64,000 nt of DNA from positions 1-64,000 of the forward strand of contig JAIRPN010000017.1 in assembly GCA_031256975.1 (NCBI GenBank), given 5' to 3'. A model generated the notes under the pieces. That model saw only the letters and a program-made list of their open reading frames with translations. It was not told where the DNA came from and did no database searches. The translations under genes were made by a program, and so were the position numbers. This document shows positions 1-64,000 of the stretch, piece by piece. Within the stretch, counting starts at the first letter, position 1. Each line of letters opens with the position of its first letter. The DNA comes from Verrucomicrobiales bacterium. Lineage in GTDB: Bacteria; Verrucomicrobiota; Verrucomicrobiia; Methylacidiphilales; JAAUTS01.

Positions 1-14
1 AATTTAAATAAAAC

Positions 15-43
15 CTCAGCGAACTCTGCGCCTCTGCGGTGAA
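15..43. repeat. Right arm of a dispersed inverted repeat upstream of the first RHH gene
   Basis: This 29-bp stretch (begins CTCAGCGAACTCTGCGCC, ends GCGGTGAA) matches 48553-48581 with only a few changes. There it forms the right arm of an inverted repeat whose left arm starts TTCACCGCAGAGGCGCAG. Here the left arm would lie before the window start. In both places it sits just upstream of the same small ribbon-helix-helix gene. The arm resembles the CAGAGGCGCAGAG-type repeats I recall from many environmental bacterial genomes; that resemblance is from memory. Confidence 0.7.
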
Positions 44-51
44 CCTTTTTT

Positions 52-264
52 ATGAAAAAGAACATCATTCAATATCCAGGCAACCCCATTCCGGTGCGGC
101 TGGAGGCGGAACAGAACGAATTGCTCGAGGAGTTCCAGACCAAGACCGGGCTCGGCAAGTCTTTCATCATCCGTCGCTGCATCAGCTACGCGCTGCGGAA
201 GTTCGCCAGCGAGGAGGTCAACATCCTGACGTTGAAAGAAGCCAAGGGCCCGGCAGGCAAATGA
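52..264 (+). CDS. Small ribbon-helix-helix-like DNA-binding protein, copy 1 (70 aa)
   Basis: The 70-residue product has the shape of a CopG/Arc-type ribbon-helix-helix protein: a short strand (IPVRL, residues 13-17), helix A (EAEQNELLEEFQTKTG) and helix B (GKSFIIRRCISYALRKFA). Such proteins bind DNA as dimers, often as antitoxins or autoregulators, but no toxin gene lies beside it; the next gene is convergent. Residues 1-61 are identical to the copy at 48590-48787, while about 14 of those codons differ synonymously. This means the protein is under strong constraint and the duplication is not recent. The C-terminal nine residues differ. Function is inferred from fold only. Confidence 0.7.
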   Translation: MKKNIIQYPGNPIPVRLEAEQNELLEEFQTKTGLGKSFIIRRCISYALRKFASEEVNILTLKEAKGPAGK

Positions 265-276
265 TTTGCCGCCGGA

Positions 277-1278
277 TCACTTTACCTTGGGAACGGAGAG
301 GATGATTTTGCCGCCGGTCGCTTCGGTGAGTTCCTTGACGAAATCCCGCCCGTAATTTGTTTCGCCCATTTTGCCGGAAAAATTATGGGCGATGATGCGG
401 ACGTGCCGGGCGGTGACGTCCTTGAGGATTTTCTTGTACCAGCCCTTGTTGACCTGGTCCTCAAAGTCGGAAAACCAGTAGATCGTATCGACATTTTTTT
501 TCAGCAGGAGCTGGAAGGCGAACTGGGTGGGGCCGATGTCGCCGCCGTAGAGGTAATAAACGTTGGGAATCGATTTGAGGTGCTTGATCATCTTTGCCGT
601 TTCCGGCGACTTCTGGGCGAGAATCAGCTGGTTGAGGATGGACTTGGCGCCCGCGGCGTCGCGTTGCGGGTCGACCCTGGCCTTGGAGAAGTCGAGGACC
701 TGCACCTGTTCTTCCGTGACGTTGTCGGACATGCCGCAGCCGAACACCAGCACGATGAAGGCGTTCTTGAAACTCTTTTCGATTTCATCGACCACGGCGG
801 GCAGGAACTGGTGGCCCGAGCCGGAGACGTCCAGAATCACCCCCAGCTGGTCGCTTTCAACGGTGGTGCCGAAGATGTTGCCGATGGCGACCTTCCTGGC
901 GAGGCTGGCGTCGCTCCGCGCGTTGCTGGTGGTGACGGGCTTGGCGATCGCGCTGCTGTCCATGGCATACACGGAGGGGATCTGCACGGACGGCGCGTTG
1001 CTGGTGGTGACGGAGGAGGCGATCATTTCCGCGGCGGGAGTCGTTTGCAGGGTCGAATCGGCCGGCTGGGGGTTGTCGACAACCGGGTCGGGGGTGTCCT
1101 CGGGGATCTCGGGGGGCGGTTCGGTCAACGCCTGGGTATTGGCATCGGGACTGCCGATGGGCGTCACCTTGGGCGTCACGGCCTGGATGATGACCCAGCT
1201 CCCGACCAGCAGGAAGATGAGCAGGTGCAGCAGCACCGACACGCCGAAGGCCCCGAAGGATAATTTGATGCGTTTCAC
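277..1278 (-). CDS. Membrane-anchored von Willebrand factor A-like protein (333 aa)
   Basis: A GTG start lies 4 bp after the stop of the upstream glycyl radical enzyme, so this is the last gene of that operon. Residues about 10-33 form one transmembrane helix (VSVLLHLLIFLLVGSWVII). A proline- and threonine-rich linker follows (about 36-125) and then a VWA-like domain with an apparent MIDAS motif, D150-V-S-G-S154. The N-terminal anchor plus Pro-rich linker recalls TonB or BatA-type proteins, so the domain should face the periplasm. VWA domains bind a metal ion and partner proteins; no enzyme activity is expected. What it does beside a glycyl radical enzyme is unknown. The domain call rests on the motif and predicted fold only. 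Confidence 0.7.
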   Translation of the reverse strand: MKRIKLSFGAFGVSVLLHLLIFLLVGSWVIIQAVTPKVTPIGSPDANTQALTEPPPEIPEDTPDPVVDNPQPADSTLQTTPAAEMIASSVTTSNAPSVQIPSVYAMDSSAIAKPVTTSNARSDASLARKVAIGNIFGTTVESDQLGVILDVSGSGHQFLPAVVDEIEKSFKNAFIVLVFGCGMSDNVTEEQVQVLDFSKARVDPQRDAAGAKSILNQLILAQKSPETAKMIKHLKSIPNVYYLYGGDIGPTQFAFQLLLKKNVDTIYWFSDFEDQVNKGWYKKILKDVTARHVRIIAHNFSGKMGETNYGRDFVKELTEATGGKIILSVPKVK

Positions 1279-1282
1279 AAGT

Positions 1283-3433
1283 TCAGGCCGCCTGTTCGTG
1301 GATGATGCGGTTGACCACCAATTGCCGGAATTCCTGCGACAGGCTGGCGAAATAGGCGGTGAAGCCGGTCACGCGCACCACCAGGTCCGGGTATTTTTCC
1401 GGATGCAAATGGGCATCGCGGATTTTCCCGGCGTCGACAATGTTGATGTTGATCAGGGTGCCGCCAAGGGCGAAGTGGGACTTGATCAGGTTGCCGACCA
1501 CGGCCTTGGCGTTGGGCGAACGCCCGGAGCAGGGGTCCACTTCCAGTTGCAGGGGAGCGGTGTTGCCGTAACCGGGCTGCACCTCCGCGACGGCCTTGAC
1601 GATGGCGGTCAGCGCGCCGTCCTTGCGAAAGCCGGGATGCGGATTGGCCCCGTGTGAAATGGGCTCGAGGGCCTTGCGCCCGTTGGGAGTGGCGCCGACG
1701 TTTTTGCCGAAGCGCACTGTGTCGGCCCATGAAAACCAGCCGGGGATCAAATTGCGGCCGCCCGGCGTCGCCGAGGCCTTTACGCCGGAGGTGAACAGTC
1801 CGGTGAGTTGCTCCGCCCATTGGTCGCCAAGGGAATGCCCGTGCCCGAAGCGGGGCGAGCCCGCCAGGATAAGCCGGATTTTTTCACCTTCCGTCCCGGC
1901 GAAATTGGTCGCCAGGGCCTGCGCGACCTCCTGCCAGCTGAGCCGTTTTTCACGCTCGATGCGTTGTTCCAGCGCGGCGAAGGAATCGGCGACCGTGGCA
2001 AGCCCGGCGCCGTCGATGCACATGTTGTAAAAATCAACCCCGCCGTGCGAGGCATCGCGGCCGCGCTCGATCGGGCCGTGGCAGAGCAGGTTCAGCAGCA
2101 GTTCCGGCTCGTTCAGGTATTGGTGATCGAGGTGAAAATCAATGCCGCGCGCGGTGCAGAGGATGGCGCGCTTGAGATGGCTTGAAAAAAGCCCGAACAG
2201 TTTTTCCGTGGAGGGTTCGGGTTGGGTCATGATTTCCTTGAACGCGACTTCAAACACCCTGGCGATATTGATTTTCACCACATCGTTCAGCGTGTATTCG
2301 CGGCCGGGAAGGCTCATCCAGTTGCAGCCGACGGCAATGCGCTCGCGGGCGAGCTCGGCATCAAAGCCGTTTTTCATAAAACCGGCGACCAGGGCCTTGT
2401 CGCCGGAAAAGCGCGGGAAGCCGAGCTGGTGGGTGAACAGGATATCGATGCCCCGCCAGAACAGTTTTTCGTCCAGCCCGTCGTGCACGCGGATGGTGAC
2501 GTTGCAACTGATTCTGAGCAGGTCCGCGGCGTCCAGGATCAGGAAGGACAGGCGCGAAGTCTGGTCGCGCCCGGTTTTGTCCGGGCCGCCGATTTGATAG
2601 TAATGCGGGTCGTTGAGCAGCAGGCAGGCGATGTAGTAGGTGGCGTCCTCATCGTCGATGATGCCCTCGGCGATATCGTGCTCGTAATAGGGACGCAGCA
2701 ATTCGTCTAGCTGCCCGCCCGCGCCGTCGCGGTTGTAAGTGCGCGAGGCCATGTTGAACCAGGCCAGCCATTGGCAGCATTCGCGCAGGGTTGCGGGCGG
2801 CAACTCGACCAGGTGTTCGTTTACCGCGGCGAGCGCTTCCAGGTTTTCACGCTGCAGGGGATTTTCCGCCTTGGCCGCCAGTGCCAGGGCCTGCGCGGCG
2901 GTGCGGGCCATCCAATTTTGCACGCCGCTGATGGCGTCGAGTTCCGCCTGCAATAATTCCGTCGCCTCTTTGTCACCGGCGTGCCGGAGCAGCGATTCCT
3001 GCACCCTGCGTTTCAGGCCGCCCCAGCCCAGTTTCAGGCCGATCCGGTAATCGGGGGCGAAATGCGCGTCGCCGCCAATCCCGGCGGTGATGTCATACAG
3101 CCGCTGCTCGTCTTCCAGGTGCGAATAGTCGAACGGGAACGGCGGGCGGTCGAGCCGGTACTGCGGGCGCATGCGCGACAGCATGAACATCCAGCGTCCG
3201 GCCAGCGCGTCGTCCGGGTCCAGGTAAACGGGGTGATGCTCCATCAATGAACGGAATACTTTTCCCCATGCCGCCGCGCCCTGAAAATTGTCCCCCGGCT
3301 GCCAGTCAAAGTTTTCCGGCGGCAGCACAAAGCCGTAATCGTCCTCGTCCTGCGGCCCCATCCGGTCGAGTTTTTCGCGGGTTTGTTTCAGTTTGCGCTC
3401 ACGCAAGCGTTCCAATTGGCTGCTGTATTTCAT
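1283..3433 (-). CDS. Glycyl radical enzyme of the PFL family, unassigned subclass (716 aa)
   Basis: The C terminus carries the glycyl radical loop R687-V-T-G690-F, where the stable radical would sit. The thiyl-radical cysteine is most likely C370 in AVGCNWMSLPG. Pyruvate formate-lyase has two adjacent cysteines here, and the dehydratase and decarboxylase members have C-x-E. This protein has neither (C-N-W), so its reaction cannot be taken from those subclasses. Other family hallmarks are IGGPDKTGRDQTSRLSF (281-297) and GATPNGRKALEPISHG (580-595). The start is supported by GAGGAA five bases upstream of ATG and lies inside the end of the activase gene (35-bp overlap). Context (GH2, PL22-like lyase) suggests a sugar-derived substrate; that is inference. 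Confidence 0.9.
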   Translation of the reverse strand: MKYSSQLERLRERKLKQTREKLDRMGPQDEDDYGFVLPPENFDWQPGDNFQGAAAWGKVFRSLMEHHPVYLDPDDALAGRWMFMLSRMRPQYRLDRPPFPFDYSHLEDEQRLYDITAGIGGDAHFAPDYRIGLKLGWGGLKRRVQESLLRHAGDKEATELLQAELDAISGVQNWMARTAAQALALAAKAENPLQRENLEALAAVNEHLVELPPATLRECCQWLAWFNMASRTYNRDGAGGQLDELLRPYYEHDIAEGIIDDEDATYYIACLLLNDPHYYQIGGPDKTGRDQTSRLSFLILDAADLLRISCNVTIRVHDGLDEKLFWRGIDILFTHQLGFPRFSGDKALVAGFMKNGFDAELARERIAVGCNWMSLPGREYTLNDVVKINIARVFEVAFKEIMTQPEPSTEKLFGLFSSHLKRAILCTARGIDFHLDHQYLNEPELLLNLLCHGPIERGRDASHGGVDFYNMCIDGAGLATVADSFAALEQRIEREKRLSWQEVAQALATNFAGTEGEKIRLILAGSPRFGHGHSLGDQWAEQLTGLFTSGVKASATPGGRNLIPGWFSWADTVRFGKNVGATPNGRKALEPISHGANPHPGFRKDGALTAIVKAVAEVQPGYGNTAPLQLEVDPCSGRSPNAKAVVGNLIKSHFALGGTLININIVDAGKIRDAHLHPEKYPDLVVRVTGFTAYFASLSQEFRQLVVNRIIHEQAA

Positions 3434-4340
3434 GATGTTCCTCGGTTCCGTTGATCAAAAGTTTCATGCCTGCGGACAATGCCGTATCGGCAAGCAGGCG
3501 CAGGGTTTCCGCGTCGGGCGCACGAAGCCGGGGCGCGGGCAGGCCGAGCGCCGCGTATTTCCCGGTGCCGAGCGGGTGGTAGGGCAGGAATTCGTAATAA
3601 AGCAAATGCCGCAAGGGCTTCAGCACGGCGACGATTTTTTCGATTTCCGCGACGGAGTCATTGATCCCGGCAATCAGCGGTGTGCGGGCGATCAGCGCTT
3701 TGCCGGAACGGTTGAGCAGGGCGAGATTTTTGAACAGCCAATGATTGTCCGCGCCCGTGTACCGGCGGTGAAGCCCGGAGTCAAAGGCCTTGATATCGAA
3801 GATGACCAGGTCCAATGCGGGCAGCAGGGGTTCCAGTCGCGACCACGGGTAACACAGGGTGGTTTCAATTGCCGTATGAATACCTGCGTTGCGGCAGGCT
3901 TGCAGAATTTCCCGCGCGAATTTCGCCTGGATGACCGGTTCGCCGCCGGACAGGGTGACCCCGCCGCCTTCATGGTAAAAGGCCTCATCCTCGAGGATTT
4001 CCGCCATGACTCCTTCGACCTTCATTCGTTTGCCGGCAATACGGAGCCCGGAGGCCGGGCAGCGGCCGGAACAGATGCCGCAGGCGCGGCAATGCTCGCG
4101 CGCGATCCTGTGACTGCCGTTTGAATCAAAATGATGGTTTTGTTCCGGGCAAACTTCCACGCATTCACCGCAGCCGATGCAGTTTTGCGCGTAAAACAAC
4201 AGCTCGGGCGACAAGCCGATGGTTTCCGGATTGTGGCACCAGGCGCAATGCAAGTGACAGCCCTTCAGAAACACGGTGCTGCGGATGCCCGGCCCGTCAT
4301 GCAGGGAAAAGCGCTGGATGTCCGTGACGATGCCGGTCAT
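3399..4340 (-). CDS. Glycyl radical enzyme-activating protein, radical SAM (313 aa)
   Basis: This iron-sulfur enzyme would use S-adenosylmethionine to form the glycyl radical on the enzyme encoded next to it. The radical SAM motif is C28-HLH-C32-AW-C35. An inserted ferredoxin-like segment has two four-cysteine sets (C54, C57, C60, C64 and C84, C87, C90, C94), typical of activases outside the pyruvate formate-lyase group. TLSGGEP at 129-135 is the conserved SAM-binding GGE element. The start is at 4340 because MTGIVTDIQRFSLHDGPGIR is the usual N terminus and this ATG overlaps the upstream stop as ATGA. The reading frame extends 21 codons further upstream, but that part lies inside the GH2 gene. 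Confidence 0.95.
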   Translation of the reverse strand: MTGIVTDIQRFSLHDGPGIRSTVFLKGCHLHCAWCHNPETIGLSPELLFYAQNCIGCGECVEVCPEQNHHFDSNGSHRIAREHCRACGICSGRCPASGLRIAGKRMKVEGVMAEILEDEAFYHEGGGVTLSGGEPVIQAKFAREILQACRNAGIHTAIETTLCYPWSRLEPLLPALDLVIFDIKAFDSGLHRRYTGADNHWLFKNLALLNRSGKALIARTPLIAGINDSVAEIEKIVAVLKPLRHLLYYEFLPYHPLGTGKYAALGLPAPRLRAPDAETLRLLADTALSAGMKLLINGTEEHHEIQQPIGTLA

Positions 4341-6838
4341 GGCTTTCCCCCGAGCTGGTTGCCGACATGCAGGACCCGCGGCTTGGCATGATCCCGCGGC
4401 CACGGCAGCACGCGGGTTTGATTGGGCAGCAGGTCGAAAAAGTTGTCGGATAATTGGTCGTCGCCGTCCAGATCCAGGCAGACATTCCAGGCAAACCGGT
4501 CGGCGGTCAGGCGGAGCTCATCGCCGGTATGTTGAATCTGGATTTTTGCTTCCGGCCAGTGGATGTCCTTGAAATAAGGCAGGAACAGCCGGTCCTGGGC
4601 GATTAATCGGCCGTCCTGTTCCAGCGCGGCGAAGGCGAAGGACTTGGCGACGCCAAGGCGCTGCCAGTCGTCAAAGGCAAATTGTGCCAGCAGGGTGGAG
4701 GCATTGGGGGCGAGCGTGACTTCGGTTTCATGTGCCAGGGGATAGTCCCCGGTTGCCAGCGAGCACAGGCCAAAGCGCAAGCGGCCCCGCCATTCCGCGC
4801 CTTCGTTTACGCCGTACACATTAACAAAGCCGTCTTCCTGCGCCACGACCGGCAGGATTGGTGCAAAGGCCCGGCGTACCGGATGGAATGACGGGGTGCG
4901 GCGCAAATAGTAGTCGACAATGGTCCAACTGCGCACCGACGGCCATGCGTCGTTGTACATCCAGAACACCGCGCCGGCGCTGTCGAATTTGCGGCGCCGG
5001 AAATTCCGGATGAACGCCGATAATGCCTCGCCCTGCAACAACCCGGCCCAGAAAACAAAGTTCTCAAGCGGCAGGTCCCCTGGTTTTAAACCAAGCCATT
5101 GTTCGATGGCGGCATCGGTCGCACGCCTGGGGAACCAGAAGGTGACGGCATTCTCATGGTGCGTCCATTCGGGCGAGTCGATGCGTTGGCTGCCGGTGCC
5201 GAGGCAGGCGCGCATGGTTGGCAATGCTGTCGGGCCGAGGAAGCCGCCCTCATTCGGAAAGCGGCAGGACATGTCGCGGTACTTGCGGAAATCGGTGTCG
5301 CCAAAGCCGATCGACCATGCGTGCTGGTCGCCGCTATGCCAGTCGTTGGGCGGGATGCCGGGCGATGAGAACGGTGAACTCGGATGGTAAAAGCGCGAGG
5401 GGTCTTCGCGGCGCATCACGAGCGGGAGCTCGGCATGGAACAGGCCGTGATCGGTGTGCAGGGGCGGGCGCAGGAAGGGCGGCCATTCGTGGTTAGCGAG
5501 TTCGAGTTCGTTGTTGCCGCACCAGATGAAGAGCGAGGCATGTTCGGCAAGCCGGCGCACCTGGTGCCGGGCCTCGTGCAGCACGTCATGCAAAAAACCG
5601 GCGTCATGCGCCGGGTATTTGGCGCAGGCGAAGACAAACTCCTGCCAGACCAGCAGGCCGCGTTCATCGCAGTACCGGTAAAATTCCTCGCTCTCATAAA
5701 CGCCGCCGCCCCAGACCCGCAGGCAGTTGAAGTTGGCGGCAAGGGCGTGATCGACCAGCGCGCGGGTTTTCTCCGCCGTAACACGCGAGGGAATGAGGTC
5801 GGCGGGCACGAAATTGGCGCCTTTGACAAAAATCGGCTTTCGGTTGATTTCGACCACAAACCAGGAGCCTTCCTTGGGATGGGGATCCTGATTGATGCGG
5901 ACATGGCGGAATCCGAGCTGTTTGCCGGTTTGGTAAATTATATTGCCGCCCGAACTGATGGTGATGTCGACGCGGTATAATTTTTGCGGGCCATGTCCGA
6001 CCGGATGCCAGAGTTCCGGGTGGTCAACGGCAAGGACGGTTTCCAGCCGGTCCTGCCCGGCGGTGATTTTTTGCGTGGCAGTTGCGGTCAGCGAGAGTTC
6101 CGGCACCGTTGCGGTCAGCGTCAGTTCCGCTTCGTTGCCGGTAGGGTCGGCCCAGGCGCGGACGGTGATTGTTCCCCGGCGCAAATCGGCCGATAACTCG
6201 GAGAAGGCGGCGCTTTGGCGGATGCGGGCGGTTTCGGCGATTTCAAGAAAGACAGCGCCGGGAATGCCGACCGTGATCAGGCGCGGCGACCAATCCCAGC
6301 CAAACACATACTGCGGTTTGCGGATGCGGCAGCGTTTGGTGACTTCATGGTCAAAGCTGTTGGCGGTGTTTGCCGCGTCGTATTGCGCGGCGTAAATCAG
6401 GCCGCAGTCAAGCTGGACGAGCAGATCGTTTTCACCGGCGACCAGCAAATCCGTGACGTCGACCCGGCAGGGATAAAAATAATTGTGGTGCCGGGCGATT
6501 TCTTTGCCATTGAGAAAAATCACGGCGGCAAGGTCGAGGCATTCGAAGCTCAGCCAGGCGCGGGCACCCCCGGCAAGGGCGGGCGCGGTGAAGCTTCGCC
6601 GGTAAAACCAATAATTATCCTCGATCCAGCGGCAGTGCTGGCTGTTGAGCCCGAGGGTGGGCTCGCTGATTTGCCCGGCTGCCAGCAGCGCCTCGTGAAC
6701 AGTGCCGGGAACCGGTGCGGGCAAGGGCGGGAGTGACTCGCGATCCTTGGCAAGCAGGCGCTCCAGGCTGTCGCCGCGCTGCCCGTCAAAGCGGTGCAGT
6801 TGCCAGGTGCCGGCAAGGTCAATGCGTTGATTGCTCAT
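4337..6838 (-). CDS. Glycoside hydrolase family 2, beta-mannosidase-like (833 aa)
   Basis: The layout is that of GH2 beta-mannosidases: an N-terminal sugar-binding jelly-roll (GTWQLHRF, WFYRRSF, LNGKEI), an immunoglobulin-like domain, then a TIM barrel from about residue 330. NFNCLRVWGGGVYE and WCGNNE444 fit the acid/base region, and NE530GGFLG is at the expected place of the nucleophile, replacing the more usual SEFG. Family members remove beta-mannosyl (some glucosaminyl) residues from the non-reducing end. No signal peptide is seen, so it should act in the cytoplasm on imported oligosaccharides. It overlaps the upstream lyase gene by 20 bp and the activase by 4 bp. Exact specificity is unproven. 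Confidence 0.85.
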   Translation of the reverse strand: MSNQRIDLAGTWQLHRFDGQRGDSLERLLAKDRESLPPLPAPVPGTVHEALLAAGQISEPTLGLNSQHCRWIEDNYWFYRRSFTAPALAGGARAWLSFECLDLAAVIFLNGKEIARHHNYFYPCRVDVTDLLVAGENDLLVQLDCGLIYAAQYDAANTANSFDHEVTKRCRIRKPQYVFGWDWSPRLITVGIPGAVFLEIAETARIRQSAAFSELSADLRRGTITVRAWADPTGNEAELTLTATVPELSLTATATQKITAGQDRLETVLAVDHPELWHPVGHGPQKLYRVDITISSGGNIIYQTGKQLGFRHVRINQDPHPKEGSWFVVEINRKPIFVKGANFVPADLIPSRVTAEKTRALVDHALAANFNCLRVWGGGVYESEEFYRYCDERGLLVWQEFVFACAKYPAHDAGFLHDVLHEARHQVRRLAEHASLFIWCGNNELELANHEWPPFLRPPLHTDHGLFHAELPLVMRREDPSRFYHPSSPFSSPGIPPNDWHSGDQHAWSIGFGDTDFRKYRDMSCRFPNEGGFLGPTALPTMRACLGTGSQRIDSPEWTHHENAVTFWFPRRATDAAIEQWLGLKPGDLPLENFVFWAGLLQGEALSAFIRNFRRRKFDSAGAVFWMYNDAWPSVRSWTIVDYYLRRTPSFHPVRRAFAPILPVVAQEDGFVNVYGVNEGAEWRGRLRFGLCSLATGDYPLAHETEVTLAPNASTLLAQFAFDDWQRLGVAKSFAFAALEQDGRLIAQDRLFLPYFKDIHWPEAKIQIQHTGDELRLTADRFAWNVCLDLDGDDQLSDNFFDLLPNQTRVLPWPRDHAKPRVLHVGNQLGGKP

Positions 6839-7973
6839 GGTTGGTAAGTTGGTTGACTGCCACCAGGGCGACGTCGAGCTTGCCCAGAACAGTGGTGGTG
6901 TAGCAGATAAATTCGTCGTTCAGGCAGAAGCGCGGCATGGCGTGGTGATGGTAGCGGTAACGGTCGTCCGGCAACGGAGGCAGGAAGGTGGCAATGGTGG
7001 TGACCTTGCCGGTGCCGCGGTCCATGAACAGCACGTTGTTTTCTTCGGCCGACGGCGCACAGTTGGCGACCAGCAGTTGCTCGTCGTGATTCGCATGCGC
7101 AAAGGAAACCGTTGGCAATGCCCAAGCCAAGGTCTCGGGTGGGTCTTCGTTTGCAGAAGGGGTGGTGTTTTTGAGTTCGACGTATTTCACGCCGTGATGA
7201 TAGTGAATGAACCAGATCCGCTGTCCGTCGGCGCTCCACCATTCATGACCGTGCCTATTGCAGCCGATTTTTGGCAGAACCGGGAACGCGGAGCCGCCGC
7301 GGCGAATGAGATGCATCCGGTTATCGATGGAGGAAACTTCCCCGGTGAGCGGGTGAATCGCGGAGTCCTGGGCGATTAATTGCAAATCAGGATCGACCGG
7401 ATTGAATTGGCCGTGATTGTAGCAGCGGTCAAATTTTTGCCACAACCGCACGGGTGTGCCGTCGAGCGGGATATCGCCGACGAAGCAGTCGGTGCCGATC
7501 TCGGCGTCGAAATTCAGGCTTTTGCCGTCGGCGGAAAAAGTCAGGTGCGTGGCGGTACGGTGTGGTCTGCGCCCGCGGACCATGCTGTCCGGCAGGCGAT
7601 TGATGAAAACGGGTTTGTCGCCCGGCTGCGGGCCGCGTTTCCAAACATCCTGCCCGCGGCACCAATAAGCTTCGCCGGTAAGCGGATCAACGACCGGCGA
7701 GGCATCGAGAAACTGGGTCTCGGGAAAGTCGTGGATTTTGTTGTCATGGAAATCGGCCACGCCGAGGGAGAGCATCGAGGACGGCGGAAACGCCTGATAA
7801 AACCAGAGGTAACGCCCGTCGCTGGAACAGCCGTCATTGACGAAATAAAACGAGCGTTGCTGGATTGCCGACGCTGATTTGAGGATAAAACTTTCGATGC
7901 CGGAGTGTGGATCTTTCCAAATCGTAAACAACGGGGAGTTGCGAATTTCAGTGGCAGAAAACGGGTGTGTCAT
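6819..7973 (-). CDS. Oligogalacturonate lyase-like (PL22-type) beta-propeller protein, copy A (384 aa)
   Basis: The protein resembles oligogalacturonate lyases (Pectate_lyase22): repeated propeller blades and the blocks CYNHGQFNPVDPDLQLIAQD, GHEWWSADG and FCLNDEFICYTTT. The family cleaves unsaturated or saturated oligouronides by beta-elimination, usually in the cytoplasm; there is no signal peptide here. It is about half identical to copy B (11838-12974). The C-terminal putative metal site reads HHHAMP here but HIHPHP in copy B, so one histidine is lost. ATG at 7973 was chosen over a TTG 15 codons upstream because copy B begins at the equivalent place. It is the first gene of the operon running down to 277. 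Confidence 0.75.
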   Translation of the reverse strand: MTHPFSATEIRNSPLFTIWKDPHSGIESFILKSASAIQQRSFYFVNDGCSSDGRYLWFYQAFPPSSMLSLGVADFHDNKIHDFPETQFLDASPVVDPLTGEAYWCRGQDVWKRGPQPGDKPVFINRLPDSMVRGRRPHRTATHLTFSADGKSLNFDAEIGTDCFVGDIPLDGTPVRLWQKFDRCYNHGQFNPVDPDLQLIAQDSAIHPLTGEVSSIDNRMHLIRRGGSAFPVLPKIGCNRHGHEWWSADGQRIWFIHYHHGVKYVELKNTTPSANEDPPETLAWALPTVSFAHANHDEQLLVANCAPSAEENNVLFMDRGTGKVTTIATFLPPLPDDRYRYHHHAMPRFCLNDEFICYTTTVLGKLDVALVAVNQLTNHEQSTH

Positions 7974-8090
7974 AAGACTTGTCGGTACTGTCGAATATGC
8001 AAAAGAATAGTATGGCAAAATAAGGAAAATTCAATTACAATTATTGCATAAAATTACTAAAAATTGGTTAATTTTTGCATAATTACTCTT
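7974..8090. promoter_or_regulatory. Divergent AT-rich promoter region
   Basis: This 117-bp gap separates the PL22-like operon (leftward) from the gene at 8091 (rightward). It is very AT-rich and contains TTGCATAAAATT (8045-8056) and TTTTTGCATAATT (8072-8084). These are weaker versions of the A/T-flanked TTGCAA element found at the other promoters of this locus. No clear Shine-Dalgarno precedes either start. Confidence 0.45.
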
Positions 8091-9179
8091 ATGTCCGCAA
8101 CTTTCCCCTTCTTTGCCCCGGATAGTTTTTGGAACAGGCCGCTAAGCGGCCACGAGGCGATTGATCCGCAAAGTAAGCGGTGGATTCAGTCTTTACACGA
8201 GGCGCAAACGGGCGGCATGGGCTTTCATATCAATTTACACTCCTGGACGATCCCGGTGTTTGCGGCGGATGCGGCGACTCCCCGCCACCGGCTGAAGCCG
8301 AAATTATTGCGCTGTAATTTGTCGCAGGGCCATGTGAAGACGACGGAGCCGAAATTGGATAAAAATCATCCCTTGGGCATCCATGCCAGTGTCCGCTTGT
8401 CCAGTGTGCCGATTCCCGACTGTGCGGTGCCGGATGGCGAGCAAGACGCGCACATGAGCATTATCGATACGACGGAGCGCCGGGTTTACGATCTATGGCA
8501 ATGCCGGCGTGACGGGAGCGGAAATTGGTACACGAACGCGGCGATTGTGTATGACTTGGACGGACCGGGGGTTTTTACACCGTCAGATATTGCCGGAATC
8601 CAGAAGGATGAGAGCGTGCATTTTTACGGGCCGTGCCGGGCGAGCGGTGTGCCGGCAATCGCGGGATTGGTCATGCGGGAGGAAATTTTGTCCGGGCGAA
8701 TCAAACACAAACTTGCGTTCGCCTGCCCGGTGCCTGGCTTGCAGCGTTATGTTTCACCGGCGACGTGGACCGATGGCTGGCTGCCGGGCGGCATTCCGGA
8801 GGGAAGCACAATCCGGCTTGATCCCTCCCTGGATCTTGACCGCTTCAAGCTGGGTCCGGCGGCGAAGATAATCGCCCGTGCCTTGCAGGAATACGGGGCA
8901 GTGCTGGTGGATTACGCCGGTGCGGTCACGCTGTACGGGGAATTGCTTGAACCGCACCGTGACCGGACATGGGATGGAATCCTGGCGGAGGAAGATTTGT
9001 TTCCGATCGGGTTCGAACATTTTGCCGTTCTGCATGCCGGGACGCCATCGATTGGCGGTTCGCATCCGGTTTATCACCAAGGTCTGTCCCGCCTGTTTTA
9101 TGAATATGTCGAGCGGCACGGCACGGCGGAGCTCGAAAAATTGGAACCCTGGCGCCTTGACCGCCTAGCCGATTTTTAA
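8091..9179 (+). CDS. Conserved protein of unknown function, SFWN-motif family (362 aa)
   Basis: I do not know the function. It begins FFAPDSFWNRPLSGHEAIDP and later has DAHMSIIDTTERRVYDLW, FYGPCRASGVPAIAGLV and KIIARALQEYGAVLVDYAG. These blocks recall secreted proteins of actinobacteria and soil bacteria that start SFWNTP and often carry carbohydrate-binding modules; no enzyme function is established for them to my knowledge. This version lacks a signal peptide, so it may be cytoplasmic. ATG at 8091 (MSATFPFF) is preferred to an in-frame TTG at 8064. The stop lies 15 bp inside the convergent GH38 gene. A role with the surrounding glycan enzymes is inferred from position only. Confidence 0.7.
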   Translation: MSATFPFFAPDSFWNRPLSGHEAIDPQSKRWIQSLHEAQTGGMGFHINLHSWTIPVFAADAATPRHRLKPKLLRCNLSQGHVKTTEPKLDKNHPLGIHASVRLSSVPIPDCAVPDGEQDAHMSIIDTTERRVYDLWQCRRDGSGNWYTNAAIVYDLDGPGVFTPSDIAGIQKDESVHFYGPCRASGVPAIAGLVMREEILSGRIKHKLAFACPVPGLQRYVSPATWTDGWLPGGIPEGSTIRLDPSLDLDRFKLGPAAKIIARALQEYGAVLVDYAGAVTLYGELLEPHRDRTWDGILAEEDLFPIGFEHFAVLHAGTPSIGGSHPVYHQGLSRLFYEYVERHGTAELEKLEPWRLDRLADF

Positions 9180-11834
9180 GCGGATCACGACCGTATCGCG
9201 CGGCTGCATCAACAATTCGAGCTGGCCGTTTTTCACCGGAACGTCGGCCAGCGGTTTGCCGAAGAAATCGCAAGTTTGCGCCGAGCTGATTTTCAGCAGG
9301 CCGGAGCCGATGACCGCTTGCCGCGGTTTGGCAGAGGCGTTGGTCAGGCGAAGTTGCACCAGGGAGGAATTGTCATTCCAGCGCGGATTTACCGGAACAC
9401 TGATGATGGGCGGCTCGGGAAGCTGCAGCAGGGAGCCGGAAGGCGGCAGGGAAGCCGTGGTTAGCGGGGGTTCCATGAGGTTGTGCAGGACGGCGGGTGT
9501 GGCGGCCTCGAGTCCGAAGCGATGGGCCGCGCTTTCGTCGAAGCCTCCCTGTTGCGGGCAGACGCGGTAACGGGCGATGACGCGGCCGGGCTGGCGGGCA
9601 GCGTAGTTCACGAGCCAATAATTATTGGTGAGCCAGCCAAGGAAGAGGCCGTTGTCCGTTGCGCCACTGTGCCGGTTGTCACCAAAATGGAAGCCGCCGA
9701 ACATGACCAGCGGATTGACCGGTGTGGCGACCAGGATATTGCGATAGGCATCGGTCAGGGCACACCATTTTTGGTTGGTGAAATAATCGCGGTTGGTGCC
9801 GGGTAACTGGTCGCGGTCCAAAAGTATGGCCTGGTTGCCGGCGTCGAAGCGGAGGGAAGGTTGCTCCATGGCAAAGGGGAGGGCGAAGTAATACGCCTCG
9901 GGGCTGGTCGTCAGCCCCATCTCGAACTGTACTTCAAATTCCACCCAGGGAGCGTAATCAGGCAGGAAAGTGCGGATTTCCGCCACCGGCAGTGCGGTGT
10001 CGGAAAAACCGAGTCGCTGCGTGATGCGCTGCCCGTCGGGCAAGTCTTCGTGCAAGTGGGAGATGACGCGGCTGGTTGCCTCGCGGTTGGCCTTCCAGCC
10101 GGGCAGCCAGTTGCGGCCGTGGCCTTCGAGGGTCCAGACTTCATCGGCATTGCTGCTGAAGACGGAGCGCGGATCGACACCGGCGGGGACGACGGGTTCT
10201 TCACGGATCAGCGTGGCTCCGCGCCACGGCGAGGCGTCGTCAAGCCATTGCCAGTTTTCATTGGTTCCCGACCAGGAAAGGATGCCGCCGCGATTGGTGT
10301 CGAAAATCAGTTTGTGATGGTCGTTGGCGAGGCTGATTTGCGAAGGCGAGGAGTTCGCGGTTAGCGGAGCCAGTTGTTTGTTAGTGACAACGGCGTAGCC
10401 GAGGGGCGGCAGGGTGAGCGGTTTCAGGCGGGCGTTGACGATGGAGTCATGGTCCTGGTAATGGCGGGTGGCTATCGGATCCCCGCCGTCGCCGCGCGGG
10501 GCGCGGAGAGTATCGCGGACCGGGCCGCTGATGGTGCGCTGCCAAGGGAGCGGATTGTACACGAATAGCAAATCGTCAGCCGCGCGGCGGACCTGCAGAG
10601 CGAGATCGGCAACGGTGTCGCGCAGGAGGAGTTTGGCGAGGCTGTGAAGCTGCCAGGCCTGGTGTGCCTTGTGATTCCACAGCGCGGCGCTGTCGATGCC
10701 GTCCGGCGCGTCAGTGGCCGCATCCGACTCGAAGGTGTGTTCGTTCCAAACTTGCAAAGCGTCCCAGGCCCCGGCAAAGAAAGGAGGACAAGGTTCACTT
10801 TCGGTTGGCGAAGCGCCGGGGTGGTTTTTGGTCAGGGCATAAAGAGTGCCGGCGACTTCGAGGTTGGTTTGCGCCGCTTTGGCCACCGCCACCTCGCGCG
10901 CGGAGGCGCCGACGCCGAAGGACCAGTAGTCCGTCCAGTCTCCGGGGGCGACGGGAAATTCGACGTTGCAGGAGCGAACCGCATTCCACCAGATGTCGGG
11001 CGTGGCGAGTTGCAGGCGGGGGCCCTCGCCCCGGCGGTTCCACTCGCGGATGACGTCGGAAAGGGTGGAGTCGGGAGGGGCGTTGTCACCGAAGAAATGA
11101 ATGCAGGGGACCAGTGCGATGGGCAGCTGCCAATTGGAGCGGGCCAGCATTCTTTCCAGCGCGGGTATGGAACGGGAGAATTTTTCCAGGCGTTCCGCCA
11201 GGGTTGGCATGGGGGCCGCCTTGTATCCGTTTTGGGTGAGCAGGGGACTGATGCCGGCGAAGTTGCCGGTGTTATAGATCCAGTTGTTCAGGGCAAGCAG
11301 GTTGCGGCCGGTCGGAGCCTGCCAGCGGAAAATGTTCGGACGGGTAAAAGGCGCCCCGCCGTTGAATTCGTTGATCGCCATGGTCAGGCTTTCGATGCCG
11401 GCGTCGAGCAGCGCGTCAACCAGGGGCCAATTGTGGCCGTTGATGTCGCAATTCATCGCGTGTTTGACGGGAATGCCGAGGTCGCGGGCGAGGGCGACGT
11501 GCTGCAGCATGTCGATGTTGGCCGCACTGTCTGCCAGGGGTTGATTGTGCAGATACATGGCGGTGACTTCGATGCGGCCGGCTTGCACCACGCGGAGGAA
11601 GCGCTTGCGCTGGCGGTCGTTGGCGTGTTGCCACCAGGACAATACCGGGGCCAGGGCTTCCGCGGTCCAGCGGAAAGCGTGGGGTTCCGCGCAATCGAGA
11701 TCCCGCTCGGCAAAATCAATGGCGCGGTCGAGGAAGCGGCGGTGTAATTCCCAAATAATGGGCTGGTCATGGGTGAAGCCGATGTCGGTATGGGTGTGGT
11801 GCAGCAGGTAAAAAGTTTGGATATTGGCGCTCAT
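9165..11834 (-). CDS. Glycoside hydrolase family 38-like alpha-mannosidase (889 aa)
   Basis: The N terminus HHTHTDIGFTHDQ carries the H15-x-D17 pair that binds catalytic zinc in GH38 enzymes. NCD130INGHNWPLVD holds the probable nucleophile aspartate. A large C-terminal beta-sandwich half follows, as in the family. GH38 enzymes remove alpha-mannosyl residues; some bacterial members may act on other sugars, so specificity is tentative. No signal peptide is evident. It starts 3 bp after the stop of the second PL22-like gene, with which it forms a two-gene operon, and converges with the gene at 8091 (15-bp overlap). It might alternatively be classed with DUF5054 proteins, which share this catalytic half. 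Confidence 0.85.
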   Translation of the reverse strand: MSANIQTFYLLHHTHTDIGFTHDQPIIWELHRRFLDRAIDFAERDLDCAEPHAFRWTAEALAPVLSWWQHANDRQRKRFLRVVQAGRIEVTAMYLHNQPLADSAANIDMLQHVALARDLGIPVKHAMNCDINGHNWPLVDALLDAGIESLTMAINEFNGGAPFTRPNIFRWQAPTGRNLLALNNWIYNTGNFAGISPLLTQNGYKAAPMPTLAERLEKFSRSIPALERMLARSNWQLPIALVPCIHFFGDNAPPDSTLSDVIREWNRRGEGPRLQLATPDIWWNAVRSCNVEFPVAPGDWTDYWSFGVGASAREVAVAKAAQTNLEVAGTLYALTKNHPGASPTESEPCPPFFAGAWDALQVWNEHTFESDAATDAPDGIDSAALWNHKAHQAWQLHSLAKLLLRDTVADLALQVRRAADDLLFVYNPLPWQRTISGPVRDTLRAPRGDGGDPIATRHYQDHDSIVNARLKPLTLPPLGYAVVTNKQLAPLTANSSPSQISLANDHHKLIFDTNRGGILSWSGTNENWQWLDDASPWRGATLIREEPVVPAGVDPRSVFSSNADEVWTLEGHGRNWLPGWKANREATSRVISHLHEDLPDGQRITQRLGFSDTALPVAEIRTFLPDYAPWVEFEVQFEMGLTTSPEAYYFALPFAMEQPSLRFDAGNQAILLDRDQLPGTNRDYFTNQKWCALTDAYRNILVATPVNPLVMFGGFHFGDNRHSGATDNGLFLGWLTNNYWLVNYAARQPGRVIARYRVCPQQGGFDESAAHRFGLEAATPAVLHNLMEPPLTTASLPPSGSLLQLPEPPIISVPVNPRWNDNSSLVQLRLTNASAKPRQAVIGSGLLKISSAQTCDFFGKPLADVPVKNGQLELLMQPRDTVVIRLKIG

Positions 11835-11837
11835 GGT

Positions 11838-12974
11838 TTAATTCAATAATTCACGCACCGGCACGAAGGCGACATCGACTTGTCCTCGTACTGTCGTGGT
11901 GTAGCAAATGTATTCGTCGTTCAAACAGAATTGCGGGTGGGGATGGATGTGGTAAGCGCTCATGCCGGGGGCAAGGTAAGGCATGAACGAGACGATGGTG
12001 ATGGTCTTGCCGCTGGCGCGATCATAAAACAATACGCCGCTTTGGTTTTCCAGGGGCGGCAGGTAATCGGCGACGATCCAGCGTTCCCGGCTGTCGGTGT
12101 GCGCGTGGGAGACATTGGCCGAGGGCAATGCCAGGGTGACGGGCGGATCTTCGGTCATGCCGGGCTTGACGTCCTTGATATTGATGAATTCGACGCCGCG
12201 ATGATAGTGAATATACCAGACGCGTTCCCCGTTGCCGCTCCACCATTCGTGGCCCTGCATGCCGTTGCCGCCCTTGGGCAGCAGGGGATAAGCGGACTGG
12301 TCGCGGCGGATGAGCCACATGCGGCTGTCAATGCCGCGGACTTCGCCGGTGGCGGGATTGGTGGCGGAGTCCTGGGCGATAAGTTGCAGGTTGGAATCGA
12401 CGGGACTGAACTGGCCGTGGTTATAGCAACGGTCAAACTGTTGCCAGATGCGGACAGGGCTGCCGTCGAGCGGAATTTCACCGACGAAACATTCGGTGCC
12501 GATCAGGGCATCGAGGTTGAGGGATTTTTTATCGGCGCTAAAGGTGAGATGCGTGGTAATGCGCCAGGGCCGGCGATTCCTGACGATGGAGTCGGGCAGG
12601 CGGTTAACAAATTCCACGCGGTCATTGGCGCCGGGACCGCGTTTCCAGATATCCACGCCGCTGCACCAATAAGCCTCGCCATTGGCGGGATCAACGCACG
12701 GCGAGGCATCTAGAAATTGGGTTTCGGGATAACAGCGGGTACTGCCGTCCTGGAAGTCGATTACCCCGAGACAGCGTCCGTAGTTTGCATTTCCTGATGG
12801 CGGGAAGGCGCAATAAAACCAGTAATAACGCCCGTCGGCGGAGATGCTGGGGTTGACGTAATAGAAGGTCTGTTGAAAGGGAGCCGCATGTCCGGGCAGC
12901 AAGTAGCTCCTGACGCCGGAGACAGGGTCTTGCCATGCGGTAAAGAGCGGAGATTGATGAAGGCTTGAAGACAT
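11838..12974 (-). CDS. Oligogalacturonate lyase-like (PL22-type) beta-propeller protein, copy B (378 aa)
   Basis: This paralogue of the protein at 6819-7973 shares CYNHGQFSPVDSNLQLIAQD, QGHEWWSGNGERVWYIHYH and FCLNDEYICYTTTVRG. It retains HIHPHPQF near the C terminus, the likely histidine-rich metal site of oligogalacturonate lyases, so it is the better candidate for an active lyase of the two. There is no signal peptide, hence cytoplasmic. It is the first gene of an operon with GH38. A hairpin lies 17 bp upstream. Pairing of one lyase copy with GH2 and the other with GH38 suggests two oligosaccharide routes; this is inference. Confidence 0.75.
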   Translation of the reverse strand: MSSSLHQSPLFTAWQDPVSGVRSYLLPGHAAPFQQTFYYVNPSISADGRYYWFYCAFPPSGNANYGRCLGVIDFQDGSTRCYPETQFLDASPCVDPANGEAYWCSGVDIWKRGPGANDRVEFVNRLPDSIVRNRRPWRITTHLTFSADKKSLNLDALIGTECFVGEIPLDGSPVRIWQQFDRCYNHGQFSPVDSNLQLIAQDSATNPATGEVRGIDSRMWLIRRDQSAYPLLPKGGNGMQGHEWWSGNGERVWYIHYHRGVEFINIKDVKPGMTEDPPVTLALPSANVSHAHTDSRERWIVADYLPPLENQSGVLFYDRASGKTITIVSFMPYLAPGMSAYHIHPHPQFCLNDEYICYTTTVRGQVDVAFVPVRELLN

Positions 12975-12990
12975 AGGTGAAAATAATTCA

Positions 12991-13019
12991 CCCCCTAACC
13001 GGCGCTGCTGATTAGGGGG
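12991..13019. terminator. Hairpin between the DNRLRE/PEP-CTERM gene and the lyase gene
   Basis: CCCCCTAA (12991-12998) and TTAGGGGG (13012-13019) form a perfect 8-bp stem with a 13-nt loop. Read on the minus strand it lies just after the stop of the gene at 13062-13835, as expected of a terminator, but only a weak T-run (ATTATTTT) follows. It could instead be in the leader of the gene starting at 12974. Confidence 0.5.
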
Positions 13020-13061
13020 ATGGAATTATCAAACATGGAACAAATCAAGTATGGAGGCAAA

Positions 13062-13835
13062 TTACGACACGCGACGCCGGTACCAGCGCAACCCCACTAC
13101 AGTGCCAAAGCCGACAAGTAGGAGGGCGTAGGTGGAGGGCTCGGGAATGGCGGAGATTGTGTAGTTTAAAGATAATTTCGGCACGCGGTCTGCGGAAGAA
13201 AAACCGTTGTCGATCTTGCCAATGTAAGATTGATTGTCATTGCCGAATATGATGAATCCATAGTAGTCGGTAGTGGAATCCACCATTTTTTGAACGAGGC
13301 TTGTAACGTTGATGCTGAAAAAAGTGCTGTTTGCCATTTGAGAGCTCCAGCTATAGGTAATGGCAGAAGTGGTGTCGTAAGCCGGTAAAGCCAAGCTGCC
13401 GCTGGCGGGCAGATTTTGGGGGTTCCAAGGATCGGTAATCAAAGCGACGGTGAAACTGCCAGCCGGAGAGGATGCTTGATTGACTCTCAATGTAAGCGAA
13501 GCATCTCCGATTGTGGTGATGCTGGTAGGGCTACTTTTAATCGTGCCGATGCCCGTGCCGTTGCTGTCATTGAACTGGAATAGGCCTGCTAGATTATATC
13601 CGCTGGCGCCAGACCAACCGAAGCGGAAAGTGGCATCCGTTGTTGGATTTTGATAATTCCATGCACCGCTAGGTCCGGCAGAGCCAACCACAGCAGAGAC
13701 CAATCCGGTATATCCGTTAGAACCGGAACATAACACCATCGTATCCGCCTTGGCGAGCGGGACGAGGCCGCACGCCGCTAACAGGGTTATCGAAAGAATC
13801 AAGCCGCCGACTTTGTTTTTCACGAGGGATTTCAC
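13062..13835 (-). CDS. Secreted DNRLRE-type PEP-CTERM protein 1 (257 aa)
   Basis: A signal peptide (residues about 1-30, ending PLAKA-DTM) precedes a beta-sandwich of the DNRLRE type: FQFNDSNGTGIGTI, then ASLTLRVNQ and FSINVTSLVQKMV. The C terminus is a PEP-CTERM sorting signal: IPEPSTYALLLVGFGTVVGL followed by RWYRRR. Such proteins are exported, processed by an exosortase and held in or released from the cell surface matrix. The GTG start has a good AAAGGAAG site 7 bp upstream. Its paralogue is transcribed divergently at 14323; both mature forms begin ADTMVL. DNRLRE domains are often linked to polysaccharide enzymes, in keeping with the locus. Confidence 0.85.
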   Translation of the reverse strand: MKSLVKNKVGGLILSITLLAACGLVPLAKADTMVLCSGSNGYTGLVSAVVGSAGPSGAWNYQNPTTDATFRFGWSGASGYNLAGLFQFNDSNGTGIGTIKSSPTSITTIGDASLTLRVNQASSPAGSFTVALITDPWNPQNLPASGSLALPAYDTTSAITYSWSSQMANSTFFSINVTSLVQKMVDSTTDYYGFIIFGNDNQSYIGKIDNGFSSADRVPKLSLNYTISAIPEPSTYALLLVGFGTVVGLRWYRRRVS

Positions 13836-14322
13836 TGTTGCTTCCTTTGTTGATTGTTTTTCATTGAAGCCAAAAAAATCACAAAGTCAACAATTTTGAT
13901 ATAATTTTTTGCAAAATAATAAGTATTATTTCCATATATTGCCGAAAGCATACATATTTACTCTTGCTAAAAAGGTTTTCGTTATACAGCAAAAAACTAT
14001 GCCAGTTTATGCAAGTTGTTGTACATCACCGATAAGAATATTCACTTTATTTTTTGCAAAGTTGATATCTTTGCCTTTACACCGCAGATTTCAGCCGATG
14101 CAATTCTTGAAAATAGTAGTCATGGAATTTGCTTGTGAGGCTATCAAGCGCGGCCAAGGTTTAGGCTGGTTATCCAAGTGAAATCGAAAATTTCTCATAA
14201 TTTTTCAATAATAAATTCAGGGAAAAGTAGAAATAATAAAAGCAAAATATAATAAATATTATTTACAATTATTGATATTTTGCTATTCCATGAAAATAGC
14301 AATCAGTAACAAGGGATTCAAA
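13836..14322. promoter_or_regulatory. Divergent promoter region between two PEP-CTERM genes
   Basis: This 487-bp strongly AT-rich region has no convincing gene; a 90-codon open frame at 13909-14181 lacks a ribosome binding site and any recognisable content. It contains TTTTTTGCAAAATAAT at 13905-13920, a close match to the candidate LacI-family operator, and several TTTGC/GCAAA half-sites near 14240-14290. Confidence 0.5.
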
Positions 14323-15105
14323 ATGAAAAATGGCATCAACAAATTGGATGGTGTTTGTGTTTCTTTATTTTTAACAACAGTGGTGCTTGTCAGCGTGATT
14401 TCCTCCACAAAGGCGGACACGATGGTCTTACAATATGGCAGTAATTCGCCAGGTTCCTACCAAGGTACGGTGGATGCAGCTGTCGGTCCGGATGCGGCTT
14501 CAGTATTTTTTCAAAGTAATCAAACTTGGAAAATTGGTGTCAGTGGTAGTACGACGGCGACGAGTGGGGCGGTTAGTTTGATGACGTTTAATGATTCCAA
14601 CGGAACAGGTATCTCATTTATTGGGTCTGGTAATAGTATTGACAGTGCAATGCTGACCCTGACTATAGCCAGTACTTTTGTGCATCCAAGTTACACATGG
14701 GCAACTCCTACTTTATATGTTGCTCCAGTAACTTCCTCTTGGAATGAAACGGCCGGGGCGATCCTAGGTTCTGTTCCTAGTTTTGATTCAAGTTTGGCTG
14801 ACAGTCTTACTTTTACGACGGGAATGACTGCCGGAACTACAGTGACCCTTGATATTACCAATATTGTTAATGCTTGGTATAACGGTATGGCAAATAATGG
14901 ATTGATATTTTATACTGGTGATAATCATAACAATTTCAACTATATTAGCTTTTATTACAGAACAGCTAATGATGGAGCCAATGGTAGTATGTCTCCCATG
15001 TTGACTATTAACTTCAGTGCAATCCCTGAACCCTCTATCTATGCCTTATTGTTGGGCGGCTTGTGTTTGCTTACAGGTTTACGCTATTGGCGCAAACTGA
15101 CATGA
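14323..15105 (+). CDS. Secreted DNRLRE-type PEP-CTERM protein 2 (260 aa)
   Basis: This paralogue of the protein at 13062-13835 has signal peptide LFLTTVVLVSVISSTKA, mature start DTMVLQYGSN, the block MTFNDSNGTGISFI and VTLDITNIVNAWYNG. The C-terminal PEP-CTERM signal is IPEPSIYALLLGGLCLLTGL then RYWRK. ATG at 14323 was chosen because AAGGGA lies 8 bp upstream and gives a normal signal peptide; an ATG at 14290 would add 11 residues. Base composition is more AT-rich than in its paralogue, mainly at third positions, suggesting a different history for the two copies. A strong terminator follows. Confidence 0.85.
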   Translation: MKNGINKLDGVCVSLFLTTVVLVSVISSTKADTMVLQYGSNSPGSYQGTVDAAVGPDAASVFFQSNQTWKIGVSGSTTATSGAVSLMTFNDSNGTGISFIGSGNSIDSAMLTLTIASTFVHPSYTWATPTLYVAPVTSSWNETAGAILGSVPSFDSSLADSLTFTTGMTAGTTVTLDITNIVNAWYNGMANNGLIFYTGDNHNNFNYISFYYRTANDGANGSMSPMLTINFSAIPEPSIYALLLGGLCLLTGLRYWRKLT

Positions 15106-15132
15106 CAAATCTTGGATTGAATACCTTTTCCC

Positions 15133-15165
15133 AAAACGCTGCGTTTAACGCAGCGTTTTGTTTTT
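15133..15165 (+). terminator. Strong rho-independent terminator
   Basis: AAAACGCTGCGTT and AACGCAGCGTTTT form a perfect 13-bp stem around a single base (15133-15159), followed by GTTTTT. Because the stem is symmetrical and has A-runs on its left side it could work in both directions. It separates the PEP-CTERM gene from the glycosidase at 15177. Confidence 0.9.
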
Positions 15166-15176
15166 AGCTATAAATT

Positions 15177-17219
15177 ATGACTTATTCTTCCGCTGATTTT
15201 AAATTGGATCTTCGCAGGTGTGTTGTGCCGGGCTCTGCCTTGTGGGTGAACAGCGGGTATGCGACTTGTTCGCCCTTGGCGGATACAAGTCTGGGCGTGG
15301 CGGGCTGTTTTTCCCCGCCCTTGGCGGCGCCAGATACGGTGCTGGGGTTTGAGCTGGACGCCAATGGTCGTCTGGTTCGTGATCTGGCCAGTCATGATAA
15401 TCATTATGACGGTTTGCTGTTTACGTGGGGCGAATGGTTCCCGGACAAGATTGTCCGCAAGGGAAGTTATCATCGCCGCATTGACGGGATTCTGGTTTCA
15501 TTCGCCGTGGTTAGCGAACTGGTGCCGCTAACGGGACAAGCCGGTTTTGTGGTCAAGTTGACGGTGGAAAACCGGACAGCCGATGGCTTGCATTTAAAAA
15601 TCAAACCCCTGGTAACAGCAGGGCATCCGCGTATGGCGCCGCTTAAGGATTGGGATTATACACCGCCCAAGCCCGCTAACGATGAGGCGGTTCCAGTTGA
15701 TCGACGTGTTTGGGAGAACGGTGAAGTGCGAGTCTCGCTGTTGGCGGAAGGGGAGGAGGAAAAAGTGTTGGAAGGCTTGGCGTCGCATGAATGCCGTTTT
15801 GCAGTGGTATTTACCCGGACCGGGGAAGCCGTAATGCAAGGTTCGCCTGTCCAGTGGCAGGAGCAAACGCGGCAGCGTTGGCAGAATTTGCTGGATTTGA
15901 CCAGCGCGCGGATTCCCGTCATTAGCGGTGATGTGCCGGGGCTGCCGGAGTATTGCCGTCGTTCGCTGGTTAGCGGGCTGGTTTGCTTGTGGGAGAATGA
16001 CGCGTTCGTGACCAAACCGTTTCCCGCCACCAGCGGGATGGATGGCGGTTCGTTGTGCTGTTATCCGTGGGATGTTGCCGGGTATGCTGCGGAAACGCTG
16101 GTGATGTTATTGGGTGACAAGTCGCTGGATTTTATCAAGTGTCTGCTGAACTCCGGAATTGACCGCCATATTTGCATGGCCTTGGACGGCAGCGGTTCGG
16201 GTTGGTGCTGCTACGCCTATAGCATGTGGTCGATCATGAACTTGTACTGGACTACGCTTGCTTTCACCGGCAAGGGGATTGAACTGTTTGACGAAATAGT
16301 ACGGATTTTTGAAGACGAGGAAAAAAGGCTGGAAGAACAGGATCATCTCAAGAACTACGGCAACCAGCACAATCTTTTGGAGATGCGCAGCTGCGGTTAC
16401 GAATATTTCGTGCCCAGCCCGAACGCCGAGCGTGCCTGGTGTTACGACCGGCTGGCGGATATTGCCCAATTTGCCGGCAGGAGCGGTTACGAGAGATGGC
16501 GCGAGAAGGCGGAATTGATTCGCGGATCGATCCGCGACCGGTTATGGGACGCGAAGCGCGGTTGGTTCAAGTGCTTGCATCCGGACGGGCACGAGGAAAC
16601 GGTTTATTCGATCCAGGCTTTCGATGTGTTGCGGGCCGGGGCCTGTACGCCGGAAATGCAAGGCCAGTTGCTCAAGCAGGTGCGCGACGGCGCATTTCTT
16701 GGCGAGTATGGGGTGAGCAGTATTTCGGCGGAAGATGAATTGCATTATGAGATGAACGATTCCGACTGGTCTGGTCGCGGTAGTTACGGCGGTGACGGGC
16801 CGAATTTGGCGGAGACGTTGTGGCAGGTCGGGGAAGCGCGGTTGGCGTGGGATGTGTTGCGACGGCATTTCTGGATGGGTGGGGCATTGCCTTATATTCC
16901 CCAGCAACACGATTGCGATAGACCGGTATTGCCTGCCAACAGCCGCGCCAACATCATTGCCGGAGTGGCGGGATTGCAGGCGGTCTTGTTCGGCATGATC
17001 GGCTTGCGGCCGCAACTCGACGGTTCGCTCGTCATTAGCGCCCATCCTCCGGAACAGGGGACGGTGAAGGTGGAGAATTTCCGGCACCGAGGCCGGACGC
17101 TAACCGTCAACCTGCGTCCCGGGCATTTGGAGGTGTTGGTTGACGGGAAAACCATTCATTGCGGAGTTCCCCGCGTCATCACGCTGCAGCCCGCCGTTAG
17201 CGCCTGCGTTGTTGACTGA
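15177..17219 (+). CDS. (alpha/alpha)6-barrel glycosidase of uncertain family (680 aa)
   Basis: The first about 240 residues look like a beta-sandwich. From about residue 260 there are helical hairpins with aromatic and acidic motifs (GMDGGSLCCYPWDVAGYAAE, YGNQHNLLEMRSCGYEYFVP, SPNAERAWCYDRLADIAQFA), as in six-hairpin glycosidases of the GH63, GH37, GH15 or GH78 kind. A short beta domain ends the chain. I cannot place it in a family or name the catalytic pair with confidence. No signal peptide is visible, so it should be cytoplasmic. It has its own promoter region after the terminator at 15133 and converges with the esterase gene at 17197, with 23 bp of overlap. Confidence 0.65.
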   Translation: MTYSSADFKLDLRRCVVPGSALWVNSGYATCSPLADTSLGVAGCFSPPLAAPDTVLGFELDANGRLVRDLASHDNHYDGLLFTWGEWFPDKIVRKGSYHRRIDGILVSFAVVSELVPLTGQAGFVVKLTVENRTADGLHLKIKPLVTAGHPRMAPLKDWDYTPPKPANDEAVPVDRRVWENGEVRVSLLAEGEEEKVLEGLASHECRFAVVFTRTGEAVMQGSPVQWQEQTRQRWQNLLDLTSARIPVISGDVPGLPEYCRRSLVSGLVCLWENDAFVTKPFPATSGMDGGSLCCYPWDVAGYAAETLVMLLGDKSLDFIKCLLNSGIDRHICMALDGSGSGWCCYAYSMWSIMNLYWTTLAFTGKGIELFDEIVRIFEDEEKRLEEQDHLKNYGNQHNLLEMRSCGYEYFVPSPNAERAWCYDRLADIAQFAGRSGYERWREKAELIRGSIRDRLWDAKRGWFKCLHPDGHEETVYSIQAFDVLRAGACTPEMQGQLLKQVRDGAFLGEYGVSSISAEDELHYEMNDSDWSGRGSYGGDGPNLAETLWQVGEARLAWDVLRRHFWMGGALPYIPQQHDCDRPVLPANSRANIIAGVAGLQAVLFGMIGLRPQLDGSLVISAHPPEQGTVKVENFRHRGRTLTVNLRPGHLEVLVDGKTIHCGVPRVITLQPAVSACVVD

Positions 17220-17940
17220 ACAGCCACGGGAACAGTTCGGGTTCTGCGTATGCGGGAGTCCAGGAATTGTGCCCGTAATCTTGGTATTCGGTGTAGCGGA
17301 TGTTGCCATTGGCGCGCTGCATGGCGGCGACCATTTCCCGTGTGCGAAAAACCGGAACGATGGGATCATCCACCGAGTGAAAGGTCCAGACCGGTATCCT
17401 GACGATTTCGGGTGTGATGGTGTTGCCTTCTCCCCCGCCGCAGATGGGGACGGCAGCGGCAAATTTTTCCGGCCAGCGTGTCAGGCAATCCCAGGTCGCA
17501 TAGCCGCCCATGGAGATACCTGAAACGTAAACGCGATTTTGGTCAATGTTCCGGGTGTTGCAGATTTGCTCCAAAATTTCCACCGCCATCCGCAGGTTGG
17601 CGGTCGGTTGTTCCGGGCGTTGCTCCACGCCTTCGTAGGCGAGAATTTGCATATTGACCCATTGCTGTTCTGCCGGGCATTGCGGGGCGATGACGAAGCA
17701 GGGGAATGCTTCCTGATTGGCGGGTTTGGCAAATTGCTCAAGGCAATGGCGAAGTTGTGAGCTGTTGTCATTGCCGCGTTCGCCTGCGCCGTGAAAAAAC
17801 AACACGACCGGGTATTGCTTGGAGGGGTCGAAAGGCTTTGGCGACAGCAGACGATAGGCCAGCCTTTCACCGGTGGGGGATTCGTAATTCAGGGCGAGAT
17901 ATTCATCCTGCCAGGACATGGAATTTTCCATAATGCTCAC
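17197..17940 (-). CDS. Alpha/beta-hydrolase esterase 1 (247 aa)
   Basis: The catalytic triad of an alpha/beta hydrolase is visible: S143 in GISMGG, an aspartate in HSVDDPIVP (191/192) and H224 in DYGHNSW. The oxyanion region is VVLFFHGAGERGND. It resembles acetyl- and feruloyl-type carbohydrate esterases and PHB-depolymerase-like enzymes, and would remove acyl groups from imported sugars. No signal peptide. The GTG start overlaps the upstream stop as GTGA; an in-frame ATG three codons later (17931) is an alternative. It is the last gene of a seven-gene operon and is closely related to esterase 2 at 20551-21276. Confidence 0.8.
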   Translation of the reverse strand: MSIMENSMSWQDEYLALNYESPTGERLAYRLLSPKPFDPSKQYPVVLFFHGAGERGNDNSSQLRHCLEQFAKPANQEAFPCFVIAPQCPAEQQWVNMQILAYEGVEQRPEQPTANLRMAVEILEQICNTRNIDQNRVYVSGISMGGYATWDCLTRWPEKFAAAVPICGGGEGNTITPEIVRIPVWTFHSVDDPIVPVFRTREMVAAMQRANGNIRYTEYQDYGHNSWTPAYAEPELFPWLFSQQRRR

Positions 17941-18629
17941 ATGATACCGTATTTGGCGAAAGCATCCACTGCGCTCATACCTTGTTCAATGGCTTTGCGA
18001 ACCAGTTTTTCCCCACGGGCTTTTTCCAATGCCTTGGTGAAAACTTCATCGACTATTTTTGACGGCACCACCAGCACCCCGTCGATATCACCGAAGATCA
18101 TGTCACCGGGTTCCACCCGCACGGCGCCGATTTCAATCGGAATGCGGAAGTCCACGACTTTGTAGCGCGGTGCCGAATCCTGCCCGTAACGTCCCCAGGA
18201 AAAAGTCGGGTAATTTAGCCGGTAGATTCCCAATGTGTCGCGGGTAAATCCGTTCACCACTGCCCCGGCGGCTCCCAGCTTGAGTGCACGGGTGCTCATG
18301 AGTTCGCCCCACAAGGCATTGCGCGGCGAAGAGCCGGTGTTGACGTAAACCTCACCTGTCTTCAGATCGTCGAGCGCTTCCAGCATCAGGCCGAAGGACT
18401 TGGCCATTAGCGGATTGTGGGTGTTTTCGATTTGTTCCTCGAATACGTCCACCGATAACACAGGCATGGCGCGGCCGATGACAACCATGTTTTCCCGCAG
18501 GGGCTGGATTTTTTGCGGCAGGAATTGGTGGTAGAGACGCATCTTGTCCATGATGTCGCCCACCACGCAGGTGAATAATTCACGGCGGGCGAGTTCGAAT
18601 AATTCTTGGTCGGAGTTCCAGAGTTTCAT
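17937..18629 (-). CDS. RraA-family protein, aldolase/decarboxylase-like (230 aa)
   Basis: The motif GAAGAVVNGFTRDTLGI with R130-D131 is the active-site loop of the RraA/HMG-aldolase family, and FGDIDGVLVVP follows as in that family. Members cleave 4-hydroxy-4-methyl-2-oxoglutarate-like acids or decarboxylate oxaloacetate; others bind RNase E. In this sugar operon a role in 2-keto acid or keto-sugar acid metabolism is more likely than RNA regulation. ATG at 18629 overlaps the stop of the mannonate dehydratase gene as ATGA. A 33-codon in-frame extension upstream lies inside that gene and was rejected. Confidence 0.8.
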   Translation of the reverse strand: MKLWNSDQELFELARRELFTCVVGDIMDKMRLYHQFLPQKIQPLRENMVVIGRAMPVLSVDVFEEQIENTHNPLMAKSFGLMLEALDDLKTGEVYVNTGSSPRNALWGELMSTRALKLGAAGAVVNGFTRDTLGIYRLNYPTFSWGRYGQDSAPRYKVVDFRIPIEIGAVRVEPGDMIFGDIDGVLVVPSKIVDEVFTKALEKARGEKLVRKAIEQGMSAVDAFAKYGIM

Positions 18630-19723
18630 GATTGGGATTTCATTGTTAGTATCCGGTTGACGGAGTCGAGTGCCGCGCGCATGTACCCGAGGGCGTAAGC
18701 CATGCCGGAATGCCAGGGAGCGCTGCAACTCATTTGCGGTGTATGGTCAGGAATGAGCACCCCGTCGAAATTGTTTTGGCGCAGGATGGACAGCACGCGG
18801 AGCATGTCGATATCGCCGTCATCGACAAAAGTCTCGTGGTAATGCGGCACCTTGCCCGCCACGTTGCGGAAGTGGATGTAACCGATGGCTTGCTGGCGGC
18901 TGTAGCACTCCACTGCTTCATAGATATCGCCCTCGGTCATTTCAGACAGGGTGCCAAGGCAGAATTCCAGGGCGTTTGCCGGACTGCGACGGATATCCAG
19001 CAGGCGCTGGTAAAGCTGCGGTTGATAGACCAAGCGGGGCGTGCCGCGCATGGTGGGCATGGGCGGATCATCGGGATGTGCCGCCAGACGCACACCGGCG
19101 GCCTCGGCCACGGGCAGGCAGGCGTCGAGGAAATCTTCCAGTCGTTTCCATAATTCATCGTGGGAAATGAGAGGCAAATGACCGGTTGGCGCGTTGCCGT
19201 CATAGACCATGTTCCAGACCATGCCGTTGGGGACCGGGTCGTCCACCGGGCCGTTCATGCCTAACGAAATAGCCTCTCCGCGGGCGTAAGGTCCGGACAG
19301 GCGTCCGCATACCCCGGCCAGACTGAAGTTGTAACCAATAATGGGAATGCCGGCTTCACCGACGCGACGGATCATGGTTTTCAGATTTTCCAATTGCTCG
19401 CGCTTGCGAGGGCCGTCTAGCAGCACATCATACCAGTGGGCGGGGTCAAAATTTTCAATCGCTTCCCATTCCAGACCGGCGGTATTCAGTTGGTTTTTAA
19501 TAACCAGCAATTCCGCCGTGGTCCATAGTTTCCCGGGGTCGCCGGCATGTCCCCAGCCTCCCAAGTTGCCAGTGGGTTGGTCGTTAGCGGGATTTTCACT
19601 GTTAGCGCCTTTCTTGAAATAATCCACCAGATGAACCACGGCGTGGGTGGCGCCGCACTGGCGGGCAAAAGCCATATTTTCCGGGTTGAGCATATGGCGG
19701 TAAAAACCGAATCCGAGTTTCAT
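18626..19723 (-). CDS. uxuA: Mannonate dehydratase (365 aa)
   Basis: This TIM-barrel metalloenzyme would convert D-mannonate to 2-keto-3-deoxy-D-gluconate, the key step of glucuronate degradation. UxuA hallmarks are present: H216-PDDPP, C255 in FCLGTLSEM, H284-FRNV, PHYHETFVDDGDIDM and PDHTP (325-329). Its length is close to that of characterised UxuA proteins (about 350-395). It lies between an SDR gene (6-bp gap) and the RraA-like gene (ATGA overlap). Together with the PL22-like lyases this points to uronic acid catabolism. A related dehydratase specificity cannot be excluded. Confidence 0.88.
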   Translation of the reverse strand: MKLGFGFYRHMLNPENMAFARQCGATHAVVHLVDYFKKGANSENPANDQPTGNLGGWGHAGDPGKLWTTAELLVIKNQLNTAGLEWEAIENFDPAHWYDVLLDGPRKREQLENLKTMIRRVGEAGIPIIGYNFSLAGVCGRLSGPYARGEAISLGMNGPVDDPVPNGMVWNMVYDGNAPTGHLPLISHDELWKRLEDFLDACLPVAEAAGVRLAAHPDDPPMPTMRGTPRLVYQPQLYQRLLDIRRSPANALEFCLGTLSEMTEGDIYEAVECYSRQQAIGYIHFRNVAGKVPHYHETFVDDGDIDMLRVLSILRQNNFDGVLIPDHTPQMSCSAPWHSGMAYALGYMRAALDSVNRILTMKSQS

Positions 19724-19729
19724 GATGAT

Positions 19730-20506
19730 TTATCCAATTTTTGGAATGCTGAGGCCGTTGTCCACATGCAGAATCTGGCCGTTGAATTCATTCGCCAGTG
19801 GCGAACACAGAAAAACGAAAGCGTTGGCGATGGCTTCCGGCGTGTTGCGCTGCCCATTGGGCGTGACGCGCCGGACGAAGTTCCGGTATTCGGTGTCCTG
19901 TTCATAGACCAACAGGGAAGAGCCGGCGGCGACATTGCCCGGGGCAATCAGGTTAACGCGGATTCCGTCGTTGGCATATTCGAGTGCCAGGCATTTGGCA
20001 AAGTTTTCCAGCGCGGCCTTGGCAGGGGCGTAAGCCGGGATGCCTTTGTGCGGGATTTGGGCCACATAAGAAGAGGTGAAGATGAGATGACCGGCGGTTT
20101 TGTGTTGTTGCCACCTGACAAGGACGGCACGTGCCAGGTAGGTTTGGCCGAAGAAATTGAAGTCAAATACACGGTGATAATCCGTGGCGCTACAAGTGGC
20201 AAAGGGGTGCAATAAACAACCACCGGCGTGGCCGATGACGGTGTTCACCCCGGGATGATTTTTAAAAATATCGCCAACGGTGACATCGACAGCCTGCGGG
20301 TCGGTGATATCCAGTTGATGGTAGCGGATTTTTTCGGATGCCAATGACCAATCGGTTAAGCGCTGCAAGGCTTCGTTTTGCGGCAGGATGTCGGTCAGGA
20401 TGAGTGTGGCCCCGGCCTCGGATAAGCGGCGGATAAGAAATTTTCCCAAGGCGCCCAACGCCCCGGTGATCAAAACAGTTTGCTGGTTAAGATTGAGCGG
20501 AATCAT
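19730..20506 (-). CDS. Short-chain dehydrogenase/reductase, possible fructuronate/mannonate oxidoreductase (258 aa)
   Basis: It has a Rossmann nucleotide site T14-GALGALG21, the D-I-T loop (QLDITD) and the catalytic S145/S146, Y159-APA-K163. The usual NNAG motif reads GHAGG, a small deviation. Next to uxuA, the natural job is reduction of D-fructuronate to D-mannonate; some bacteria use an SDR rather than UxuB for this. That assignment is by context only. It starts 44 bp after the stop of esterase 2, the widest gap in an otherwise tightly packed operon. Confidence 0.8.
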   Translation of the reverse strand: MIPLNLNQQTVLITGALGALGKFLIRRLSEAGATLILTDILPQNEALQRLTDWSLASEKIRYHQLDITDPQAVDVTVGDIFKNHPGVNTVIGHAGGCLLHPFATCSATDYHRVFDFNFFGQTYLARAVLVRWQQHKTAGHLIFTSSYVAQIPHKGIPAYAPAKAALENFAKCLALEYANDGIRVNLIAPGNVAAGSSLLVYEQDTEYRNFVRRVTPNGQRNTPEAIANAFVFLCSPLANEFNGQILHVDNGLSIPKIG

Positions 20507-20550
20507 AATTTTAGAGTGTGGGCAGGATTTCGCTGCCAGTGGCTAATAAA

Positions 20551-21276
20551 TTATCCTCGCTGCGTGCGGCATTGACTGAACAACCACGGGAATAGTTCCG
20601 GGTCGGCGTAGGCGGGTTCCCAGCATTCGTGCCCGTAACAATCATATTCCGTGTATCTGGGATTCCCGCCCGCACGGCGCAGGGCGGAAACCATGGTCCG
20701 GGAGCCGGATACGTCCACCCAGGGATCATCGGAAGAGTGAAAAGCCCAGAGCGGAATTTGGGCGGCTTTCGCGGAAATTGTTTTTTCATCGCCGCCGCCG
20801 CAAATCGGAACAGCCGCGGCGAATTTTTCCGGCCAGCGTGCCAGGCAATCCCAGGTGCCGTAACCACCCATGGACAAACCGGAAACGTAAATGCGATTCA
20901 AGTCAATAAGATCGGCGTTGGTGGTTTCAACCTGATTCAGGATTTCCATCGCCAAGCACATTTCATTGCTGGGTTCCGCAGGACTGTCTTTGACATCGAG
21001 ATAATTCATGATGTGGTAGTTGGCCCATTGTTTGTTCTCGGGGCATTGGGGGGCCAGGACAAAACAGGGGTACTGCGCGCGGCGAACCGGTTCAATAAAG
21101 GCCCATAGACAGTGTTTTAACTGGGCGAGATTGTCGTTGCCGCGATCACCGGCACCATGAAAAAACAATACCAAGGGGTATTGTTTGCCCGGGACTGGAT
21201 TTGCCGGGGACAGCAGGCGGTAGGGCATGTTGCCACCACGGGGGGATTGGTGAATGAATGGCTGGTAAGGGCTCAT
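20551..21276 (-). CDS. Alpha/beta-hydrolase esterase 2 (241 aa)
   Basis: This paralogue of esterase 1 has S135 in GLSMGG, an aspartate in HSSDDPWVD (183/184) and H216 in CYGHECW, with VLFFHGAGDRGND as the oxyanion loop. The two share the PICGGG and ELFPWLFSQ blocks. Two related deacylases in one operon suggest that the substrate carries more than one acyl decoration, or acyls at different positions. ATG at 21276 overlaps the upstream Gfo/Idh stop as ATGA; a longer in-frame extension falls inside that gene. No signal peptide. Confidence 0.8.
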   Translation of the reverse strand: MSPYQPFIHQSPRGGNMPYRLLSPANPVPGKQYPLVLFFHGAGDRGNDNLAQLKHCLWAFIEPVRRAQYPCFVLAPQCPENKQWANYHIMNYLDVKDSPAEPSNEMCLAMEILNQVETTNADLIDLNRIYVSGLSMGGYGTWDCLARWPEKFAAAVPICGGGDEKTISAKAAQIPLWAFHSSDDPWVDVSGSRTMVSALRRAGGNPRYTEYDCYGHECWEPAYADPELFPWLFSQCRTQRG

Positions 21277-22466
21277 GATTGGCAAATGGGAAGGTTGATA
21301 GGTTTGCTGTTCACCGCCCAGGGAAGTTTTCGTTCGGAAAACAACAGCGGTTGGCGCAGCGAATCGGTGATGATTTCGTTGATATCGTGGATGTGATAAG
21401 TGCGGTTTTCTCCCTCCCCGGACGACTGGACCCAATCCGGGCCGATCGTATGAATGTCACCGGATGAGTCGCGCATGGCATTGGTGGCAAGACTGTATCC
21501 GCGGGTGTCACGCAGCAGTGTGGGTGGTTGCGGACGCCTGCCTTGGATGTATTCGATGAAGGACTGATAAGCATCGGATAATGTGTCGTCGGGATGGCGG
21601 TAGCCGTTTACCGGATCGAAATTGCCGTGGATGATGTATTCGTTCTCGACCACGCGGGCCCAGCTCTTGCTGCCGCTGATTTCGATGTGAAAGGGGGATG
21701 CCATGGAAGTGGCATGGGTGAAGGCGGCGAAAAAGCGGCAACCGTTGGGAAAGTTTCCGCGCAGGCAACAGGTGTCATAGCTTTCAATCGGGCGGGCCCG
21801 GTACATTTCCCCCTGGATTTCCGAGGGGATGGCAAAGCCTGACGAATCAGCGGAGGCAAAATACATGCAGTTGTGGATCAGGTGGGCAAGCCCGTTGGTG
21901 GCGGGTCCATCGAATACCGGTTCGCCGTTCAGGGTCATTTTTCCCGCCCAGGAGGTGCGATTATAATATTGGTCGCTACGCGGCCAGCAGGCCGTCATCC
22001 GGATGCTCTGGAGTTCGCCGAGCTTGCCTGAGACTAACATGTGTTTCAGTTGCAGGCTCCAGGGGGCCTCCACCATTTGGAAGGCAACACCGACGCGGAG
22101 TTTTGAATCCAGGGAAATCAATTCATCCAATTGCCGGGCAAGGGGTACCGGGGGTTTTTCCAGATAGATGAACAGATTGTCCCGGCTGAGGCAGAGCCGG
22201 ATCATTTGATCGTGCAGGGGGATCGGCGCGGCAATTGTGACGGCAGTCAACTCCGGTTCGCCGGACAGCATTTCAGCCAGGTCATGATAGACGTTGGTTT
22301 TATTGTTAGCGAATTCCTGCTCCAGTTCGGGGAAGCGATGCAAGGTCGGGTCGCAAACGCACAACAACCGTACCTGCCTGGATTGTTCCAGTTTGCGAAT
22401 GGCAGCCAAGTGCTGGCGTCCCCAGCCGCCAACACCGATAATGCCCCAATTGATTTTGCGATTCAT
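21273..22466 (-). CDS. Gfo/Idh/MocA-family oxidoreductase 1 (397 aa)
   Basis: The N-terminal Rossmann fold is marked by IIGVGGWGRQH (residues 9-19) and the family motif EKPP at about 115-118. A C-terminal substrate domain follows with WPRSDQYYNRTSW and GLAHLIHNC. Family members oxidise or epimerise sugars, inositols or their acids with NAD(P). Position two in the uronate operon suggests a sugar or sugar acid substrate. It starts 21 bp after the GH gene stop and overlaps esterase 2 by 4 bp. Specificity cannot be read from sequence. Confidence 0.85.
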   Translation of the reverse strand: MNRKINWGIIGVGGWGRQHLAAIRKLEQSRQVRLLCVCDPTLHRFPELEQEFANNKTNVYHDLAEMLSGEPELTAVTIAAPIPLHDQMIRLCLSRDNLFIYLEKPPVPLARQLDELISLDSKLRVGVAFQMVEAPWSLQLKHMLVSGKLGELQSIRMTACWPRSDQYYNRTSWAGKMTLNGEPVFDGPATNGLAHLIHNCMYFASADSSGFAIPSEIQGEMYRARPIESYDTCCLRGNFPNGCRFFAAFTHATSMASPFHIEISGSKSWARVVENEYIIHGNFDPVNGYRHPDDTLSDAYQSFIEYIQGRRPQPPTLLRDTRGYSLATNAMRDSSGDIHTIGPDWVQSSGEGENRTYHIHDINEIITDSLRQPLLFSERKLPWAVNSKPINLPICQS

Positions 22467-22487
22467 GTAACTCGCAGGTGTCAGCGG

Positions 22488-24515
22488 TCACCGCAAGCGC
22501 AGCTCGCACTCATGCCATTCGGCTGAGGGCAGGGTTAGCGTACCGTCCGGAGTTAGGGCCAATGGCAGGGCGGCAGTCTTGGAAGGACGAGTCGGTTCCA
22601 GATACCATTTCTTGCCATCAACCGCCTTTTTCAGACCGCTTAATTTGATTTCCGGACCGCTGACTTCCTTGTTGTCTTTGTCCAAACCGGTGCGGCTGAT
22701 GATGAGATGCTCGCTGTCGGACAGATTTTTATCATCATTGGCGACCATAATGACGGTGGCAAAATTGCAACCGCCAACGGCGAGGTGTTTCAACCCGGCG
22801 GGTTCCTTGCCGTCCAGGTAGCCACTGAAGGCTTCAGCCTGCGGTGCGGCGACGGTGAGTTGTTTGCGGTCGATGTCCTTGATGATCTGCTTGGTGTCGG
22901 AGATCATCGGGTTGTCGGCCGGTTTGCTCAGCCACGGCTCGGTGGCCGGTGAACCCTGACCGGCGGGGACGAATTCCTTGCGAATGGCATGGATGGCCTG
23001 CCAGCCGGGCTGGTACTGCAGGCGGCCGTTCATGAGGGCGTGGTAATTGGTGGTGACGTAGGGGTCCTCGACTTTCAAGATGATTGGCTCAGTGCTCGGC
23101 GCAATCAGTTGTTTGCGGAAGATGATGCCTGCGGTGCGCAGATGGTCGATCATCATGCCGTCGGTGATCATGTTGCCGATGGAGGATTCACGCTTGTCGG
23201 CAACGGCACGTCCGTTTTTGTCCAGCGAACTGGAACCATGCACCCAGGCGAACCATTCCACAGCGGTCCAATTCTGGAAGCACCCATAGGCGCTAACGGC
23301 GGGCATCAGCATGGTGCGGAAGGCGGATTGTGCCTTGATGTTCTTTTCGCCCTCGGCCTGGTTGTATTCGCCGATGAGGAAAGGCTTGCCGGCGATGGCG
23401 CTTTTGGTCAGTTCGCCGAAGCCGTCGTCCTTGCCGCGCACGATTAGCGGGTCCATGTAGGAATGATTTTCGATGAAATCGGCATTTTGCGCCTCGATGG
23501 CCAGAGGATTGTCACCGCGCCAGAGATTGGTGAAGGCCATCGGTACGTCGCACTTGATGGAACGCACGGCGGCCTTCATGCGCTTGAAATAATTCTCATC
23601 GAGCTGGCGCAGGAATTTGCCGCGGACTTCCTTGGCCTTGTCGTCGGCGGGTTTGTAAAAATCGCCGGGTTCGATGCCATTGGCGGCAGCGAAGGCTTTC
23701 CATTTTTCCATGAATTTGGCCTGCCAGTAATCGGGGAATTTCCCCTGGCAGACAATCCAGTATTCCAATGAGGTTTCGTTGAGGACTTCCAGTGAAATCA
23801 TTTGAGTATCCGACCCGTAGGCGACGCCGGTGTAGGGATTGACGTGAGTGAGCAGGTTTTTGATGAACTCCTCGCTGAGCAGGGCGGCGCGTTCGTCTAT
23901 TACCGGCAGCAGTTTGTAAACGTCCATGACGTAACGCCAATCGGTCATGGTATTGACATCCGCCATGGCGTCACGCCAGGCGCGCCGGTCGGCGTCGTCG
24001 GTTTTCAAAATATCGACATCATCGACGCGGAATTGACGGGTGAAATGCGTGGACAGGGCAATGTAAATGCCGTTCTTGCGCAGGGCTGCCATGAGATAGT
24101 CGAAGCGATCCAGGGCCACCGGGTCAAACTCGCGGGAAGTGTCCTTGTTGTACAATACCAGTGCGCCGCTGGTCATGTCGGGAGCCCAGTCCTTGCTGGG
24201 GCGCAACAAATGGTGTGGGCGCACCAGGTTGATTTGCAAGGAAGCGAGATCGGCGGCGAGGGTGTCGGCCTGGACATGTTCCGGGTACAAGGCAACTAGA
24301 TTGATTCCCCAGAATCGCACAGGCTGCCCTTTGGCATCGACATAATTTTCCCCTTTGATGGTTAGAACCGGCAAAGGTTTCGGCGTGGGGGCGGCATCTT
24401 GGGCGTTAGCGATTCCCGGAGAGAGGCTGATAACGGAAAGGGCTGTAATCACTTTGAAGAGGTCTGCCAAGCGCTTGATTTCTTTAATGCTGGTCTTAAT
24501 CAAATGGAGATGCAT
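22488..24515 (-). CDS. Secreted clan GH-A glycosidase, GH5-like (675 aa)
   Basis: A signal peptide (hydrophobic FKVITALSVISLSPGIANA, residues about 20-38) precedes a TIM-barrel glycosidase. VRFWGINLVAL, SLEVLNETSLEYW (acid/base E in NE) and FLIGEYNQAEG (nucleophile E) mark strands 1, 4 and 7 of clan GH-A. A C-terminal beta-rich domain extends to the end. It would cut polysaccharide outside the cytoplasm and feed the other enzymes of the operon, of which it is the first gene. Family (GH5 or a relative) and substrate are not certain. No Shine-Dalgarno is seen upstream. Confidence 0.75.
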   Translation of the reverse strand: MHLHLIKTSIKEIKRLADLFKVITALSVISLSPGIANAQDAAPTPKPLPVLTIKGENYVDAKGQPVRFWGINLVALYPEHVQADTLAADLASLQINLVRPHHLLRPSKDWAPDMTSGALVLYNKDTSREFDPVALDRFDYLMAALRKNGIYIALSTHFTRQFRVDDVDILKTDDADRRAWRDAMADVNTMTDWRYVMDVYKLLPVIDERAALLSEEFIKNLLTHVNPYTGVAYGSDTQMISLEVLNETSLEYWIVCQGKFPDYWQAKFMEKWKAFAAANGIEPGDFYKPADDKAKEVRGKFLRQLDENYFKRMKAAVRSIKCDVPMAFTNLWRGDNPLAIEAQNADFIENHSYMDPLIVRGKDDGFGELTKSAIAGKPFLIGEYNQAEGEKNIKAQSAFRTMLMPAVSAYGCFQNWTAVEWFAWVHGSSSLDKNGRAVADKRESSIGNMITDGMMIDHLRTAGIIFRKQLIAPSTEPIILKVEDPYVTTNYHALMNGRLQYQPGWQAIHAIRKEFVPAGQGSPATEPWLSKPADNPMISDTKQIIKDIDRKQLTVAAPQAEAFSGYLDGKEPAGLKHLAVGGCNFATVIMVANDDKNLSDSEHLIISRTGLDKDNKEVSGPEIKLSGLKKAVDGKKWYLEPTRPSKTAALPLALTPDGTLTLPSAEWHECELRLR

Positions 24516-24750
24516 AACAAAAATTGGATAGCAATTAATAGTAAATGGTCAATATAATTATTTAAATTTTGCTTTTATTTTCTATTTTTTGCAATAGGAT
24601 GAGTGCAGATAATCATTGTTGAAGGATGATGGTGTGTAGTAATTATATTTAATAAAACTCAGGTAAGCTATTTATTAAAAATAGCATAAAATACCCAAAC
24701 AATTTTTTGCAATTGTGTTTTTTTGATATTTTTCTAGGTTATTCTCACAA
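24516..24750. promoter_or_regulatory. Divergent promoter of the uronate operon and its LacI regulator
   Basis: This 235-bp AT-rich region contains TTTTTTGCAATA at 24585-24596 and TTTTTTGCAATT at 24703-24714, plus a half-match AATTTTGCTTTT near 24566. Both full copies hold the palindromic core TTGCAA. One copy is close to each gene start, as expected for autoregulation by the LacI-type protein and control of the operon. Binding is inferred. Confidence 0.6.
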
Positions 24751-25779
24751 ATGAGCTCAGCACCTGTTACGTTAGACGATATCGCAAAAAAATTGGGAAT
24801 TACGGTTTCCACGGCCTCGCGGGCATTGCGTGATCTTCCCGGGATTCATCCCACCACGCGAGCCAAAATTGTCGAAGAAGCAAAAAAGCTGGGATATGTG
24901 GCCCCGAGAAAACGCAAGCAGGATGCGGCACCGCCCCGTAATGTTCTGACCCTGACGCTGGGCGGCGAGGTTCCCTCGTTGTTTCTCTCGGGTATGAGCC
25001 AAGCTTCTCTGCAATTCAATTTTTCTCTCGTGTCCCATCATTTTTCACAGGCGGAGGGGCATCGTATTCTTGATCCCAAGTTTCAGCCTCATCTGCTGCG
25101 AATGGGGTTGGTTTCCGGTATTGTGCTGATTTATAAATGGCCCGACGAAGTGGTGGAGATGCTGAGCCGTAAATTGCCGGTGGTGTCGTTGATTGTCCAG
25201 TACCCCAATCTTCCGGTTGACTTGATCGGCATCGATCATGTGGATGGCATGTTTTCGCTGATCAGGCATTTGCACAAGGCGGGGCATCAACGCATTGGTT
25301 TTTTCGGCCTGAATTCCGAATCGAGCTGGTCGCATTCCCGCTTCGGCGCTTATGTGGAGGTTATGGCGACCTTGGGGTTGCCGCTGGACCTGGGGAATGT
25401 CATCAAGATTGAGGACACCGGAGCCATGGCGATTTTTCCGTATCAAAATGACCGGGTTTATGACCAGGTCATGGAAAAAATCGGGCAGGGAGTACGGGCC
25501 TGGGTTTGCGCGGATGATGTAATCGGGCATTCCCTGTGCGCGGCGTTGGTGCAGCGCGGCGTGAAAATCCCGGAGGATGTTTCCATCACCGGTTTCCATC
25601 GTTACCGGTTTCCGTCGTCCAATTTGCCGGAACTGACCAGTGTGACAATCAAAGAGGAATTACTGGGTATTGGTGCTTTGCGGAGGCTGGCATACCGCCT
25701 GAATCATCCGGACGACCAAACCCGCAGTATTTTGCTGCCGCCGCAGTTTTACCAGGGACAGACTACGTCTAAAGCATAA
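24751..25779 (+). CDS. LacI-family transcriptional regulator (342 aa)
   Basis: The N-terminal helix-turn-helix and hinge are classic: VTLDDIAKKLGITVSTASRA then LRDLPGIHPTTRAKI and AKKLGYV. The remainder is a periplasmic-binding-protein-like sensor domain, normal in length for the family. It would bind a sugar or sugar acid and control the divergent operon beginning at 24515 and probably neighbouring units sharing the TTGCAA element. The sensor lacks the usual long stretch before the first strand, and it begins PPRNVLTLTLGG. No Shine-Dalgarno is visible, as for many genes here. Confidence 0.92.
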   Translation: MSSAPVTLDDIAKKLGITVSTASRALRDLPGIHPTTRAKIVEEAKKLGYVAPRKRKQDAAPPRNVLTLTLGGEVPSLFLSGMSQASLQFNFSLVSHHFSQAEGHRILDPKFQPHLLRMGLVSGIVLIYKWPDEVVEMLSRKLPVVSLIVQYPNLPVDLIGIDHVDGMFSLIRHLHKAGHQRIGFFGLNSESSWSHSRFGAYVEVMATLGLPLDLGNVIKIEDTGAMAIFPYQNDRVYDQVMEKIGQGVRAWVCADDVIGHSLCAALVQRGVKIPEDVSITGFHRYRFPSSNLPELTSVTIKEELLGIGALRRLAYRLNHPDDQTRSILLPPQFYQGQTTSKA

Positions 25780-25789
25780 TTCTTCTGTT

Positions 25790-25835
25790 TTATTTGCAAA
25801 AAAAAGCAAATAAAAAATTTTTTGTTGCAAAAATT
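25790..25835. promoter_or_regulatory. Two tandem candidate operators before the small secreted protein
   Basis: TTATTTGC (25790-25797) and GCAAATAA (25806-25813) are a perfect 8-bp inverted repeat around eight A residues. Immediately after, 25816-25835 is a second symmetrical element, AATTTTT-TGTTGC-AAAAATT. Both contain TTGCAA. They lie after the LacI gene and about 80 bp before the next start, so they may control that gene. Confidence 0.55.
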
Positions 25836-25914
25836 AATAACGATTGCTATTTTTGTGTTAAATAGTAACCAATGGGTTGCTGTTTTAAACAACTTAATTA
25901 ATCAACAGTTATTT

Positions 25915-26451
25915 ATGAAAACCAACAACTCGATTCGAAAATTCACCTTGAAAGCAGCAGGAGCCATGGTTGCGGCGGCCTCTTTGTTGTTTCTGATCAA
26001 TACCAGCCAGGCCGAAACACTGCACCAAAGCTTGAACGGCTCTGATGCCCGAACCGGCGACAACGGCAAGGCAGTGGAGAAAAAGGTGATGGAAACCAAG
26101 ACTACGCCGGATGGCGAGGCGGCGCGCATGGTTGGCAGTGTGAACCAGTGGGGTTTTGTGAATTATTGGTTTGGCTTGCCGACCCCGGCTGGCAAGGCCG
26201 TGGTTCGCTTGAAATTGTATGTCGATGATCCTGATTTGACCAATGGCTACGCGTTGTATATCAAGCGGGAGGGACAAGATCCGCTGGTGAGCCGTTTCAA
26301 GTTGCCTGCCGATGCGAAGAAGGATTCCTCGGTTATCGTTGACGTTCCGGTTGACGTTCCGGCGGAATGGAACTGCGTGACTCTCAAGAAAATACTGGCT
26401 AATGACAAACCGAGTTACTGGATTGAAAGCATTAGCGTGGTATTGCCCTGA
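25915..26451 (+). CDS. Secreted protein of unknown function (178 aa)
   Basis: A signal peptide (KAAGAMVAAASLLFLINTSQA-ET) is followed by about 145 residues with alternating hydrophobic strands (AVVRLKLYVDD, YALYIKREGQ, SVIVDVPVDVPAEWNCVTLK). This is a probable all-beta domain, perhaps carbohydrate-binding; I do not recognise a family. ATG at 25915 is chosen because upstream in-frame codons would bury the signal peptide. It sits behind two candidate operators and ends at a strong terminator, so it is probably a single-gene unit of the same regulon. Confidence 0.7.
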   Translation: MKTNNSIRKFTLKAAGAMVAAASLLFLINTSQAETLHQSLNGSDARTGDNGKAVEKKVMETKTTPDGEAARMVGSVNQWGFVNYWFGLPTPAGKAVVRLKLYVDDPDLTNGYALYIKREGQDPLVSRFKLPADAKKDSSVIVDVPVDVPAEWNCVTLKKILANDKPSYWIESISVVLP

Positions 26452-26466
26452 TCTTTTGATTGATCC

Positions 26467-26496
26467 AAAAACCCGGCTGAAAAGCCGGGTTTTTTT
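26467..26496 (+). terminator. Rho-independent terminator
   Basis: AAACCCGGCT and AGCCGGGTTT form a 10-bp stem closed by a GAAA tetraloop, followed by TTTT. It lies 16 bp after the stop at 26451 and before the convergent gene ending at 26521; with the A-run on the left it may serve both. Confidence 0.92.
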
Positions 26497-26520
26497 GTGT
26501 TTGCGGGTTGGGTTGAATTA

Positions 26521-27471
26521 TTAAAAATGAGCGGCTTGCTTGGCGCGCAATACCCAACGCGTGGGGCTTAATTCCTCCTCGGTTGTTAGCGGCATGGTAC
26601 CGAGGCCGAGGATCGTGTCGATGAACGAACCAAGGTAATTGATGCCTGCTGCGGAGATGTCGAGGGGGCCGTGGTCGATTCCGCCAATGACGAGGCGGGT
26701 TTGTTCGCCGCCGCGGTGTGATTCGACAAAGCCGTCACTGCCGATGATACGCAAGGATTCATAACCCCAGATGCCTGTGCCGGGCTGGTTCAGGTAGTTG
26801 GCGCTAATGACGGCAATGCCGCCCTGTTCCAGGCTCGATAACATTCCTGCAGCCATGCGCAGGCCGCCGCTAACGACGGGATTCCCGGCGCTGGTTTCGA
26901 GCGCGTGCACGGAATCAACCCGCTGGCAGGCGACGTGTTCGACAAAGCGCATGGCGTGGATGGCGCATTGGCAGATGAGTCCGCCGTCCATGTTTTCATC
27001 CTGCGGACGCCAAGTCTGGTAGGGATAGGATTTTTCGGCAATGACTTGGATGATTTTTCCGAGGCGTCCGCCCAGGACGATTTCCCGCATGGCGTAATAA
27101 GGCTGACAGAATGCGGTGCCTGCCATCTCGCGGAATTGGCGTCCGCTACGCTTGGCGGCATCAAGGATGGTATCAAGTTCCGTTTCGGTCAGGGCGCAGG
27201 GTTTTTCCGCGTAAACATGTTTGCCTGCCAGCAACGATTTGACGGCGTCCTGTGCTTGGTCGATGCGACGAGGGGAACAGAGCGAAATCAAGTGAATCTC
27301 GGGATCGCGCAGCAAGTCGTCCAATTTGTCGTAGCAGCGCACGCCGGGAGGCAGTTTGTCCTTTGGAAACTGCGCCGCGGCGACAAGCCGGGCGCGAGGC
27401 AGCTGCATCAGTTCGTCGTGTATTTGATGACCGTTAGCGCCGTAAAGGGCGACATTGACAGGACCGTTCAT
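26521..27471 (-). CDS. Gfo/Idh/MocA-family oxidoreductase 2 (316 aa)
   Basis: The family motif EKPC (about residues 94-97) with AGKHVYA before it, and a C-terminal domain with GGLICQCAIHAMRFVEH, identify the family. The nucleotide loop is degenerate: LYGANGHQIH instead of GxGxxG, so cofactor binding may differ or this could be a non-catalytic member. At 316 residues it is shorter than oxidoreductase 1 (397). The ATG overlaps the stop of the symporter gene as ATGA, so import and oxidation of the same compound are probably coupled. Confidence 0.8.
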   Translation of the reverse strand: MNGPVNVALYGANGHQIHDELMQLPRARLVAAAQFPKDKLPPGVRCYDKLDDLLRDPEIHLISLCSPRRIDQAQDAVKSLLAGKHVYAEKPCALTETELDTILDAAKRSGRQFREMAGTAFCQPYYAMREIVLGGRLGKIIQVIAEKSYPYQTWRPQDENMDGGLICQCAIHAMRFVEHVACQRVDSVHALETSAGNPVVSGGLRMAAGMLSSLEQGGIAVISANYLNQPGTGIWGYESLRIIGSDGFVESHRGGEQTRLVIGGIDHGPLDISAAGINYLGSFIDTILGLGTMPLTTEEELSPTRWVLRAKQAAHF

Positions 27472-29555
27472 GATTGATTCTTATCATTAGCGTCAGTTTC
27501 GTCCCGGACTTCGGTCCGTAATTGGGAATCACCGGCATTATGGTGACCGCGCACAGTGCCGTCGTCGACGTCGGAACGTTTGACGATTTTCAAGGTGCGG
27601 AACAAGTCCAGCATGTCGAAACTGGTGCCGATGAAAAACCAAATGGTGGTGATGACGCCAATGACCAGGGTAAGCCAGACGCTTGTGATCATGGTGTATG
27701 TGAACCACCACTCCGCCGAGAGTTTGCCGACACAAAGGGTCCACAACAGGATGATGACGGATGCCAGGGTCCAGAAAATCGTCCAGCCGAAAGTGGCGTA
27801 AGTCAGCACTTTGTCGCCGAAGGTAAAATTCTCGTCGACTTGCAGGAAGCGCTTGAGGAAGGATTTTTTCGTCGTTGCCGGGCTGCTGACGGCGCTTTCC
27901 TCTCCTTCGACGCGGTATTTGCCGCGATGCAGCATTTCATCCATGCAGAAATCCTTTTTGCAGGTCAGCAACGAGACGACGACATAACCAATCGCCGCCA
28001 TCAGCGCCGTGGCCACGGAAAGTTGCTGGCCGTTGAAGGGACAGCGGTCCGCATGGGCGATGAGGTAATTGGCAAATTCGCCGCTGGCGCCCAGGCGCAG
28101 GAGCCAGGAATCGATCTGGGGCCAGCATTGTTGCAAAATGTTGAAGCCCACACCCAGGACCATGCCGGTGACAAGCGCGGTCCAGGCTCCCGCCGTGGTG
28201 CCTTTTTTCCAATACAGGCCGCCCCAGCAGACCAGTCCGACGCCGCCGAGATAGATTGCGCCGATGAGGGCAACCAACATGACGAGGTAATCAACCGGTT
28301 TGAACAGGATGCTGAAAATACTGACGAAGATTGCGACCAGAAAAACAGCCAGCCGTAACGCCAGCATATGAGTCTTGGGTGAAAAAGGGTTTTTGCGCAA
28401 AGGCATGATGACATCCTGCAAAATCGTGGAACCGTAGCCATGCAATTGCACACCCTGTCCAGCGAGCAATCCGAACAATAGGACCGCACAGAAGGCTCCC
28501 TTCACGCCGGGCACGAGGAAGACGCCGAGTGCCGTGGGCATGCGCATTTGCGTGACAAGCTGGCTGTTGCCGAGATTTTTCAGGCTGTCTTCCACCAAGT
28601 TTTGCTGGGTGGAAAAGTCCGGGTGATGAAGGAGGGTGAACGCGGCAATGGATACCAGCAGGGTCATGGCCAGACTGCCTTGTACCCGCCAATTCGCCAG
28701 CACGGTGGCCATGCGCCCTTCATGGGCGTTCTTGGCGGCGGCGGCGAAACCCTGGATCCAGGCGTTGCCGCGATAGTAGTAAATATTCAGGAGCAGGGCG
28801 AACAAGACGTACCAACCGTTGAAGTCGGTTTTGTTGCCGATGTCGAAAGGATCGATATAGGAATTGCCGGGTGCACCGGAAAGCAGGGTGTCGTGCATTT
28901 GCGAAACTGAAATGCTGAATACGATGAAGAATGCTACGACCAGGTAGAAAACGGACGAGAATAACCCCTCCAACGCATCGGTGACCATGACACTGATCTG
29001 CCCGCCGGTCAGCGCGAAGTAAACCGATACAGCCATCAGCACAAACAGTACTGGAACATAGGTGGGCATGATCAATCCGCCGATGGAGCACTTTTCAGGC
29101 AACTCACAAAAATAGACGAAGAACCGGGCGCCGACTGCCGGTTGGATGCCGAAATTGAAGATGCCGGAGAATACATTTAGAAAACTGGCATAGACCCGGA
29201 CGCCCTTGCTGTAGCGCAGTTCAAAGAATTGGTGGAAAGTCAGCGCGCGTGTTTCGCGAAAACGGTAAACGATCAGGCCCAGCAGGCCGAAAAAGAACAA
29301 GACCACGGCTGTCAAGGAATCCCAGAAACGCAGGGAAAAGCCGGTGCGGGAAAACATTTCCAGCGCCGTGATCATGATCATCACGCTGGAGCCCGTCGCG
29401 CCCGAAGCGGTGCAGATCAAATACCGGCCTGCACAGCGGCTGGCCGCGAGAAAGTCCGCAACGCTGCGCATGTATTTCTGCAAATACAGGGAGGCAAAAA
29501 TGACAACCAACAAAGGAACGCCGATGATAATGTAATCCAAAAGAGTGAGGCTCAT
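27468..29555 (-). CDS. Sodium:solute symporter family (SSS) transporter (695 aa)
   Basis: This is a multi-spanning inner-membrane protein with about 13-15 hydrophobic segments, starting LLDYIIIGVPLLVVIFASLY. The early SVADFLAASRCAGRYLICTASGAT-like region (residues about 31-54) is typical of the sodium:solute symporter family, where this segment holds sodium-site residues. Length is longer than the usual 500-600 because of a C-terminal extension (about 560-695) with two more hydrophobic segments. It probably imports sugars or sugar acids released outside the cell. It is the first gene of a two-gene unit with the oxidoreductase at 26521. Confidence 0.88.
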   Translation of the reverse strand: MSLTLLDYIIIGVPLLVVIFASLYLQKYMRSVADFLAASRCAGRYLICTASGATGSSVMIMITALEMFSRTGFSLRFWDSLTAVVLFFFGLLGLIVYRFRETRALTFHQFFELRYSKGVRVYASFLNVFSGIFNFGIQPAVGARFFVYFCELPEKCSIGGLIMPTYVPVLFVLMAVSVYFALTGGQISVMVTDALEGLFSSVFYLVVAFFIVFSISVSQMHDTLLSGAPGNSYIDPFDIGNKTDFNGWYVLFALLLNIYYYRGNAWIQGFAAAAKNAHEGRMATVLANWRVQGSLAMTLLVSIAAFTLLHHPDFSTQQNLVEDSLKNLGNSQLVTQMRMPTALGVFLVPGVKGAFCAVLLFGLLAGQGVQLHGYGSTILQDVIMPLRKNPFSPKTHMLALRLAVFLVAIFVSIFSILFKPVDYLVMLVALIGAIYLGGVGLVCWGGLYWKKGTTAGAWTALVTGMVLGVGFNILQQCWPQIDSWLLRLGASGEFANYLIAHADRCPFNGQQLSVATALMAAIGYVVVSLLTCKKDFCMDEMLHRGKYRVEGEESAVSSPATTKKSFLKRFLQVDENFTFGDKVLTYATFGWTIFWTLASVIILLWTLCVGKLSAEWWFTYTMITSVWLTLVIGVITTIWFFIGTSFDMLDLFRTLKIVKRSDVDDGTVRGHHNAGDSQLRTEVRDETDANDKNQS

Positions 29556-29889
29556 AAGTTTTATTTCAAAATTAGAAAGATCATTAACGCTATTGTTGAA
29601 AATATAATTGATGCAAAAACGCTTTTTTTAAATCAGCTTTAAGTTGCGAATCTCCATAGAAACAACTTATTTTTCCCGAAGAGCTGGTTTTTTGCAATAT
29701 AATTTGCTTTATTTTGCTATAATTTACCACATTTTTATTTTCCGTATCCTGGGTCAATTTAAAGAGTAAATTTTCCTTATAGACCAGTTTTTAGAAAATT
29801 TAAGAGAAAATTTGTGCTCCAAAAAGTAAAAAAATAAATTTACATTTATCCTTTTTTTGTTATTTTTTGTTTTTAGAGAGCGATATCAC
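29556..29889. promoter_or_regulatory. Divergent promoter region, symporter versus pseudopilin cassette
   Basis: This 334-bp AT-rich gap includes TTTTTTGCAATAT at 29688-29700, matching the candidate LacI-type operator, and repeated TTTGCTTTATTTTGCTATAA just after (29703-29722). No gene is evident; an upstream in-frame extension of the first cassette gene (from 29857) starts at a TTG and is not preferred. Confidence 0.5.
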
Positions 29890-30399
29890 ATGAAAGCGAT
29901 AAAGCATCATTTTTCAAGGCGCAGGTGCAAGCGGGAAGCCTTCAGCTTGGTCGAGGTAACAATGGCTTTGGGAATCATGGCCTTTGCCTTGGTTTCCATC
30001 ATTGGGTTAGTGCCTTCCGGCTTGTCCACTTTTCGTCAAACCGTCAATATTTCAGTTGGTTCCCAGATAGTCCAGCAGGTGGTGGCTGATCTGCAGCAAT
30101 CAGGCACCTTGCCGGAACAACCGGAGTGGCGCTATTTCAACGACCAAGGCCAAGAATATACAAGCGCTGCCGACCGAGGTACGGGTAACAACGAACCGGT
30201 CATTTACTACGTCAATGTCATGGTGGATCCACAGGTTACCTTGCCTGGCGGCGATTCGTCCAGCCTCGCGCGAGCAGTGATTGAGATTGTCAATAATCCG
30301 GGAAATATACAGTTATCGCGGGACGCTGAAGGTAGTGTGGTGGGGAGCCGCAATTTACCGGTATCGCGATACTCAGCCTTTGTTTCGAAAAACAGGTGA
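29890..30399 (+). CDS. Pseudopilin-like protein, Verru_Chthon cassette protein B type (169 aa)
   Basis: The N terminus KREA-FSLVEVTMALGIMAF is a class III prepilin signal: a short basic leader cut before Phe, with Glu at +5, then a hydrophobic helix. It begins a four-gene cassette, B-C-A-D, known in Verrucomicrobium and Chthoniobacter from TIGRFAM models (naming from memory). The helix and following QIVQQVVADLQQSGTLPE resemble minor pseudopilin GspI. It should be inserted in the inner membrane and join a type II secretion or type IV pilus-like fibre. ATG at 29890 gives the normal short leader. The stop overlaps the next start as GTGA. Confidence 0.82.
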   Translation: MKAIKHHFSRRRCKREAFSLVEVTMALGIMAFALVSIIGLVPSGLSTFRQTVNISVGSQIVQQVVADLQQSGTLPEQPEWRYFNDQGQEYTSAADRGTGNNEPVIYYVNVMVDPQVTLPGGDSSSLARAVIEIVNNPGNIQLSRDAEGSVVGSRNLPVSRYSAFVSKNR

Positions 30400-31469
30400 A
30401 ATCCGATCCACACAACAAGGCAATGGGTCGGGTATCCGGCTTTAGCTTGGTTGAAATCTTAGTCAGCGTGGCGGTGCTGTCTCTGATAATGATGATTCTT
30501 ATGGCTGTTAGCGTCCAAATCGGTGGCATTTGGCAAAAAACCACGGGAAAAATTGAACAATTCCGCGGCGCTCGAGCCGCTTTTGAATCCATGACCCGCC
30601 GCCTGAGCCAAGCGACGCTCAATACCTATTGGGATTATGACAATCCTACTACGCCAACCAAATACATCCGCCAGTCTGAACTTCGTTTCATCTGCGGCAG
30701 GGCGGCGACATTAATCGGAAACTCCACTAACCTGCAGCCTACGCATGCGGTGTTTTTTCAGGCACCGTTTGGATTTGTCGACGAATCACTCGCTAATGCT
30801 GACAAGGCCGTTGGTTTGGGCAATTTGCTCAATACATGGGGTTACTTTATTGAGTTTGGCAATGATGATGCAGAACGGCCGTCGATTTTGGGTTCCCTTG
30901 TGGGCAGTTCGCGCTATCGCTACCGTTTGCATGAATTCACCCAGCCGGCCAACGCTTTCACGATGTACCAGTATACCGGCACCACCCGCGATTATGACAG
31001 CAACAAACCTAACGGCATGGATTGGTTCCGGCAGAGCATGAACCTACCTCTGCTGCCTGCAGCAGCGCCCAATCGGCCTTCGCATGTGCTTGCTGACAAT
31101 ATCATCGCGTTGATCCTGTTGCCCAAGTTGTCAACCCAGGATGATCCGAGTGGTAACAGATTATCGCCCGATTACCTCTACGATTCCACCGTGGGCAAAG
31201 ACGACCCGTCCATCAATTCCAAAAACCAACTGCCGCCGATCATCCAAGTCACCTTGGTGGCAATTGACGAAACTTCCGCCAAACGCATGGAGAAGGGTTC
31301 TGCCATGCCGGACTTCGGTCTCGATTCGTTATTTGCCAGTGCGGCGAATTACGCGCAGGACCTGGACACCTTGCAAAAAAACCTGACGGATCGGCACGTT
31401 GCTTTCCGTGTTTTCACCACCAACGTCACCATTAGCGGTGCCAAATGGAGCACTGACCAAGTGCAATGA
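30396..31469 (+). CDS. Pseudopilin-like protein, Verru_Chthon cassette protein C type (357 aa)
   Basis: The prepilin signal is GRVSG-FSLVEILVSVAVLSL with Gly at -1 and Glu at +5. The helix continues into GKIEQFRGARAAFESMTRRL, much like the start of minor pseudopilin GspJ, followed by a long mainly beta domain. The GTG at 30396 overlaps the upstream stop; an in-frame ATG at 30423 would give a six-residue leader and is an equally good start. It overlaps the next gene by ATGA. Translational coupling across all four genes suggests that they are made in fixed proportion. Confidence 0.82.
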   Translation: MKSDPHNKAMGRVSGFSLVEILVSVAVLSLIMMILMAVSVQIGGIWQKTTGKIEQFRGARAAFESMTRRLSQATLNTYWDYDNPTTPTKYIRQSELRFICGRAATLIGNSTNLQPTHAVFFQAPFGFVDESLANADKAVGLGNLLNTWGYFIEFGNDDAERPSILGSLVGSSRYRYRLHEFTQPANAFTMYQYTGTTRDYDSNKPNGMDWFRQSMNLPLLPAAAPNRPSHVLADNIIALILLPKLSTQDDPSGNRLSPDYLYDSTVGKDDPSINSKNQLPPIIQVTLVAIDETSAKRMEKGSAMPDFGLDSLFASAANYAQDLDTLQKNLTDRHVAFRVFTTNVTISGAKWSTDQVQ

Positions 31470-34400
31470 CTATCATGAGCCGCAAGCTGCAACAACATGC
31501 CGGATCACAACGCGGAGTGGCATTGATTTTAGTGTTAGGCATATTGGTGCTGGTCTCGGCGCTGATCGTCGCCTTTCTCTCCGGTGTCAAGACGGAGCTG
31601 GTCACCTCGCAAAGTTATGCCTATGGTGCCTCCACCCAGCAACTTGCCGACTCGGTCGTCAAGATGTCCACCGCGCTGATCCAGGACGCCGCCAGTGGCA
31701 CCAACCGCGCCTGGGCCTCGCAACCCGGCATGATCCGCACCTACGGCACAGACGGGCGCCCGGACAAATATTACAAATTGTATTCCTCCGCCACGATGAT
31801 CGTTGACGGTAACAATTTCACCGCTAACGATGAAGCGCCGCCCGTCACTTGGGATCAGCAGCAAGGCGTTTACACCGACCTGAACAGTCCGGTCTTGGAC
31901 AAGTCCGGCACCCTGCATTTCCCGATCATTGACCCGCGGGCCAAGTCTGCCGTCAGCGGCAGCAGCATCGAGGGGTTTGACTACCAGGCAAGCGTCAATG
32001 GCGTGGAACTGCCCGGTGCCGACGCTAACAGCCAGCGCCTCCCCATGCCCGTGCGCTGGCTTTATGTGTTGCAGAACGGCAAGATTGCCGTTCCCGACGA
32101 CACCAGCAACAATGGAGTCGTCACCTTTAGCGCCGGCAATGGTCCTGACGGCATGCCCAGCGCCAGCAACCCCATTGTCGGACGCGTTGCCTTTTGGACT
32201 GATGACGAGAGTTGTAAACTCAACATCAACACCGCTTCCGAGGGAACTTTTTGGGACCGGCCGTGGGCGAATACCGAAACCGAGCAATATCTTGCCACTT
32301 CCATTCCCGCACAAAACGAATTTCAGCGTTTCCCGGGGCATCCGGCGAAAACCAATCTGAGCACCGTTCTTTCTTCCATTTTCCCGTCTCCGAACAGCGG
32401 AACCGCCGGTCCTCAGCGTTTGTCGCCGGTTGACAAATATCCGTCGTATGCGCAATACCAGCCGCAACTCTCCGCCTACTACAAACTTACCCCGCGGGTC
32501 GGCGATGGAGGCACCCGCGGCGGCACTGTCAATGAAAATGACGCTAACAGCAACATAAATGCTTCATTCTCCGCCATTGTTTTGAATCAAGACCGTCTTT
32601 ACGCCTCGGTGGACGAGTTGCTTTACAATCCTGCCCGCACATTGAACAGTGGGACTGTTGCCGGTAGCGGCACCATTACCAATGATTTTTTGGAGAAGGC
32701 AAACTTTTTTCTCACCGCACACAACCGTGCGCCGGAACTCAATTTATTCAACAAACCGCGCATCACCCTGTGGCCGTTGCAGGTTGACCCTGATGATCGC
32801 ACTGCCAAGGATAAACTGATTGCCTTTTGCTCCACAATTAATGACAAACCTTACTATTTTCAGCGTTTCAACACCTATTCCAGAAATCCGCGTACTGCTG
32901 AGGATCCCAGCAGCAACACCGCTTCCAGCAGCCAGTCTGCGGTTAGTGATTGGCAAGAAGTGCTCCGTAATAGGCAACTTTACACCTATCTTGATCAACT
33001 GACCTCGCAGCCTATTCCGGGTTATGGCGGCAGGTTTTCCGACAAATATCCCAATACGCGGCAGCAAATTTTAACCGAGATGTTTGACATGATTCGCAGC
33101 GGGGTGAACCAATACAGTGGCACTTACAATTATGTGCCGACCTATCCTCATCCCGGTTCAGGGCAGGTCATTCCCATCAAGCCGGGGAATAATACACAGG
33201 GATTTGGGCGGACCACGGCCATTGTTGGCGCGGCCATAGTATTTTTCAGGGCAAACTCCGGTACCATCACCTTGCAGGTTGATCCCGTCGGCAGCGGCAG
33301 TAGCACCTACGTTGTAACTAGCACTGGAGCCCTCATTAGCGGCAGTCAAACACCGGATTTGCGTACCGTATTAAACCCGCAGGGTGTAAAAGTCACGCCT
33401 GGTGCAAAAATCGGTGCGACACTAATTCTGAATCCTTACACACCGTCGCCGGGTTTGCCGCCCCTGAATTCAAATTTACAATATGTCATTAGCGGTTTTA
33501 GTTCGTTGAAAGTGACGGGAACCACGGCGCCGAATATGATGCCTTTGCCGTTTGAGGCTGACACATTGACCAACACGGTTACCGCCCGCGGTGAATTTTC
33601 CGGCGGCGCCAATGCCTCGCCGTTTTTTGGCGTGATGTCCAGTTTTCGTTACGCACGTGATCTCAGCGGCGTTTTGGGCGATAATTATAAACCGCAAGGA
33701 ACCAACGCAGTGACACAGTATCCGCTAACCACGCGAAAAGTCGGATCTCTTTATGACGGCGTGGCTGTTAATGAAAACGACACAACGTTTAATTTTTCCG
33801 GCGGAACATTGACTGTGGATGTTTATGCGGGCGCGGACCTTGCCCGTGAAAATCGGCTGCAGACCATCAAGCTCAGTTTTCCTGCTGTTAACGGTCTGTT
33901 GGTGCCGACAGTGAATCCTAATCCAAGTGAAAATGTGCAATCTCCGCCTGATCGAGGGGGTGACGGTTATGGAACAGTTGCGAGCCCGCTTTCCCGCTAT
34001 CGTCGGCAGGAGGATTTATTCAGGTATTTCCGCATACCGGGTCTGCCGGGTTGGATGAAGACTGGTTCTGGTTATAACAGAAGAAGAGATTCCATGGGTA
34101 AAACAAAGGAGGGTGTGGACATTTATTATTGGGCAACAGACATCACACGCGGCATCGAGGCCGATCCGCTGAGCCCGGCCAAGGGCGATTTGCGGGTTTA
34201 TGCCGTCTTGGATACGGTTCCGGAAAATTATTTCCGTCCCTGTCGCGGTTATGATGACATCGTTAGCGACTCCAGCGGGCTCAATTTGCCATCTTACAAA
34301 TACACCAATGTGCAGTCATTGCGCGATTACGGCGCGGACAATACCTACAGCGGTTATGGTTATGATAACAGTTCATTCAGTTATGCGGGTGATGTTACCA

Positions 34401-35812
34401 CCACCCCGGCCAATAATTTTATTTCCGGCACTTATCCGCACTTCATATATAACAGCATCAGCGCCTCGGACAATATTGCGTACGGCCTGCAAATCTCGGC
34501 GTTCGCTGACGGCGTGCTTATTCCGCGAAGTGAATTGCAAACGATCGATCCCAATCGCAAGGGATGGAGTAGTATTGGCAACACGGGCGAATATCGTGCT
34601 TCGGTTCCACCTGCTTGCGCTAATGGTCTTACGGCTGCTCTTACCAGTGGCAATGCTCCGGGTGACTGGGATAACATGACCGGTATCCTTGAGGATGGCG
34701 CGTTTATCAATAAACCAGACGAGGGTAATTCCGTCACCATTAGCACGTTTACGCACTTGCAGTCCTATGAAACCGACGACGTGAACAAAAGAAAAGACAT
34801 GGCCGGCGGTTATTTTGCCATCGGTTTCAGCGGTACCCGTTTGTATCAAATGGATGATTCCGGCACGACTAGCAAAATTTCCACGTACTCCCCGAACCGC
34901 CAGGTTTTTTCCCCTGTCATGTTTGGTTCCTTGCCTACCGGAATCAATCCCGTTGACAGTAGCAACGTGAATCCATGGCAAACCCTTCTGTTCTGCGCCA
35001 ATCCTGCCGCGGGTACCGCACACCCTGGATTTGCGTCGCCGCCGGACTGGCTGCTCCTTGATCTGTTTACCATGCCCATTGTGGAGCCGTATGCCATTAG
35101 CGAACCTTTTTCCACGGCAGGCAAGGTCAACATGAACTACCAGATCATGCCGTTTTCCTATATTCACCGCAGCACCGCGGTTCGTGCCGTGCTAAAATCA
35201 ACACGGTTGATGGCGATTCCGCAGAGCATCTCGACAATCACCGCCGCAATGAACAGTTACAAGGATGGTCAGCGTTGCCTGACCGAATTGCGTTACAATA
35301 TCAATCCTGACGAAAACACCGGCACTCTGCGCGGCTTTGAAAAGTGCTTTGCCAACGGTGATATCTTCAAGAGTGCGGCGGAAATTTGCAGCATCAATCT
35401 GGTGCCGAAAAAAATGCCACAGGCGGGGCTTTCCAACATTAACATGCAGTATCCGAATATTGCCGAACCGGATTATGACGGGACGCCCGCTTGGTGGAAT
35501 AACTTTAAGCTCACCGGTGACAACACCCGTGAATTCCCCTACGGGGATATTTATGCGAGGCTAACGACGAAGTCCAATACCTACACCGTCCACCTGCGCG
35601 TGCAGACGCTGAAAAAATCCGTTAATACCCGGCCTGATCAATGGGTGGAAGGACAGGACAGCGTGGTGGGGGAATATCGTGGTTCCACCACGGTTGAGCG
35701 TTACATTGATGTCAATGATCCCTACCTTCCCGACTTCGCCACTTCGTCGACCGCCAACGTCGAAAGTTATTACAAAATCCACGTTATCAACACCAAGAAA
35801 TTTCAATTCTGA
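31466..35812 (+). CDS. Large exported protein, Verru_Chthon cassette protein A type (1448 aa)
   Basis: The N terminus QRGVALILVLGILVLVSALI is the pattern of the minor pseudopilin GspK, which lacks the +5 glutamate of other pseudopilins. STQQLADSVVKMSTALIQ follows. The rest, over 1,300 residues, is a very large beta- and Asn/Ser/Tyr-rich region, far longer than GspK (about 330), with no enzyme motif that I recognise. It is the third gene, overlapping its neighbours by ATGA (31466) and TGATG (35812). A role as an outsized tip protein of a pseudopilus is an inference from position and N terminus. Confidence 0.78.
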   Translation: MTIMSRKLQQHAGSQRGVALILVLGILVLVSALIVAFLSGVKTELVTSQSYAYGASTQQLADSVVKMSTALIQDAASGTNRAWASQPGMIRTYGTDGRPDKYYKLYSSATMIVDGNNFTANDEAPPVTWDQQQGVYTDLNSPVLDKSGTLHFPIIDPRAKSAVSGSSIEGFDYQASVNGVELPGADANSQRLPMPVRWLYVLQNGKIAVPDDTSNNGVVTFSAGNGPDGMPSASNPIVGRVAFWTDDESCKLNINTASEGTFWDRPWANTETEQYLATSIPAQNEFQRFPGHPAKTNLSTVLSSIFPSPNSGTAGPQRLSPVDKYPSYAQYQPQLSAYYKLTPRVGDGGTRGGTVNENDANSNINASFSAIVLNQDRLYASVDELLYNPARTLNSGTVAGSGTITNDFLEKANFFLTAHNRAPELNLFNKPRITLWPLQVDPDDRTAKDKLIAFCSTINDKPYYFQRFNTYSRNPRTAEDPSSNTASSSQSAVSDWQEVLRNRQLYTYLDQLTSQPIPGYGGRFSDKYPNTRQQILTEMFDMIRSGVNQYSGTYNYVPTYPHPGSGQVIPIKPGNNTQGFGRTTAIVGAAIVFFRANSGTITLQVDPVGSGSSTYVVTSTGALISGSQTPDLRTVLNPQGVKVTPGAKIGATLILNPYTPSPGLPPLNSNLQYVISGFSSLKVTGTTAPNMMPLPFEADTLTNTVTARGEFSGGANASPFFGVMSSFRYARDLSGVLGDNYKPQGTNAVTQYPLTTRKVGSLYDGVAVNENDTTFNFSGGTLTVDVYAGADLARENRLQTIKLSFPAVNGLLVPTVNPNPSENVQSPPDRGGDGYGTVASPLSRYRRQEDLFRYFRIPGLPGWMKTGSGYNRRRDSMGKTKEGVDIYYWATDITRGIEADPLSPAKGDLRVYAVLDTVPENYFRPCRGYDDIVSDSSGLNLPSYKYTNVQSLRDYGADNTYSGYGYDNSSFSYAGDVTTTPANNFISGTYPHFIYNSISASDNIAYGLQISAFADGVLIPRSELQTIDPNRKGWSSIGNTGEYRASVPPACANGLTAALTSGNAPGDWDNMTGILEDGAFINKPDEGNSVTISTFTHLQSYETDDVNKRKDMAGGYFAIGFSGTRLYQMDDSGTTSKISTYSPNRQVFSPVMFGSLPTGINPVDSSNVNPWQTLLFCANPAAGTAHPGFASPPDWLLLDLFTMPIVEPYAISEPFSTAGKVNMNYQIMPFSYIHRSTAVRAVLKSTRLMAIPQSISTITAAMNSYKDGQRCLTELRYNINPDENTGTLRGFEKCFANGDIFKSAAEICSINLVPKKMPQAGLSNINMQYPNIAEPDYDGTPAWWNNFKLTGDNTREFPYGDIYARLTTKSNTYTVHLRVQTLKKSVNTRPDQWVEGQDSVVGEYRGSTTVERYIDVNDPYLPDFATSSTANVESYYKIHVINTKKFQF

Positions 35813-36432
35813 TGAGCCGCCAGTCGACACGCGCCTTTAGCCTGATTGAATTGCTGGTGGTCATCGGTATCATCGCCATGTTGGTCGGCATCGCCACGCC
35901 CGCGTTCATGGCCATCAATCGCAACTCGCAGCTGACCCAGGCCGGGCAGACTCTGATTGAAGAATTTACCGTTGCCCGCCAGACCGCGCTAACCAAGAAT
36001 TGCGTCATCGAGGTCCGTTTTTATGCTTTTGCCAGCGCTAATGACAACGTGCGGCGTTATCGTGCCGTGCAAAGTTTTATCGTTGACGACAACGGCAACG
36101 CCACGGCCGTTGGCAAGGCGCGTTACTTGCCGGGACCGGTCATCATGGACGCCGATGGTGAAATTTCCACGCTTCTCGATACCCAGAACGCCAAGACCAA
36201 TTGGAGTGATGATGATCCGCAAATTCCGTTGCCCGGTGTTGGCACCGCCTATGACGTTCGATTTTTTCAGTACCGCCCTGACGGTTCCACCGGGTTGTCG
36301 CCAATCGGCCGTCAATGGTTCGTCACTCTTCATAATGTCAATTCGGCCAACAATCCGGGTCAATTGCCCAATAATTATTACGTGATCCAGGTTAACCCGC
36401 TCAACGGCATCGTCCAAGCCTACCGGCCTTGA
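35812..36432 (+). CDS. Pseudopilin-like protein, Verru_Chthon cassette protein D type (206 aa)
   Basis: The prepilin signal is STRA-FSLIELLVVIGIIAML with Glu at +5, then TPAFMAINRNSQLTQAGQTL and EEFTVARQTALTKN. This matches the N-terminal half of minor pseudopilin GspH (or FimT), where the helix leads into ARxxA. A small beta domain completes it. The start codon shares a base with the preceding stop. With its three partners it gives one protein of each minor pseudopilin type H, I, J and K. The major pilin, ATPase, platform protein and prepilin peptidase are not in the window. Confidence 0.85.
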   Translation: MSRQSTRAFSLIELLVVIGIIAMLVGIATPAFMAINRNSQLTQAGQTLIEEFTVARQTALTKNCVIEVRFYAFASANDNVRRYRAVQSFIVDDNGNATAVGKARYLPGPVIMDADGEISTLLDTQNAKTNWSDDDPQIPLPGVGTAYDVRFFQYRPDGSTGLSPIGRQWFVTLHNVNSANNPGQLPNNYYVIQVNPLNGIVQAYRP

Positions 36433-36447
36433 TCGGTCTTTAAATTT

Positions 36448-37650
36448 ATGAAAAAAACATCCACATTCACCAGTCGTCTCAAATCACTGCGTCGTACGCA
36501 CGAAAAATTGCTGAAACGCAAAAATCCCGTCGATACCACCTGGTATAACGGTTTGTATGAACGCTACCAATATCCCGTCATCAGCGCGGCGCATGTGCCG
36601 CTGGAGTGGCGCTATGACTTTAATCCGAAAACCAACCCGTTCCTGATCGAACGCCTTGGCGTTAACGCGGCCTTCAACGCCGGGGCCATGGAATGGAACG
36701 GGAAAATTATCGTCTGTGTCCGTGTCGAGGGCTGGGACCGGAAAAGTTTCTTCGCCATTGCGGAATCGGCAAACGGCACCGATCATTTCCGTTTCTGGGA
36801 CCGGCCCTGCGTGATTCCGGAGACCGGGGACCCGGATGCCAATGTTTATGACATGCGATTGGTGAAGCATGAAGACGGCTGGGTATACGGCCTTTTTTGC
36901 ACCGAGCGCCGGGATCCGAAGGCAGCGCCGTCCGATCAATCCAGCGCCGTCGCCCAGTGCGGGCTGGTCCGCACCAGGGATTTGAAACAGTGGGAACGCC
37001 TGCCCGATATCAAGACCCCCTCGGCACAGCAGCGCAACGTGGTCCTGCATCCCGAATTCGTCGGCGGGAAGTACGCCCTTTACACCCGCCCGCAGGACGG
37101 CTTCATCGACACGGGTTCCGGGGGCGGCATTGGCTGGGCATTCTGTGATTCCATGGAAAATGCCAGCACCGGACAGGAGAGCATCATTGACCGGCGCGCT
37201 TACCACACCGTCAACGAACTTAAAAACGGCCAGGGCCCCGCGCCGTTAAAGACCGGGGAAGGCTGGCTGCACCTTGCCCATGGGGTGCGCAATACCGCCG
37301 CTGGATTGCGCTATGTTTTGTACTTGTTCCTGACCGATTTGAAAAATCCGGCCAGGATCATTGCCAAGCCGCAGGGATATTTCATTGCCCCGGTCGGGGA
37401 AGAACGCGTGGGCGATGTTTCCAATGTGGTGTTCAGCAATGGCTGGGTGTGTAAAAAAGACGGGACCGTGTTGATTTACTACGCATCGTCCGACACCCGC
37501 CTGCATGTTGCCACCAGTTCCATTGCACGCCTGCTGGATTACGTGAAAAACACCCCGGCGGACGGTTTGCGCTCGGCGGCCTCCGTGCAGCAAAGACTGG
37601 CGCTTATCCAGGCCAATGCGGCATCGGCGAAAAAACGGAAAAAATCCTAG
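36448..37650 (+). CDS. GH130 4-O-beta-D-mannosyl-D-glucose phosphorylase-like (400 aa)
   Basis: The sequence fits subfamily GH130_1: FNAGAMEWNGKIIVCVRVEG, VYD135MRLVKHEDGW with the probable catalytic aspartate, LHPEFVGGKYALYTRPQDGF and GGGIGW. These enzymes split beta-1,4-mannosyl-glucose with phosphate to mannose 1-phosphate and glucose, in the cytoplasm, in mannan or glucomannan use. Length matches characterised members (about 390). It starts only 15 bp after the pseudopilin cassette and may be co-transcribed with it. It shares its last 4 bp (CTAG) with the convergent HAD gene. Confidence 0.88.
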   Translation: MKKTSTFTSRLKSLRRTHEKLLKRKNPVDTTWYNGLYERYQYPVISAAHVPLEWRYDFNPKTNPFLIERLGVNAAFNAGAMEWNGKIIVCVRVEGWDRKSFFAIAESANGTDHFRFWDRPCVIPETGDPDANVYDMRLVKHEDGWVYGLFCTERRDPKAAPSDQSSAVAQCGLVRTRDLKQWERLPDIKTPSAQQRNVVLHPEFVGGKYALYTRPQDGFIDTGSGGGIGWAFCDSMENASTGQESIIDRRAYHTVNELKNGQGPAPLKTGEGWLHLAHGVRNTAAGLRYVLYLFLTDLKNPARIIAKPQGYFIAPVGEERVGDVSNVVFSNGWVCKKDGTVLIYYASSDTRLHVATSSIARLLDYVKNTPADGLRSAASVQQRLALIQANAASAKKRKKS

Positions 37651-38330
37651 GGGCGAAGCAATTCAAAGAATTTCTCCGGATGGCTGAAATCATCGAAGCA
37701 GGCATAGGGCTCGCAGGCCAGCAGTTCTGCTTTTGTGTAGTTTCCGGTGGCGACCGAAATGGTCTTTGCCCCGATGATTTTGCCGCAGGTGATGTCATGC
37801 GGCGTATCGCCGATGACATATACCCTGTCGGGTGAAAAATCATGACCGGTCCTGGCCAGTGCGCGTTTGAGCGCCACGGGGCCGAGCTCGTTGCGGATGT
37901 GCGAATCGTCGGCAAATGCCCCGAATTCGAAGTAATGCCAGATGGAATAATGGGAGAGTTTTAGTTTTGCCCCCCGTTCCAGATTGCCGGTCAGCAAGGC
38001 GTTGACACAATCCCGGCGCTTGGCGGCCTGTTCGAGAATGGCGACAATCCCGGGCAATACTTTGCCCGGGTGCAGCGGCAGCTGTTTCTTAAGGCAGTCG
38101 AGATAGGCCTCGTGGAACCGGTGAATATGCTCCGGTGTTGCCGCCAGATTGAGCTGTTTGAGCAACTCGATGCCGACCCAGGTGTCGGTTCGTCCGTGAA
38201 AATCGACTTTTGACAGGTCGCTTTTGATTCCAAACGCATATTCCGTCGCTTGCCCGATGGCCGTTTCACTGGCCTGGCCGGTGGTAATCAGGGTTCCATC
38301 AATGTCCCAAAGCAACAGATTTTCAGTCAT
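37647..38330 (-). CDS. HAD-superfamily hydrolase, phosphoglycolate phosphatase-like (227 aa)
   Basis: HAD motif I is LLWD-IDGTLITTG (aspartates 9 and 11), motif II is LTGN (about 112-115) and motif IV is VIGDTPHDITC (about 173-183). A helical cap follows motif I. Such enzymes dephosphorylate small phosphorylated metabolites; phosphoglycolate or a sugar phosphate is plausible, but not decided by sequence. It converges with and overlaps the GH130 gene by 4 bp, a sign of compact packing rather than shared control. Confidence 0.85.
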   Translation of the reverse strand: MTENLLLWDIDGTLITTGQASETAIGQATEYAFGIKSDLSKVDFHGRTDTWVGIELLKQLNLAATPEHIHRFHEAYLDCLKKQLPLHPGKVLPGIVAILEQAAKRRDCVNALLTGNLERGAKLKLSHYSIWHYFEFGAFADDSHIRNELGPVALKRALARTGHDFSPDRVYVIGDTPHDITCGKIIGAKTISVATGNYTKAELLACEPYACFDDFSHPEKFFELLRP

Positions 38331-38518
38331 TTTTTCAGTCTAAAGTCGTTTCCCCGGCTGTCCAGACAAGTGCTTAATGACCGGGCCTGCGCGGACATAA
38401 CCTTGCGGCCGGTGGCATGGACTGCCGGGAAGGGCACGGGTGCTTTTTCGCAGGATACGCCCAAAAACAGGAAGATTTCACTGTTAGCTTCCGGGGCGGC
38501 CGCTAACGTCGGAATTCC

Positions 38519-39190
38519 ATGAATTTCCAGCAATCGTTGAGGATGGCAGGCAAGGCGGCGCGGGGTAATTTGCGGCCGGGGATATTGTTGTGGGCCCTGC
38601 TGCTGTTATTTTTGCTGGCCTATCTTGGGAGTGCGGGATTTCGCGGTCTGCTGCAACAAGTGGCGAATTTCAAGTCCGGGGCGGGATACCCCTTTTCGTT
38701 CACGATCTATGTGATTTTCGGCGCTTTGCTGCCGGAGCTGCTGCGGATTATATTTTTCCAGCGCTGCCGCTGCACGGCGGAAAATCTGCGCAATTTCTTG
38801 TTCGGCATTTTTATCTGGGGCCTGTGCGGGATACTCAGTGATTTTTTCTATCGTTCCCAGGCGCTGTGGTTCGGCCCGGGCAATGATTGGCGGACCTTGA
38901 TGACCAAGGTGACGGTCGATCAACTGATCTACAGCCCGCTGGTCAACTCGGCGATATTTTCCTTGTTTACCTGGCGCGCGGCGGCATTCCGGTGCTCCGT
39001 CTGGCGGGAGATTGGTTCCGCGAAATTTTTCCTCGGGCGAATCTTTCCGTTGCTTGTTGCCTGCTGGTGCATCTGGATTCCCGGCGTCATGCTGGTTTAT
39101 TTCATGCCGGTGTCCCTGCAACTGCCGGTCGCGTCCCTGATCCTGTGCTTCTATGTGCTGGTGTTTACTTTCCTGCACAAACAAGAATAA
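38519..39190 (+). CDS. Integral membrane protein, Mpv17/PMP22-like (223 aa)
   Basis: Five or so hydrophobic segments are seen (ILLWALLLLFLLAYLGSA, FTIYVIFGALLPELLRIIF, LFGIFIWGLCGILSDFFY, LVNSAIFSLFTW, LLVACWCIWIPGVMLVYF). The block FGPGNDW then KVTVDQLIYSPLVN closely resembles the signature of eukaryotic Mpv17/PMP22 channel-like proteins (GPxxHxWY then KVxxDQxxxxP). That family is best known from mitochondria and peroxisomes; a bacterial relative would be notable. Function unknown. It stands alone, transcribed away from the HAD gene. Confidence 0.65.
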   Translation: MNFQQSLRMAGKAARGNLRPGILLWALLLLFLLAYLGSAGFRGLLQQVANFKSGAGYPFSFTIYVIFGALLPELLRIIFFQRCRCTAENLRNFLFGIFIWGLCGILSDFFYRSQALWFGPGNDWRTLMTKVTVDQLIYSPLVNSAIFSLFTWRAAAFRCSVWREIGSAKFFLGRIFPLLVACWCIWIPGVMLVYFMPVSLQLPVASLILCFYVLVFTFLHKQE

Positions 39191-39518
39191 CCACGACATT
39201 CACCGGTTTTTGCTTCCCGGGGATTGCTCGAACCGGTTCCGGCCCGGCCTCGCTGCCGGGGCGATAAAGGCTTCGACAGGACGCCAACCTGACTTATGGC
39301 TACATAAAGCACAATTATAACTTTGGTATACAACATAATAAAATCTGTTTTTTTTGTTTTTGTGATTAGATTATGTGCCTCGACGTATTGTAATGCAAAG
39401 TGATGGGGGCAGATTGAAAGCTACTGCTGTAAACGAAGTGAAGCGGATCATCAGGCCACCTGCCGTGGCAGGAGGCTTCCCTTGCAATCCGGCTGGTAGG
39501 GGGTATGCGGCTTAAAGG
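39191..39518. other. Intergenic region before the transhydrogenase operon
   Basis: 328 bp without a convincing gene. The first part is GC-rich; from about 39290 it becomes AT-rich (AATTATAACTTTGGTATACAA), a likely promoter. CCTGCC-GT-GGCAGG at 39459-39472 is a small perfect hairpin 47 bp upstream of pntAA and might affect the leader. Confidence 0.5.
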
Positions 39519-40652
39519 ATGAAAATCTCCGTTCCACGCGAAAGCCATCCCGCCGAGACCCGCGCTCCGCTCACCCCGGAAGCCGTCGCCAGGCTCGTCA
39601 GGCTTGGCGCGCAAGTGGCGATTGAGGCGGGAACCGGCCTGGCGGCGGGATTTGCGGATGCCGCCTATGCCAACGCGGGCGCGGCGATTTTGACCGACCG
39701 CAAGGAACTTTTGCACACCGGCGACCTGGTCCTGCGGGTGGGCAAACCGCCCATCGAGGAAATCCAATTGCTCAAACCCGGATCGGTCCACGTCAGTTTG
39801 CTTGACCCCTTCAACGAGCCGGAATTGGTGCAACGGTTCGCCTATTGGGGGATCAGCGCCATCAGCATGGAATTCATCCCGCGCACGACACGGGCGCAAA
39901 AAATGGACGTGACCTCCTCGCAGGCCAATCTGGCGGGCTATGAGGCGGTCATCCTGGCCGCGCGTTATGCCAACAAGATTTTCCCGATGATGACCACCGC
40001 CGCAGGCACCATATTCCCGGCCAAGGTGTTCATCATCGGCGTCGGCGTCGCCGGATTGCAGGCCATCGCCACCGCGAAACGGCTCGGGGCGAAAGTCACC
40101 GCCTACGACACGCGGCCCGTCGTCGAGGAACAGGTCAATTCCCTCGGCGCGCAGTTTCTGCGGATCGATGTCGGGGAAGTCGGCCAGACCGCGGAAGGCT
40201 ACGCCAGGGCGCTGACGGAGGAACAAATTCAAAAACAACGCGCGGCGATGAAGAAAACCTGCGCCGAGTCGGACGTGGTGATCACCACCGCCCAGGTTTT
40301 CGGACGCAAGGCGCCGCTGCTGGTCACCACCGAAATGCTCGATGCCATGAAACCGGGCAGCGTGGTGGTGGACTTGGCGGTTGAAAGCGGCGGCAATGTC
40401 GCGGGCATTTTCCCCGGCCAGGTGATTGACCGCCACGGCGTGAAGCTGGTCGGCACCGCCAATCTGCCCGGCAGGGTGCCCCTGCATGCCAGCCAGGTTT
40501 ACGCCGCCAACCTGGTCGCGCTGGTCGAGGAATTCTGGGACAAGGCGAACAAGAATTTCACGCTCAACCTGGAGGACGAAATCATCAAGGGCTGCCTCGT
40601 CACCCACAAGGGCAGGATCGTGAACGCAAAACTAACCGCCGCCAACGGCTGA
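39519..40652 (+). CDS. pntAA: Proton-translocating NAD(P) transhydrogenase, subunit alpha part 1 (377 aa)
   Basis: This is the NAD(H)-binding domain I of transhydrogenase. MKISVPRESHPAETRAPLTP is the standard N terminus, and the Rossmann site is IIGVGVAGLQAIATAKRLGA; AYDTRP and NLPGRVPLHASQ are further hallmarks. The enzyme uses the proton gradient to drive hydride transfer from NADH to NADP, or the reverse, at the inner membrane. The alpha subunit is split in two genes, as in Rhodospirillum and many non-enteric bacteria. pntAB follows after 6 bp. Codon use is GC-rich, in contrast to the AT-rich island downstream. Confidence 0.96.
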   Translation: MKISVPRESHPAETRAPLTPEAVARLVRLGAQVAIEAGTGLAAGFADAAYANAGAAILTDRKELLHTGDLVLRVGKPPIEEIQLLKPGSVHVSLLDPFNEPELVQRFAYWGISAISMEFIPRTTRAQKMDVTSSQANLAGYEAVILAARYANKIFPMMTTAAGTIFPAKVFIIGVGVAGLQAIATAKRLGAKVTAYDTRPVVEEQVNSLGAQFLRIDVGEVGQTAEGYARALTEEQIQKQRAAMKKTCAESDVVITTAQVFGRKAPLLVTTEMLDAMKPGSVVVDLAVESGGNVAGIFPGQVIDRHGVKLVGTANLPGRVPLHASQVYAANLVALVEEFWDKANKNFTLNLEDEIIKGCLVTHKGRIVNAKLTAANG

Positions 40653-40658
40653 ACACCC

Positions 40659-40940
40659 ATGGATACCAACCTGCTGTTTATTTTCATCCTCGCCATTATC
40701 ATCGGCTTTGAGGTCATTTCCAAGGTGCCCTCCATGCTGCACACGCCGCTGATGTCCGGCACCAATGCGATCCACGGCATTATTTTGTTCGGCGGCATCC
40801 TGGTGCTGGCGGATGCGGCCACCCCGCTGGTGCAGGGGCTGGGATTCGTCGCCGTGGTATTCGGCTCGGCCAACGTGTTCGGCGGCTTTATGGTCACCGA
40901 CCGGATGCTGCAAATGTTCAGGAAAAAGAAACAGCCATGA
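40659..40940 (+). CDS. pntAB: NAD(P) transhydrogenase, subunit alpha part 2 (93 aa)
   Basis: This small membrane subunit has three to four helices: NLLFIFILAIIIGFEVIS, then VPSMLHTPLMSGTNAIHGII, which is the conserved PntAB signature, ILVLADAATPLVQGLGFVAV and a final FGGFMVTDRMLQMF. It supplies part of the proton channel (domain II). It lies between pntAA (6-bp gap) and pntB (ATGA overlap), the canonical order. Confidence 0.95.
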   Translation: MDTNLLFIFILAIIIGFEVISKVPSMLHTPLMSGTNAIHGIILFGGILVLADAATPLVQGLGFVAVVFGSANVFGGFMVTDRMLQMFRKKKQP

Positions 40941-42358
40941 ACACCCTTGCTGCCCTGGTCATTATCGCGGTGGCGGTGCTGCTCATCATCGGCATCAAGC
41001 TGCTCAGCTCGCCGAAAACCGCGCGCATCGGCAATCTGGTCGCCGCCGCCGGAATGCTGGTCGGGCTGGCGGCGCTGCACAAGCCCGACGGGGCCTATGT
41101 CTGGTCGCAGGGCTGGAATCTGAATTATACCCTCATCGCCGCCGGGTTGCTGGTCGGCCTGGTCCTTGGCGCGCTGGGGGCCTACTCCGTGAAAATGACC
41201 GCGATGCCGCAAATGGTCGCCCTGTTCAACGGCCTTGGCGGCAGCGCCGCCGCGCTGGTCGGCGGGCTGGAATTCCTGCGTAGCTCCGGTGCCGCCGCCG
41301 ATCCCGGACTCTTCGTGCTGCTGGCCATGCTGTTCGCCACCCTGATCGGCTCGCTATCCTTTTCCGGCAGCATCATCGCCTACCTGAAACTGCAGGGGAA
41401 ATTCGAAAAGCCGCACACCTTTTGCGGACAGAACATTCTCAACGGCCTCATGCTGGCGCTGATCCTCGGCCTCTGCGGCTGGCTGGCCCTCGATCCCTCC
41501 GGCACTGGCGCGCCCGTGCTGCTCATGGTTCTGGCCCTGCTCGCCCTGTGCTTTGGCGTCGCCATGGTCCTGCCGATTGGCGGCGCGGACATGCCGGTGG
41601 TCATCTCCCTGCTGAACTCCTTTACCGGCCTGGCGGTGGCGGCGGACGGCTTCGTGATCGACAATCTGGCGATGATCGTCGCCGGAACCTTGGTCGGCTC
41701 ATCCGGCACCCTGCTGACCCTGCTGATGTGCAAGGCCATGAACCGCCCGGTGGCCAACGTCCTGTTCGGCGCCTTCGGTTCCGGTGGAAGTGCCGCAGCC
41801 GCCGGACTGGCTGGACTTGACGGCAAGACCGTCAAGCCGGTGCAGGTCGACGAGGCCGCCCTGCTGCTAAGCTACGCGCAGCAGGTGGTCATCGTCCCCG
41901 GCTACGGCATGGCCGTGGCCCAGGCGCAGCACCAGGTGCAGGAACTCTCCGAGGAACTCGGCAGGCGCGGCGTCGGCGTGCGCTTCGCCATCCATCCCGT
42001 GGCCGGCCGCATGCCGGGCCACATGAACGTGCTGCTGGCCGAGGCCAATGTTCCCTACGACCAGCTGAGCGAGATGGAAGCCATCAATCCCGCCATGGAG
42101 CGGGTGGACGTTTGTTTGGTGATCGGTGCGAACGACGTGGTCAACCCCGCCGCGCGCGAGGAAAAATCCAGCCCGATCTACGGCATGCCGATCATCGACG
42201 CCGACCGCGCCAAGACCGTCATCGTCATGAAACGCTCCATGGCCGCCGGTTTCGCCGGCATTGAGAACCATCTGTTTTACAAGGACAACACCCGGATGCT
42301 CTTCGGCGATGCCAAGGCATCCTTGACCGCGTTGATTGCACAGATCAAGCAGGGGTGA
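40937..42358 (+). CDS. pntB: NAD(P) transhydrogenase, subunit beta (473 aa)
   Basis: About nine membrane helices (residues 1-270) are followed by the NADP-binding domain III with VIVPGYGMAVAQAQHQV, RFAIHPVAGRMPGHMNVLLA, DVCLVIGANDVVNPAA and KRSMAAGFAGIENHLF. All are strongly conserved PntB blocks. Together with the two alpha parts it makes the complete enzyme. Length matches the family (about 460-480). No terminator hairpin is obvious after the stop, where the base composition changes abruptly. Confidence 0.96.
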   Translation: MNTLAALVIIAVAVLLIIGIKLLSSPKTARIGNLVAAAGMLVGLAALHKPDGAYVWSQGWNLNYTLIAAGLLVGLVLGALGAYSVKMTAMPQMVALFNGLGGSAAALVGGLEFLRSSGAAADPGLFVLLAMLFATLIGSLSFSGSIIAYLKLQGKFEKPHTFCGQNILNGLMLALILGLCGWLALDPSGTGAPVLLMVLALLALCFGVAMVLPIGGADMPVVISLLNSFTGLAVAADGFVIDNLAMIVAGTLVGSSGTLLTLLMCKAMNRPVANVLFGAFGSGGSAAAAGLAGLDGKTVKPVQVDEAALLLSYAQQVVIVPGYGMAVAQAQHQVQELSEELGRRGVGVRFAIHPVAGRMPGHMNVLLAEANVPYDQLSEMEAINPAMERVDVCLVIGANDVVNPAAREEKSSPIYGMPIIDADRAKTVIVMKRSMAAGFAGIENHLFYKDNTRMLFGDAKASLTALIAQIKQG

Positions 42359-42713
42359 GGGGTTTGTGGTGTTGAATGATTATTGATGGGATATTTCCCA
42401 TTAGATAGTTCGAGCTAACCCCGCCTCTGGCAACTAGTTTTTCTGTTTCCACATAGTTATGGATTGCTTCAGTGGAGGGTGACTTTTGTCTAATGGGTAT
42501 TTTATTGTTAAGGGGAAAGGATTGGGTTAGCATTTATACAATATTTTATTGTTATGATTTGTTCTGAATTAACCCAGATTAAACCTGAATTTAATATCAG
42601 AATATAAATTAATCATCGGCTGTCGTATACGTGTTGCCATAAATAATTTTGCTTGTGTCATGTTGCATGAATTGATGATGTAAAGACCTAATGGATTAAT
42701 TTGAGATCACTAT
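42359..42713. other. Intergenic region at the left edge of the defence island
   Basis: 355 bp where base composition falls sharply to AT-rich. It includes a likely promoter near 42530-42620 (TTTATACAATATTTTATTG and nearby). No gene is supported; a 62-codon minus-strand frame (42345-42533) has no supporting feature. No integrase or direct repeat was seen. Confidence 0.5.
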
Positions 42714-43754
42714 ATGAGTGAAAAACCACAAGACTTGGTTTGTAAGTTGGCTCAGGAATGCATTGGTAAATCACCTGTGATTATTTTAGGTAGTGGTGCC
42801 TCTGCAGCATATGGTATTCCAGGAATGCCCCAGCTTAAAGATTATCTCTTAGGACTTAGTTGCCCAACTTCTATAACACTTGAAGAAAAGAAGAGGTGGA
42901 ATGAATTTCATGCACGACTCAAAACTACTGATCTTGAAACTGCTTTAAATGAAGTACGTCTTTCGGAATGCCTTACCGCATTTGTGGTTGAATCGACTTG
43001 GGATTTCCTTGCCCCATTTGATTATAAAGTATTTGAAGAGACAATTCTTAGGGTTGATATGTTTCCTCTAACAAAGCTATTTTTACATTTATTCTATAGC
43101 ACCCAAAAGGAAATTCATGTTGTTACGCCTAATTATGATCGTCTAGCCGAATATGCAGCAGACGCAGGTAAATTAGTTCATTATACAGGGTTTAATTACG
43201 GGCATATTAGGACGCGTGTTACCAATAATAAGCCTCGGATTTTTTATGGAAAAAACACTCCCGCACGAACAGTTAATGTGTGGAAAGTTCATGGTTCATT
43301 CGATTGGTTTCGTGATCGCGATGGAATTGTATTTGGTTTACCGATAGGTAAACAGCGTCCAGCGAATGTTGCGCCTGTAATTGTTACGCCGGGAATTGAA
43401 AAATTCCGATTAACTCATGAGGAGCCTTTTCATTCTATAAAAACCGAAGCCGACCGTGCGCTTCAATCGGCAGATGCATATCTTTGTATCGGTTATGGTT
43501 TTAATGATTCTCACTTGCAAACCACACTTGTTGAAAGATGTCGTGGAAATGATATTCCGTTGGTACTACTTACGAGGGAGATATCATCAACAGCTAAGGC
43601 ATTTTTAGTTAGCGGAAAATGTTCGAAATATTTAGCAATTGAAGAAATGGATACAGGATGTCGTGTGTTTAGTGCGGAATTTCCCGCTGGGGTTGAAATT
43701 GCTAAAAAATCCTTTTGGCAATTAAGCGAATTTTTAAAACTGGTTATTTCATGA
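42714..43754 (+). CDS. SIR2-like NADase effector of a SIR2-HerA defence module (346 aa)
   Basis: The NAD-binding loop is ILGSGASAAYGIPGMPQL (G26-S-G-A-S30). The second motif TPN140YD142 and the catalytic H193 in KVHGSFDW complete a SIR2 active site. In anti-phage modules such proteins degrade NAD+ when phage infection is sensed, stopping the cell. A C-terminal SIR2-type segment (SADAYLCIGYGFNDSHLQ) follows. The stop overlaps the start of the HerA-like ATPase gene (ATGA), the known two-gene arrangement of SIR2-HerA (Nezha) systems. Codon use is much more AT-rich than in neighbouring genes, a sign of transfer. Confidence 0.9.
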   Translation: MSEKPQDLVCKLAQECIGKSPVIILGSGASAAYGIPGMPQLKDYLLGLSCPTSITLEEKKRWNEFHARLKTTDLETALNEVRLSECLTAFVVESTWDFLAPFDYKVFEETILRVDMFPLTKLFLHLFYSTQKEIHVVTPNYDRLAEYAADAGKLVHYTGFNYGHIRTRVTNNKPRIFYGKNTPARTVNVWKVHGSFDWFRDRDGIVFGLPIGKQRPANVAPVIVTPGIEKFRLTHEEPFHSIKTEADRALQSADAYLCIGYGFNDSHLQTTLVERCRGNDIPLVLLTREISSTAKAFLVSGKCSKYLAIEEMDTGCRVFSAEFPAGVEIAKKSFWQLSEFLKLVIS

Positions 43755-45523
43755 GCATATTCAAATATAAAGACAACGAAGTCCTCGGCAAAGTAAAGTC
43801 AGTTGATACAGCTATTGTAATTGTCCATGTGGCCGATGTGGATCGACTTAGGCAACTGCAAGTCAATAGATTGGCTGTCCTACAGAGCAGCCGACCTGGA
43901 CAACACTTGATAGGAATTATTCAGAAAATTACCCGTAATGTCATAGAAGCCAAAGAGATGGATGAGGTGGATTCTGATAATTTAGATTTGGAATCTAAGC
44001 CTGAATTAAATTTAGTAAGGATCGCTCTTATAGGTACAATGGTTGATAAATTGGGGGAGCAATCCAATGTGTTTCTTCGTACTTTGGAAACTGTGCCGGA
44101 GATTGACGCTAACTGTTTTGCAGTTGAGGGGAAGCAATTGACAGATTTCATGCGTATTGTGGCAAACATTTCTGCAGACGGTGAAAAATTATCGTTAGGG
44201 CATTATACATTGGATGATAAAGCGGAAGCATTTTTAAACGGAAATAAATTTTTCCAACGTCATGCTATTATCGTTGGTAGTACGGGATCAGGTAAATCTT
44301 GGACAACTGCCCGAATTCTTGAATGTGTATCCACACTACCAAATGCCAATAGTCTTGTTTTTGATATTCATGGTGAATATCGACCATTGAAGGGGGAGGG
44401 AATACGTCACCTTCGCATTGCTGGTCCTAAGGATCTTGATCTGAAACGAGGTCTGAAAGACGGTGTGATATTTCTTCCGTATTGGTTGCTTGCGTATGAA
44501 GCAATGGTGTCGATGTTCGTAGACCGTAGCGATCAAAATGCCCCAAATCAGGCGATGTTGATGTCTCGGACGATTATCGAGGCTAAGAGAAGTTATTTAA
44601 CAAAAAATGGACACAAAGATGTTCTAGAAAACTTTACCATAGATAGTCCGGTCCCATTTTCGATTAAGGATGTAATAAGTGGACTAGAATGTTTTGATGT
44701 TGAAATGACTACTGGTAGTAGTGGCAGGGAAAAACAAGGGACTTTTCATGGGAAACTCAGCAGACTTATTGAAAGGTTACAAAATAAGCAAACAGACCGC
44801 CGTCTTGGGTTCCTTTTCCAAGCACCTGCTGAGACAATGCAATTTGATTGGCTCGACAAATTGGTATCTATACTTGTTGCGGGAAGCAAGGATCAGTCCG
44901 ATGGCCTTGGTGGCGTAAAGATTGTCGATTTTTCAGAAGTGCCATCCGATATGCTTCCACTAATCATTAGTTTGGTGGCACGATTGGTGTTTTCGATTCA
45001 ACAGTGGACTCCATCTGATCAGCGGCATCCTATAGCTTTATTTTGTGATGAAGCGCATTTGTATATACCAGAACGTCAATCATCGAGTGCTGGGGAATCT
45101 TTTGCTGTCAGCGCTTTTGAGCGGATTGCAAAAGAAGGGCGTAAATATGGTGTTGGATTAGTGGTTATTAGTCAGCGTCCCTCGGAAGTAAATCGAACAG
45201 TTCTTAGCCAGTGTAATAATCTCGTCGCAATGCGCTTAACCAATGGGGATGACCAAACCGTTGTTCGACGCCTTTTGCCAGATAGTTTGGGTGGTTTCAG
45301 TGATCTGCTTCCGGTGTTAGATACAGGGGAAGCCTTAGTCGTTGGAGATGCGAGCTTACTTCCTACTCGTGTCAGAGTTCAGCGACCAACCAATGAGCCC
45401 GATAGCGGAACAGTTCCGTTTTGGGATCGTTGGAGTGAAAATAAAAAGATTATTAATGTTTCGGCTTCAGTCGACAACTGGAGAAAACAAGCTGTGCAAC
45501 GGTCTGCGGAAAAAAAGAAATAG
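43751..45523 (+). CDS. HerA-like ATPase of a SIR2-HerA defence module (590 aa)
   Basis: An N-terminal HAS-barrel-like domain (about 1-100) precedes a P-loop ATPase of the HerA/FtsK class: Walker A G176-STGSGKS183, a FDIHGEY block, Walker B ALFCDEAHLYIP and the sensor stretch LVVISQRPSEVNRTVLSQC. HerA forms hexamers that pump DNA or gate the partner; with SIR2 proteins it forms a large complex active against phages. The ATG at 43751 overlaps the SIR2 stop; an extension to 43715 lies inside that gene. The pair has no nuclease partner (NurA) here, as expected for the SIR2 type. Confidence 0.92.
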   Translation: MSIFKYKDNEVLGKVKSVDTAIVIVHVADVDRLRQLQVNRLAVLQSSRPGQHLIGIIQKITRNVIEAKEMDEVDSDNLDLESKPELNLVRIALIGTMVDKLGEQSNVFLRTLETVPEIDANCFAVEGKQLTDFMRIVANISADGEKLSLGHYTLDDKAEAFLNGNKFFQRHAIIVGSTGSGKSWTTARILECVSTLPNANSLVFDIHGEYRPLKGEGIRHLRIAGPKDLDLKRGLKDGVIFLPYWLLAYEAMVSMFVDRSDQNAPNQAMLMSRTIIEAKRSYLTKNGHKDVLENFTIDSPVPFSIKDVISGLECFDVEMTTGSSGREKQGTFHGKLSRLIERLQNKQTDRRLGFLFQAPAETMQFDWLDKLVSILVAGSKDQSDGLGGVKIVDFSEVPSDMLPLIISLVARLVFSIQQWTPSDQRHPIALFCDEAHLYIPERQSSSAGESFAVSAFERIAKEGRKYGVGLVVISQRPSEVNRTVLSQCNNLVAMRLTNGDDQTVVRRLLPDSLGGFSDLLPVLDTGEALVVGDASLLPTRVRVQRPTNEPDSGTVPFWDRWSENKKIINVSASVDNWRKQAVQRSAEKKK

Positions 45524-45909
45524 TCGTGTTTACCTTGGCGAATACAAGATCATCCAGATCTAGATTTTTAAAATAAATATATCCAAAAAATTTGCCAAAG
45601 GATTATCCAATGATCGAGACATCAATTACGCAAGCATAATTGTCATGGTTTAGTTTTGGTTTTTCACGAAGAAGTTTTTCTACAAAACCAGTTGACATTA
45701 GTATAAGATTAATCTATCACTACGCACCTTGTGATTTACGTGGCTTATAAAGTGCAGACCTCAGGCTGCCTCAGCAGCCTCAAGCCGCGGCTAGCCGCCA
45801 ATACTTTGCGCTAAGGCACATTTTCTCCAAAAATCGAGTCAAATCACTGGGTTTCAAGTGGTTTTGCCGTTTTTCTTTTGGTTTTCCCCACCTTTATCAG
45901 GGCTTTGCC
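45524..45909. other. Intergenic region at the right edge of the defence island, with hairpins
   Basis: Mostly AT-rich up to about 45740, then composition returns to that of the host. AGGCTGC-CTCA-GCAGCCT (45763-45780) is a perfect 7-bp hairpin, followed six bases later by the 12-bp palindrome GCGGCTAGCCGC (45787-45798). Neither is followed by a T-run. They might be a terminator-like barrier or an insertion-site scar; neither is proven. No gene is supported. Confidence 0.5.
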
Positions 45910-46119
45910 GGGCTTGATAAAGCCTTTATTCGCAAAAATGAGCCCTTTATCCCGCGAGATAAGACCCTTGTTAAATTTAATGAGAAGTTTATCTGCGCAG
46001 ATAAGCCGTCCATTTCGCAAGAGCAGGGCTTTATCCGTGAAAATAAGACCCTGATTAAAATTAATCAGCCTCCTACTTCGCAAGATGAGCCGCTTATCAC
46101 GCAAGATAAAAGCTTCATT
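45910..46119. repeat. 21-bp degenerate tandem repeat array, ten units
   Basis: Ten units of 21 bp run without a break. Alternate units carry TTTATC and GATAAG, so several are palindromic; TTATCTGCGCAGATAA (45989-46004) is a perfect 16-bp palindrome. Because 21 is a multiple of three, both strands read as 7-residue repeats: DKTLVKF/NEKFICA style on plus, DKGLIFA/NKGFIKP style on minus. The minus frame (45844-46152) is open for 102 codons from a TTG. The plus frame is open from 45751 but has no ATG, GTG or TTG; it ends in TGA overlapping the ATG of 46182. Whether it encodes protein or is a binding array is open. Confidence 0.75.
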
Positions 46120-46181
46120 TTTGCCGCCTCCGGTTCCGTTTTTAACCCGCAACCGAACGAACCGAAAGGAATCCCATCCCC

Positions 46182-46928
46182 ATGAACCCGAACCTTAACC
46201 GCAGCCTGCCCGCTTATATGCCCCGCAAGGAAGCCCTGCTCATCATCTGGATTGAGCAATTCCTCAACGCGCTCAAGCCGATGATCGCCTTGTTTCAGAT
46301 TGAGGCGCAGGACTTCGAAGCCTATGAGGACGGGTTTGCCGTCATCAAGGATGCCTACAATTGCCACATCCACAGCAAGGGCGTGGCGGAGGCGGACACC
46401 CGTTACAAGGATTTGGGTTTCTACGACCGCAATCATTTGACCGCCATCGCTCCGAGGCTGGAAACGGCGATCATCCCCTCCAGCAGTTCATTGGAAGGCG
46501 GTTATGTGTGGCGGCTGGTGGAACTGATCGACGGGGAGATTTTGCCCAGTACCAATTGCACCGAGGACATCAAACGGCAGTTGCAAATCCTGCCGCCGTC
46601 CAAGACTGCGCCCGATTTAATCAGTCTGTCACCCGACCTGTACGAACCGAAGTTCACCGGCGGTGAGGTGGTCTTGAAGGGTCATCTGCCGAAACCGGCG
46701 AAGTATTGGTACATCGTAGTGGATCGGAATGACGGACAGGGCACCGTCGAAGCGGGCTGGGTGGCGGGAGCGAAGTTCACCGATCATCACGAGTTACCGG
46801 ACAAGCCGACCACCTGGACTTACACCGTGGAATTGCAAGACAAGAACCGGACTCCCATCGGCAAGGTCGGTGTGGTGAGCGTCACCGTGTGGAAGGGCAT
46901 CGCCGACCAAGGGCCGGAGGGCAAATGA
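46182..46928 (+). CDS. Protein of unknown function with C-terminal beta domain (248 aa)
   Basis: I do not recognise the family. The first half is helical (ALLIIWIEQFLNALKPMIALFQIEAQDFEAYEDGF). The second half, from about residue 155, looks like a fibronectin III or similar beta-sandwich (EVVLKGHLPKPAKYWYIVVD, TTWTYTVELQDKNRTPIGKVG). No signal peptide is evident. The ATG overlaps the TGA of the plus-strand frame through the 21-bp repeat. It is followed by a tiny membrane protein and a PEP-CTERM protein on the same strand. Composition is host-like, so it is not part of the AT-rich island. Confidence 0.65.
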   Translation: MNPNLNRSLPAYMPRKEALLIIWIEQFLNALKPMIALFQIEAQDFEAYEDGFAVIKDAYNCHIHSKGVAEADTRYKDLGFYDRNHLTAIAPRLETAIIPSSSSLEGGYVWRLVELIDGEILPSTNCTEDIKRQLQILPPSKTAPDLISLSPDLYEPKFTGGEVVLKGHLPKPAKYWYIVVDRNDGQGTVEAGWVAGAKFTDHHELPDKPTTWTYTVELQDKNRTPIGKVGVVSVTVWKGIADQGPEGK

Positions 46929-46960
46929 AAAGTGAAGAGTGAAATTGGAAATACCCGCCC

Positions 46961-47119
46961 ATGAGAACATCCCCATCTGCCTGCGTTCCCGCCTACAAGA
47001 AAACCCGTATCAAACTGTTGCGGCGCGCAGTCGTCATGCTGATCGTTGCCATCGTACTTACGCCCCTGTTGGGCCAAGCCTTGGCTGCCGTTGCCCGCAG
47101 CCTCTCCGCCCATCCGTGA
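46961..47119 (+). CDS. Small single-span membrane protein (52 aa)
   Basis: A 52-codon frame encodes a basic N terminus (KKTRIKLLRR), one hydrophobic helix (VVMLIVAIVLTPLLGQALAA, residues about 25-44) and a short polar tail. It starts 32 bp after the upstream stop and ends 48 bp before the next gene, on the same strand, which favours a real gene; no clear Shine-Dalgarno is present. It could be a small membrane protein or the remnant of a signal-anchor. No family recognised. Confidence 0.4.
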   Translation: MRTSPSACVPAYKKTRIKLLRRAVVMLIVAIVLTPLLGQALAAVARSLSAHP

Positions 47120-47167
47120 ATTTCAACCCATAACCCAATCAACCATCAAAAAAGGAGAAAACAGAAT

Positions 47168-48493
47168 ATGAAAACCCCAACACGTAGATTAACACTAAGC
47201 GCCGCGCTGCTCGGCGCGCTATTCACCCTCGGTCACCTGTCGCCGGCACAAGCCCAGAACATATGGACCAACACTGGCACCGGCGACTGGGCCTCTGCCA
47301 GCAACTGGAGCCAAGGTGCAGTACCGGGCTACTCTTCGGTCACCGGCACCGCCATCATCGGAAGTCCCGGTTACTTGACTGGCACGGCGGTGCTTTCCTC
47401 CGGTTCCTACACTGCCATCGTGTTGCAACTGGGCCGGGGTAGCAATACCGCCAACGGCTATCTGCGGGTCAACGGCGGAACTTTGGCCGGTCTGAGATCC
47501 ATCGAAATCGGCGGCGCGGTAACCAGTTACAGCGGTGCCAAGGGCACTCTGGAGATTAACAGCGGCCTGGTCACCGGCACCACCACCCAGGTCGGTGTCT
47601 ATGGTCAGGGCGCCCTGTTGCTCAATGGCGGGCGATTGCAAACTGACACGCTGACCCTGGGCGTTAATGCGAACAGCTCCGGTACCCTGATCATCGGCAA
47701 CGACGGCTCGGGCATGATTACCAAACTGGATGGCAGCACCCCCACGACCATCAGCAGCGGCAGTGGCGCCGGGGTGTTGCGGTTTGCCCATAACGGCAAC
47801 ATCCAGTTTGCCAATGCTGTTACTGGTAACGGTATGCTAAACCTTGGCCAAATCCAACTCATCCACGCAGGTTCCGGCACTACGACCCTGACTGGCGGCT
47901 CGGTTAGTGTCTCGAGAGTCTCCGTCACTCGCGGCGAGTTGTCTGTTGCCGCCAATACCACGCTGACCGTGAATAATCAGACGATCGAGGTCGGCTCCGG
48001 CGCCACCTTGAGCGGTGAAGGTGTGATTTCCTCCAATCCGATAGGGATGAACAGCAAGCTGCTGACCATCCAGAGCGGAGGTCATATCGCCGCCACTTTG
48101 GTGGTCAATGTCGGCCTGACCTTGGAAACGGGTGCGGTGCTGGACTATTATGGGGGCAGCGGTCTGGTGCTGGGCGACGGTGGATTTGAGATAAGCCTCG
48201 TCAAAGGAACAAGCACCGTGCAGGTGGACTTCAGCCGCGTTTCCCTGGACTTGGGTTCCTACCACATCATCGACTACGACGCCACCCAGTCCAACAACGT
48301 GGCGACTGACGGCTCCCAATTCAGCGCCATCGGGCTGGGCAGCGAGGTGGAGGGAACGTTCGAAGTGGATCAGATTCATAACCGGCTGGTCTTCACAGTC
48401 ACCGCCGTGCCGGAACCGTCCACTTATTTTCTGCTGGGTGCGGGTCTGGGCCTGATCGGTTTCCTAAAGTTACGTCGCCGCCAGCAATTTTAA
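47168..48493 (+). CDS. PEP-CTERM protein with autotransporter-like beta-helix repeats (441 aa)
   Basis: The signal peptide is LSAALLGALFTLGHLSPAQA. The mature part begins WTNTGTGDWASASNW and continues with Gly/Thr/Asn-rich repeats (YLRVNGGTL, LEINSGLV, LLLNGGRL, LIIGNDGSGMI) that suggest a right-handed parallel beta-helix, as in autotransporter passenger regions. No beta-barrel follows. The C terminus is instead a PEP-CTERM signal (VPEPSTYFLLGAGLGLIGFL then RRRQ). It is therefore a surface protein sorted by exosortase. AAGGAG lies 10 bp before the ATG, the best ribosome binding site of this region. Confidence 0.85.
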   Translation: MKTPTRRLTLSAALLGALFTLGHLSPAQAQNIWTNTGTGDWASASNWSQGAVPGYSSVTGTAIIGSPGYLTGTAVLSSGSYTAIVLQLGRGSNTANGYLRVNGGTLAGLRSIEIGGAVTSYSGAKGTLEINSGLVTGTTTQVGVYGQGALLLNGGRLQTDTLTLGVNANSSGTLIIGNDGSGMITKLDGSTPTTISSGSGAGVLRFAHNGNIQFANAVTGNGMLNLGQIQLIHAGSGTTTLTGGSVSVSRVSVTRGELSVAANTTLTVNNQTIEVGSGATLSGEGVISSNPIGMNSKLLTIQSGGHIAATLVVNVGLTLETGAVLDYYGGSGLVLGDGGFEISLVKGTSTVQVDFSRVSLDLGSYHIIDYDATQSNNVATDGSQFSAIGLGSEVEGTFEVDQIHNRLVFTVTAVPEPSTYFLLGAGLGLIGFLKLRRRQQF

Positions 48494-48502
48494 AGCAGCA
48501 CA

Positions 48503-48581
48503 TTCACCGCAGAGGCGCAGAGAACGCAGAGATTATTTTAATTTAATAAAACCTCAGCGAACTCCGCGTCTCGGCGGTGAA
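48503..48581. repeat. Inverted repeat upstream of the second RHH gene
   Basis: The arms are 48503-48531 (starts TTCACCGCAGAGGCGCAGAG) and 48553-48581 (starts CTCAGCGAACTCCGCG), 29 bp each. They pair at about 23 of 29 positions around an A/T-rich 21-bp centre. The right arm recurs at 15-43, again before an RHH gene. The element ends 8 bp before the ATG and so could fold in the mRNA leader, be the binding site of the RHH protein, or be a mobile element of the REP/MITE kind. Confidence 0.75.
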
Positions 48582-48589
48582 CCTTCTTT

Positions 48590-48787
48590 ATGAAAAAGAA
48601 CATCATTCAATACCCGGGCAATCCCATCCCGGTGCGGCTGGAGGCGGAACAGAACGAGTTGCTCGAGGAGTTCCAGACCAAGACCGGGCTCGGCAAGTCC
48701 TTCATCATCCGCCGTTGCATCAGCTATGCGCTGCGGAAATTTGCCAGCGAGGAGGTCAATATCCTGACCCTCGAGGAGAAAGAATAG
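48590..48787 (+). CDS. Small ribbon-helix-helix-like DNA-binding protein, copy 2 (65 aa)
   Basis: The protein is identical to copy 1 (52-264) over residues 1-61 and ends in a different short tail (EEKE). Of those 61 codons about 14 carry silent changes and none an amino acid change, so selection acts on the protein. Both copies follow the same inverted-repeat arm, with only 8 bp between arm and ATG. The next gene is convergent, so no toxin partner is seen. The link of element and gene at two sites suggests a mobile or multicopy unit; the protein may bind its own repeat. Confidence 0.75.
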   Translation: MKKNIIQYPGNPIPVRLEAEQNELLEEFQTKTGLGKSFIIRRCISYALRKFASEEVNILTLEEKE

Positions 48788-48820
48788 CAAATTCCCGCGC
48801 GAGGCCGCAGGGCCGCGAGG

Positions 48821-49840
48821 TTAGCGGGTTCGAACCAAGGCCGTCGTGCCATGGCGTGTCCGCCATTCGCCGGGCGGCGTTCCTTCCCAGGACTGGAAGG
48901 CACGGAAAAAGGAATTGGCATCCTCGTAACCCAGCAGGAAAGAGACTTCCTTTAATTCCACACTGCCTTGTTGCAGGTAATGCCGCGCCAGTTCCCGCCG
49001 GGTTTCTTCGATCAGCTGCTGGAAGGTGACGGCGGCGACGGTCAGCCGGCGTTGCAGGGTGCGGGTGCTGATGCCCAGTTCCCGCGCGACGGATTGCAAC
49101 GAGGGACGTTTCCCGGCCAGCGATTGTTTGAGGGCGCGTTTTACCTGTCCCGCCACGTCCAATTCCGCATGCCGGGCCTGAAGTTCATTTTCCAACTGCG
49201 GGTCGATGGCCGACAGCAAGTCGGCATTATGGGTTACAAAGGGGAGGTTCAGATCGTCACTGCGGAACACCAGGGCATTGCGCCTGGCCTTGAAGTTCAC
49301 CGGGCAGTTGAAATGCCGTTCAAACAATCCGGGATTTCGCGCGGTGCGTGCGAGTTCCAGCCTGAGCGGCCTGAGCTTTGCGTTGGTGCCCCGCCGGCCG
49401 ATGGCGTAGATCCATGACAACGCGAGGTCGACCAGGGTGTCGGGCTGGATTTCTCTGGCCTGCAGGTGGAAAAAGAATTCCACCGAGGTTTCCCGGCGGA
49501 TGTGATGGATGCGGATTTCTTCCGGGCAGGTGAGTTGCTTGTAACGCGCGATGCGTTGCAGGGCGTCGCCAAAGGAACGGCTGCAGACGGCGGCGATGGC
49601 GGCGGGTTCGTAGCGTTCGAAGCGGGATTCCGCGCCGAGCCTGAGCCCGATGGCGGGATCGGGGCTCATCTCGCCAACGGCGCGCCACAGGGAAAACAGC
49701 TCGTCCGTGGTCGCATAGATTTTGGGCCGGTGAAAGAATCCCGGCGGCAATCCCGCCAGGCGCAGCAGGCCCGGCAAAGCCAGGCCGTGCTCGGTCAGGC
49801 GTTCCGGCAGGAGGCCGGAAATGCGGAACTGGCGGTTCAT
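48821..49840 (-). CDS. AraC-family transcriptional regulator (339 aa)
   Basis: The C terminus has two helix-turn-helix motifs: PSLQSVARELGISTRTLQRR and KEVSFLLGYEDANSFFRAFQ followed by WEGTPPGEWR, the AraC signature. The N-terminal about 200 residues match the arabinose-binding-like domain of the OruR/GadX-type branch (GLALPGLLRLAGLPPGFF at the start). The ATG overlaps the stop of the alcohol dehydrogenase gene (ATGA), so the regulator is made together with the enzyme it may control. Inducer unknown. Confidence 0.92.
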   Translation of the reverse strand: MNRQFRISGLLPERLTEHGLALPGLLRLAGLPPGFFHRPKIYATTDELFSLWRAVGEMSPDPAIGLRLGAESRFERYEPAAIAAVCSRSFGDALQRIARYKQLTCPEEIRIHHIRRETSVEFFFHLQAREIQPDTLVDLALSWIYAIGRRGTNAKLRPLRLELARTARNPGLFERHFNCPVNFKARRNALVFRSDDLNLPFVTHNADLLSAIDPQLENELQARHAELDVAGQVKRALKQSLAGKRPSLQSVARELGISTRTLQRRLTVAAVTFQQLIEETRRELARHYLQQGSVELKEVSFLLGYEDANSFFRAFQSWEGTPPGEWRTRHGTTALVRTR

Positions 49841-50898
49841 GACTTGAGCGAGGCCATGTCGATCACGAAGCGATAGCGCACATCCTGTTTCAGCAGCCGT
49901 TCCCAGGCCTCGTTGATCTTTTGGATCGGGATCAATTCGATTTCGGAGACGATTCCGTGCCGGGCGCAGAAATCCAGCATTTCCTGGGTTTCGGCGATGC
50001 CGCCGATGGCGGAGCCGTTGAAATTGCGGCGCGGCAGCAGCAGGTTGAAGGCCGACACTGGCAGCGGATGCTCGGGGGCGCCCACCAGGGTGAGGGTGCC
50101 GTCCAATTTCAACAGGTTCAGGTACGCGTTCACGTCGTGCTGGGCGGAAACCGCGTCGAGGATGAAGTCAAAGCTGCTCTGGTGTTTTTGCATCGCGTCG
50201 GCATCCTTGGAGACCACCACTTCATGCGCGCCCAGTTTCAGGCCGTCCGCGACTTTGCCCGGCGAGGTGGTGAACAGCACGACATGGGCGCCAAAGGCGC
50301 GCGCGAATTTCACGCCCATGTGACCCAAACCGCCCAGGCCGACGATGCCGACCTTTTGACCGGGACCGACCTTGGCATGGCGCAAGGGGGAGTAGGTGGT
50401 GATGCCCGCGCACAGCAGCGGTGCCGTCGCCGCCAGATCGAGCCCTTCGGGAACCCGCAGCACAAAGGCTTCATCCACCACGATGCCGGTGGAATAGCCG
50501 CCAAAGGTTTGTCCTCCCAGATGCTTGTCCTGGCCGTTGTAAGTGAAGGTGGGGAAGGAAAGGCAATATTGCTCCAGCCCGGCGCGGCAGCTGGGGCAGG
50601 TGCGGCAGGAATCCACCATGCAACCGACCGCGCTGAGGTCGCCGACTTTGAATTTGGTTACCTGGCTGCCGACGCGCCTGACCCGGCCGACAATCTCATG
50701 TCCCGGAACGCAGGGGTAAATGGTGTTGTGCCATTCATTGCGCGCCTGGTGCAGGTCCGAATGGCAGACCCCGCAATACAGGATTTCAATTTCCACGTCC
50801 GACGGCCCCGCTTCACGACGGTCGATGTTGAATGGTGCCAGTGCGGAATCGGCACGCTGTGCCGCGTATGCTTGAACTTTGGTAGCGATCATGGTCAT
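49837..50898 (-). CDS. Zinc-dependent alcohol dehydrogenase, YahK-like (353 aa)
   Basis: The catalytic zinc site begins CGVCHSDLHQARNEW with GHEIVGRV following. The structural zinc loop is CMVDSCRTCPSCRAGLEQYC, and the cofactor site is IVGLGGLGHMGVKFA. This set belongs to the cinnamyl-alcohol/YahK aldehyde reductase branch, which usually prefers NADPH and reduces aldehydes. The second in-frame ATG (50892) is also possible. It is the first gene of a two-gene unit with the AraC-type regulator. Physiological substrate unknown; aldehyde detoxification is a reasonable guess. Confidence 0.92.
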   Translation of the reverse strand: MTMIATKVQAYAAQRADSALAPFNIDRREAGPSDVEIEILYCGVCHSDLHQARNEWHNTIYPCVPGHEIVGRVRRVGSQVTKFKVGDLSAVGCMVDSCRTCPSCRAGLEQYCLSFPTFTYNGQDKHLGGQTFGGYSTGIVVDEAFVLRVPEGLDLAATAPLLCAGITTYSPLRHAKVGPGQKVGIVGLGGLGHMGVKFARAFGAHVVLFTTSPGKVADGLKLGAHEVVVSKDADAMQKHQSSFDFILDAVSAQHDVNAYLNLLKLDGTLTLVGAPEHPLPVSAFNLLLPRRNFNGSAIGGIAETQEMLDFCARHGIVSEIELIPIQKINEAWERLLKQDVRYRFVIDMASLKS

Positions 50899-51145
50899 AA
50901 GATAGTACGATTTGCCACCCTGTCATCAGCGGAACACGCCAAACAACTTGCCAAACACGCCATCAAGAAAGTGTTTCCGTCCCGGGTCCCGGCGCTCGCA
51001 TGGACAGGTGCCGGAGTCGGGAAGCCAGCTGCAACCGGGACAAAGTTTTGCATTCGCGAACGTTCGATGAGGCTTTACACCGCATATGAAGGGAGTATTG
51101 ATTGCGATAAAGAAAACACAGGTAATTGGCCGGGGGGAGTTTAAA

Positions 51146-51160
51146 ATGGCGTGTGTATGA
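51146..51160 (+). other. Four-codon leader frame overlapping the receiver gene start
   Basis: GGGGGGAG at 51131-51138 is a good ribosome binding site for the ATG at 51146, which encodes only M-A-C-V before TGA. That TGA overlaps the ATG at 51157 (ATGA). Ribosomes may therefore reach the receiver gene by coupling. A GTG at 51151 in the receiver frame is another possible start. Confidence 0.35.
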
Positions 51161-51594
51161 CGAAGGTCTTGGTCATAGTGGACGATGTGCCGGATATCCT
51201 GATTCCGCTTGGCAAACTATTCCGGGCACGGGGTTTTGAGGTTCATGTTTTTATCAATCCGCTGCCCGCCCTGCATTTTATCCGCAATAACCGGGCCGAC
51301 GTGGTGCTGTCGGACTATCGCATGCCGCAGATCGACGGCGTGACCTTTGCCCGGGTGCTGCGGAACATCGGCTGGGGCGGCTCCTTGTTTTTCATGAGCG
51401 GTTATGTCAGCGAGCTCAACCAGCATGACCTGCAGTCGCTGGGCGTCGACGGCGTGCTGGAAAAGCCATTCAATGCCCTGGATCTGATCGAGTTTGTGGT
51501 TCAAGCCATCCGGGATGACGGCCCGCTGCCCGCACCGCCCTGCAGGGTGCGCAGTCCCGCCGACTCGGAATTGTTTTCCGGCCCGTCACAATAA
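51157..51594 (+). CDS. Stand-alone response regulator receiver protein 1 (145 aa)
   Basis: A single CheY-like receiver domain: acidic pair D9-D10, phospho-acceptor D53 in VVLSDYRMPQ, S81 in FFMSGY, and K103 in LEKPF. No output domain follows, only a short Pro/Ser-rich tail, so it must act by protein contact or phosphorelay. No histidine kinase is adjacent. It is closely related to receiver 2 (56465-56884), sharing the long block SDYRMPQ-x-DGVTFARVLRNI. The start at 51157 is favoured by alignment with that paralogue. Confidence 0.88.
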   Translation: MTKVLVIVDDVPDILIPLGKLFRARGFEVHVFINPLPALHFIRNNRADVVLSDYRMPQIDGVTFARVLRNIGWGGSLFFMSGYVSELNQHDLQSLGVDGVLEKPFNALDLIEFVVQAIRDDGPLPAPPCRVRSPADSELFSGPSQ

Positions 51595-51749
51595 CCGGCG
51601 GCTTTAATGGGAACCGCAGCCAATCAAGCTGCCGCTCAATTTTCCATGATGTGATCCAATCCGGAAGCTGTCGGGGCAGGTGACAGGTCTTCGGCGCTTG
51701 AGCTGGGTAAACAATCTTGTTAGCGTGTCGGCAGAAGGGTGGTTCAATC

Positions 51750-52655
51750 ATGCAGGCAAGGGGAAATGCAAAGGGTCGCGCCGTGGCCCGGGATAATGTC
51801 ACGGCGGCGGTGTTGCGGGAACAATTGGCGGGGTTCCCCGCTTCCGGCGCCAGGCGCGCGCTGCGTCATCTGCTGAAATGGCTGTCCTGCGAGATCGACG
51901 CGGACAATATCATCTGGATTGCCGCCATCCGCGTGTTGGACGGCAGCCAGGCCAAAAACGATCCGTTTTTCGGCTGGCGGCTGCGGGAGCGTTATCCGCT
52001 GCATCCCGACCCGAAACCCTACCAACAGGTGCTGGCCCAGTATTACCAGCCGGAACACTACGGCAAGCTGACCCCCACCTACCGCTCGCGCTCGCACGAA
52101 CCCAAGATCGACCACGTCGGCATGACCGGGCGCGCCTCGCTGGCGGGGGCCGGGCATTTTCGCGTGCACCGCTTGCGCGACAGGGACTGGCTCGATTTCA
52201 ACGCTCTCCGCCGCACGGAGCATTACCGGCTTTATTTTGAATTGCCCGGCATCATCGACCGCATCCTCGTCGGCGTGCCCGTTTCTTCCGCCTGCGAATC
52301 CTTTGTCATGATCCACCGCCACCGGGCGCAGGACGGTTCGCGCCGCAAGCTTTTCACCAGGCGGGAGGCGCAGCTGGCGGGCGAGATCATGCGCGGTGTG
52401 CCCGAATTGCACCGCCGCCTGTTTCTCGGCAACGGCCTGCTTACCGGCGACAAGCCGCTCAGCCCCACCGAGCGGCGCATCCTCAACGGCCTGCTCGACG
52501 GCCTGACCGAAAAGGAGATCGCCTCCGCCATTGGCCAGCGCTTCGCCACCACGCACAAGTACGTCAAATCCCTCTACGCCCGCTACGGGGTCACCAGCCG
52601 CGCCTCCCTGATGGCGCTGTGGCTTTCCGGCTGCCGCTACGCACCCCCTATTTAG
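51750..52655 (+). CDS. LuxR-type helix-turn-helix regulator (301 aa)
   Basis: The last about 60 residues form a LuxR/GerE helix-turn-helix: LSPTERRILNGLLDGLTEKE then IASAIGQRFATTHKYVKSLY and ARYGVTSRASLMALWL. The first about 230 residues are an unrecognised domain (WLSCEIDADNIIWIAAIRVL, KIDHVGMTGRASLAGAGHFR), perhaps a GAF- or autoinducer-like sensor. ATG at 51750 has AGAAGGGTGG upstream; longer in-frame starts are TTG. The next gene, a secreted beta-propeller protein, follows after 45 bp and could be its target. Confidence 0.85.
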   Translation: MQARGNAKGRAVARDNVTAAVLREQLAGFPASGARRALRHLLKWLSCEIDADNIIWIAAIRVLDGSQAKNDPFFGWRLRERYPLHPDPKPYQQVLAQYYQPEHYGKLTPTYRSRSHEPKIDHVGMTGRASLAGAGHFRVHRLRDRDWLDFNALRRTEHYRLYFELPGIIDRILVGVPVSSACESFVMIHRHRAQDGSRRKLFTRREAQLAGEIMRGVPELHRRLFLGNGLLTGDKPLSPTERRILNGLLDGLTEKEIASAIGQRFATTHKYVKSLYARYGVTSRASLMALWLSGCRYAPPI

Positions 52656-52700
52656 GGGTGTATTCATCTGTTGTGGCATTGGCTAGACCATTGGGTACAT

Positions 52701-53690
52701 ATGAAATGCAAATTGTGGCGGGGAGCCATGGGTCTGGGGATTTTTGCCGTGTGGCTGGGCTGCGCCCCGCTGTCGCGCGCGGTCGATACCTTTTATGTGA
52801 GTGTCTATAACCAGTACGGTTCCGGCGGGGAAAACGCCATTCTCAAGGTGACGGATGTCGGCGGTACGCCGGTGGTGACAACCTTCGCCTCCGGTTTCAC
52901 GCAGCCGGAGGGCATCGCCTTTGACGCCAGCGGCAACCTGTACGTGGTGGATATTTCAACGATTTACAAATACAGTCCGGATGGTGTCCAGTCGGTGTTT
53001 GCCTCCGATCCCGTCAGGATCAATGGCCAGCCCACCACGGGGCTGTTCATTGATTCCCACGGCAATGTCTGGGTGCCCGGTGACGGCAGGAGTTCCTATG
53101 CGTCGATCATTGAGTACGACCCGTCCGGCGTCGAGATCAAGACCGTCGTCACCTACGGCGGCCCCTCGGGGTTCGTGGTCGATGCCGCGGGCAACCTGTA
53201 TGTGGCGAATTCGTTCAACGGCAATATCGTCAAGTATGCGCCGGACGGCTCGTCAACGACGCTGGTGACCGACGACAACCTCTACAGCGCCGCGGGACTG
53301 GTCTTCACCCCGGACGGCTCGTTGCTGGTGGCCTGCGGCAGTAAGATTTACGAGGTGCAGGACGGGGCTCTGGTCCTGTACGCCACTCTCTCCGCCACCG
53401 GCGGCGGCATGGTCTTTGATTCCAACGGCAACCTGCTGACGGCGCTGGAATCCAGCGGATCAAAGAACGGCATCGCCATTACCACGCCGGATGGCACGAC
53501 CTCGACCTACCTTTCGCTGAACAAGTACGAATTCCCGAACACCCTGGCCATCGCGCCGGCCACCATTCCCGAGCCGGGGACGAAACTGTTGCTGTTGTCC
53601 GGCTTGCTGGCGCTGGGGCTTTGCTGTGTACGGTTGAAGCGTGACAGCAGGCGGGTCATACTGGCACGCGATCATGAACGGCTGCGGTGA
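52701..53690 (+). CDS. Secreted NHL/SMP-30-like beta-propeller PEP-CTERM protein (329 aa)
   Basis: The signal peptide is GAMGLGIFAVWLGCAPLSRA. The mature part has NHL-like blades with repeating cores (PEGIAFDASGNLYVVD, TTGLFIDSHGNVWVPG, PSGFVVDAAGNLYVANS, AAGLVFTPDGSLLVACG, GGGMVFDSNGNLLTA). The C terminus is a PEP-CTERM signal: IPEPGTKLLLLSGLLALGL then a basic tail (RLKRDSRR). Start at 52701 leaves a normal signal peptide; a TTG ten codons upstream is rejected. It probably acts at the cell surface as a binding scaffold; no catalytic residues can be assigned. Confidence 0.85.
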   Translation: MKCKLWRGAMGLGIFAVWLGCAPLSRAVDTFYVSVYNQYGSGGENAILKVTDVGGTPVVTTFASGFTQPEGIAFDASGNLYVVDISTIYKYSPDGVQSVFASDPVRINGQPTTGLFIDSHGNVWVPGDGRSSYASIIEYDPSGVEIKTVVTYGGPSGFVVDAAGNLYVANSFNGNIVKYAPDGSSTTLVTDDNLYSAAGLVFTPDGSLLVACGSKIYEVQDGALVLYATLSATGGGMVFDSNGNLLTALESSGSKNGIAITTPDGTTSTYLSLNKYEFPNTLAIAPATIPEPGTKLLLLSGLLALGLCCVRLKRDSRRVILARDHERLR

Positions 53691-54017
53691 AACGGATAAA
53701 ATGGGGATCGCGGTTCCCGTGCTTGATCCCCAATTTTCAATTCGCCACCGCTTTGTCTCACCGGATTAACCGGCTTCACTCCCTAACCAATTATTTATAA
53801 GTTGATTTAATCAATAACCGTTCAATATGAGGGCAAGCGTGCCGATTATTGATTTTGGTTTTATTAAAAATTTATACAAAATCGGGTGAATACGCCTGCC
53901 GGTGCTGGTTTATTTGGTGTTTCCAATGACAATTGGAGTGCAATTTAAATCAAACTCATTTATTTATTGAGCTTGAATTGTAACTAAATTGAACCGGAAT
54001 TGTTTATTTTGCCACGA
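53691..54017. other. Intergenic region
   Basis: 327 bp without a gene. AT-rich from about 53780 (CAATTATTTATAAGTTGATT and similar), probably the promoter of the sulfotransferase-glycosyltransferase pair. I see no strong hairpin and no TTGCAA element. Confidence 0.5.
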
Positions 54018-54440
54018 ATGACACAGGCACCCGACTTTATGGCTTCACGGGCGATCACCATGCTGGGCATGCATCGCAGCGGTACCAGTCTGGTCACACG
54101 CGGTATCAGCACGCTCGGAATCCACATCGGGGAGAATTTGATCGACAAGGGACAGGACAATCCGACCGGTTTTTGGGAGGACAAGTCCCTGCACTTGCTA
54201 AGCGAGCGGGTGATGAAATTTTTTGCCCTGAAATGGAACAGCACCCGTTTCATTACTCCCGGACAATGGGGCAAAAAAAGCCACCAGGCTTACGACCTGC
54301 TGCGGCAGTGGCTGGATCTGCAACTGGACCGCAAAGTCACCGGGGCAAGGGTCATGTTCGGCGGCGCCTCCCCCAAGCAAATTTTGAAGAATCTGGTTTG
54401 GTGCTGGAACAGGGGTGGTTGCAGGGGCAACGGAGTGTGA
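54018..54440 (+). pseudogene. Truncated sulfotransferase-like gene (140 aa remnant)
   Basis: The N terminus AITMLGMHRSGTSLVTRGIS is the PAPS-binding loop of sulfotransferases, followed by the typical stretch NPTGFWEDKSLHLLSERVM. Family members usually run to about 250-350 residues; this frame stops at 140 after an unconvincing tail (LVWCWNRGGCRGNGV). The region encoding the 3'-phosphate site and C-terminal half is missing. The GT25 gene begins 28 bp later, suggesting an internal deletion or a frameshift near 54380-54440. The product may be inactive; a short functional protein is less likely. Confidence 0.6.
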
Positions 54441-54468
54441 AGAGCAAAGAAGAGGTCAAATGGGGGCC

Positions 54469-55263
54469 ATGAATTGTTTTGTTATTAATCTGGAATCAGC
54501 GGCCGGGCGCCGTGAAGAAATGTCCCGGCAGCTTCGCGGATTGGGTATTTCCTTCGAGATTTTTCCCGCGGTTGACGGCAGGAAAATGACGGAGCAGGAG
54601 CTTCGGACGCATTACGATGCTGGGAAAGCCGCCCGGGAGCGGGAAAAAATGACCGGGGCGGAAATCGGCTGCGCCCTGAGCCATCTGGGAATTTACCGGA
54701 AGATGGTGGAACAAAATATCCCGCAGGCGCTGGTTTTGGAGGACGATGCGGATTTGTCCCCGGATTTGAAGCCCGTGCTGGAGCGGCTGGCGGAGCATTA
54801 TGCCGCGGAACAGGAGATCGTGGTTCTGCTGAATCATGTGCCGAATTATTTAAAGAGATCCCAGGTAGAGTTGATGGAGGGGCGGACCTTGGCCAGGACC
54901 CACGGCCTGTGCTGGAGTTCGCACGGTTATTTTATCACGTTGAAGGCGGCGCAGCGTATGCTGGAGAGATTGCATCCGGTGTGGATCGTGGCCGATCACT
55001 GGATGAGGTTTCAGGAACTGGGGATTGTGTCCATCCGGGCGCTGGTGCCCTATTGCGTCGGGTTGCGTGAGGCGGCGGAGATCAGCTCCATCGGAGTTCG
55101 CGGGGACAAACAAGGTGGTTTTACCGGCTATCTGCGACGCCATCGCGAGCGGTACTGGCATAGCGGCTTGTTGCATTATCTTTACCGGAAAACGAGGCGG
55201 ACGTTTTCACGGCTGCTTGCAACCCTGAGCAGGGATGTGGTCCGGCAGCAGAAAGACAGATAA
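54469..55263 (+). CDS. Glycosyltransferase family 25 protein (264 aa)
   Basis: FVINLESAAGRREEMSRQL at the N terminus and GCALSHLGIYRKMVEQNIPQ then ALVLEDDADLSPD (D-x-D type metal site) are GT25 hallmarks. Such enzymes add galactose or similar sugars in lipopolysaccharide or surface glycan synthesis. The C terminus is basic and helical (YLRRHRERYW, YRKTRRTFSRLL), perhaps for membrane contact. The start could also be the ATG at 54460, which has GAGG four bases upstream. With the truncated sulfotransferase it suggests a surface glycan modification unit. Confidence 0.85.
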   Translation: MNCFVINLESAAGRREEMSRQLRGLGISFEIFPAVDGRKMTEQELRTHYDAGKAAREREKMTGAEIGCALSHLGIYRKMVEQNIPQALVLEDDADLSPDLKPVLERLAEHYAAEQEIVVLLNHVPNYLKRSQVELMEGRTLARTHGLCWSSHGYFITLKAAQRMLERLHPVWIVADHWMRFQELGIVSIRALVPYCVGLREAAEISSIGVRGDKQGGFTGYLRRHRERYWHSGLLHYLYRKTRRTFSRLLATLSRDVVRQQKDR

Positions 55264-55422
55264 CATCACTTTGTGATGGTCAAAAATTGCCGGCAGAGCA
55301 GTGGCCGGTACTTCTCGATCGCCGCCCGTGTTTTATTCGGGATCCAGCACTGTCCCGGCTGTGGTCATGAATCATTCAGTAAATTGTCAGGGTTTTGGAT
55401 TGTTAACGCCAGGGAAAGCATT
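55264..55422. other. Convergent intergenic region
   Basis: 159 bp between the GT25 stop and the stop of the DUF2017-like gene. I see no obvious terminator stem or gene. Confidence 0.4.
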
Positions 55423-55914
55423 TTAATCTTCGCCAGGCTCCAGCGCCTGCATCAGCAGATGCTGGACGCAGGAGGATAGCCACAACTGGATCAAAGCCTT
55501 GCGGCGTTGGGGCGAGGTTTGGGACGAGGTTAATTCTTCAAAATTGATTTCTTCGATTTCCTCGCGCTCGCTAATGGCGAGCCGCAAATCATTCAAAATC
55601 ATCAGCAACACATGCGTTTGTTCGATGGCGAGCTTGAGGGGTTCATGGGGGATGACGGCCTGCCAGTTTTGCAGCAGTGCCAGGCGGGAGGCTTCGCTTT
55701 CCCTGCGATGCGCCTTCCAATCTTCCTCCTCTTCAAGCGGGGATTTGTAGCTCAGCGGTGTCGGTTTGAGCGACAAAGCCTCGGCCGATTTTTCTTCCCG
55801 CGGCGAATAAAGTTGAATGGCCAAGGAAAATAATTCCGAATAAAAAGAGCGGTGGTCCGCATCAATCCGGATGGTGACAGTCTCGCAATCGCGTGTTATC
55901 TGCAGGCCGTTCAT
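55423..55914 (-). CDS. DUF2017-like protein encoded next to clpS (163 aa)
   Basis: A mostly helical acidic protein with LAIEQTHVLLMILNDLRLAI in the C-terminal third. The LNDLRLA motif is the conserved core of DUF2017, a family I recall as encoded directly after clpS in actinobacteria. Here too it follows the clpS reading frame with an ATGA overlap (55911-55914). Function is unknown; a role as partner of ClpS or the Clp protease is inferred from this conserved order. The middle is rich in Glu/Lys/Arg (EEEEDWKAHRRESEA), probably disordered. Confidence 0.65.
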   Translation of the reverse strand: MNGLQITRDCETVTIRIDADHRSFYSELFSLAIQLYSPREEKSAEALSLKPTPLSYKSPLEEEEDWKAHRRESEASRLALLQNWQAVIPHEPLKLAIEQTHVLLMILNDLRLAISEREEIEEINFEELTSSQTSPQRRKALIQLWLSSCVQHLLMQALEPGED

Positions 55915-56195
55915 GATGCCTGTTCCAATGAGGCCTTGATGCCATAGTCCTTGATGCGTACCGTATAATACTCGCAGCGTTCCTTGTTGCCGGAAAACAC
56001 CACGGAACTGCCGGCTTCATGCACCTCGAGCATATGGCGGGTCGCGGTGTTCTTGTCCATGTGCAGGACGGTGCGGAATACGAATACCACAAAATCCTGG
56101 GTGTTGATATTGTCGTTCCAGACAATGGTCTGCCAGTTGCGCTGGCGCTTGGTGGAAGTTGCCTATTTGACTTCCGGAACTGTCGCGGTCTTGCT
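55911..56195 (-). pseudogene. clpS: ClpS-like adaptor with an in-frame amber codon
   Basis: From GTG at 56195 the frame reads VSKTATVPEVK, then TAG (56163-56165), then 83 codons of ClpS: NWQTIVWNDNINTQDFVVFV, FRTVLHMDKNTATRHMLEVH and EAGSSVVFSGNKERCEYY. ClpS delivers N-degron substrates to ClpAP. The conserved WND and MLEVHxxGxSVV blocks are intact, so the frame after the stop looks under selection. No ATG, GTG or TTG lies between the amber codon and the first conserved strand. Either this is a recent pseudogene, a sequence error, or a start at a rare codon such as ATT. The DUF2017-like gene overlaps its stop. Confidence 0.7.
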
Positions 56196-56464
56196 CACCT
56201 TAACAAAGTAAAAGAAGCGGGTTCATTCATCAAGAGATCAGCGAAGGGAGGGGCAATCCGGACAGGCGATTTGAGGTCATTTTCCATTAGAGGAACTACT
56301 GCGGGGGCGGGGTGCCATGTGTTAAAATTAAAAAGATGGCAGTTTGCCGGGAGACAGTGAAACGGGACTTTACAGGGTCCATAAACAGAGTATTAGTTTC
56401 AGCAAGAATAATACGAATTAACTTATTAAATTTCACGGATAGGTCGACGTTGAGCAAGGGGTAT

Positions 56465-56884
56465 ATGGGCAAGGTTTTAGTTATAGTAGATGATATTTCG
56501 GATGTTTTGGTTCCGCTCGGTAAATTATTTAAAACCCAAGGGTATGAGGTGCATACCTTTCTCAATCCTCTGGCGGCCCTGCACTTTATCCGCAACAACC
56601 CGGCTGATGTGGTGTTATCCGATTATCGCATGCCACAAATGGACGGAGTGACCTTTGCCCGTGTGCTGCGGAATATCGGCTGGACCGGTTCCTTGTTTTT
56701 CATGAGCGGCTACATTGCGGAATTGAACCAGCAGGAATTGATGGGTCTGGGAATCAACGGCATCCTTGAAAAGCCTTTTAATGCGGTGGAACTGATCGAA
56801 TTTGTCACCAGAACCCTGCAGGAGGAAGCCGAGGCTTTGCTTCGTTCGCCCGCCTCCGGCATGCCGAATACTCTCCAGTCTTAG
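56465..56884 (+). CDS. Stand-alone response regulator receiver protein 2 (139 aa)
   Basis: A single receiver domain with D9-D10, D53 in VVLSDYRMPQ, S81 in FFMSGY and K103 in LEKPF, the same positions as receiver 1 at 51157. The two differ mainly at the surface and in the C-terminal tail. ATG at 56465 matches the paralogue; a 51-codon in-frame extension upstream (from 56312) has no homologous content. No kinase or output gene is adjacent. Third positions are more AT-rich than in receiver 1, so the duplication is not recent. Confidence 0.88.
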   Translation: MGKVLVIVDDISDVLVPLGKLFKTQGYEVHTFLNPLAALHFIRNNPADVVLSDYRMPQMDGVTFARVLRNIGWTGSLFFMSGYIAELNQQELMGLGINGILEKPFNAVELIEFVTRTLQEEAEALLRSPASGMPNTLQS

Positions 56885-57253
56885 AGTGCGGTTTCGCATC
56901 GGAAATTCCCAAATAGCAGGAAATATTAGACTTTTGTCTATCAAAAGGCTTTACTGCAATTTGGGAATATATAATCATTGAAGGCGTTCCGGAATTGAAA
57001 AATCCCCGGAAATTGTGTGTGAAGCGAGCAAATTCATTAACCAGGACTTGGTTGGATTTGCCGGAATGAACGAAAGGGAAACATTATGTTAATACTGCGT
57101 TCAGAGCATGCCAAGCTGTTAACCATCAATCGCCGCTAATAGGCTTCTTAGGGTATCTTATAAGAATGGTTTTGTATAAAAAACACTCTTTACTTTTTTA
57201 TCGTATAAATGAAAATACTCGAGTTTCTTTTGCTTTAAGGCAGGGAACGACAT
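56885..57253. other. Intergenic region before the Pmp-like adhesin
   Basis: 369 bp with no supported gene. A 95-codon frame from 57166 overlaps the start of the adhesin in another phase and has no features. The region is AT-rich around 57160-57240, a likely promoter, and AGGGA lies 6 bp before the ATG at 57254. Confidence 0.5.
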
Positions 57254-60200
57254 ATGGAATATTGGCATGTAAATTTTTGGAAGAAACAATTTTGCTCCAT
57301 CATCGATGTGATAGGCAGCGGTGGCTATTGTTGCAAGGTTGTCATCAAAAAAAATACCTCGGTCTGCTTGTTGGTGTTATTGCTGTTGTCCGAGATTGCT
57401 GTAACCCGGGGGCAGACGGTGATAAACACGCGCTCCGTAATTCCGGTCAATAGCGGGAGTGTCTTTGATTCCGGAACTGACAGCATAATTATTGCGGCTC
57501 CTTCCTTTGCCGGCAGTGGCGGGGCGGTTTTGGTGAATGACGGCGGAACTTTGAGTCTGGCCGGGAATGTGGCCTTTTCGGGCAATACGGTTACCGGTGC
57601 GGGCGGCAATGGCGGGGCGGTCGCACTGGGTGCCAACACGGCAATTGTCTTGAGTGGTGGGACTTTGATGTTCTCCAACAACCAGAGTGTCGGCGGCAGT
57701 GGCGGGGCGATTTACTCGGCTGCCGATGTTGCCGTGAGCGGTTCGGGAAACTTGGTGCTGGTCCAGAGCAATACGAGCAATTTATCCGGCGGTGCCATTT
57801 ATTCGGGCGGCGGGATCATCATTAGCGGCAGCCTTGGCGGCATGCTTTTTGCTGACAATTATACGAGTGGCAAGGGTGGCGTGATGCGCGCAAACAATGG
57901 TGGAATTACCATAACAAATTTAGCCAATGGCGGTGATTTCATCATACGTAATAATACATCGGGAACAGGCAATTCATCGACCACCGTCACCACCGCGGCC
58001 GGTGCGCTCAGCGCCACGGGCACGGTGCTTATCAATGGCAATTACGACAATCTGGTGTTTCGTGATAACATTGGTTCCCAAGGCGCCGCCATTTATTCTG
58101 ATTCAAATGTTACCATTAGCGGGGAGTTGGCCAGCATCCTGATGACGTCCAATACCGCTTTTAACAGACAGGAGACCGCCGATGGCGCTACGGGGGGAAG
58201 CGGTTTCAGGCTAGGTGGTGGTGGTGGTGGCGTGATTTATGCAAAAGGCTCTGTCACTATTAGCAATACCCTTGCCGGTGGGGGTAGGTTGGAAATCAGT
58301 AACAACAGGGCTTTTTCGGATGGTGGAGCGATATTTGCTCTGGGTTCAATCAATATCTTGGGTAATTATACCGATATTATCATGACCTCCAATACCGCCG
58401 CGGGCAGCCTGGGCACAACTAACAATCCCGCCATGGGCGGCGTATTGAGAACCGGCAGCGGCGGCGCGGCGGGTGTTGCAACCGGCAATAACGTGGTTAT
58501 TGATACTGTCACGACCGGCAGCATGGTCATGCGGGACAACACTGCCGAAAACTTCGGCGGTGTTATTGATGCGGCCTTGGGCACCGGAATAATTATCAAG
58601 GGCACCTATGGCGCGATTAGCGTGACCGGTAATACCAATACGAGATCTGCCGGCGGGGCTTGGGCTGCCGCAAATGACGTGCTTGTGGACGTCTATACGA
58701 GCGGCACTTTTGAGATGAGCCGCAACACGGCGGTTAGCGGCGGTGGCGCAATTGTGGGATATTACTCGGATGCGACCATCCGGGGCACCTATGGTGCCAT
58801 CCGCTTTGATTCGAACGTTTCCAGTGGTAGTGGCGCCCTGGCTGCCAGCAGCGGTGGCTTTGCCGGCGGCGCGATTGTCACGGCGAGCAACTTTGTTTTT
58901 ACGCCAAACGTCGTGTCCGGCATTGAATTCACCAACAACGCGGCCAATTACGGTGGTGCGCTGGCCACCGGCAATGCCGGCAATCTTGTCTTTGGCGGCA
59001 CATCGGCATGGGTGCTGTTCGACAGCAACACCGCCAACTATAACAACGGCCTTGGCGGCGCGATATACGCGGGCAACGGTGGCCTCGCAATCAGCAACAC
59101 CACGGGATGGCTTAAATTTTCGCGCAACATTAGCGGCAACAGTGGCGGCGCGATTTACACCGCCGGCACGCTAACCATGAATGGCAGCTACGGTGACCTG
59201 GTCTTTGATTCCAACACCACGAGCGTGAATGCCGCCCACGGCGGCGCGATATACGCGGGCCGGCTGAACTTTAGTCCGGCCGCCGCCAGCGGCAGCCTTG
59301 CTTTCACGAACAATCGCGCGGGCGGCAGCGGCGGCGCAATATACGTCAATGCGGGTGGCATAGCCATCGGCGGCAGCTACGGCGGATTGTTTATTTCTTC
59401 CAACACTTCCGCGTCCACGGCCGCCAACACGGGTGGCGGTGCGTTTTATGCGGCCAATGCGGCTAGCGGCAGCATCGCGATCTCCGGCAGTTACGGACGC
59501 ATGGAGATTACCGACAACCAGGCGGCGGGCAACGGCGGCGCATTTTACGCGACTGGGAGTGGTGGTATTGATATTGAAGCCATCGTTGATGGCACACTGT
59601 CTGTTTCCCGTAATGCCGGTAATACCGGCGGCGCGTTTTATGCAAACGCCGGCGGCGTGGTCATTGGCGGCACTTATGGCGGTTTGCAAATTTCCGAGAA
59701 TACGGCCGTGACGTCGAATGGCGGCGCGATTTACAGCGCGGGCACCATCACCATTAGCGGCAACTATGGTGCGGGCGGCATCCTTGTCGATTCCAATACC
59801 GCCGGGGCTGTTGGCGGGGCGTTTTACTCCGGAAAGGATGTCATCATTAGCGCCACGACGACCGGTTCGCTCGCCTTCACCAATAACACTTCCGGTGCCG
59901 GCGCCAACAATTACGGTGGTGTGATCTATGCCGCGGGAAATATTCTGGTCGATGGCTCCTATGCCGGATTGCTCGTTCAAAACAATCTCGCCCGCAACGG
60001 TTCTGGCGGTGCCCTTTTCTCCAATGGCGGAACCCTCGCCATTGTCGGCAACTACGGTGTTGGCGGCATTCTGGTTGATTCGAATACCTCTTCTAATTCC
60101 GGCGGCGGACTTTATGGCGGCAACATCGCCGTTAATGCCGTCACGTCCGGCACGATGGCGATTACCAATAATACGGCAGTCACCAGTGGCGGAGCCCTTT

Positions 60201-63200
60201 ATGCCAGTTCCAGTATTTTCATCGGCGGTCAATATGCCGGCATCAAGATCGATTCCAACAAAGTCACCGGAGCCTCGGCCAAGGGTGGCGCCCTTTACGC
60301 GGGCGGCAATGTTACCGTTAGCGCCACCGATGACTTTTCTTTGATAAACAACACCGCTTCCGGTGACGGCGGCGGTATTTATTCCGGCGGCACCTACACC
60401 ATGACCGGCAGCTATGGCGCGATCACGTTCGGCACCAACTATTCCGGCGGCAATGGCGGGGCGATCAATGCGTCGAAAGATATCATCATTAGCGCCACGG
60501 TTGGCGGTGATTTTCTGGTTAACTCCAATACAGCGGCTACCAATGGCGGCGCCTTTTACGCGGGTGGGACCACCACCATCACGGGTAACTATGGCTCGAT
60601 TCTCTTTGCCAACAATGCCGCCAACACCAACGGCGGCGCCATTTACTCCGGCAGTGGGGTCAATATTGGTGTGGTTAGCGGCGGCACTTTGCTCTTTACT
60701 AGTAATACCGCCAAAAGTGGCGGTGCCATCAGTACGGCCCCGACTTCGGGCAGTAGCGGCATCGTTATCAGCAGCACGGTCGCTTCGCTGGTTTTCCTCA
60801 ATAACAGTTCCACCAGCGCCGCGGCAGCAGACGGCGGCGGCGCCATCTATGCTTTCGGTGGTACCGGTGTTTCCATCACCGGCAGTTATGGCAATATTCT
60901 GATAAACTCCAATACCTCGGCGAGTTACGGCGGGTTTATCACCACCAATGCGAGCGGCAGTACTTATGGCGTTACCATCGACACTGTCACCGGCGGCACC
61001 ATGGAAATCAGCAAAAACTATGCGAATACCCAGAGCGGCGGCGCCATCAACACGCAAATGATGGTGATTCGCGGCACTTACGGCGGCATCTTGATTGATT
61101 CCAACACCACGGCGGGTGTCACCGGCGGAGCGTTGAATGCTTCGAAGGACATCCTGTTCGGCGATGCGAATTCCGTTTTTGGTGCTGTTACCATTTCCAA
61201 TAATTATGCTAAGAGCAATGGCGGGGCGTTCAATGCTACCGGCAATATCGCGATTGACGGACTTTACGGCGGCCTGTTGATTCAAAGCAACACCTCCGGC
61301 GGCAATGGCGGAGCGTTTTCCAGCGGCAGCTCCATCACCATCAGCGGCAGCTATGGCAGTCTGTTGATGCAAAACAACACCACCGGGACCGGCATGATTT
61401 ACGGTGGCGTGATGTATGCCAACCGGGGCGACATCAACATCCTCGGCACTTATGGCACGGGCGGGATTACCATTGATTCAAACAAGGCTGGCGGTTCCGG
61501 CGGTGCGTTGATGGCCAGTACCGGTAACATCATTATCAATGTCACCACCTCCGGTGCCCTGGCGATCACCAACAACAGAGGCGGCACGACCAATGCCGCG
61601 GGCAATCTTGGCGGCGCGTTGGCCGCCGGCGCGAACAGTATTTTCATCAGCGGCACTTATGGCAACCTGCTGATCGGCAGCAACACCGCGACCAGCAGCG
61701 GCGGTGCCTTTGTCACTGGCAAGGATACTCTCTTCAACGTCGTCAGCGACGGGGCGTTGACGATCACCAGCAACACTGCCGGTGGTGTCGGGGGAGCAAT
61801 CTATTCCAGCGGCAGCATTGCCTCCAGTTCCACCATCAGTGGCACCTTTGCTGTTACCAATAACCTTTCCGGCACGGCGTCAACCGCTAATGGCGGCGCG
61901 TTCTGGAGCGGCAGTGGCATCGCGATTGACGGACTTTACGGCGGCCTGTTGATTCAAAGCAACACCTCCGGCGGCAATGGCGGCGCATTTTATAACAACA
62001 ATGGCGGCATCGCCATCACCGGCAGCTATGGCTCGATCAGGATTGATTCTAATAAGGCGCTGGCCGGCAAGGGCGGCGCCTTCTATTCCGCTGGCAGCGT
62101 CATCATCAGCGCCACCGACGATTTCTATCTCATCAACAACAGCGCCTCCGGCGATGCGGGCGGCATCTACGCAGGCGGTTCCTATGCGATGACCGGCAGC
62201 TACGGGGGCATATGGATACAGTCCAATACCTCCGGCGGCAACGGCGGCGCGATCAACGCGGCCTCGGACATCAGTATCAATACGACGGTCGGCGGCACCA
62301 TGATGGTTTCTTCCAATCGGGCGGCCAGTAATGGCGGCGCCTTCTACAGCAGCGGCAACATCACCGTCAGCGGCAGTTATGGCGTTATTTTTATTGATTC
62401 CAATACGGCAGGCGGCAATGGCGGCGCAATCTATGCGGGGAGAAATATCCTGATTTCGGCCACCACCGGTGGTTTGCTTGCCATTACGAAAAACCGCGGC
62501 AACGGGTCCTCGGGCGGCGGCGGGCTTTTTAGCAGTGGAAGCATCTATATTGATGGTGATTACAGCGGCTTGCTCATGCAAAGCAACACTGCCGGAACCT
62601 CAGCCGGTGGTGCGATGGTGGCTTCGCATGTCAGTCTGGGTTACATTACAATCGCGGGAAACTACGGCGCTGAGGGGATCAAGATAGACTCGAACTATGC
62701 CGCGACTTCTGGCGGCGCCTCGTATTCTGCAAAAGACACCTTGATCACCGCGAACTCAACGGGAACGTTATTCTTTACCAATAACATCGCAAATGCCAGC
62801 GGCGGTGCCTTCTATGCCGGAGGCGCACTTACACTCGGCGGCTCTTACGGCAGCATGGTGATGGATTCGAACAAGTCGGTGACAAATGGCGGTGCCATTT
62901 ATACGGGTTCCAATCTCACCATCGGCGCCACCAGTGGCAGCCTGGCAATTACCCGCAACAGCTCGGGCCAGGGTGGAGCCCTGTACGGAGGCGTTGTCAG
63001 TCTTACCGGCAGCTATAGCGGCATCCTGATTGATTCCAATACGGCCGCCACGAATGGTGGTGCGATCTATGGAAGCAATGTGATTCTGAATGTCGTGAAT
63101 AATGGCAACTTCGCCATTACCAACAATATCGTGACGGGTTCTTCCAATGCGGGCGGCGGTGCGATTTATTCCAGTGGCAGTGTCGTGATCAGTTCCACCG

Positions 63201-64000
63201 TTGATGGCACCTTGGCAATTACCGGCAACTCTGCCCAGCAGGGTGGTGCGATCTACAGCAGGGGTGATATGGCCATTGGCGGCAGCTATGGAGCGATTAA
63301 TATTAGTCAAAACAAGAGCAGCAGCAGCGGCGGTGCGTTTAGCAGCAGCAACGGCAATCTCTCAATCAGCGCCACGGCGGGTTCTTTGTTGATCCAAAGT
63401 AATACGGCCGCCGGTGCAGCCGGTGCTCTCGGTACAACCGGGGGCACCAATCGTATCAATATCACCGGTTCGTATGGCAATATTGAGATCAGTTCCAACC
63501 GCGCAGGCGGCAACGGCGGCGTGCTTTACACCGGCAATTTCAACTTGGACAGCCTGAGTTCCGGCAGCTTGACGGTAACCAATAACTATGCTGCCGGTTG
63601 GGGTGGTGCTTTCAACGCGGGAAGCACCATGACCATCGCCGGAACCTACGGCTCTGTCTTTATCAATTCCAACACCGCCACCGTCAACGGCGGTGCCGCG
63701 TACGCCGGCAGCATGCTCAGCCTGAACCTCACGGCTCCCACTATTCAAATCAACAACAACAAGGGGAACGGGCAGGGCGGGGCCTTCTACGCCGGTGCGT
63801 TCAGTCTCAACCTTGGCGACAGCAGCACGCTGACCGCGGGTGGCAATACGGCTTCCAGTGACGCTAACGGCGGGTTCCTCTATGCGAGCAGCGGCAGCAT
63901 GCTCTTCAACATTGGCAACAACTCAATCGCGGTTATCGGCGATGCCAACTCGGTCGCCAATCACGCCGATTCCATTGCCGCCGCCAACGGCAACATCAAC
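57254..64000 (+). CDS. Giant Pmp-like repeat adhesin, 3' end outside the window (over 2,240 aa)
   Basis: One open frame runs to the window end. The N terminus is long and unusual: about 35 residues before a hydrophobic signal core (SVCLLVLLLLSEIAVTRGQ). Then come dozens of repeats of about 25-55 residues built from two motifs: GGA followed by I, L, F, M or V (NGGAIY, NGGAFYA) and F/I/L-x-x-N (FTNN, IDSN, FSNN), with I-x-G-x-YG between. GGA[ILV] and FxxN are the defining repeats of chlamydial polymorphic membrane proteins, which are type V autotransporters. The fold should be a parallel beta-helix at the cell surface. Whether it ends in a beta-barrel or a PEP-CTERM signal cannot be seen. Confidence 0.85.
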   Translation, partial: MEYWHVNFWKKQFCSIIDVIGSGGYCCKVVIKKNTSVCLLVLLLLSEIAVTRGQTVINTRSVIPVNSGSVFDSGTDSIIIAAPSFAGSGGAVLVNDGGTLSLAGNVAFSGNTVTGAGGNGGAVALGANTAIVLSGGTLMFSNNQSVGGSGGAIYSAADVAVSGSGNLVLVQSNTSNLSGGAIYSGGGIIISGSLGGMLFADNYTSGKGGVMRANNGGITITNLANGGDFIIRNNTSGTGNSSTTVTTAAGALSATGTVLINGNYDNLVFRDNIGSQGAAIYSDSNVTISGELASILMTSNTAFNRQETADGATGGSGFRLGGGGGGVIYAKGSVTISNTLAGGGRLEISNNRAFSDGGAIFALGSINILGNYTDIIMTSNTAAGSLGTTNNPAMGGVLRTGSGGAAGVATGNNVVIDTVTTGSMVMRDNTAENFGGVIDAALGTGIIIKGTYGAISVTGNTNTRSAGGAWAAANDVLVDVYTSGTFEMSRNTAVSGGGAIVGYYSDATIRGTYGAIRFDSNVSSGSGALAASSGGFAGGAIVTASNFVFTPNVVSGIEFTNNAANYGGALATGNAGNLVFGGTSAWVLFDSNTANYNNGLGGAIYAGNGGLAISNTTGWLKFSRNISGNSGGAIYTAGTLTMNGSYGDLVFDSNTTSVNAAHGGAIYAGRLNFSPAAASGSLAFTNNRAGGSGGAIYVNAGGIAIGGSYGGLFISSNTSASTAANTGGGAFYAANAASGSIAISGSYGRMEITDNQAAGNGGAFYATGSGGIDIEAIVDGTLSVSRNAGNTGGAFYANAGGVVIGGTYGGLQISENTAVTSNGGAIYSAGTITISGNYGAGGILVDSNTAGAVGGAFYSGKDVIISATTTGSLAFTNNTSGAGANNYGGVIYAAGNILVDGSYAGLLVQNNLARNGSGGALFSNGGTLAIVGNYGVGGILVDSNTSSNSGGGLYGGNIAVNAVTSGTMAITNNTAVTSGGALYASSSIFIGGQYAGIKIDSNKVTGASAKGGALYAGGNVTVSATDDFSLINNTASGDGGGIYSGGTYTMTGSYGAITFGTNYSGGNGGAINASKDIIISATVGGDFLVNSNTAATNGGAFYAGGTTTITGNYGSILFANNAANTNGGAIYSGSGVNIGVVSGGTLLFTSNTAKSGGAISTAPTSGSSGIVISSTVASLVFLNNSSTSAAAADGGGAIYAFGGTGVSITGSYGNILINSNTSASYGGFITTNASGSTYGVTIDTVTGGTMEISKNYANTQSGGAINTQMMVIRGTYGGILIDSNTTAGVTGGALNASKDILFGDANSVFGAVTISNNYAKSNGGAFNATGNIAIDGLYGGLLIQSNTSGGNGGAFSSGSSITISGSYGSLLMQNNTTGTGMIYGGVMYANRGDINILGTYGTGGITIDSNKAGGSGGALMASTGNIIINVTTSGALAITNNRGGTTNAAGNLGGALAAGANSIFISGTYGNLLIGSNTATSSGGAFVTGKDTLFNVVSDGALTITSNTAGGVGGAIYSSGSIASSSTISGTFAVTNNLSGTASTANGGAFWSGSGIAIDGLYGGLLIQSNTSGGNGGAFYNNNGGIAITGSYGSIRIDSNKALAGKGGAFYSAGSVIISATDDFYLINNSASGDAGGIYAGGSYAMTGSYGGIWIQSNTSGGNGGAINAASDISINTTVGGTMMVSSNRAASNGGAFYSSGNITVSGSYGVIFIDSNTAGGNGGAIYAGRNILISATTGGLLAITKNRGNGSSGGGGLFSSGSIYIDGDYSGLLMQSNTAGTSAGGAMVASHVSLGYITIAGNYGAEGIKIDSNYAATSGGASYSAKDTLITANSTGTLFFTNNIANASGGAFYAGGALTLGGSYGSMVMDSNKSVTNGGAIYTGSNLTIGATSGSLAITRNSSGQGGALYGGVVSLTGSYSGILIDSNTAATNGGAIYGSNVILNVVNNGNFAITNNIVTGSSNAGGGAIYSSGSVVISSTVDGTLAITGNSAQQGGAIYSRGDMAIGGSYGAINISQNKSSSSGGAFSSSNGNLSISATAGSLLIQSNTAAGAAGALGTTGGTNRINITGSYGNIEISSNRAGGNGGVLYTGNFNLDSLSSGSLTVTNNYAAGWGGAFNAGSTMTIAGTYGSVFINSNTATVNGGAAYAGSMLSLNLTAPTIQINNNKGNGQGGAFYAGAFSLNLGDSSTLTAGGNTASSDANGGFLYASSGSMLFNIGNNSIAVIGDANSVANHADSIAAANGNIN
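61247..61311 (+). repeat. 65-bp exact repeat inside the adhesin, unit 1
   Basis: These 65 bases recur exactly at 61919-61983, 672 bp (224 codons) downstream in the same frame; they encode IAIDGLYGGLLIQSNTSG plus flanks. Other repeats of the gene differ at many silent sites, so this identity points to recent duplication or gene conversion. Confidence 0.85.
61919..61983 (+). repeat. 65-bp exact repeat inside the adhesin, unit 2
   Basis: Exact copy of 61247-61311, in frame. Sequence on both sides (GGAF contexts) is similar but not identical, so the converted tract is short. Confidence 0.85.

Follow-up and report, generated by a model that had tools for sequence, protein, structure and literature searches.

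The Verru_Chthon cassette encodes GspH-, GspI- and GspJ-like proteins and a giant GspK-like protein, a candidate filament-tip set for polysaccharide handling

What do the four prepilin-like proteins of the Verru_Chthon cassette do? The question is raised by positions 29890-36432 of the window, by which we mean the whole 64,000-nucleotide stretch of a Verrucomicrobiales contig that was analysed, and no function is attached to the family names. An earlier note, made from the DNA letters, had read these overlapping genes as a complete set of minor pseudopilins (H, I, J and K) with a giant K-like protein. The genes lie on the + strand in the order B-C-A-D and overlap by 4, 4 and 1 bases at their junctions (Table 1). 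All four products exceeded the curated cut-offs of their NCBIfam models, with 59.5 bits for B (TIGR02598, cut-off 51.4), 349.7 for C (TIGR02599, 256.5), 1088 for A (TIGR02600, 332.3) and 138 for D (TIGR02596, 70), and the open reading frames and the four models together confirmed a Verru_Chthon cassette in a single operon. B, C and D carry the signal G/A↓F-S-L-[IV]-E, with Glu at +5. By pattern, a signal with Glu at +5 was present in 67 of 69 unselected relatives of B, 72 of 77 of C and 66 of 67 of D; the later counts of 100% for these proteins come from rows chosen with the same pattern.

Table 1. Features of the cassette, of protein A and of the neighbouring genes (positions in the window)
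Feature	Positions	Strand	Basis
LacI-type regulator, four genes upstream of the cassette	24751..25779	+	local LacI HMM
Sodium/solute symporter homologue, divergent	27468..29555	-	TIGR00813, 59.3 bits, below the cut-off of 184
Cassette protein B, GspI/PilV-like minor pseudopilin	29890..30399	+	169 aa from the given start; TIGR02598
Cassette protein C, GspJ-like minor pseudopilin	30396..31469	+	357 aa; TIGR02599, model vs GspJ
Cassette protein A, giant GspK-like protein	31466..35812	+	1448 aa; TIGR02600, relative's model vs GspK
A residues 15-77, K-type prepilin signal (no Glu at +5) and predicted N-terminal helix	31508..31696	+	helix 2-63 in homologous model
A residues 245-257, TDDESCKLNINTA	32198..32236	+	conserved block; GspK alignment A7
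A residues ~583-925, predicted Ig/C2-like beta-sandwich insertion	33212..34240	+	approximate limits, transferred from relative's model
A residues 1192-1226, PPDWLLLDLF...AGKVNMN	35039..35143	+	conservation; A7 alignment
A residues 1365-1448, predicted C-terminal strands closing the pilin sheet	35558..35809	+	strands 990-1062 of homologous model
Cassette protein D, GspH-like minor pseudopilin	35812..36432	+	206 aa; TIGR02596, GspH model
GH130-family protein	36448..37650	+	PF04041, E 1.9e-21; starts 15 bp 3' of D

The arrangement is not a product of chance, since relatives of A were encoded in 239 stretches of the genome contigs searched and the four genes were contiguous in 57 of the 86 cassettes of the retrieved loci, many of the others lying at contig ends. 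The gene orders among cassettes were BCAD, ABCD, BCDA and DBCA. A cultured relative, Chthoniobacter flavus Ellin428, has cassettes too (L049, L082 and L087).

For the two smaller proteins, the closest sequence similarity was of D to H models and of B to I/PilV models. The window's D matched the GspH model with E 3.8e-7, and 51 of 52 D relatives matched it as well; one D row lying far from a cassette (L092:1003-1641) was left out of the D set. Among 56 relatives of B, the model matches were XpsI (24), PilV (22), GspI (16) and XpsH (1), and the window's B alone reached GspI with an E of only 0.029. Against the PDB, the D profile recovered mostly pilin N-termini and the B profile unrelated chains only. 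The comparisons support D as a putative GspH-like protein and B as a putative GspI/PilV-like protein.

The window's C was modelled by AlphaFold2 (residues 10-357, pLDDT 88.6), and the best matches of the model were GspJ structures, namely 5vtm_W (Z 11.2, 154/161 residues aligned, rmsd 3.8, a GspJ fold) and 3ci0_J (Z 10.9). The GspJ matches ranged from Z 11.2 to 10.2 and unrelated structures followed from 5.0; the Thermus pilin TTHA1219 was also in the top ten. Foldseek alone gave nothing below E 0.001 for this model, a search of the window's C with the GspJ model TIGR01711 was empty to E 1, and the divergent C of another locus (L014) scored 24.6 of the 64.85 bits set as its cut-off. The predicted fold thus supports C as a GspJ-like minor pseudopilin, and this verdict, like that on A, rests on VIA-align, which only re-ranks the Foldseek list.

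The giant protein A was said to start like GspK, with no Glu at +5, and this held across the family: none of 68 aligned A proteins had Glu at +5, and 64 of the 68 had Gly at -1. The structure model of A is that of a relative with 1065 aa (pTM 0.88) that is 39% identical to the window's A (alignment A3). Its top three structures by VIA-align were all GspK, 5vtm_X (Z 10.4, 231/259 aligned, rmsd 3.3), 3ci0_K (Z 10.1, 257/280 aligned, rmsd 3.9) and 6utu_F (Z 10.0), and the next structure scored 5.0; in the 3ci0_K match, model residues 32..1065 corresponded to the whole chain. On this relative, the GspK fold including the alpha-domain was recovered. Because the top matches were exclusively GspK and spanned the whole chain, A is modelled as a GspK fold that carries very large insertions. 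By eye rather than by hhalign, TDDESCKLNINTA is the apparent counterpart of the GspK motif D-E-x-x-K-x-x-x-N, and residues 1192-1226, likewise matched by eye, are a possible counterpart of the second GspK motif, I-N-x-N-T.

The sequence searches linked A to GspK at its N terminus or not at all. The window's A scored 27.8 of the 130 bits required by the GspK equivalog NF037980, over residues 15-86 only, and we therefore call A a giant GspK-like variant and not GspK. In hhalign, A and ten canonical verrucomicrobial GspK proteins aligned over no more than 77 columns, all N-terminal, and a PDB search with the profile of 68 A proteins was empty to E 1. For the A model, no match by Foldseek alone fell below E 0.001; an E. 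coli adhesin ranked first (E 0.11) and GspK fourth (E 0.43). Residues 492-712 of the relative's model matched many beta-sandwich domains weakly, with Z 4-5 (e.g., GH2 Ig-like domains); these matches, like that to the adhesin, were too weak to count in favour of glycan or surface binding by the insertion.

Taken part by part, the reading as an H-I-J-K set with a giant K was supported by sequence models for D and B and by structure for C and A, and the resemblance of B, C and D to GspI, GspJ and GspH, prepilin signals included, was borne out. The word "complete" needs qualifying, in that the sequence match of A to GspK covers only about 80 N-terminal residues and lies below the cut-off. The T2SS tip GspH-I-J-K (XcpU-V-W-X; 3ci0, 5vtm) likewise has four minor pseudopilins, whose J and K folds were matched here, and GspK and cassette A both lack Glu at +5. 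In the T2SS, GspK sits on top of a GspI-GspJ pair at the filament tip and binds calcium. The cassette differs from it in a K about four times larger, varied gene orders, core-free loci and several copies per genome.

The proposal that many cassettes share one core was matched in one complete related genome (G041), which has 18 cassette loci, seven with full A genes and 11 with giants recognised by the N terminus only. B and C adjoin A at all 18. The A proteins are about 1060-1410 residues long; one of their genes is spread over different frames, and another is truncated at the edge of the retrieved stretch. As machinery, this genome has two secretins, one pair each of PilB and PilT, and one T2SS locus, which brings H, I, J and K of its own. 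T2SS loci were present in the relatives G041 and G084, a PilB pair was found in all eight cassette genomes, and a T2SS-type GspE of about 440 bits was absent from G000 and G107. The window's own genome, an 87%-complete assembly, yielded a PilB pair, PilC, a PilT pair and a Tad secretin only, with no T2SS secretin or T2SS-type GspE found; its GspG search gave 12 matches, none above the cut-off, and no major subunit was identified. The cassette loci examined were free of core genes, and of the set gspD, gspE and gspF, no secretin or ATPase match fell within the window or at its genome's own cassette loci. Every genome that has cassettes above the cut-offs also has secretins and strong ATPases of the PilB type (9/9), and 11 relatives without PilB-strength matches also had no cassettes; this co-occurrence was downgraded as evidence, as both are present in almost every genome of the class.

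The gene neighbourhood pointed to sugar catabolism. With the GH130 gene starting 15 bp after D, the transcription unit appears to continue into it, and this gene is probably on the same transcript as the cassette. Its homologue family occurs in 7 loci, 4 of the 7 members adjoining a cassette, and homologues of the symporter lie near 3 other cassettes. In G041, LacI-type regulators were found at 10/18 cassette loci vs 0/20 control loci (p 9e-5) and PEP-CTERM at 14/18 vs 4/20 (p 9e-4), and sugar transporters and glycoside hydrolases accompany the regulators; the 20 control stretches were placed by hand, not at random, on round coordinates set apart from one another and clear of cassettes. The local HMMs for LacI, GH130, MFS and SASA were built from cassette neighbours and are biased to the types found there, so Pfam counts served as an independent check. 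In 94 neighbour genes (one 2016-aa gene of 95 was omitted), these gave Peripla_BP_3 9, LacI 7, MFS_2 6, PATR 5, GH2 3 and GH5 3, and none of these appeared in the list of families for 95 control genes. Across loci, genes were called with a codon-model caller and have approximate starts; 12 near-duplicate loci were dropped by eye from the adjacency and neighbour-family statistics (L032, L051, L052, L060, L062, L063, L068, L069, L077, L096, L097 and L100). Outside G041, the neighbours enriched beside cassettes are giant beta-repeat proteins, many of them with PEP-CTERM. PATR was found in 12/75 adjacent co-directional genes vs 2/325 genes at least 4 genes away (p 6e-8); PEP-CTERM counts were 16/90 vs 25/544 with near-duplicate loci included. 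LacI, GH130, MFS or SASA lay within five genes of 23/47 cassettes with A as an inner or last gene, of 2/17 A-first cassettes and of 0/9 lone A genes, and a LacI search at the own genome's four divergent loci gave no matches. The association with sugar genes is thus not universal among cassettes, and PATR neighbours mark a minority of them. Neither the sugar-catabolic setting nor the enrichment of beta-repeat and PEP-CTERM neighbours figured in the earlier note.

What has been observed are the prepilin-type signals, the identities of the subunits (from sequence or from predicted folds), the multiplicity, the core-free loci and the neighbourhood. Our preferred reading, which we hold to be rather likely, is that the cassette forms a minor-pseudopilin tip complex on a shared filament core, with each tip dedicated to one polysaccharide system, since sugar-catabolic islands, or the vicinity of giant beta-repeat surface proteins, are where cassettes are often found. 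D, B, C and A would take the places of H, I, J and K, the last made about four times larger than usual by very large insertions within the GspK fold. After export by Sec and cleavage by prepilin peptidase, these proteins would cap a type IV-type filament, whose assembly machinery, encoded elsewhere, would be common to every cassette in the genome. This would place the giant insert of A at the filament tip, and each tip may bind the glycan of its island or the island's surface protein and so aid capture or movement. More tentatively, and at somewhat less than an even chance, one filament machine would be fitted with interchangeable tips for different substrates, each tip being an island-borne H-I-J-giant-K set cotranscribed with regulator and enzymes, with the giant K as glycan receptor.

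Three other readings were weighed against the same data. The cassettes could be alternative T2SS tips that recognise and export a cognate protein encoded next door, either a giant PATR or PEP-CTERM protein or enzymes of the island, the K insert docking cargo instead of binding glycan. The accessible part of one source describes the T2SS tip as recognising secretion substrates (PMC6211770), the 12/75 adjacent co-directional genes with PATR stand against 0/45 on the opposite strand, and the neighbours are long, 21/75 adjacent co-directional genes reaching at least 800 aa vs 13/325 far genes. Most cassettes, however, have no PATR or PEP-CTERM neighbour, and the window's downstream GH130 protein, with no evident signal peptide on inspection of its sequence, would need no export. 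The sorting of PEP-CTERM proteins is moreover generally ascribed to exosortase, an enzyme that all eight genomes encode and that hence does not discriminate among them; we consider the export reading rather unlikely.

That A replaces PilX and PilY1 and caps a twitching pilus for general attachment, with no glycan specificity, would suit the PilB pairs of all eight cassette genomes, the two genomes missing T2SS-type GspE and the PilT pair of the window's own genome, as well as the three PilY1/minor-pilin clusters reported for one machine in Myxococcus xanthus (PMC7541494, in the part available). PF05567 (PilY1) matched none of the 8 cassette genomes, but none of 14 controls either. Eighteen loci in one genome and a LacI/sugar setting are hard to square with general attachment, and we judge this reading unlikely. 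A self-contained complex of the inner membrane or periplasm, in which prepilin signals serve insertion only and no filament forms, would suit the lack of core genes at the cassette loci examined and the failure to find any of the T2SS core in the own assembly. It is improbable: all four H-I-J-K identities are kept, Glu at +5 in B, C and D and its absence from A fit incorporation into a filament, and the 9/9 co-occurrence with secretins and PilB-type ATPases points the same way, weakly, most of the class having cores.

The proposed tip complex resembles several known systems in part. In cyanobacteria, Hps pseudopilins (HpsA-D) act in polysaccharide secretion by hormogonia, and HpsA is also a very large protein; HpsC is matched weakly by the C protein of the window and by that of L014. 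As far as the available text of PMC7541494 goes, clusters 1-3 of M. xanthus (FimU, PilV, PilW, PilX and PilY1) share several minor-pilin sets per machine with the cassette genomes, and its authors speculate that the tips differ in substrate recognition; there, PilY1 is separate from PilX, whereas the large part of the cassette is inside K, at up to 18 sugar-island-linked loci. MUL2 of Akkermansiaceae, described in the accessible portion of PMC13174399 as a type IV-like pilus for glycan attachment with Amuc_1099-1102 homologues, likewise ties a pilus-like machine of Verrucomicrobiota to glycan capture, but with other genes, and is reported there as undetected in Methylacidiphilales. Verruconatronum alginivorum also has multiplied pseudopilins, a PulG-like expansion of 67 homologues with one copy induced by alginate (PMC13274419, as far as available); these are of the major-pseudopilin type and not an H-I-J-K tip set. 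With the cassette itself the same as the named Verru_Chthon families, what is new here is the subunit identities, the GspK fold modelled for A, the shared-core multiplicity and the neighbourhood statistics.

Up to eighteen sets in close relatives, many beside sugar-breakdown genes, suggest an exchange of filament tips from one polysaccharide to another. Each machine normally has one minor pseudopilin set, and 18 sets in a complete genome with just one T2SS locus and one PilB pair make the question of tip recognition testable, with the islands predicting the ligands. Verrucomicrobiota are major polysaccharide degraders, and the proposed tips, if real, would provide a mechanism by which they capture large glycans and a function for NCBIfam families so far only named. 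In Bacteroidota, SusCD pairs define polysaccharide utilisation loci; on the more tentative reading of interchangeable tips, the cassettes would be their filament-based counterpart.

The Verru_Chthon cassette of the window consisted of four co-directional genes (29890-36432) whose frames overlapped by 4, 4 and 1 bases, and B, C, A and D each scored over the curated cut-offs of the cassette families (TIGR02598, TIGR02599, TIGR02600 and TIGR02596, respectively). These four NCBIfam families already exist. In the openly licensed literature searched, the name "Verru_Chthon" was not found, and among the papers linking pseudopilins or prepilins to Verrucomicrobiota, polysaccharides or PEP-CTERM, no title or abstract was found to describe such cassettes. 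The best-matching named relatives of A included two Candidatus Methylacidiphilales/Methylacidiphilaceae records and other Verrucomicrobiota.

Positions of the cassette genes, their flanks and loci elsewhere (L, retrieved locus; G041, complete related genome)
Feature	Location	Position (strand)	Observation
B	window	29890-30399 (+)	
C	window	30396-31469 (+)	
A	window	31466-35812 (+)	1448 aa
D	window	35812-36432 (+)	
GH130-family gene	window	15 bp 3' of D	
Symporter gene	window	upstream of cassette	divergent
LacI-type regulator	window	four genes upstream of cassette	
Small protein	window	25822-26451 (+)	signal-peptide-like start; homologues on the same strand as the L027, L028 and L029 cassettes and at most three genes away (4/4 members)
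~380-aa family, two copies	window	6819-8018 (-); 11838-12974 (-)	PVSxVxSxxL ... QQxFYF; recurs near cassettes in L027, L028, L029 and L092; L027 member, adjoining its cassette, without match in Pfam or NCBIfam
Open-ended frame	window	57254-64000 (+)	at least 2249 aa; signal-peptide-like start; continues past window end
Orphan giant K-like gene	L013, own genome	7142-13496	directly adjoins a PATR/PEP-CTERM protein
I-J-K-like set	L015, own genome	7979-11746	~850-aa K matches GspK model in two separate stretches
Tad/Flp-type locus	L024, own genome	6001-13216	genes named by sequence and gene order rather than by models
Tandem A genes	L042	1001-10073	within one locus
Tandem A genes	L056	9959-18452	within one locus
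1100-aa protein	L117, G041	4448-7747 (-)	signal-peptide-like start; just upstream of divergent cassette; without PEP-CTERM end

The proposal in the earlier note that B, C and D resemble GspI, GspJ and GspH was supported. Among 52 relatives of D, 51 matched the GspH model and 4 the GspI model, and the 56 relatives of B matched the models of XpsI (24), PilV (22), GspI (16) and XpsH (1); taken singly, the B of the window matched GspI weakly (E 0.029). The C of the window itself was modelled using an alignment of 60 relatives (pLDDT 88.6, pTM 0.84), and GspJ proteins ranked first in VIA-align (5vtm_W, Z 11.2, 154/161 aligned, rmsd 3.8; 3ci0_J, 10.9; 3cfi_H, 10.7), where unrelated rows began at Z 5.0. 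One type IV-like pilin, TTHA1219 (5g23, 5g24), was among the top ten as well.

The fold of A was modelled on the relative at L092 (1065 aa, 39% identical to the A of the window in the alignment) with 68 sequences (pLDDT 88.1, pTM 0.88). The top three VIA-align matches were all GspK (5vtm_X, Z 10.4; 3ci0_K, 10.1; 6utu_F, 10.0), and the next row stood at 5.0. The match used 257 of the 280 residues of 3ci0_K and spanned the model from residue 32 to its last residue, indicating a complete GspK core threaded through an approximately fourfold longer protein, with about 800 residues of the model outside this core. None of the 68 A proteins carried Glu at +5, consistent with the previous description of A as beginning K-type without this residue. 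The hhalign alignment of A with ten canonical verrucomicrobial GspK proteins was limited to 77 N-terminal columns, and the A of the window scored 27.8 bits against the 130 required by the GspK model; therefore, A was classed as a giant GspK-like variant and not as GspK. Sequence comparison by itself would not have revealed the GspK-like fold of A. Intermediate sizes were present in the class, such as frames of 804-1125 aa in three genomes (G039, G055 and G104), whose matches to TIGR02600 were split into an N-terminal, a central-motif and a C-terminal segment. The L015 K is possibly intermediate between canonical and giant K, and the tandem A genes suggest recent duplication of the giant subunit by itself.

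The own genome carried four full-length A genes and, at four more loci, genes for giant K-like proteins (about 970-1270 aa, one of ~850 aa with its start read by eye) that matched A over the first ~60 residues only. In the profile comparison, four divergent giants (three from the own genome and one from G041) matched A with P 98.8 at the N-terminus only. B-, C- or D-like prepilins were among the neighbours at 3/4 divergent loci of the own genome (L012, L014 and L015), and none were found among the neighbours of the orphan L013, whose setting looks like an arabinose-utilisation locus.

The check proposed in the earlier note, whether many cassettes go with one core, gave the expected result in G041 (one contig, 3.76 Mb), with 18 loci versus one T2SS locus and one PilB pair. 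Of the 18 loci, seven were full A loci, one of them split across frames, and eleven held giants that matched at the N-terminus only; B and C genes stood beside A at 18/18, and a walk with B/C/D HMMs gave 14 four-gene and 4 three-gene blocks. A separate H-I-J-K set belonged to the T2SS locus, and the genome also had a PilT pair and two secretins. The PilB pair was present in 8/8 cassette genomes examined, whereas the ~440-bit T2SS-type GspE was missing from two of them (G000 and G107), so that the motor in question may be that of the type IV pilus. Among the 113 genomes sampled from the class, A exceeded the cut-off in 9, all with secretins and strong PilB-type ATPases, and the cassette was in none of 11 sister-family genomes without PilB-strength matches; since almost every genome of the class has such cores, this co-occurrence is consistent but weak. 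Two results from the own assembly (2.76 Mb, 87% complete; the window is its contig C15) count against this reading: the sole secretin found sits in the Tad locus, and all GspG matches were under the cut-off.

The cassettes were frequently found in a sugar-catabolic setting. In G041, LacI-type regulators occurred at 10/18 cassette stretches versus 0/20 control stretches (p 9e-5) and PEP-CTERM proteins at 14/18 versus 4/20 (p 9e-4). Pfam families among the 94 genes within three genes of these cassettes included Peripla_BP_3 (9), LacI (7), MFS_2 (6), PATR beta-strand repeats (5), GH2, GH5 and CBM9 (3 each), GH28 and heparinase (2 each), and GH1, GH35 and GH92 (once each); none of these families was among the 25 listed for 95 control genes. 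In the own genome, a LacI gene lay within the examined stretch at 4/4 full cassettes and was absent at the 4 divergent loci and 3 core stretches examined. Across 73 de-duplicated cassettes (named genomes plus the own four), LacI, GH130, MFS or SASA genes lay within five genes at 23/47 cassettes with A inner or last, 2/17 with A first and 0/9 with a lone A, indicating that the sugar link depends on lineage or type.

Same-strand genes adjoining cassettes were at least 800 aa long in 21/75 cases versus 13/325 genes at least four genes off (rank test p 6e-9). PATR repeats occurred in 12/75 adjacent same-strand genes versus 0/45 adjacent opposite-strand and 2/325 far genes. With Pfam, PATR was matched in 13/67 adjacent co-directional genes and was absent from the families that were matched in at least two of the 67 control genes. 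PEP-CTERM motifs ended many of the giant neighbours. The association extended to A-first cassettes (6/17 adjacent).

In published reports, a PulG-like pseudopilin responds to alginate by induction, and a single genome encodes 67 homologues (PMC13274419); an Akkermansiaceae type IV-like pilus attaches to glycans and is reported as not detected in Methylacidiphilales (PMC13174399); and Verrucomicrobium spinosum has 65 PEP-CTERM proteins (PMC1569441). Published work also describes the T2SS tip, which is made of four minor pseudopilins, as recognising secretion substrates (PMC6211770) and, in M. xanthus, one machine served by three minor-pilin/PilY1 clusters, with the authors speculating that substrate recognition varies between tips (PMC7541494). 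Compared with these systems, the cassette fits an enlarged version in which the large receptor would lie inside K itself. The tip partner could be either the polysaccharide of the island or the adjoining surface protein, and that the giant K is a glycan receptor is a tentative and somewhat doubtful suggestion. On balance, we favour, with moderate confidence, a common filament that would carry exchangeable tips, with a glycan-linked function.

Follow-up and report, generated by a model that had tools for sequence, protein, structure and literature searches.

Can a gene in a Verrucomicrobiota genome say anything about where the chlamydial Pmp adhesins came from? Verrucomicrobiota and Chlamydiota share one superphylum, and in the 64,000 nucleotides analyzed here (the window) the original prediction had seen a giant adhesin with Pmp-type repeats that could either show the origin of Pmps or be convergent. 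The Verrucomicrobiota kinship assumed in that prediction is probable, and congener G013 is labelled as Verrucomicrobiales. The gene (57254-64000, plus strand) is still open at the window end, where residues 1-2249 have been encoded, and runs to contig position C15:76012, giving a product of 6,252 amino acids. We consider it quite likely that this protein is a giant type Va autotransporter with a Pmp-type N-terminal tip, probably adhesive, and that it is an evolutionary chimera; its length, profile matches, barrel, predicted folds, and two homologies within its own genome were computed directly.

The product begins with a putative long signal peptide (residues 1-54; 57254-57415, plus strand), read by eye as a basic stretch followed by VCLLVLLLLSEIAV. 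The start codon is uncertain, a hydrophobic stretch was seen, likewise by eye, at approximately residues 37-50, and the sequence suggests cleavage near RGQT. Minus-strand ORFs within the gene (733 aa at 59171-61372) were read as shadow ORFs of the long open frame. The upstream neighbor (56312-56884, plus strand) encodes a response-regulator receiver protein (PF00072) with no shown link to the giant. Elsewhere in the window, 47168-48493 (plus strand) encodes a 441-aa protein with a PEP-CTERM motif.

The predicted alternation of GGA and FxxN-like motifs was confirmed. Residues 1-2240 contain 53 GGA[hydrophobic] motifs (shuffled sequences: mean 4.4, maximum 10) and 111 [FILMV]xxN motifs (mean 53, maximum 71); counted strictly, there are 33 GGA[ILV] and 22 FxxN, the FxxN sites being mostly I/L/M/VxxN variants. 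The motifs are paired, with a modal hxxN-to-GGA distance of 9, a modal GGA-GGA spacing of 29-31, and 27 copies of the exact pair hxxN-5-G[GA]A compared to a shuffle mean of 0.26. Both Pmp profiles that were searched match residues ~89-2215 (PF02415, 103.6 bits, E = 5.7e-31; TIGR01376, 224 bits, E = 1e-68), and these matches, together with the spacing, delimit a Pmp-type repeat region of ~70 rungs of 29-31 residues (residues 89-2215; 57518-63898, plus strand). The top single PF02415 match in the gene, at 59294-59347 (plus strand), scored 24.0 bits against a cut-off of 20.6. DNA-level tandem repeats are almost absent from the gene, so the repeats look old rather than freshly amplified. After them, a cap/PATR-like segment starts at 63899-64000 (plus strand; residues 2216-2430 in the full protein) that is collinear with a PEP-CTERM paralogue. 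The more than 2,200 residues of motifs originally described thus hold for the Pmp block but not for the whole protein, the remainder of which consists of other repeats and a barrel.

Structure prediction, which had been proposed for a repeat block, was applied to 511 residues (560-1070; 58931-60463, plus strand) using AlphaFold2 with an alignment of 11 rows. The block was predicted as a regular beta-helix (mean pLDDT 90, pTM 0.92), with the hxxN and GGA motifs sitting in its turns. The modal hxxN-GGA distance of 9 corresponds to a loopless Pmp rung, as implied by the loop splice rule for Pmp rungs in PMC10715098. Foldseek returned no solved structure for the block at E ≤ 0.001, and no convincing hit emerged when the repeat region was compared by sequence against the PDB; these null searches agree with PMC10715098, in which Pmp helices were also without a close PDB match.

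The rest of the protein is of a different kind. Profile searches gave PATR and T5SS/PEP-CTERM-associated repeat matches in residues 2251-4500, and the C terminus, which lies outside the window and for which either an autotransporter barrel or a PEP-CTERM signal had been anticipated, matched Pertactin and autotransporter barrel profiles (PF03797, 114 bits; TIGR01414, 170 bits). A PEP-CTERM tag was absent in a profile search of the full protein. The barrel model consists of an alpha-helix followed by 12 strands (pLDDT 85.8), with BrkA and EspP as the closest PDB folds (E 2e-16), and the last residue of the protein is Phe. Because its C terminus is a 12-strand autotransporter barrel, the giant is a type Va (classical) autotransporter. 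Bordetella BrkA/Vag8-type barrels are the nearest solved ones by sequence (BrkA 3qq2, 2e-20), and BrkA also tops the fold matches; BrkA/Vag8-type passengers are not known to contain Pmp-type repeats. The genome encodes the BAM component Omp85 (218 bits) as well as an exosortase.

In type Va secretion, the protein passes Sec via its signal peptide, BAM inserts the barrel, and the passenger exits C terminus first, folding en route. The giant would accordingly be exported through Sec, its C-terminal 12-strand barrel would be inserted by the BAM complex, and its ~5,900-residue passenger would be threaded out C terminus first, folding outward as a beta-helix. This order would place the N-terminal Pmp block at the distal end, where its ~70 rungs would span ~34 nm at 4.8 Å per rung, and the product would be a very long surface fiber with Pmp-type repeats making up the outer third. 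Judging from Pmps and from other giant passengers of the beta-helix type, the protein is probably adhesive, and its most likely role would be adhesion or aggregation, with the Pmp helix making contact through its surfaces and loops. Loop-based adhesion, which has been proposed for chlamydial Pmps, is more weakly indicated here because the block has short loops (modal hxxN-GGA distance 9). No ligand-binding domain was recognized in the giant.

Two relatives of the giant within its own genome are both located on contig C11, ~31 kb or less apart. Residues 3740-6252 are 71% identical (88% in the barrel) to a 3,623-aa autotransporter (C11:22379-33250), which resembles the giant in its C-terminal part but has a different N terminus, without Pmp repeats. 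Residues 1957-2423 align collinearly, at 36% identity, with residues 27-576 of a 607-aa Pmp-repeat protein (C11:2442-4265, minus strand; also L012). The alignment stops at residue 576, immediately ahead of a PEP-CTERM motif at 577-593; this second relative has the same repeats and cap as the giant, but a PEP-CTERM sorting tag where the giant has its barrel. Its neighbor is another protein with a T5SS/PEP-CTERM-associated repeat. From these sequence relationships, the giant looks like a chimera of a Pmp-repeat surface module and the genus’s own giant autotransporter chassis, with fusion as the simplest reading. We infer the direction of fusion and the exact join; the fusion point is bracketed rather than located because residues 2430-3740 had distant (~32%) relatives alone among the proteins compared. 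The chassis itself is older, because a 6,190-aa protein on contig C2 of the same genome has counterparts 54-71% identical in two congeners and because the barrel has relatives in f11 (L145 and L146, autotransporters of 5.3-5.4 kaa with barrels 45-46% identical to that of the giant). Families of the window’s order other than its own were without this barrel, one weak match apart. A further Pmp-repeat protein of this genome, on C17 (L011:3167-8803, plus strand), has 1,878 aa and a PF02415 score of 267 bits, with PATR/Pertactin matches at its end; the contig ends before any barrel.

A chimeric gene could also be produced by assembly, from two similar paralogues in this autotransporter-rich genome, several contigs of which end within autotransporter barrels. 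We judge such a misassembly highly unlikely, given that the longest exact DNA match to the other own autotransporter loci compared is 49 bases and that the exact matches listed lie within the C-terminal chassis, away from the module junction. The frame is, moreover, open over 18.8 kb with no stop, and none of the proteins compared is closely related to the region 2430-3740 described above. Convergence, in which a generic Gly/Asn-rich right-handed beta-helix would happen to fit the Pmp profile, is compatible with the autotransporter part of our reading and is a credible, if unlikely, account of the repeats. It draws on the short repeat unit (19-28 residues), on the substitution of most F positions by I/L/M/V, and on the occurrence of the motifs in predicted beta-helices of differing rung shape from an archaeon, a Phycisphaerae bacterium, and Trichomonas (PMC10715098). 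However, the 11 further autotransporters of this genome that were tested contain at most one copy of hxxN-5-G[GA]A each, and because these are likewise Gly/Ser/Asn-rich, the pair pattern is not a by-product of composition; the agreement of the modal distance of 9 with a loopless Pmp rung, under the splice rule of PMC10715098, also argues against convergence.

It is very improbable that the giant descends, as a true orthologue of the Pmps, from a shared ancestor of the PVC group and thereby records the origin of the chlamydial adhesins. The repeat profile, rung spacing, and secretion type are all shared with Pmps, and the common superphylum also counts in its favor. Against orthology, the Pmp middle domain is missing, searches of four congeners, whose genomes are incomplete, found the repeats in none of them at E ≤ 0.001, the C-terminal 2,500 residues come from a local autotransporter family without Pmp repeats, and the repeats themselves extend beyond Chlamydiae, to E. 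coli and many other groups (PMC10715098). The suggestion that this gene is a clue to Pmp origin was therefore not supported, and a chimeric autotransporter remains our preferred reading.

How Pmp-like, then, is the giant? Like chlamydial Pmps, it has repeats in which FxxN-like and GGA[ILV]-like motifs are paired at the Pmp rung spacing, and an N-terminal repeat block with a C-terminal autotransporter barrel (PF02415 ... PF03797). Chlamydial Pmps carry the middle domain PF07548 between the two, whereas no PF07548 match was found in the window’s genome (G000) at E ≤ 0.1; because this domain is absent, the giant is Pmp-like and not a canonical Pmp. Chlamydial Pmps are also smaller (roughly 900-1,800 aa versus 6,252), with rungs of at least 27 residues, compared to 29-31 in the giant, and with FxxN where the giant has mostly I/L/M/VxxN. 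In the giant, unlike in chlamydial Pmps, the Pmp repeats are separated from the barrel by ~3,800 residues taken up by PATR and T5SS/PEP-CTERM-associated repeats.

Across the phylum, TIGR01376 matched in 42 of 388 genomes and 20 of 199 genera, and it also matched an E. coli control; Pmp-type repeats have been reported from more than 100 non-chlamydial species (PMC10715098). PF07548 exceeded its cut-off in only three of the 388 genomes, all from genus f11/g17. Two proteins of this genus (L114:3007-6147 and L115:575-3643) have Pmp repeats and a barrel together with a weak match to ChlamPMP_M (PMP_M). They share repeats and barrel with the giant, but at ~1,000 aa and nearer to the canonical architecture, and judged by sequence it is these proteins, not the giant, that are the phylum’s nearest approach to Pmps. 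The same genus also has Pmp repeats with a PEP-CTERM tag. We take f11/g17 to be probably Akkermansia, with G169 presumably the A. muciniphila type strain. Autotransporter-barrel proteins have been detected in the A. muciniphila outer membrane (PMC4960237).

The congeners G010 and G012, sister species with genomes of ~3 Mb, have 105 and 99 autotransporter barrels (PF03797), an exceptional gene-family expansion, versus at least 14 in the window’s genome; the latter count is a lower bound because contigs C6, C8, and C13 of G000 start within an autotransporter barrel, of which they retain the final 28-38 residues. In the class survey, none of the other genomes listed exceeded 36 first-look barrel candidates. 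Very long frames were seen elsewhere too, with a Pmp-repeat match in an open frame of 13,230 aa (G360:C46:49153-49218) and an autotransporter barrel in one of 11,142 aa (G006:C3:874933-875679). Congener G013 is the MAG Pc512_bin95; in PMC11707648 the sample code Pc512 stands for the termite Prorhinotermes canalifrons, which makes a gut association probable for at least one congener. The free-living lifestyle mentioned in the original prediction is accordingly no more than an assumption for the window’s organism.

Among the papers available to our literature search, none described giant autotransporters with Pmp repeats from this phylum. With this gene, a very large autotransporter bearing Pmp repeats becomes known from outside Chlamydiota; the combination is new, while the repeats themselves were already known to be widespread. 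We tentatively propose, at somewhat less than even confidence, that the Pmp-type beta-helix modules of Verrucomicrobiota are surface cassettes swappable between a PEP-CTERM/exosortase tag and an autotransporter barrel, and that the window gene is the product of such a swap. As a module, the Pmp repeat can be uncoupled from the Pmp middle domain, and even from the route of secretion. For the question of Pmp origin, the better material would be the Pmp-repeat proteins that weakly match PMP_M and come from what is probably Akkermansia, a culturable gut genus.
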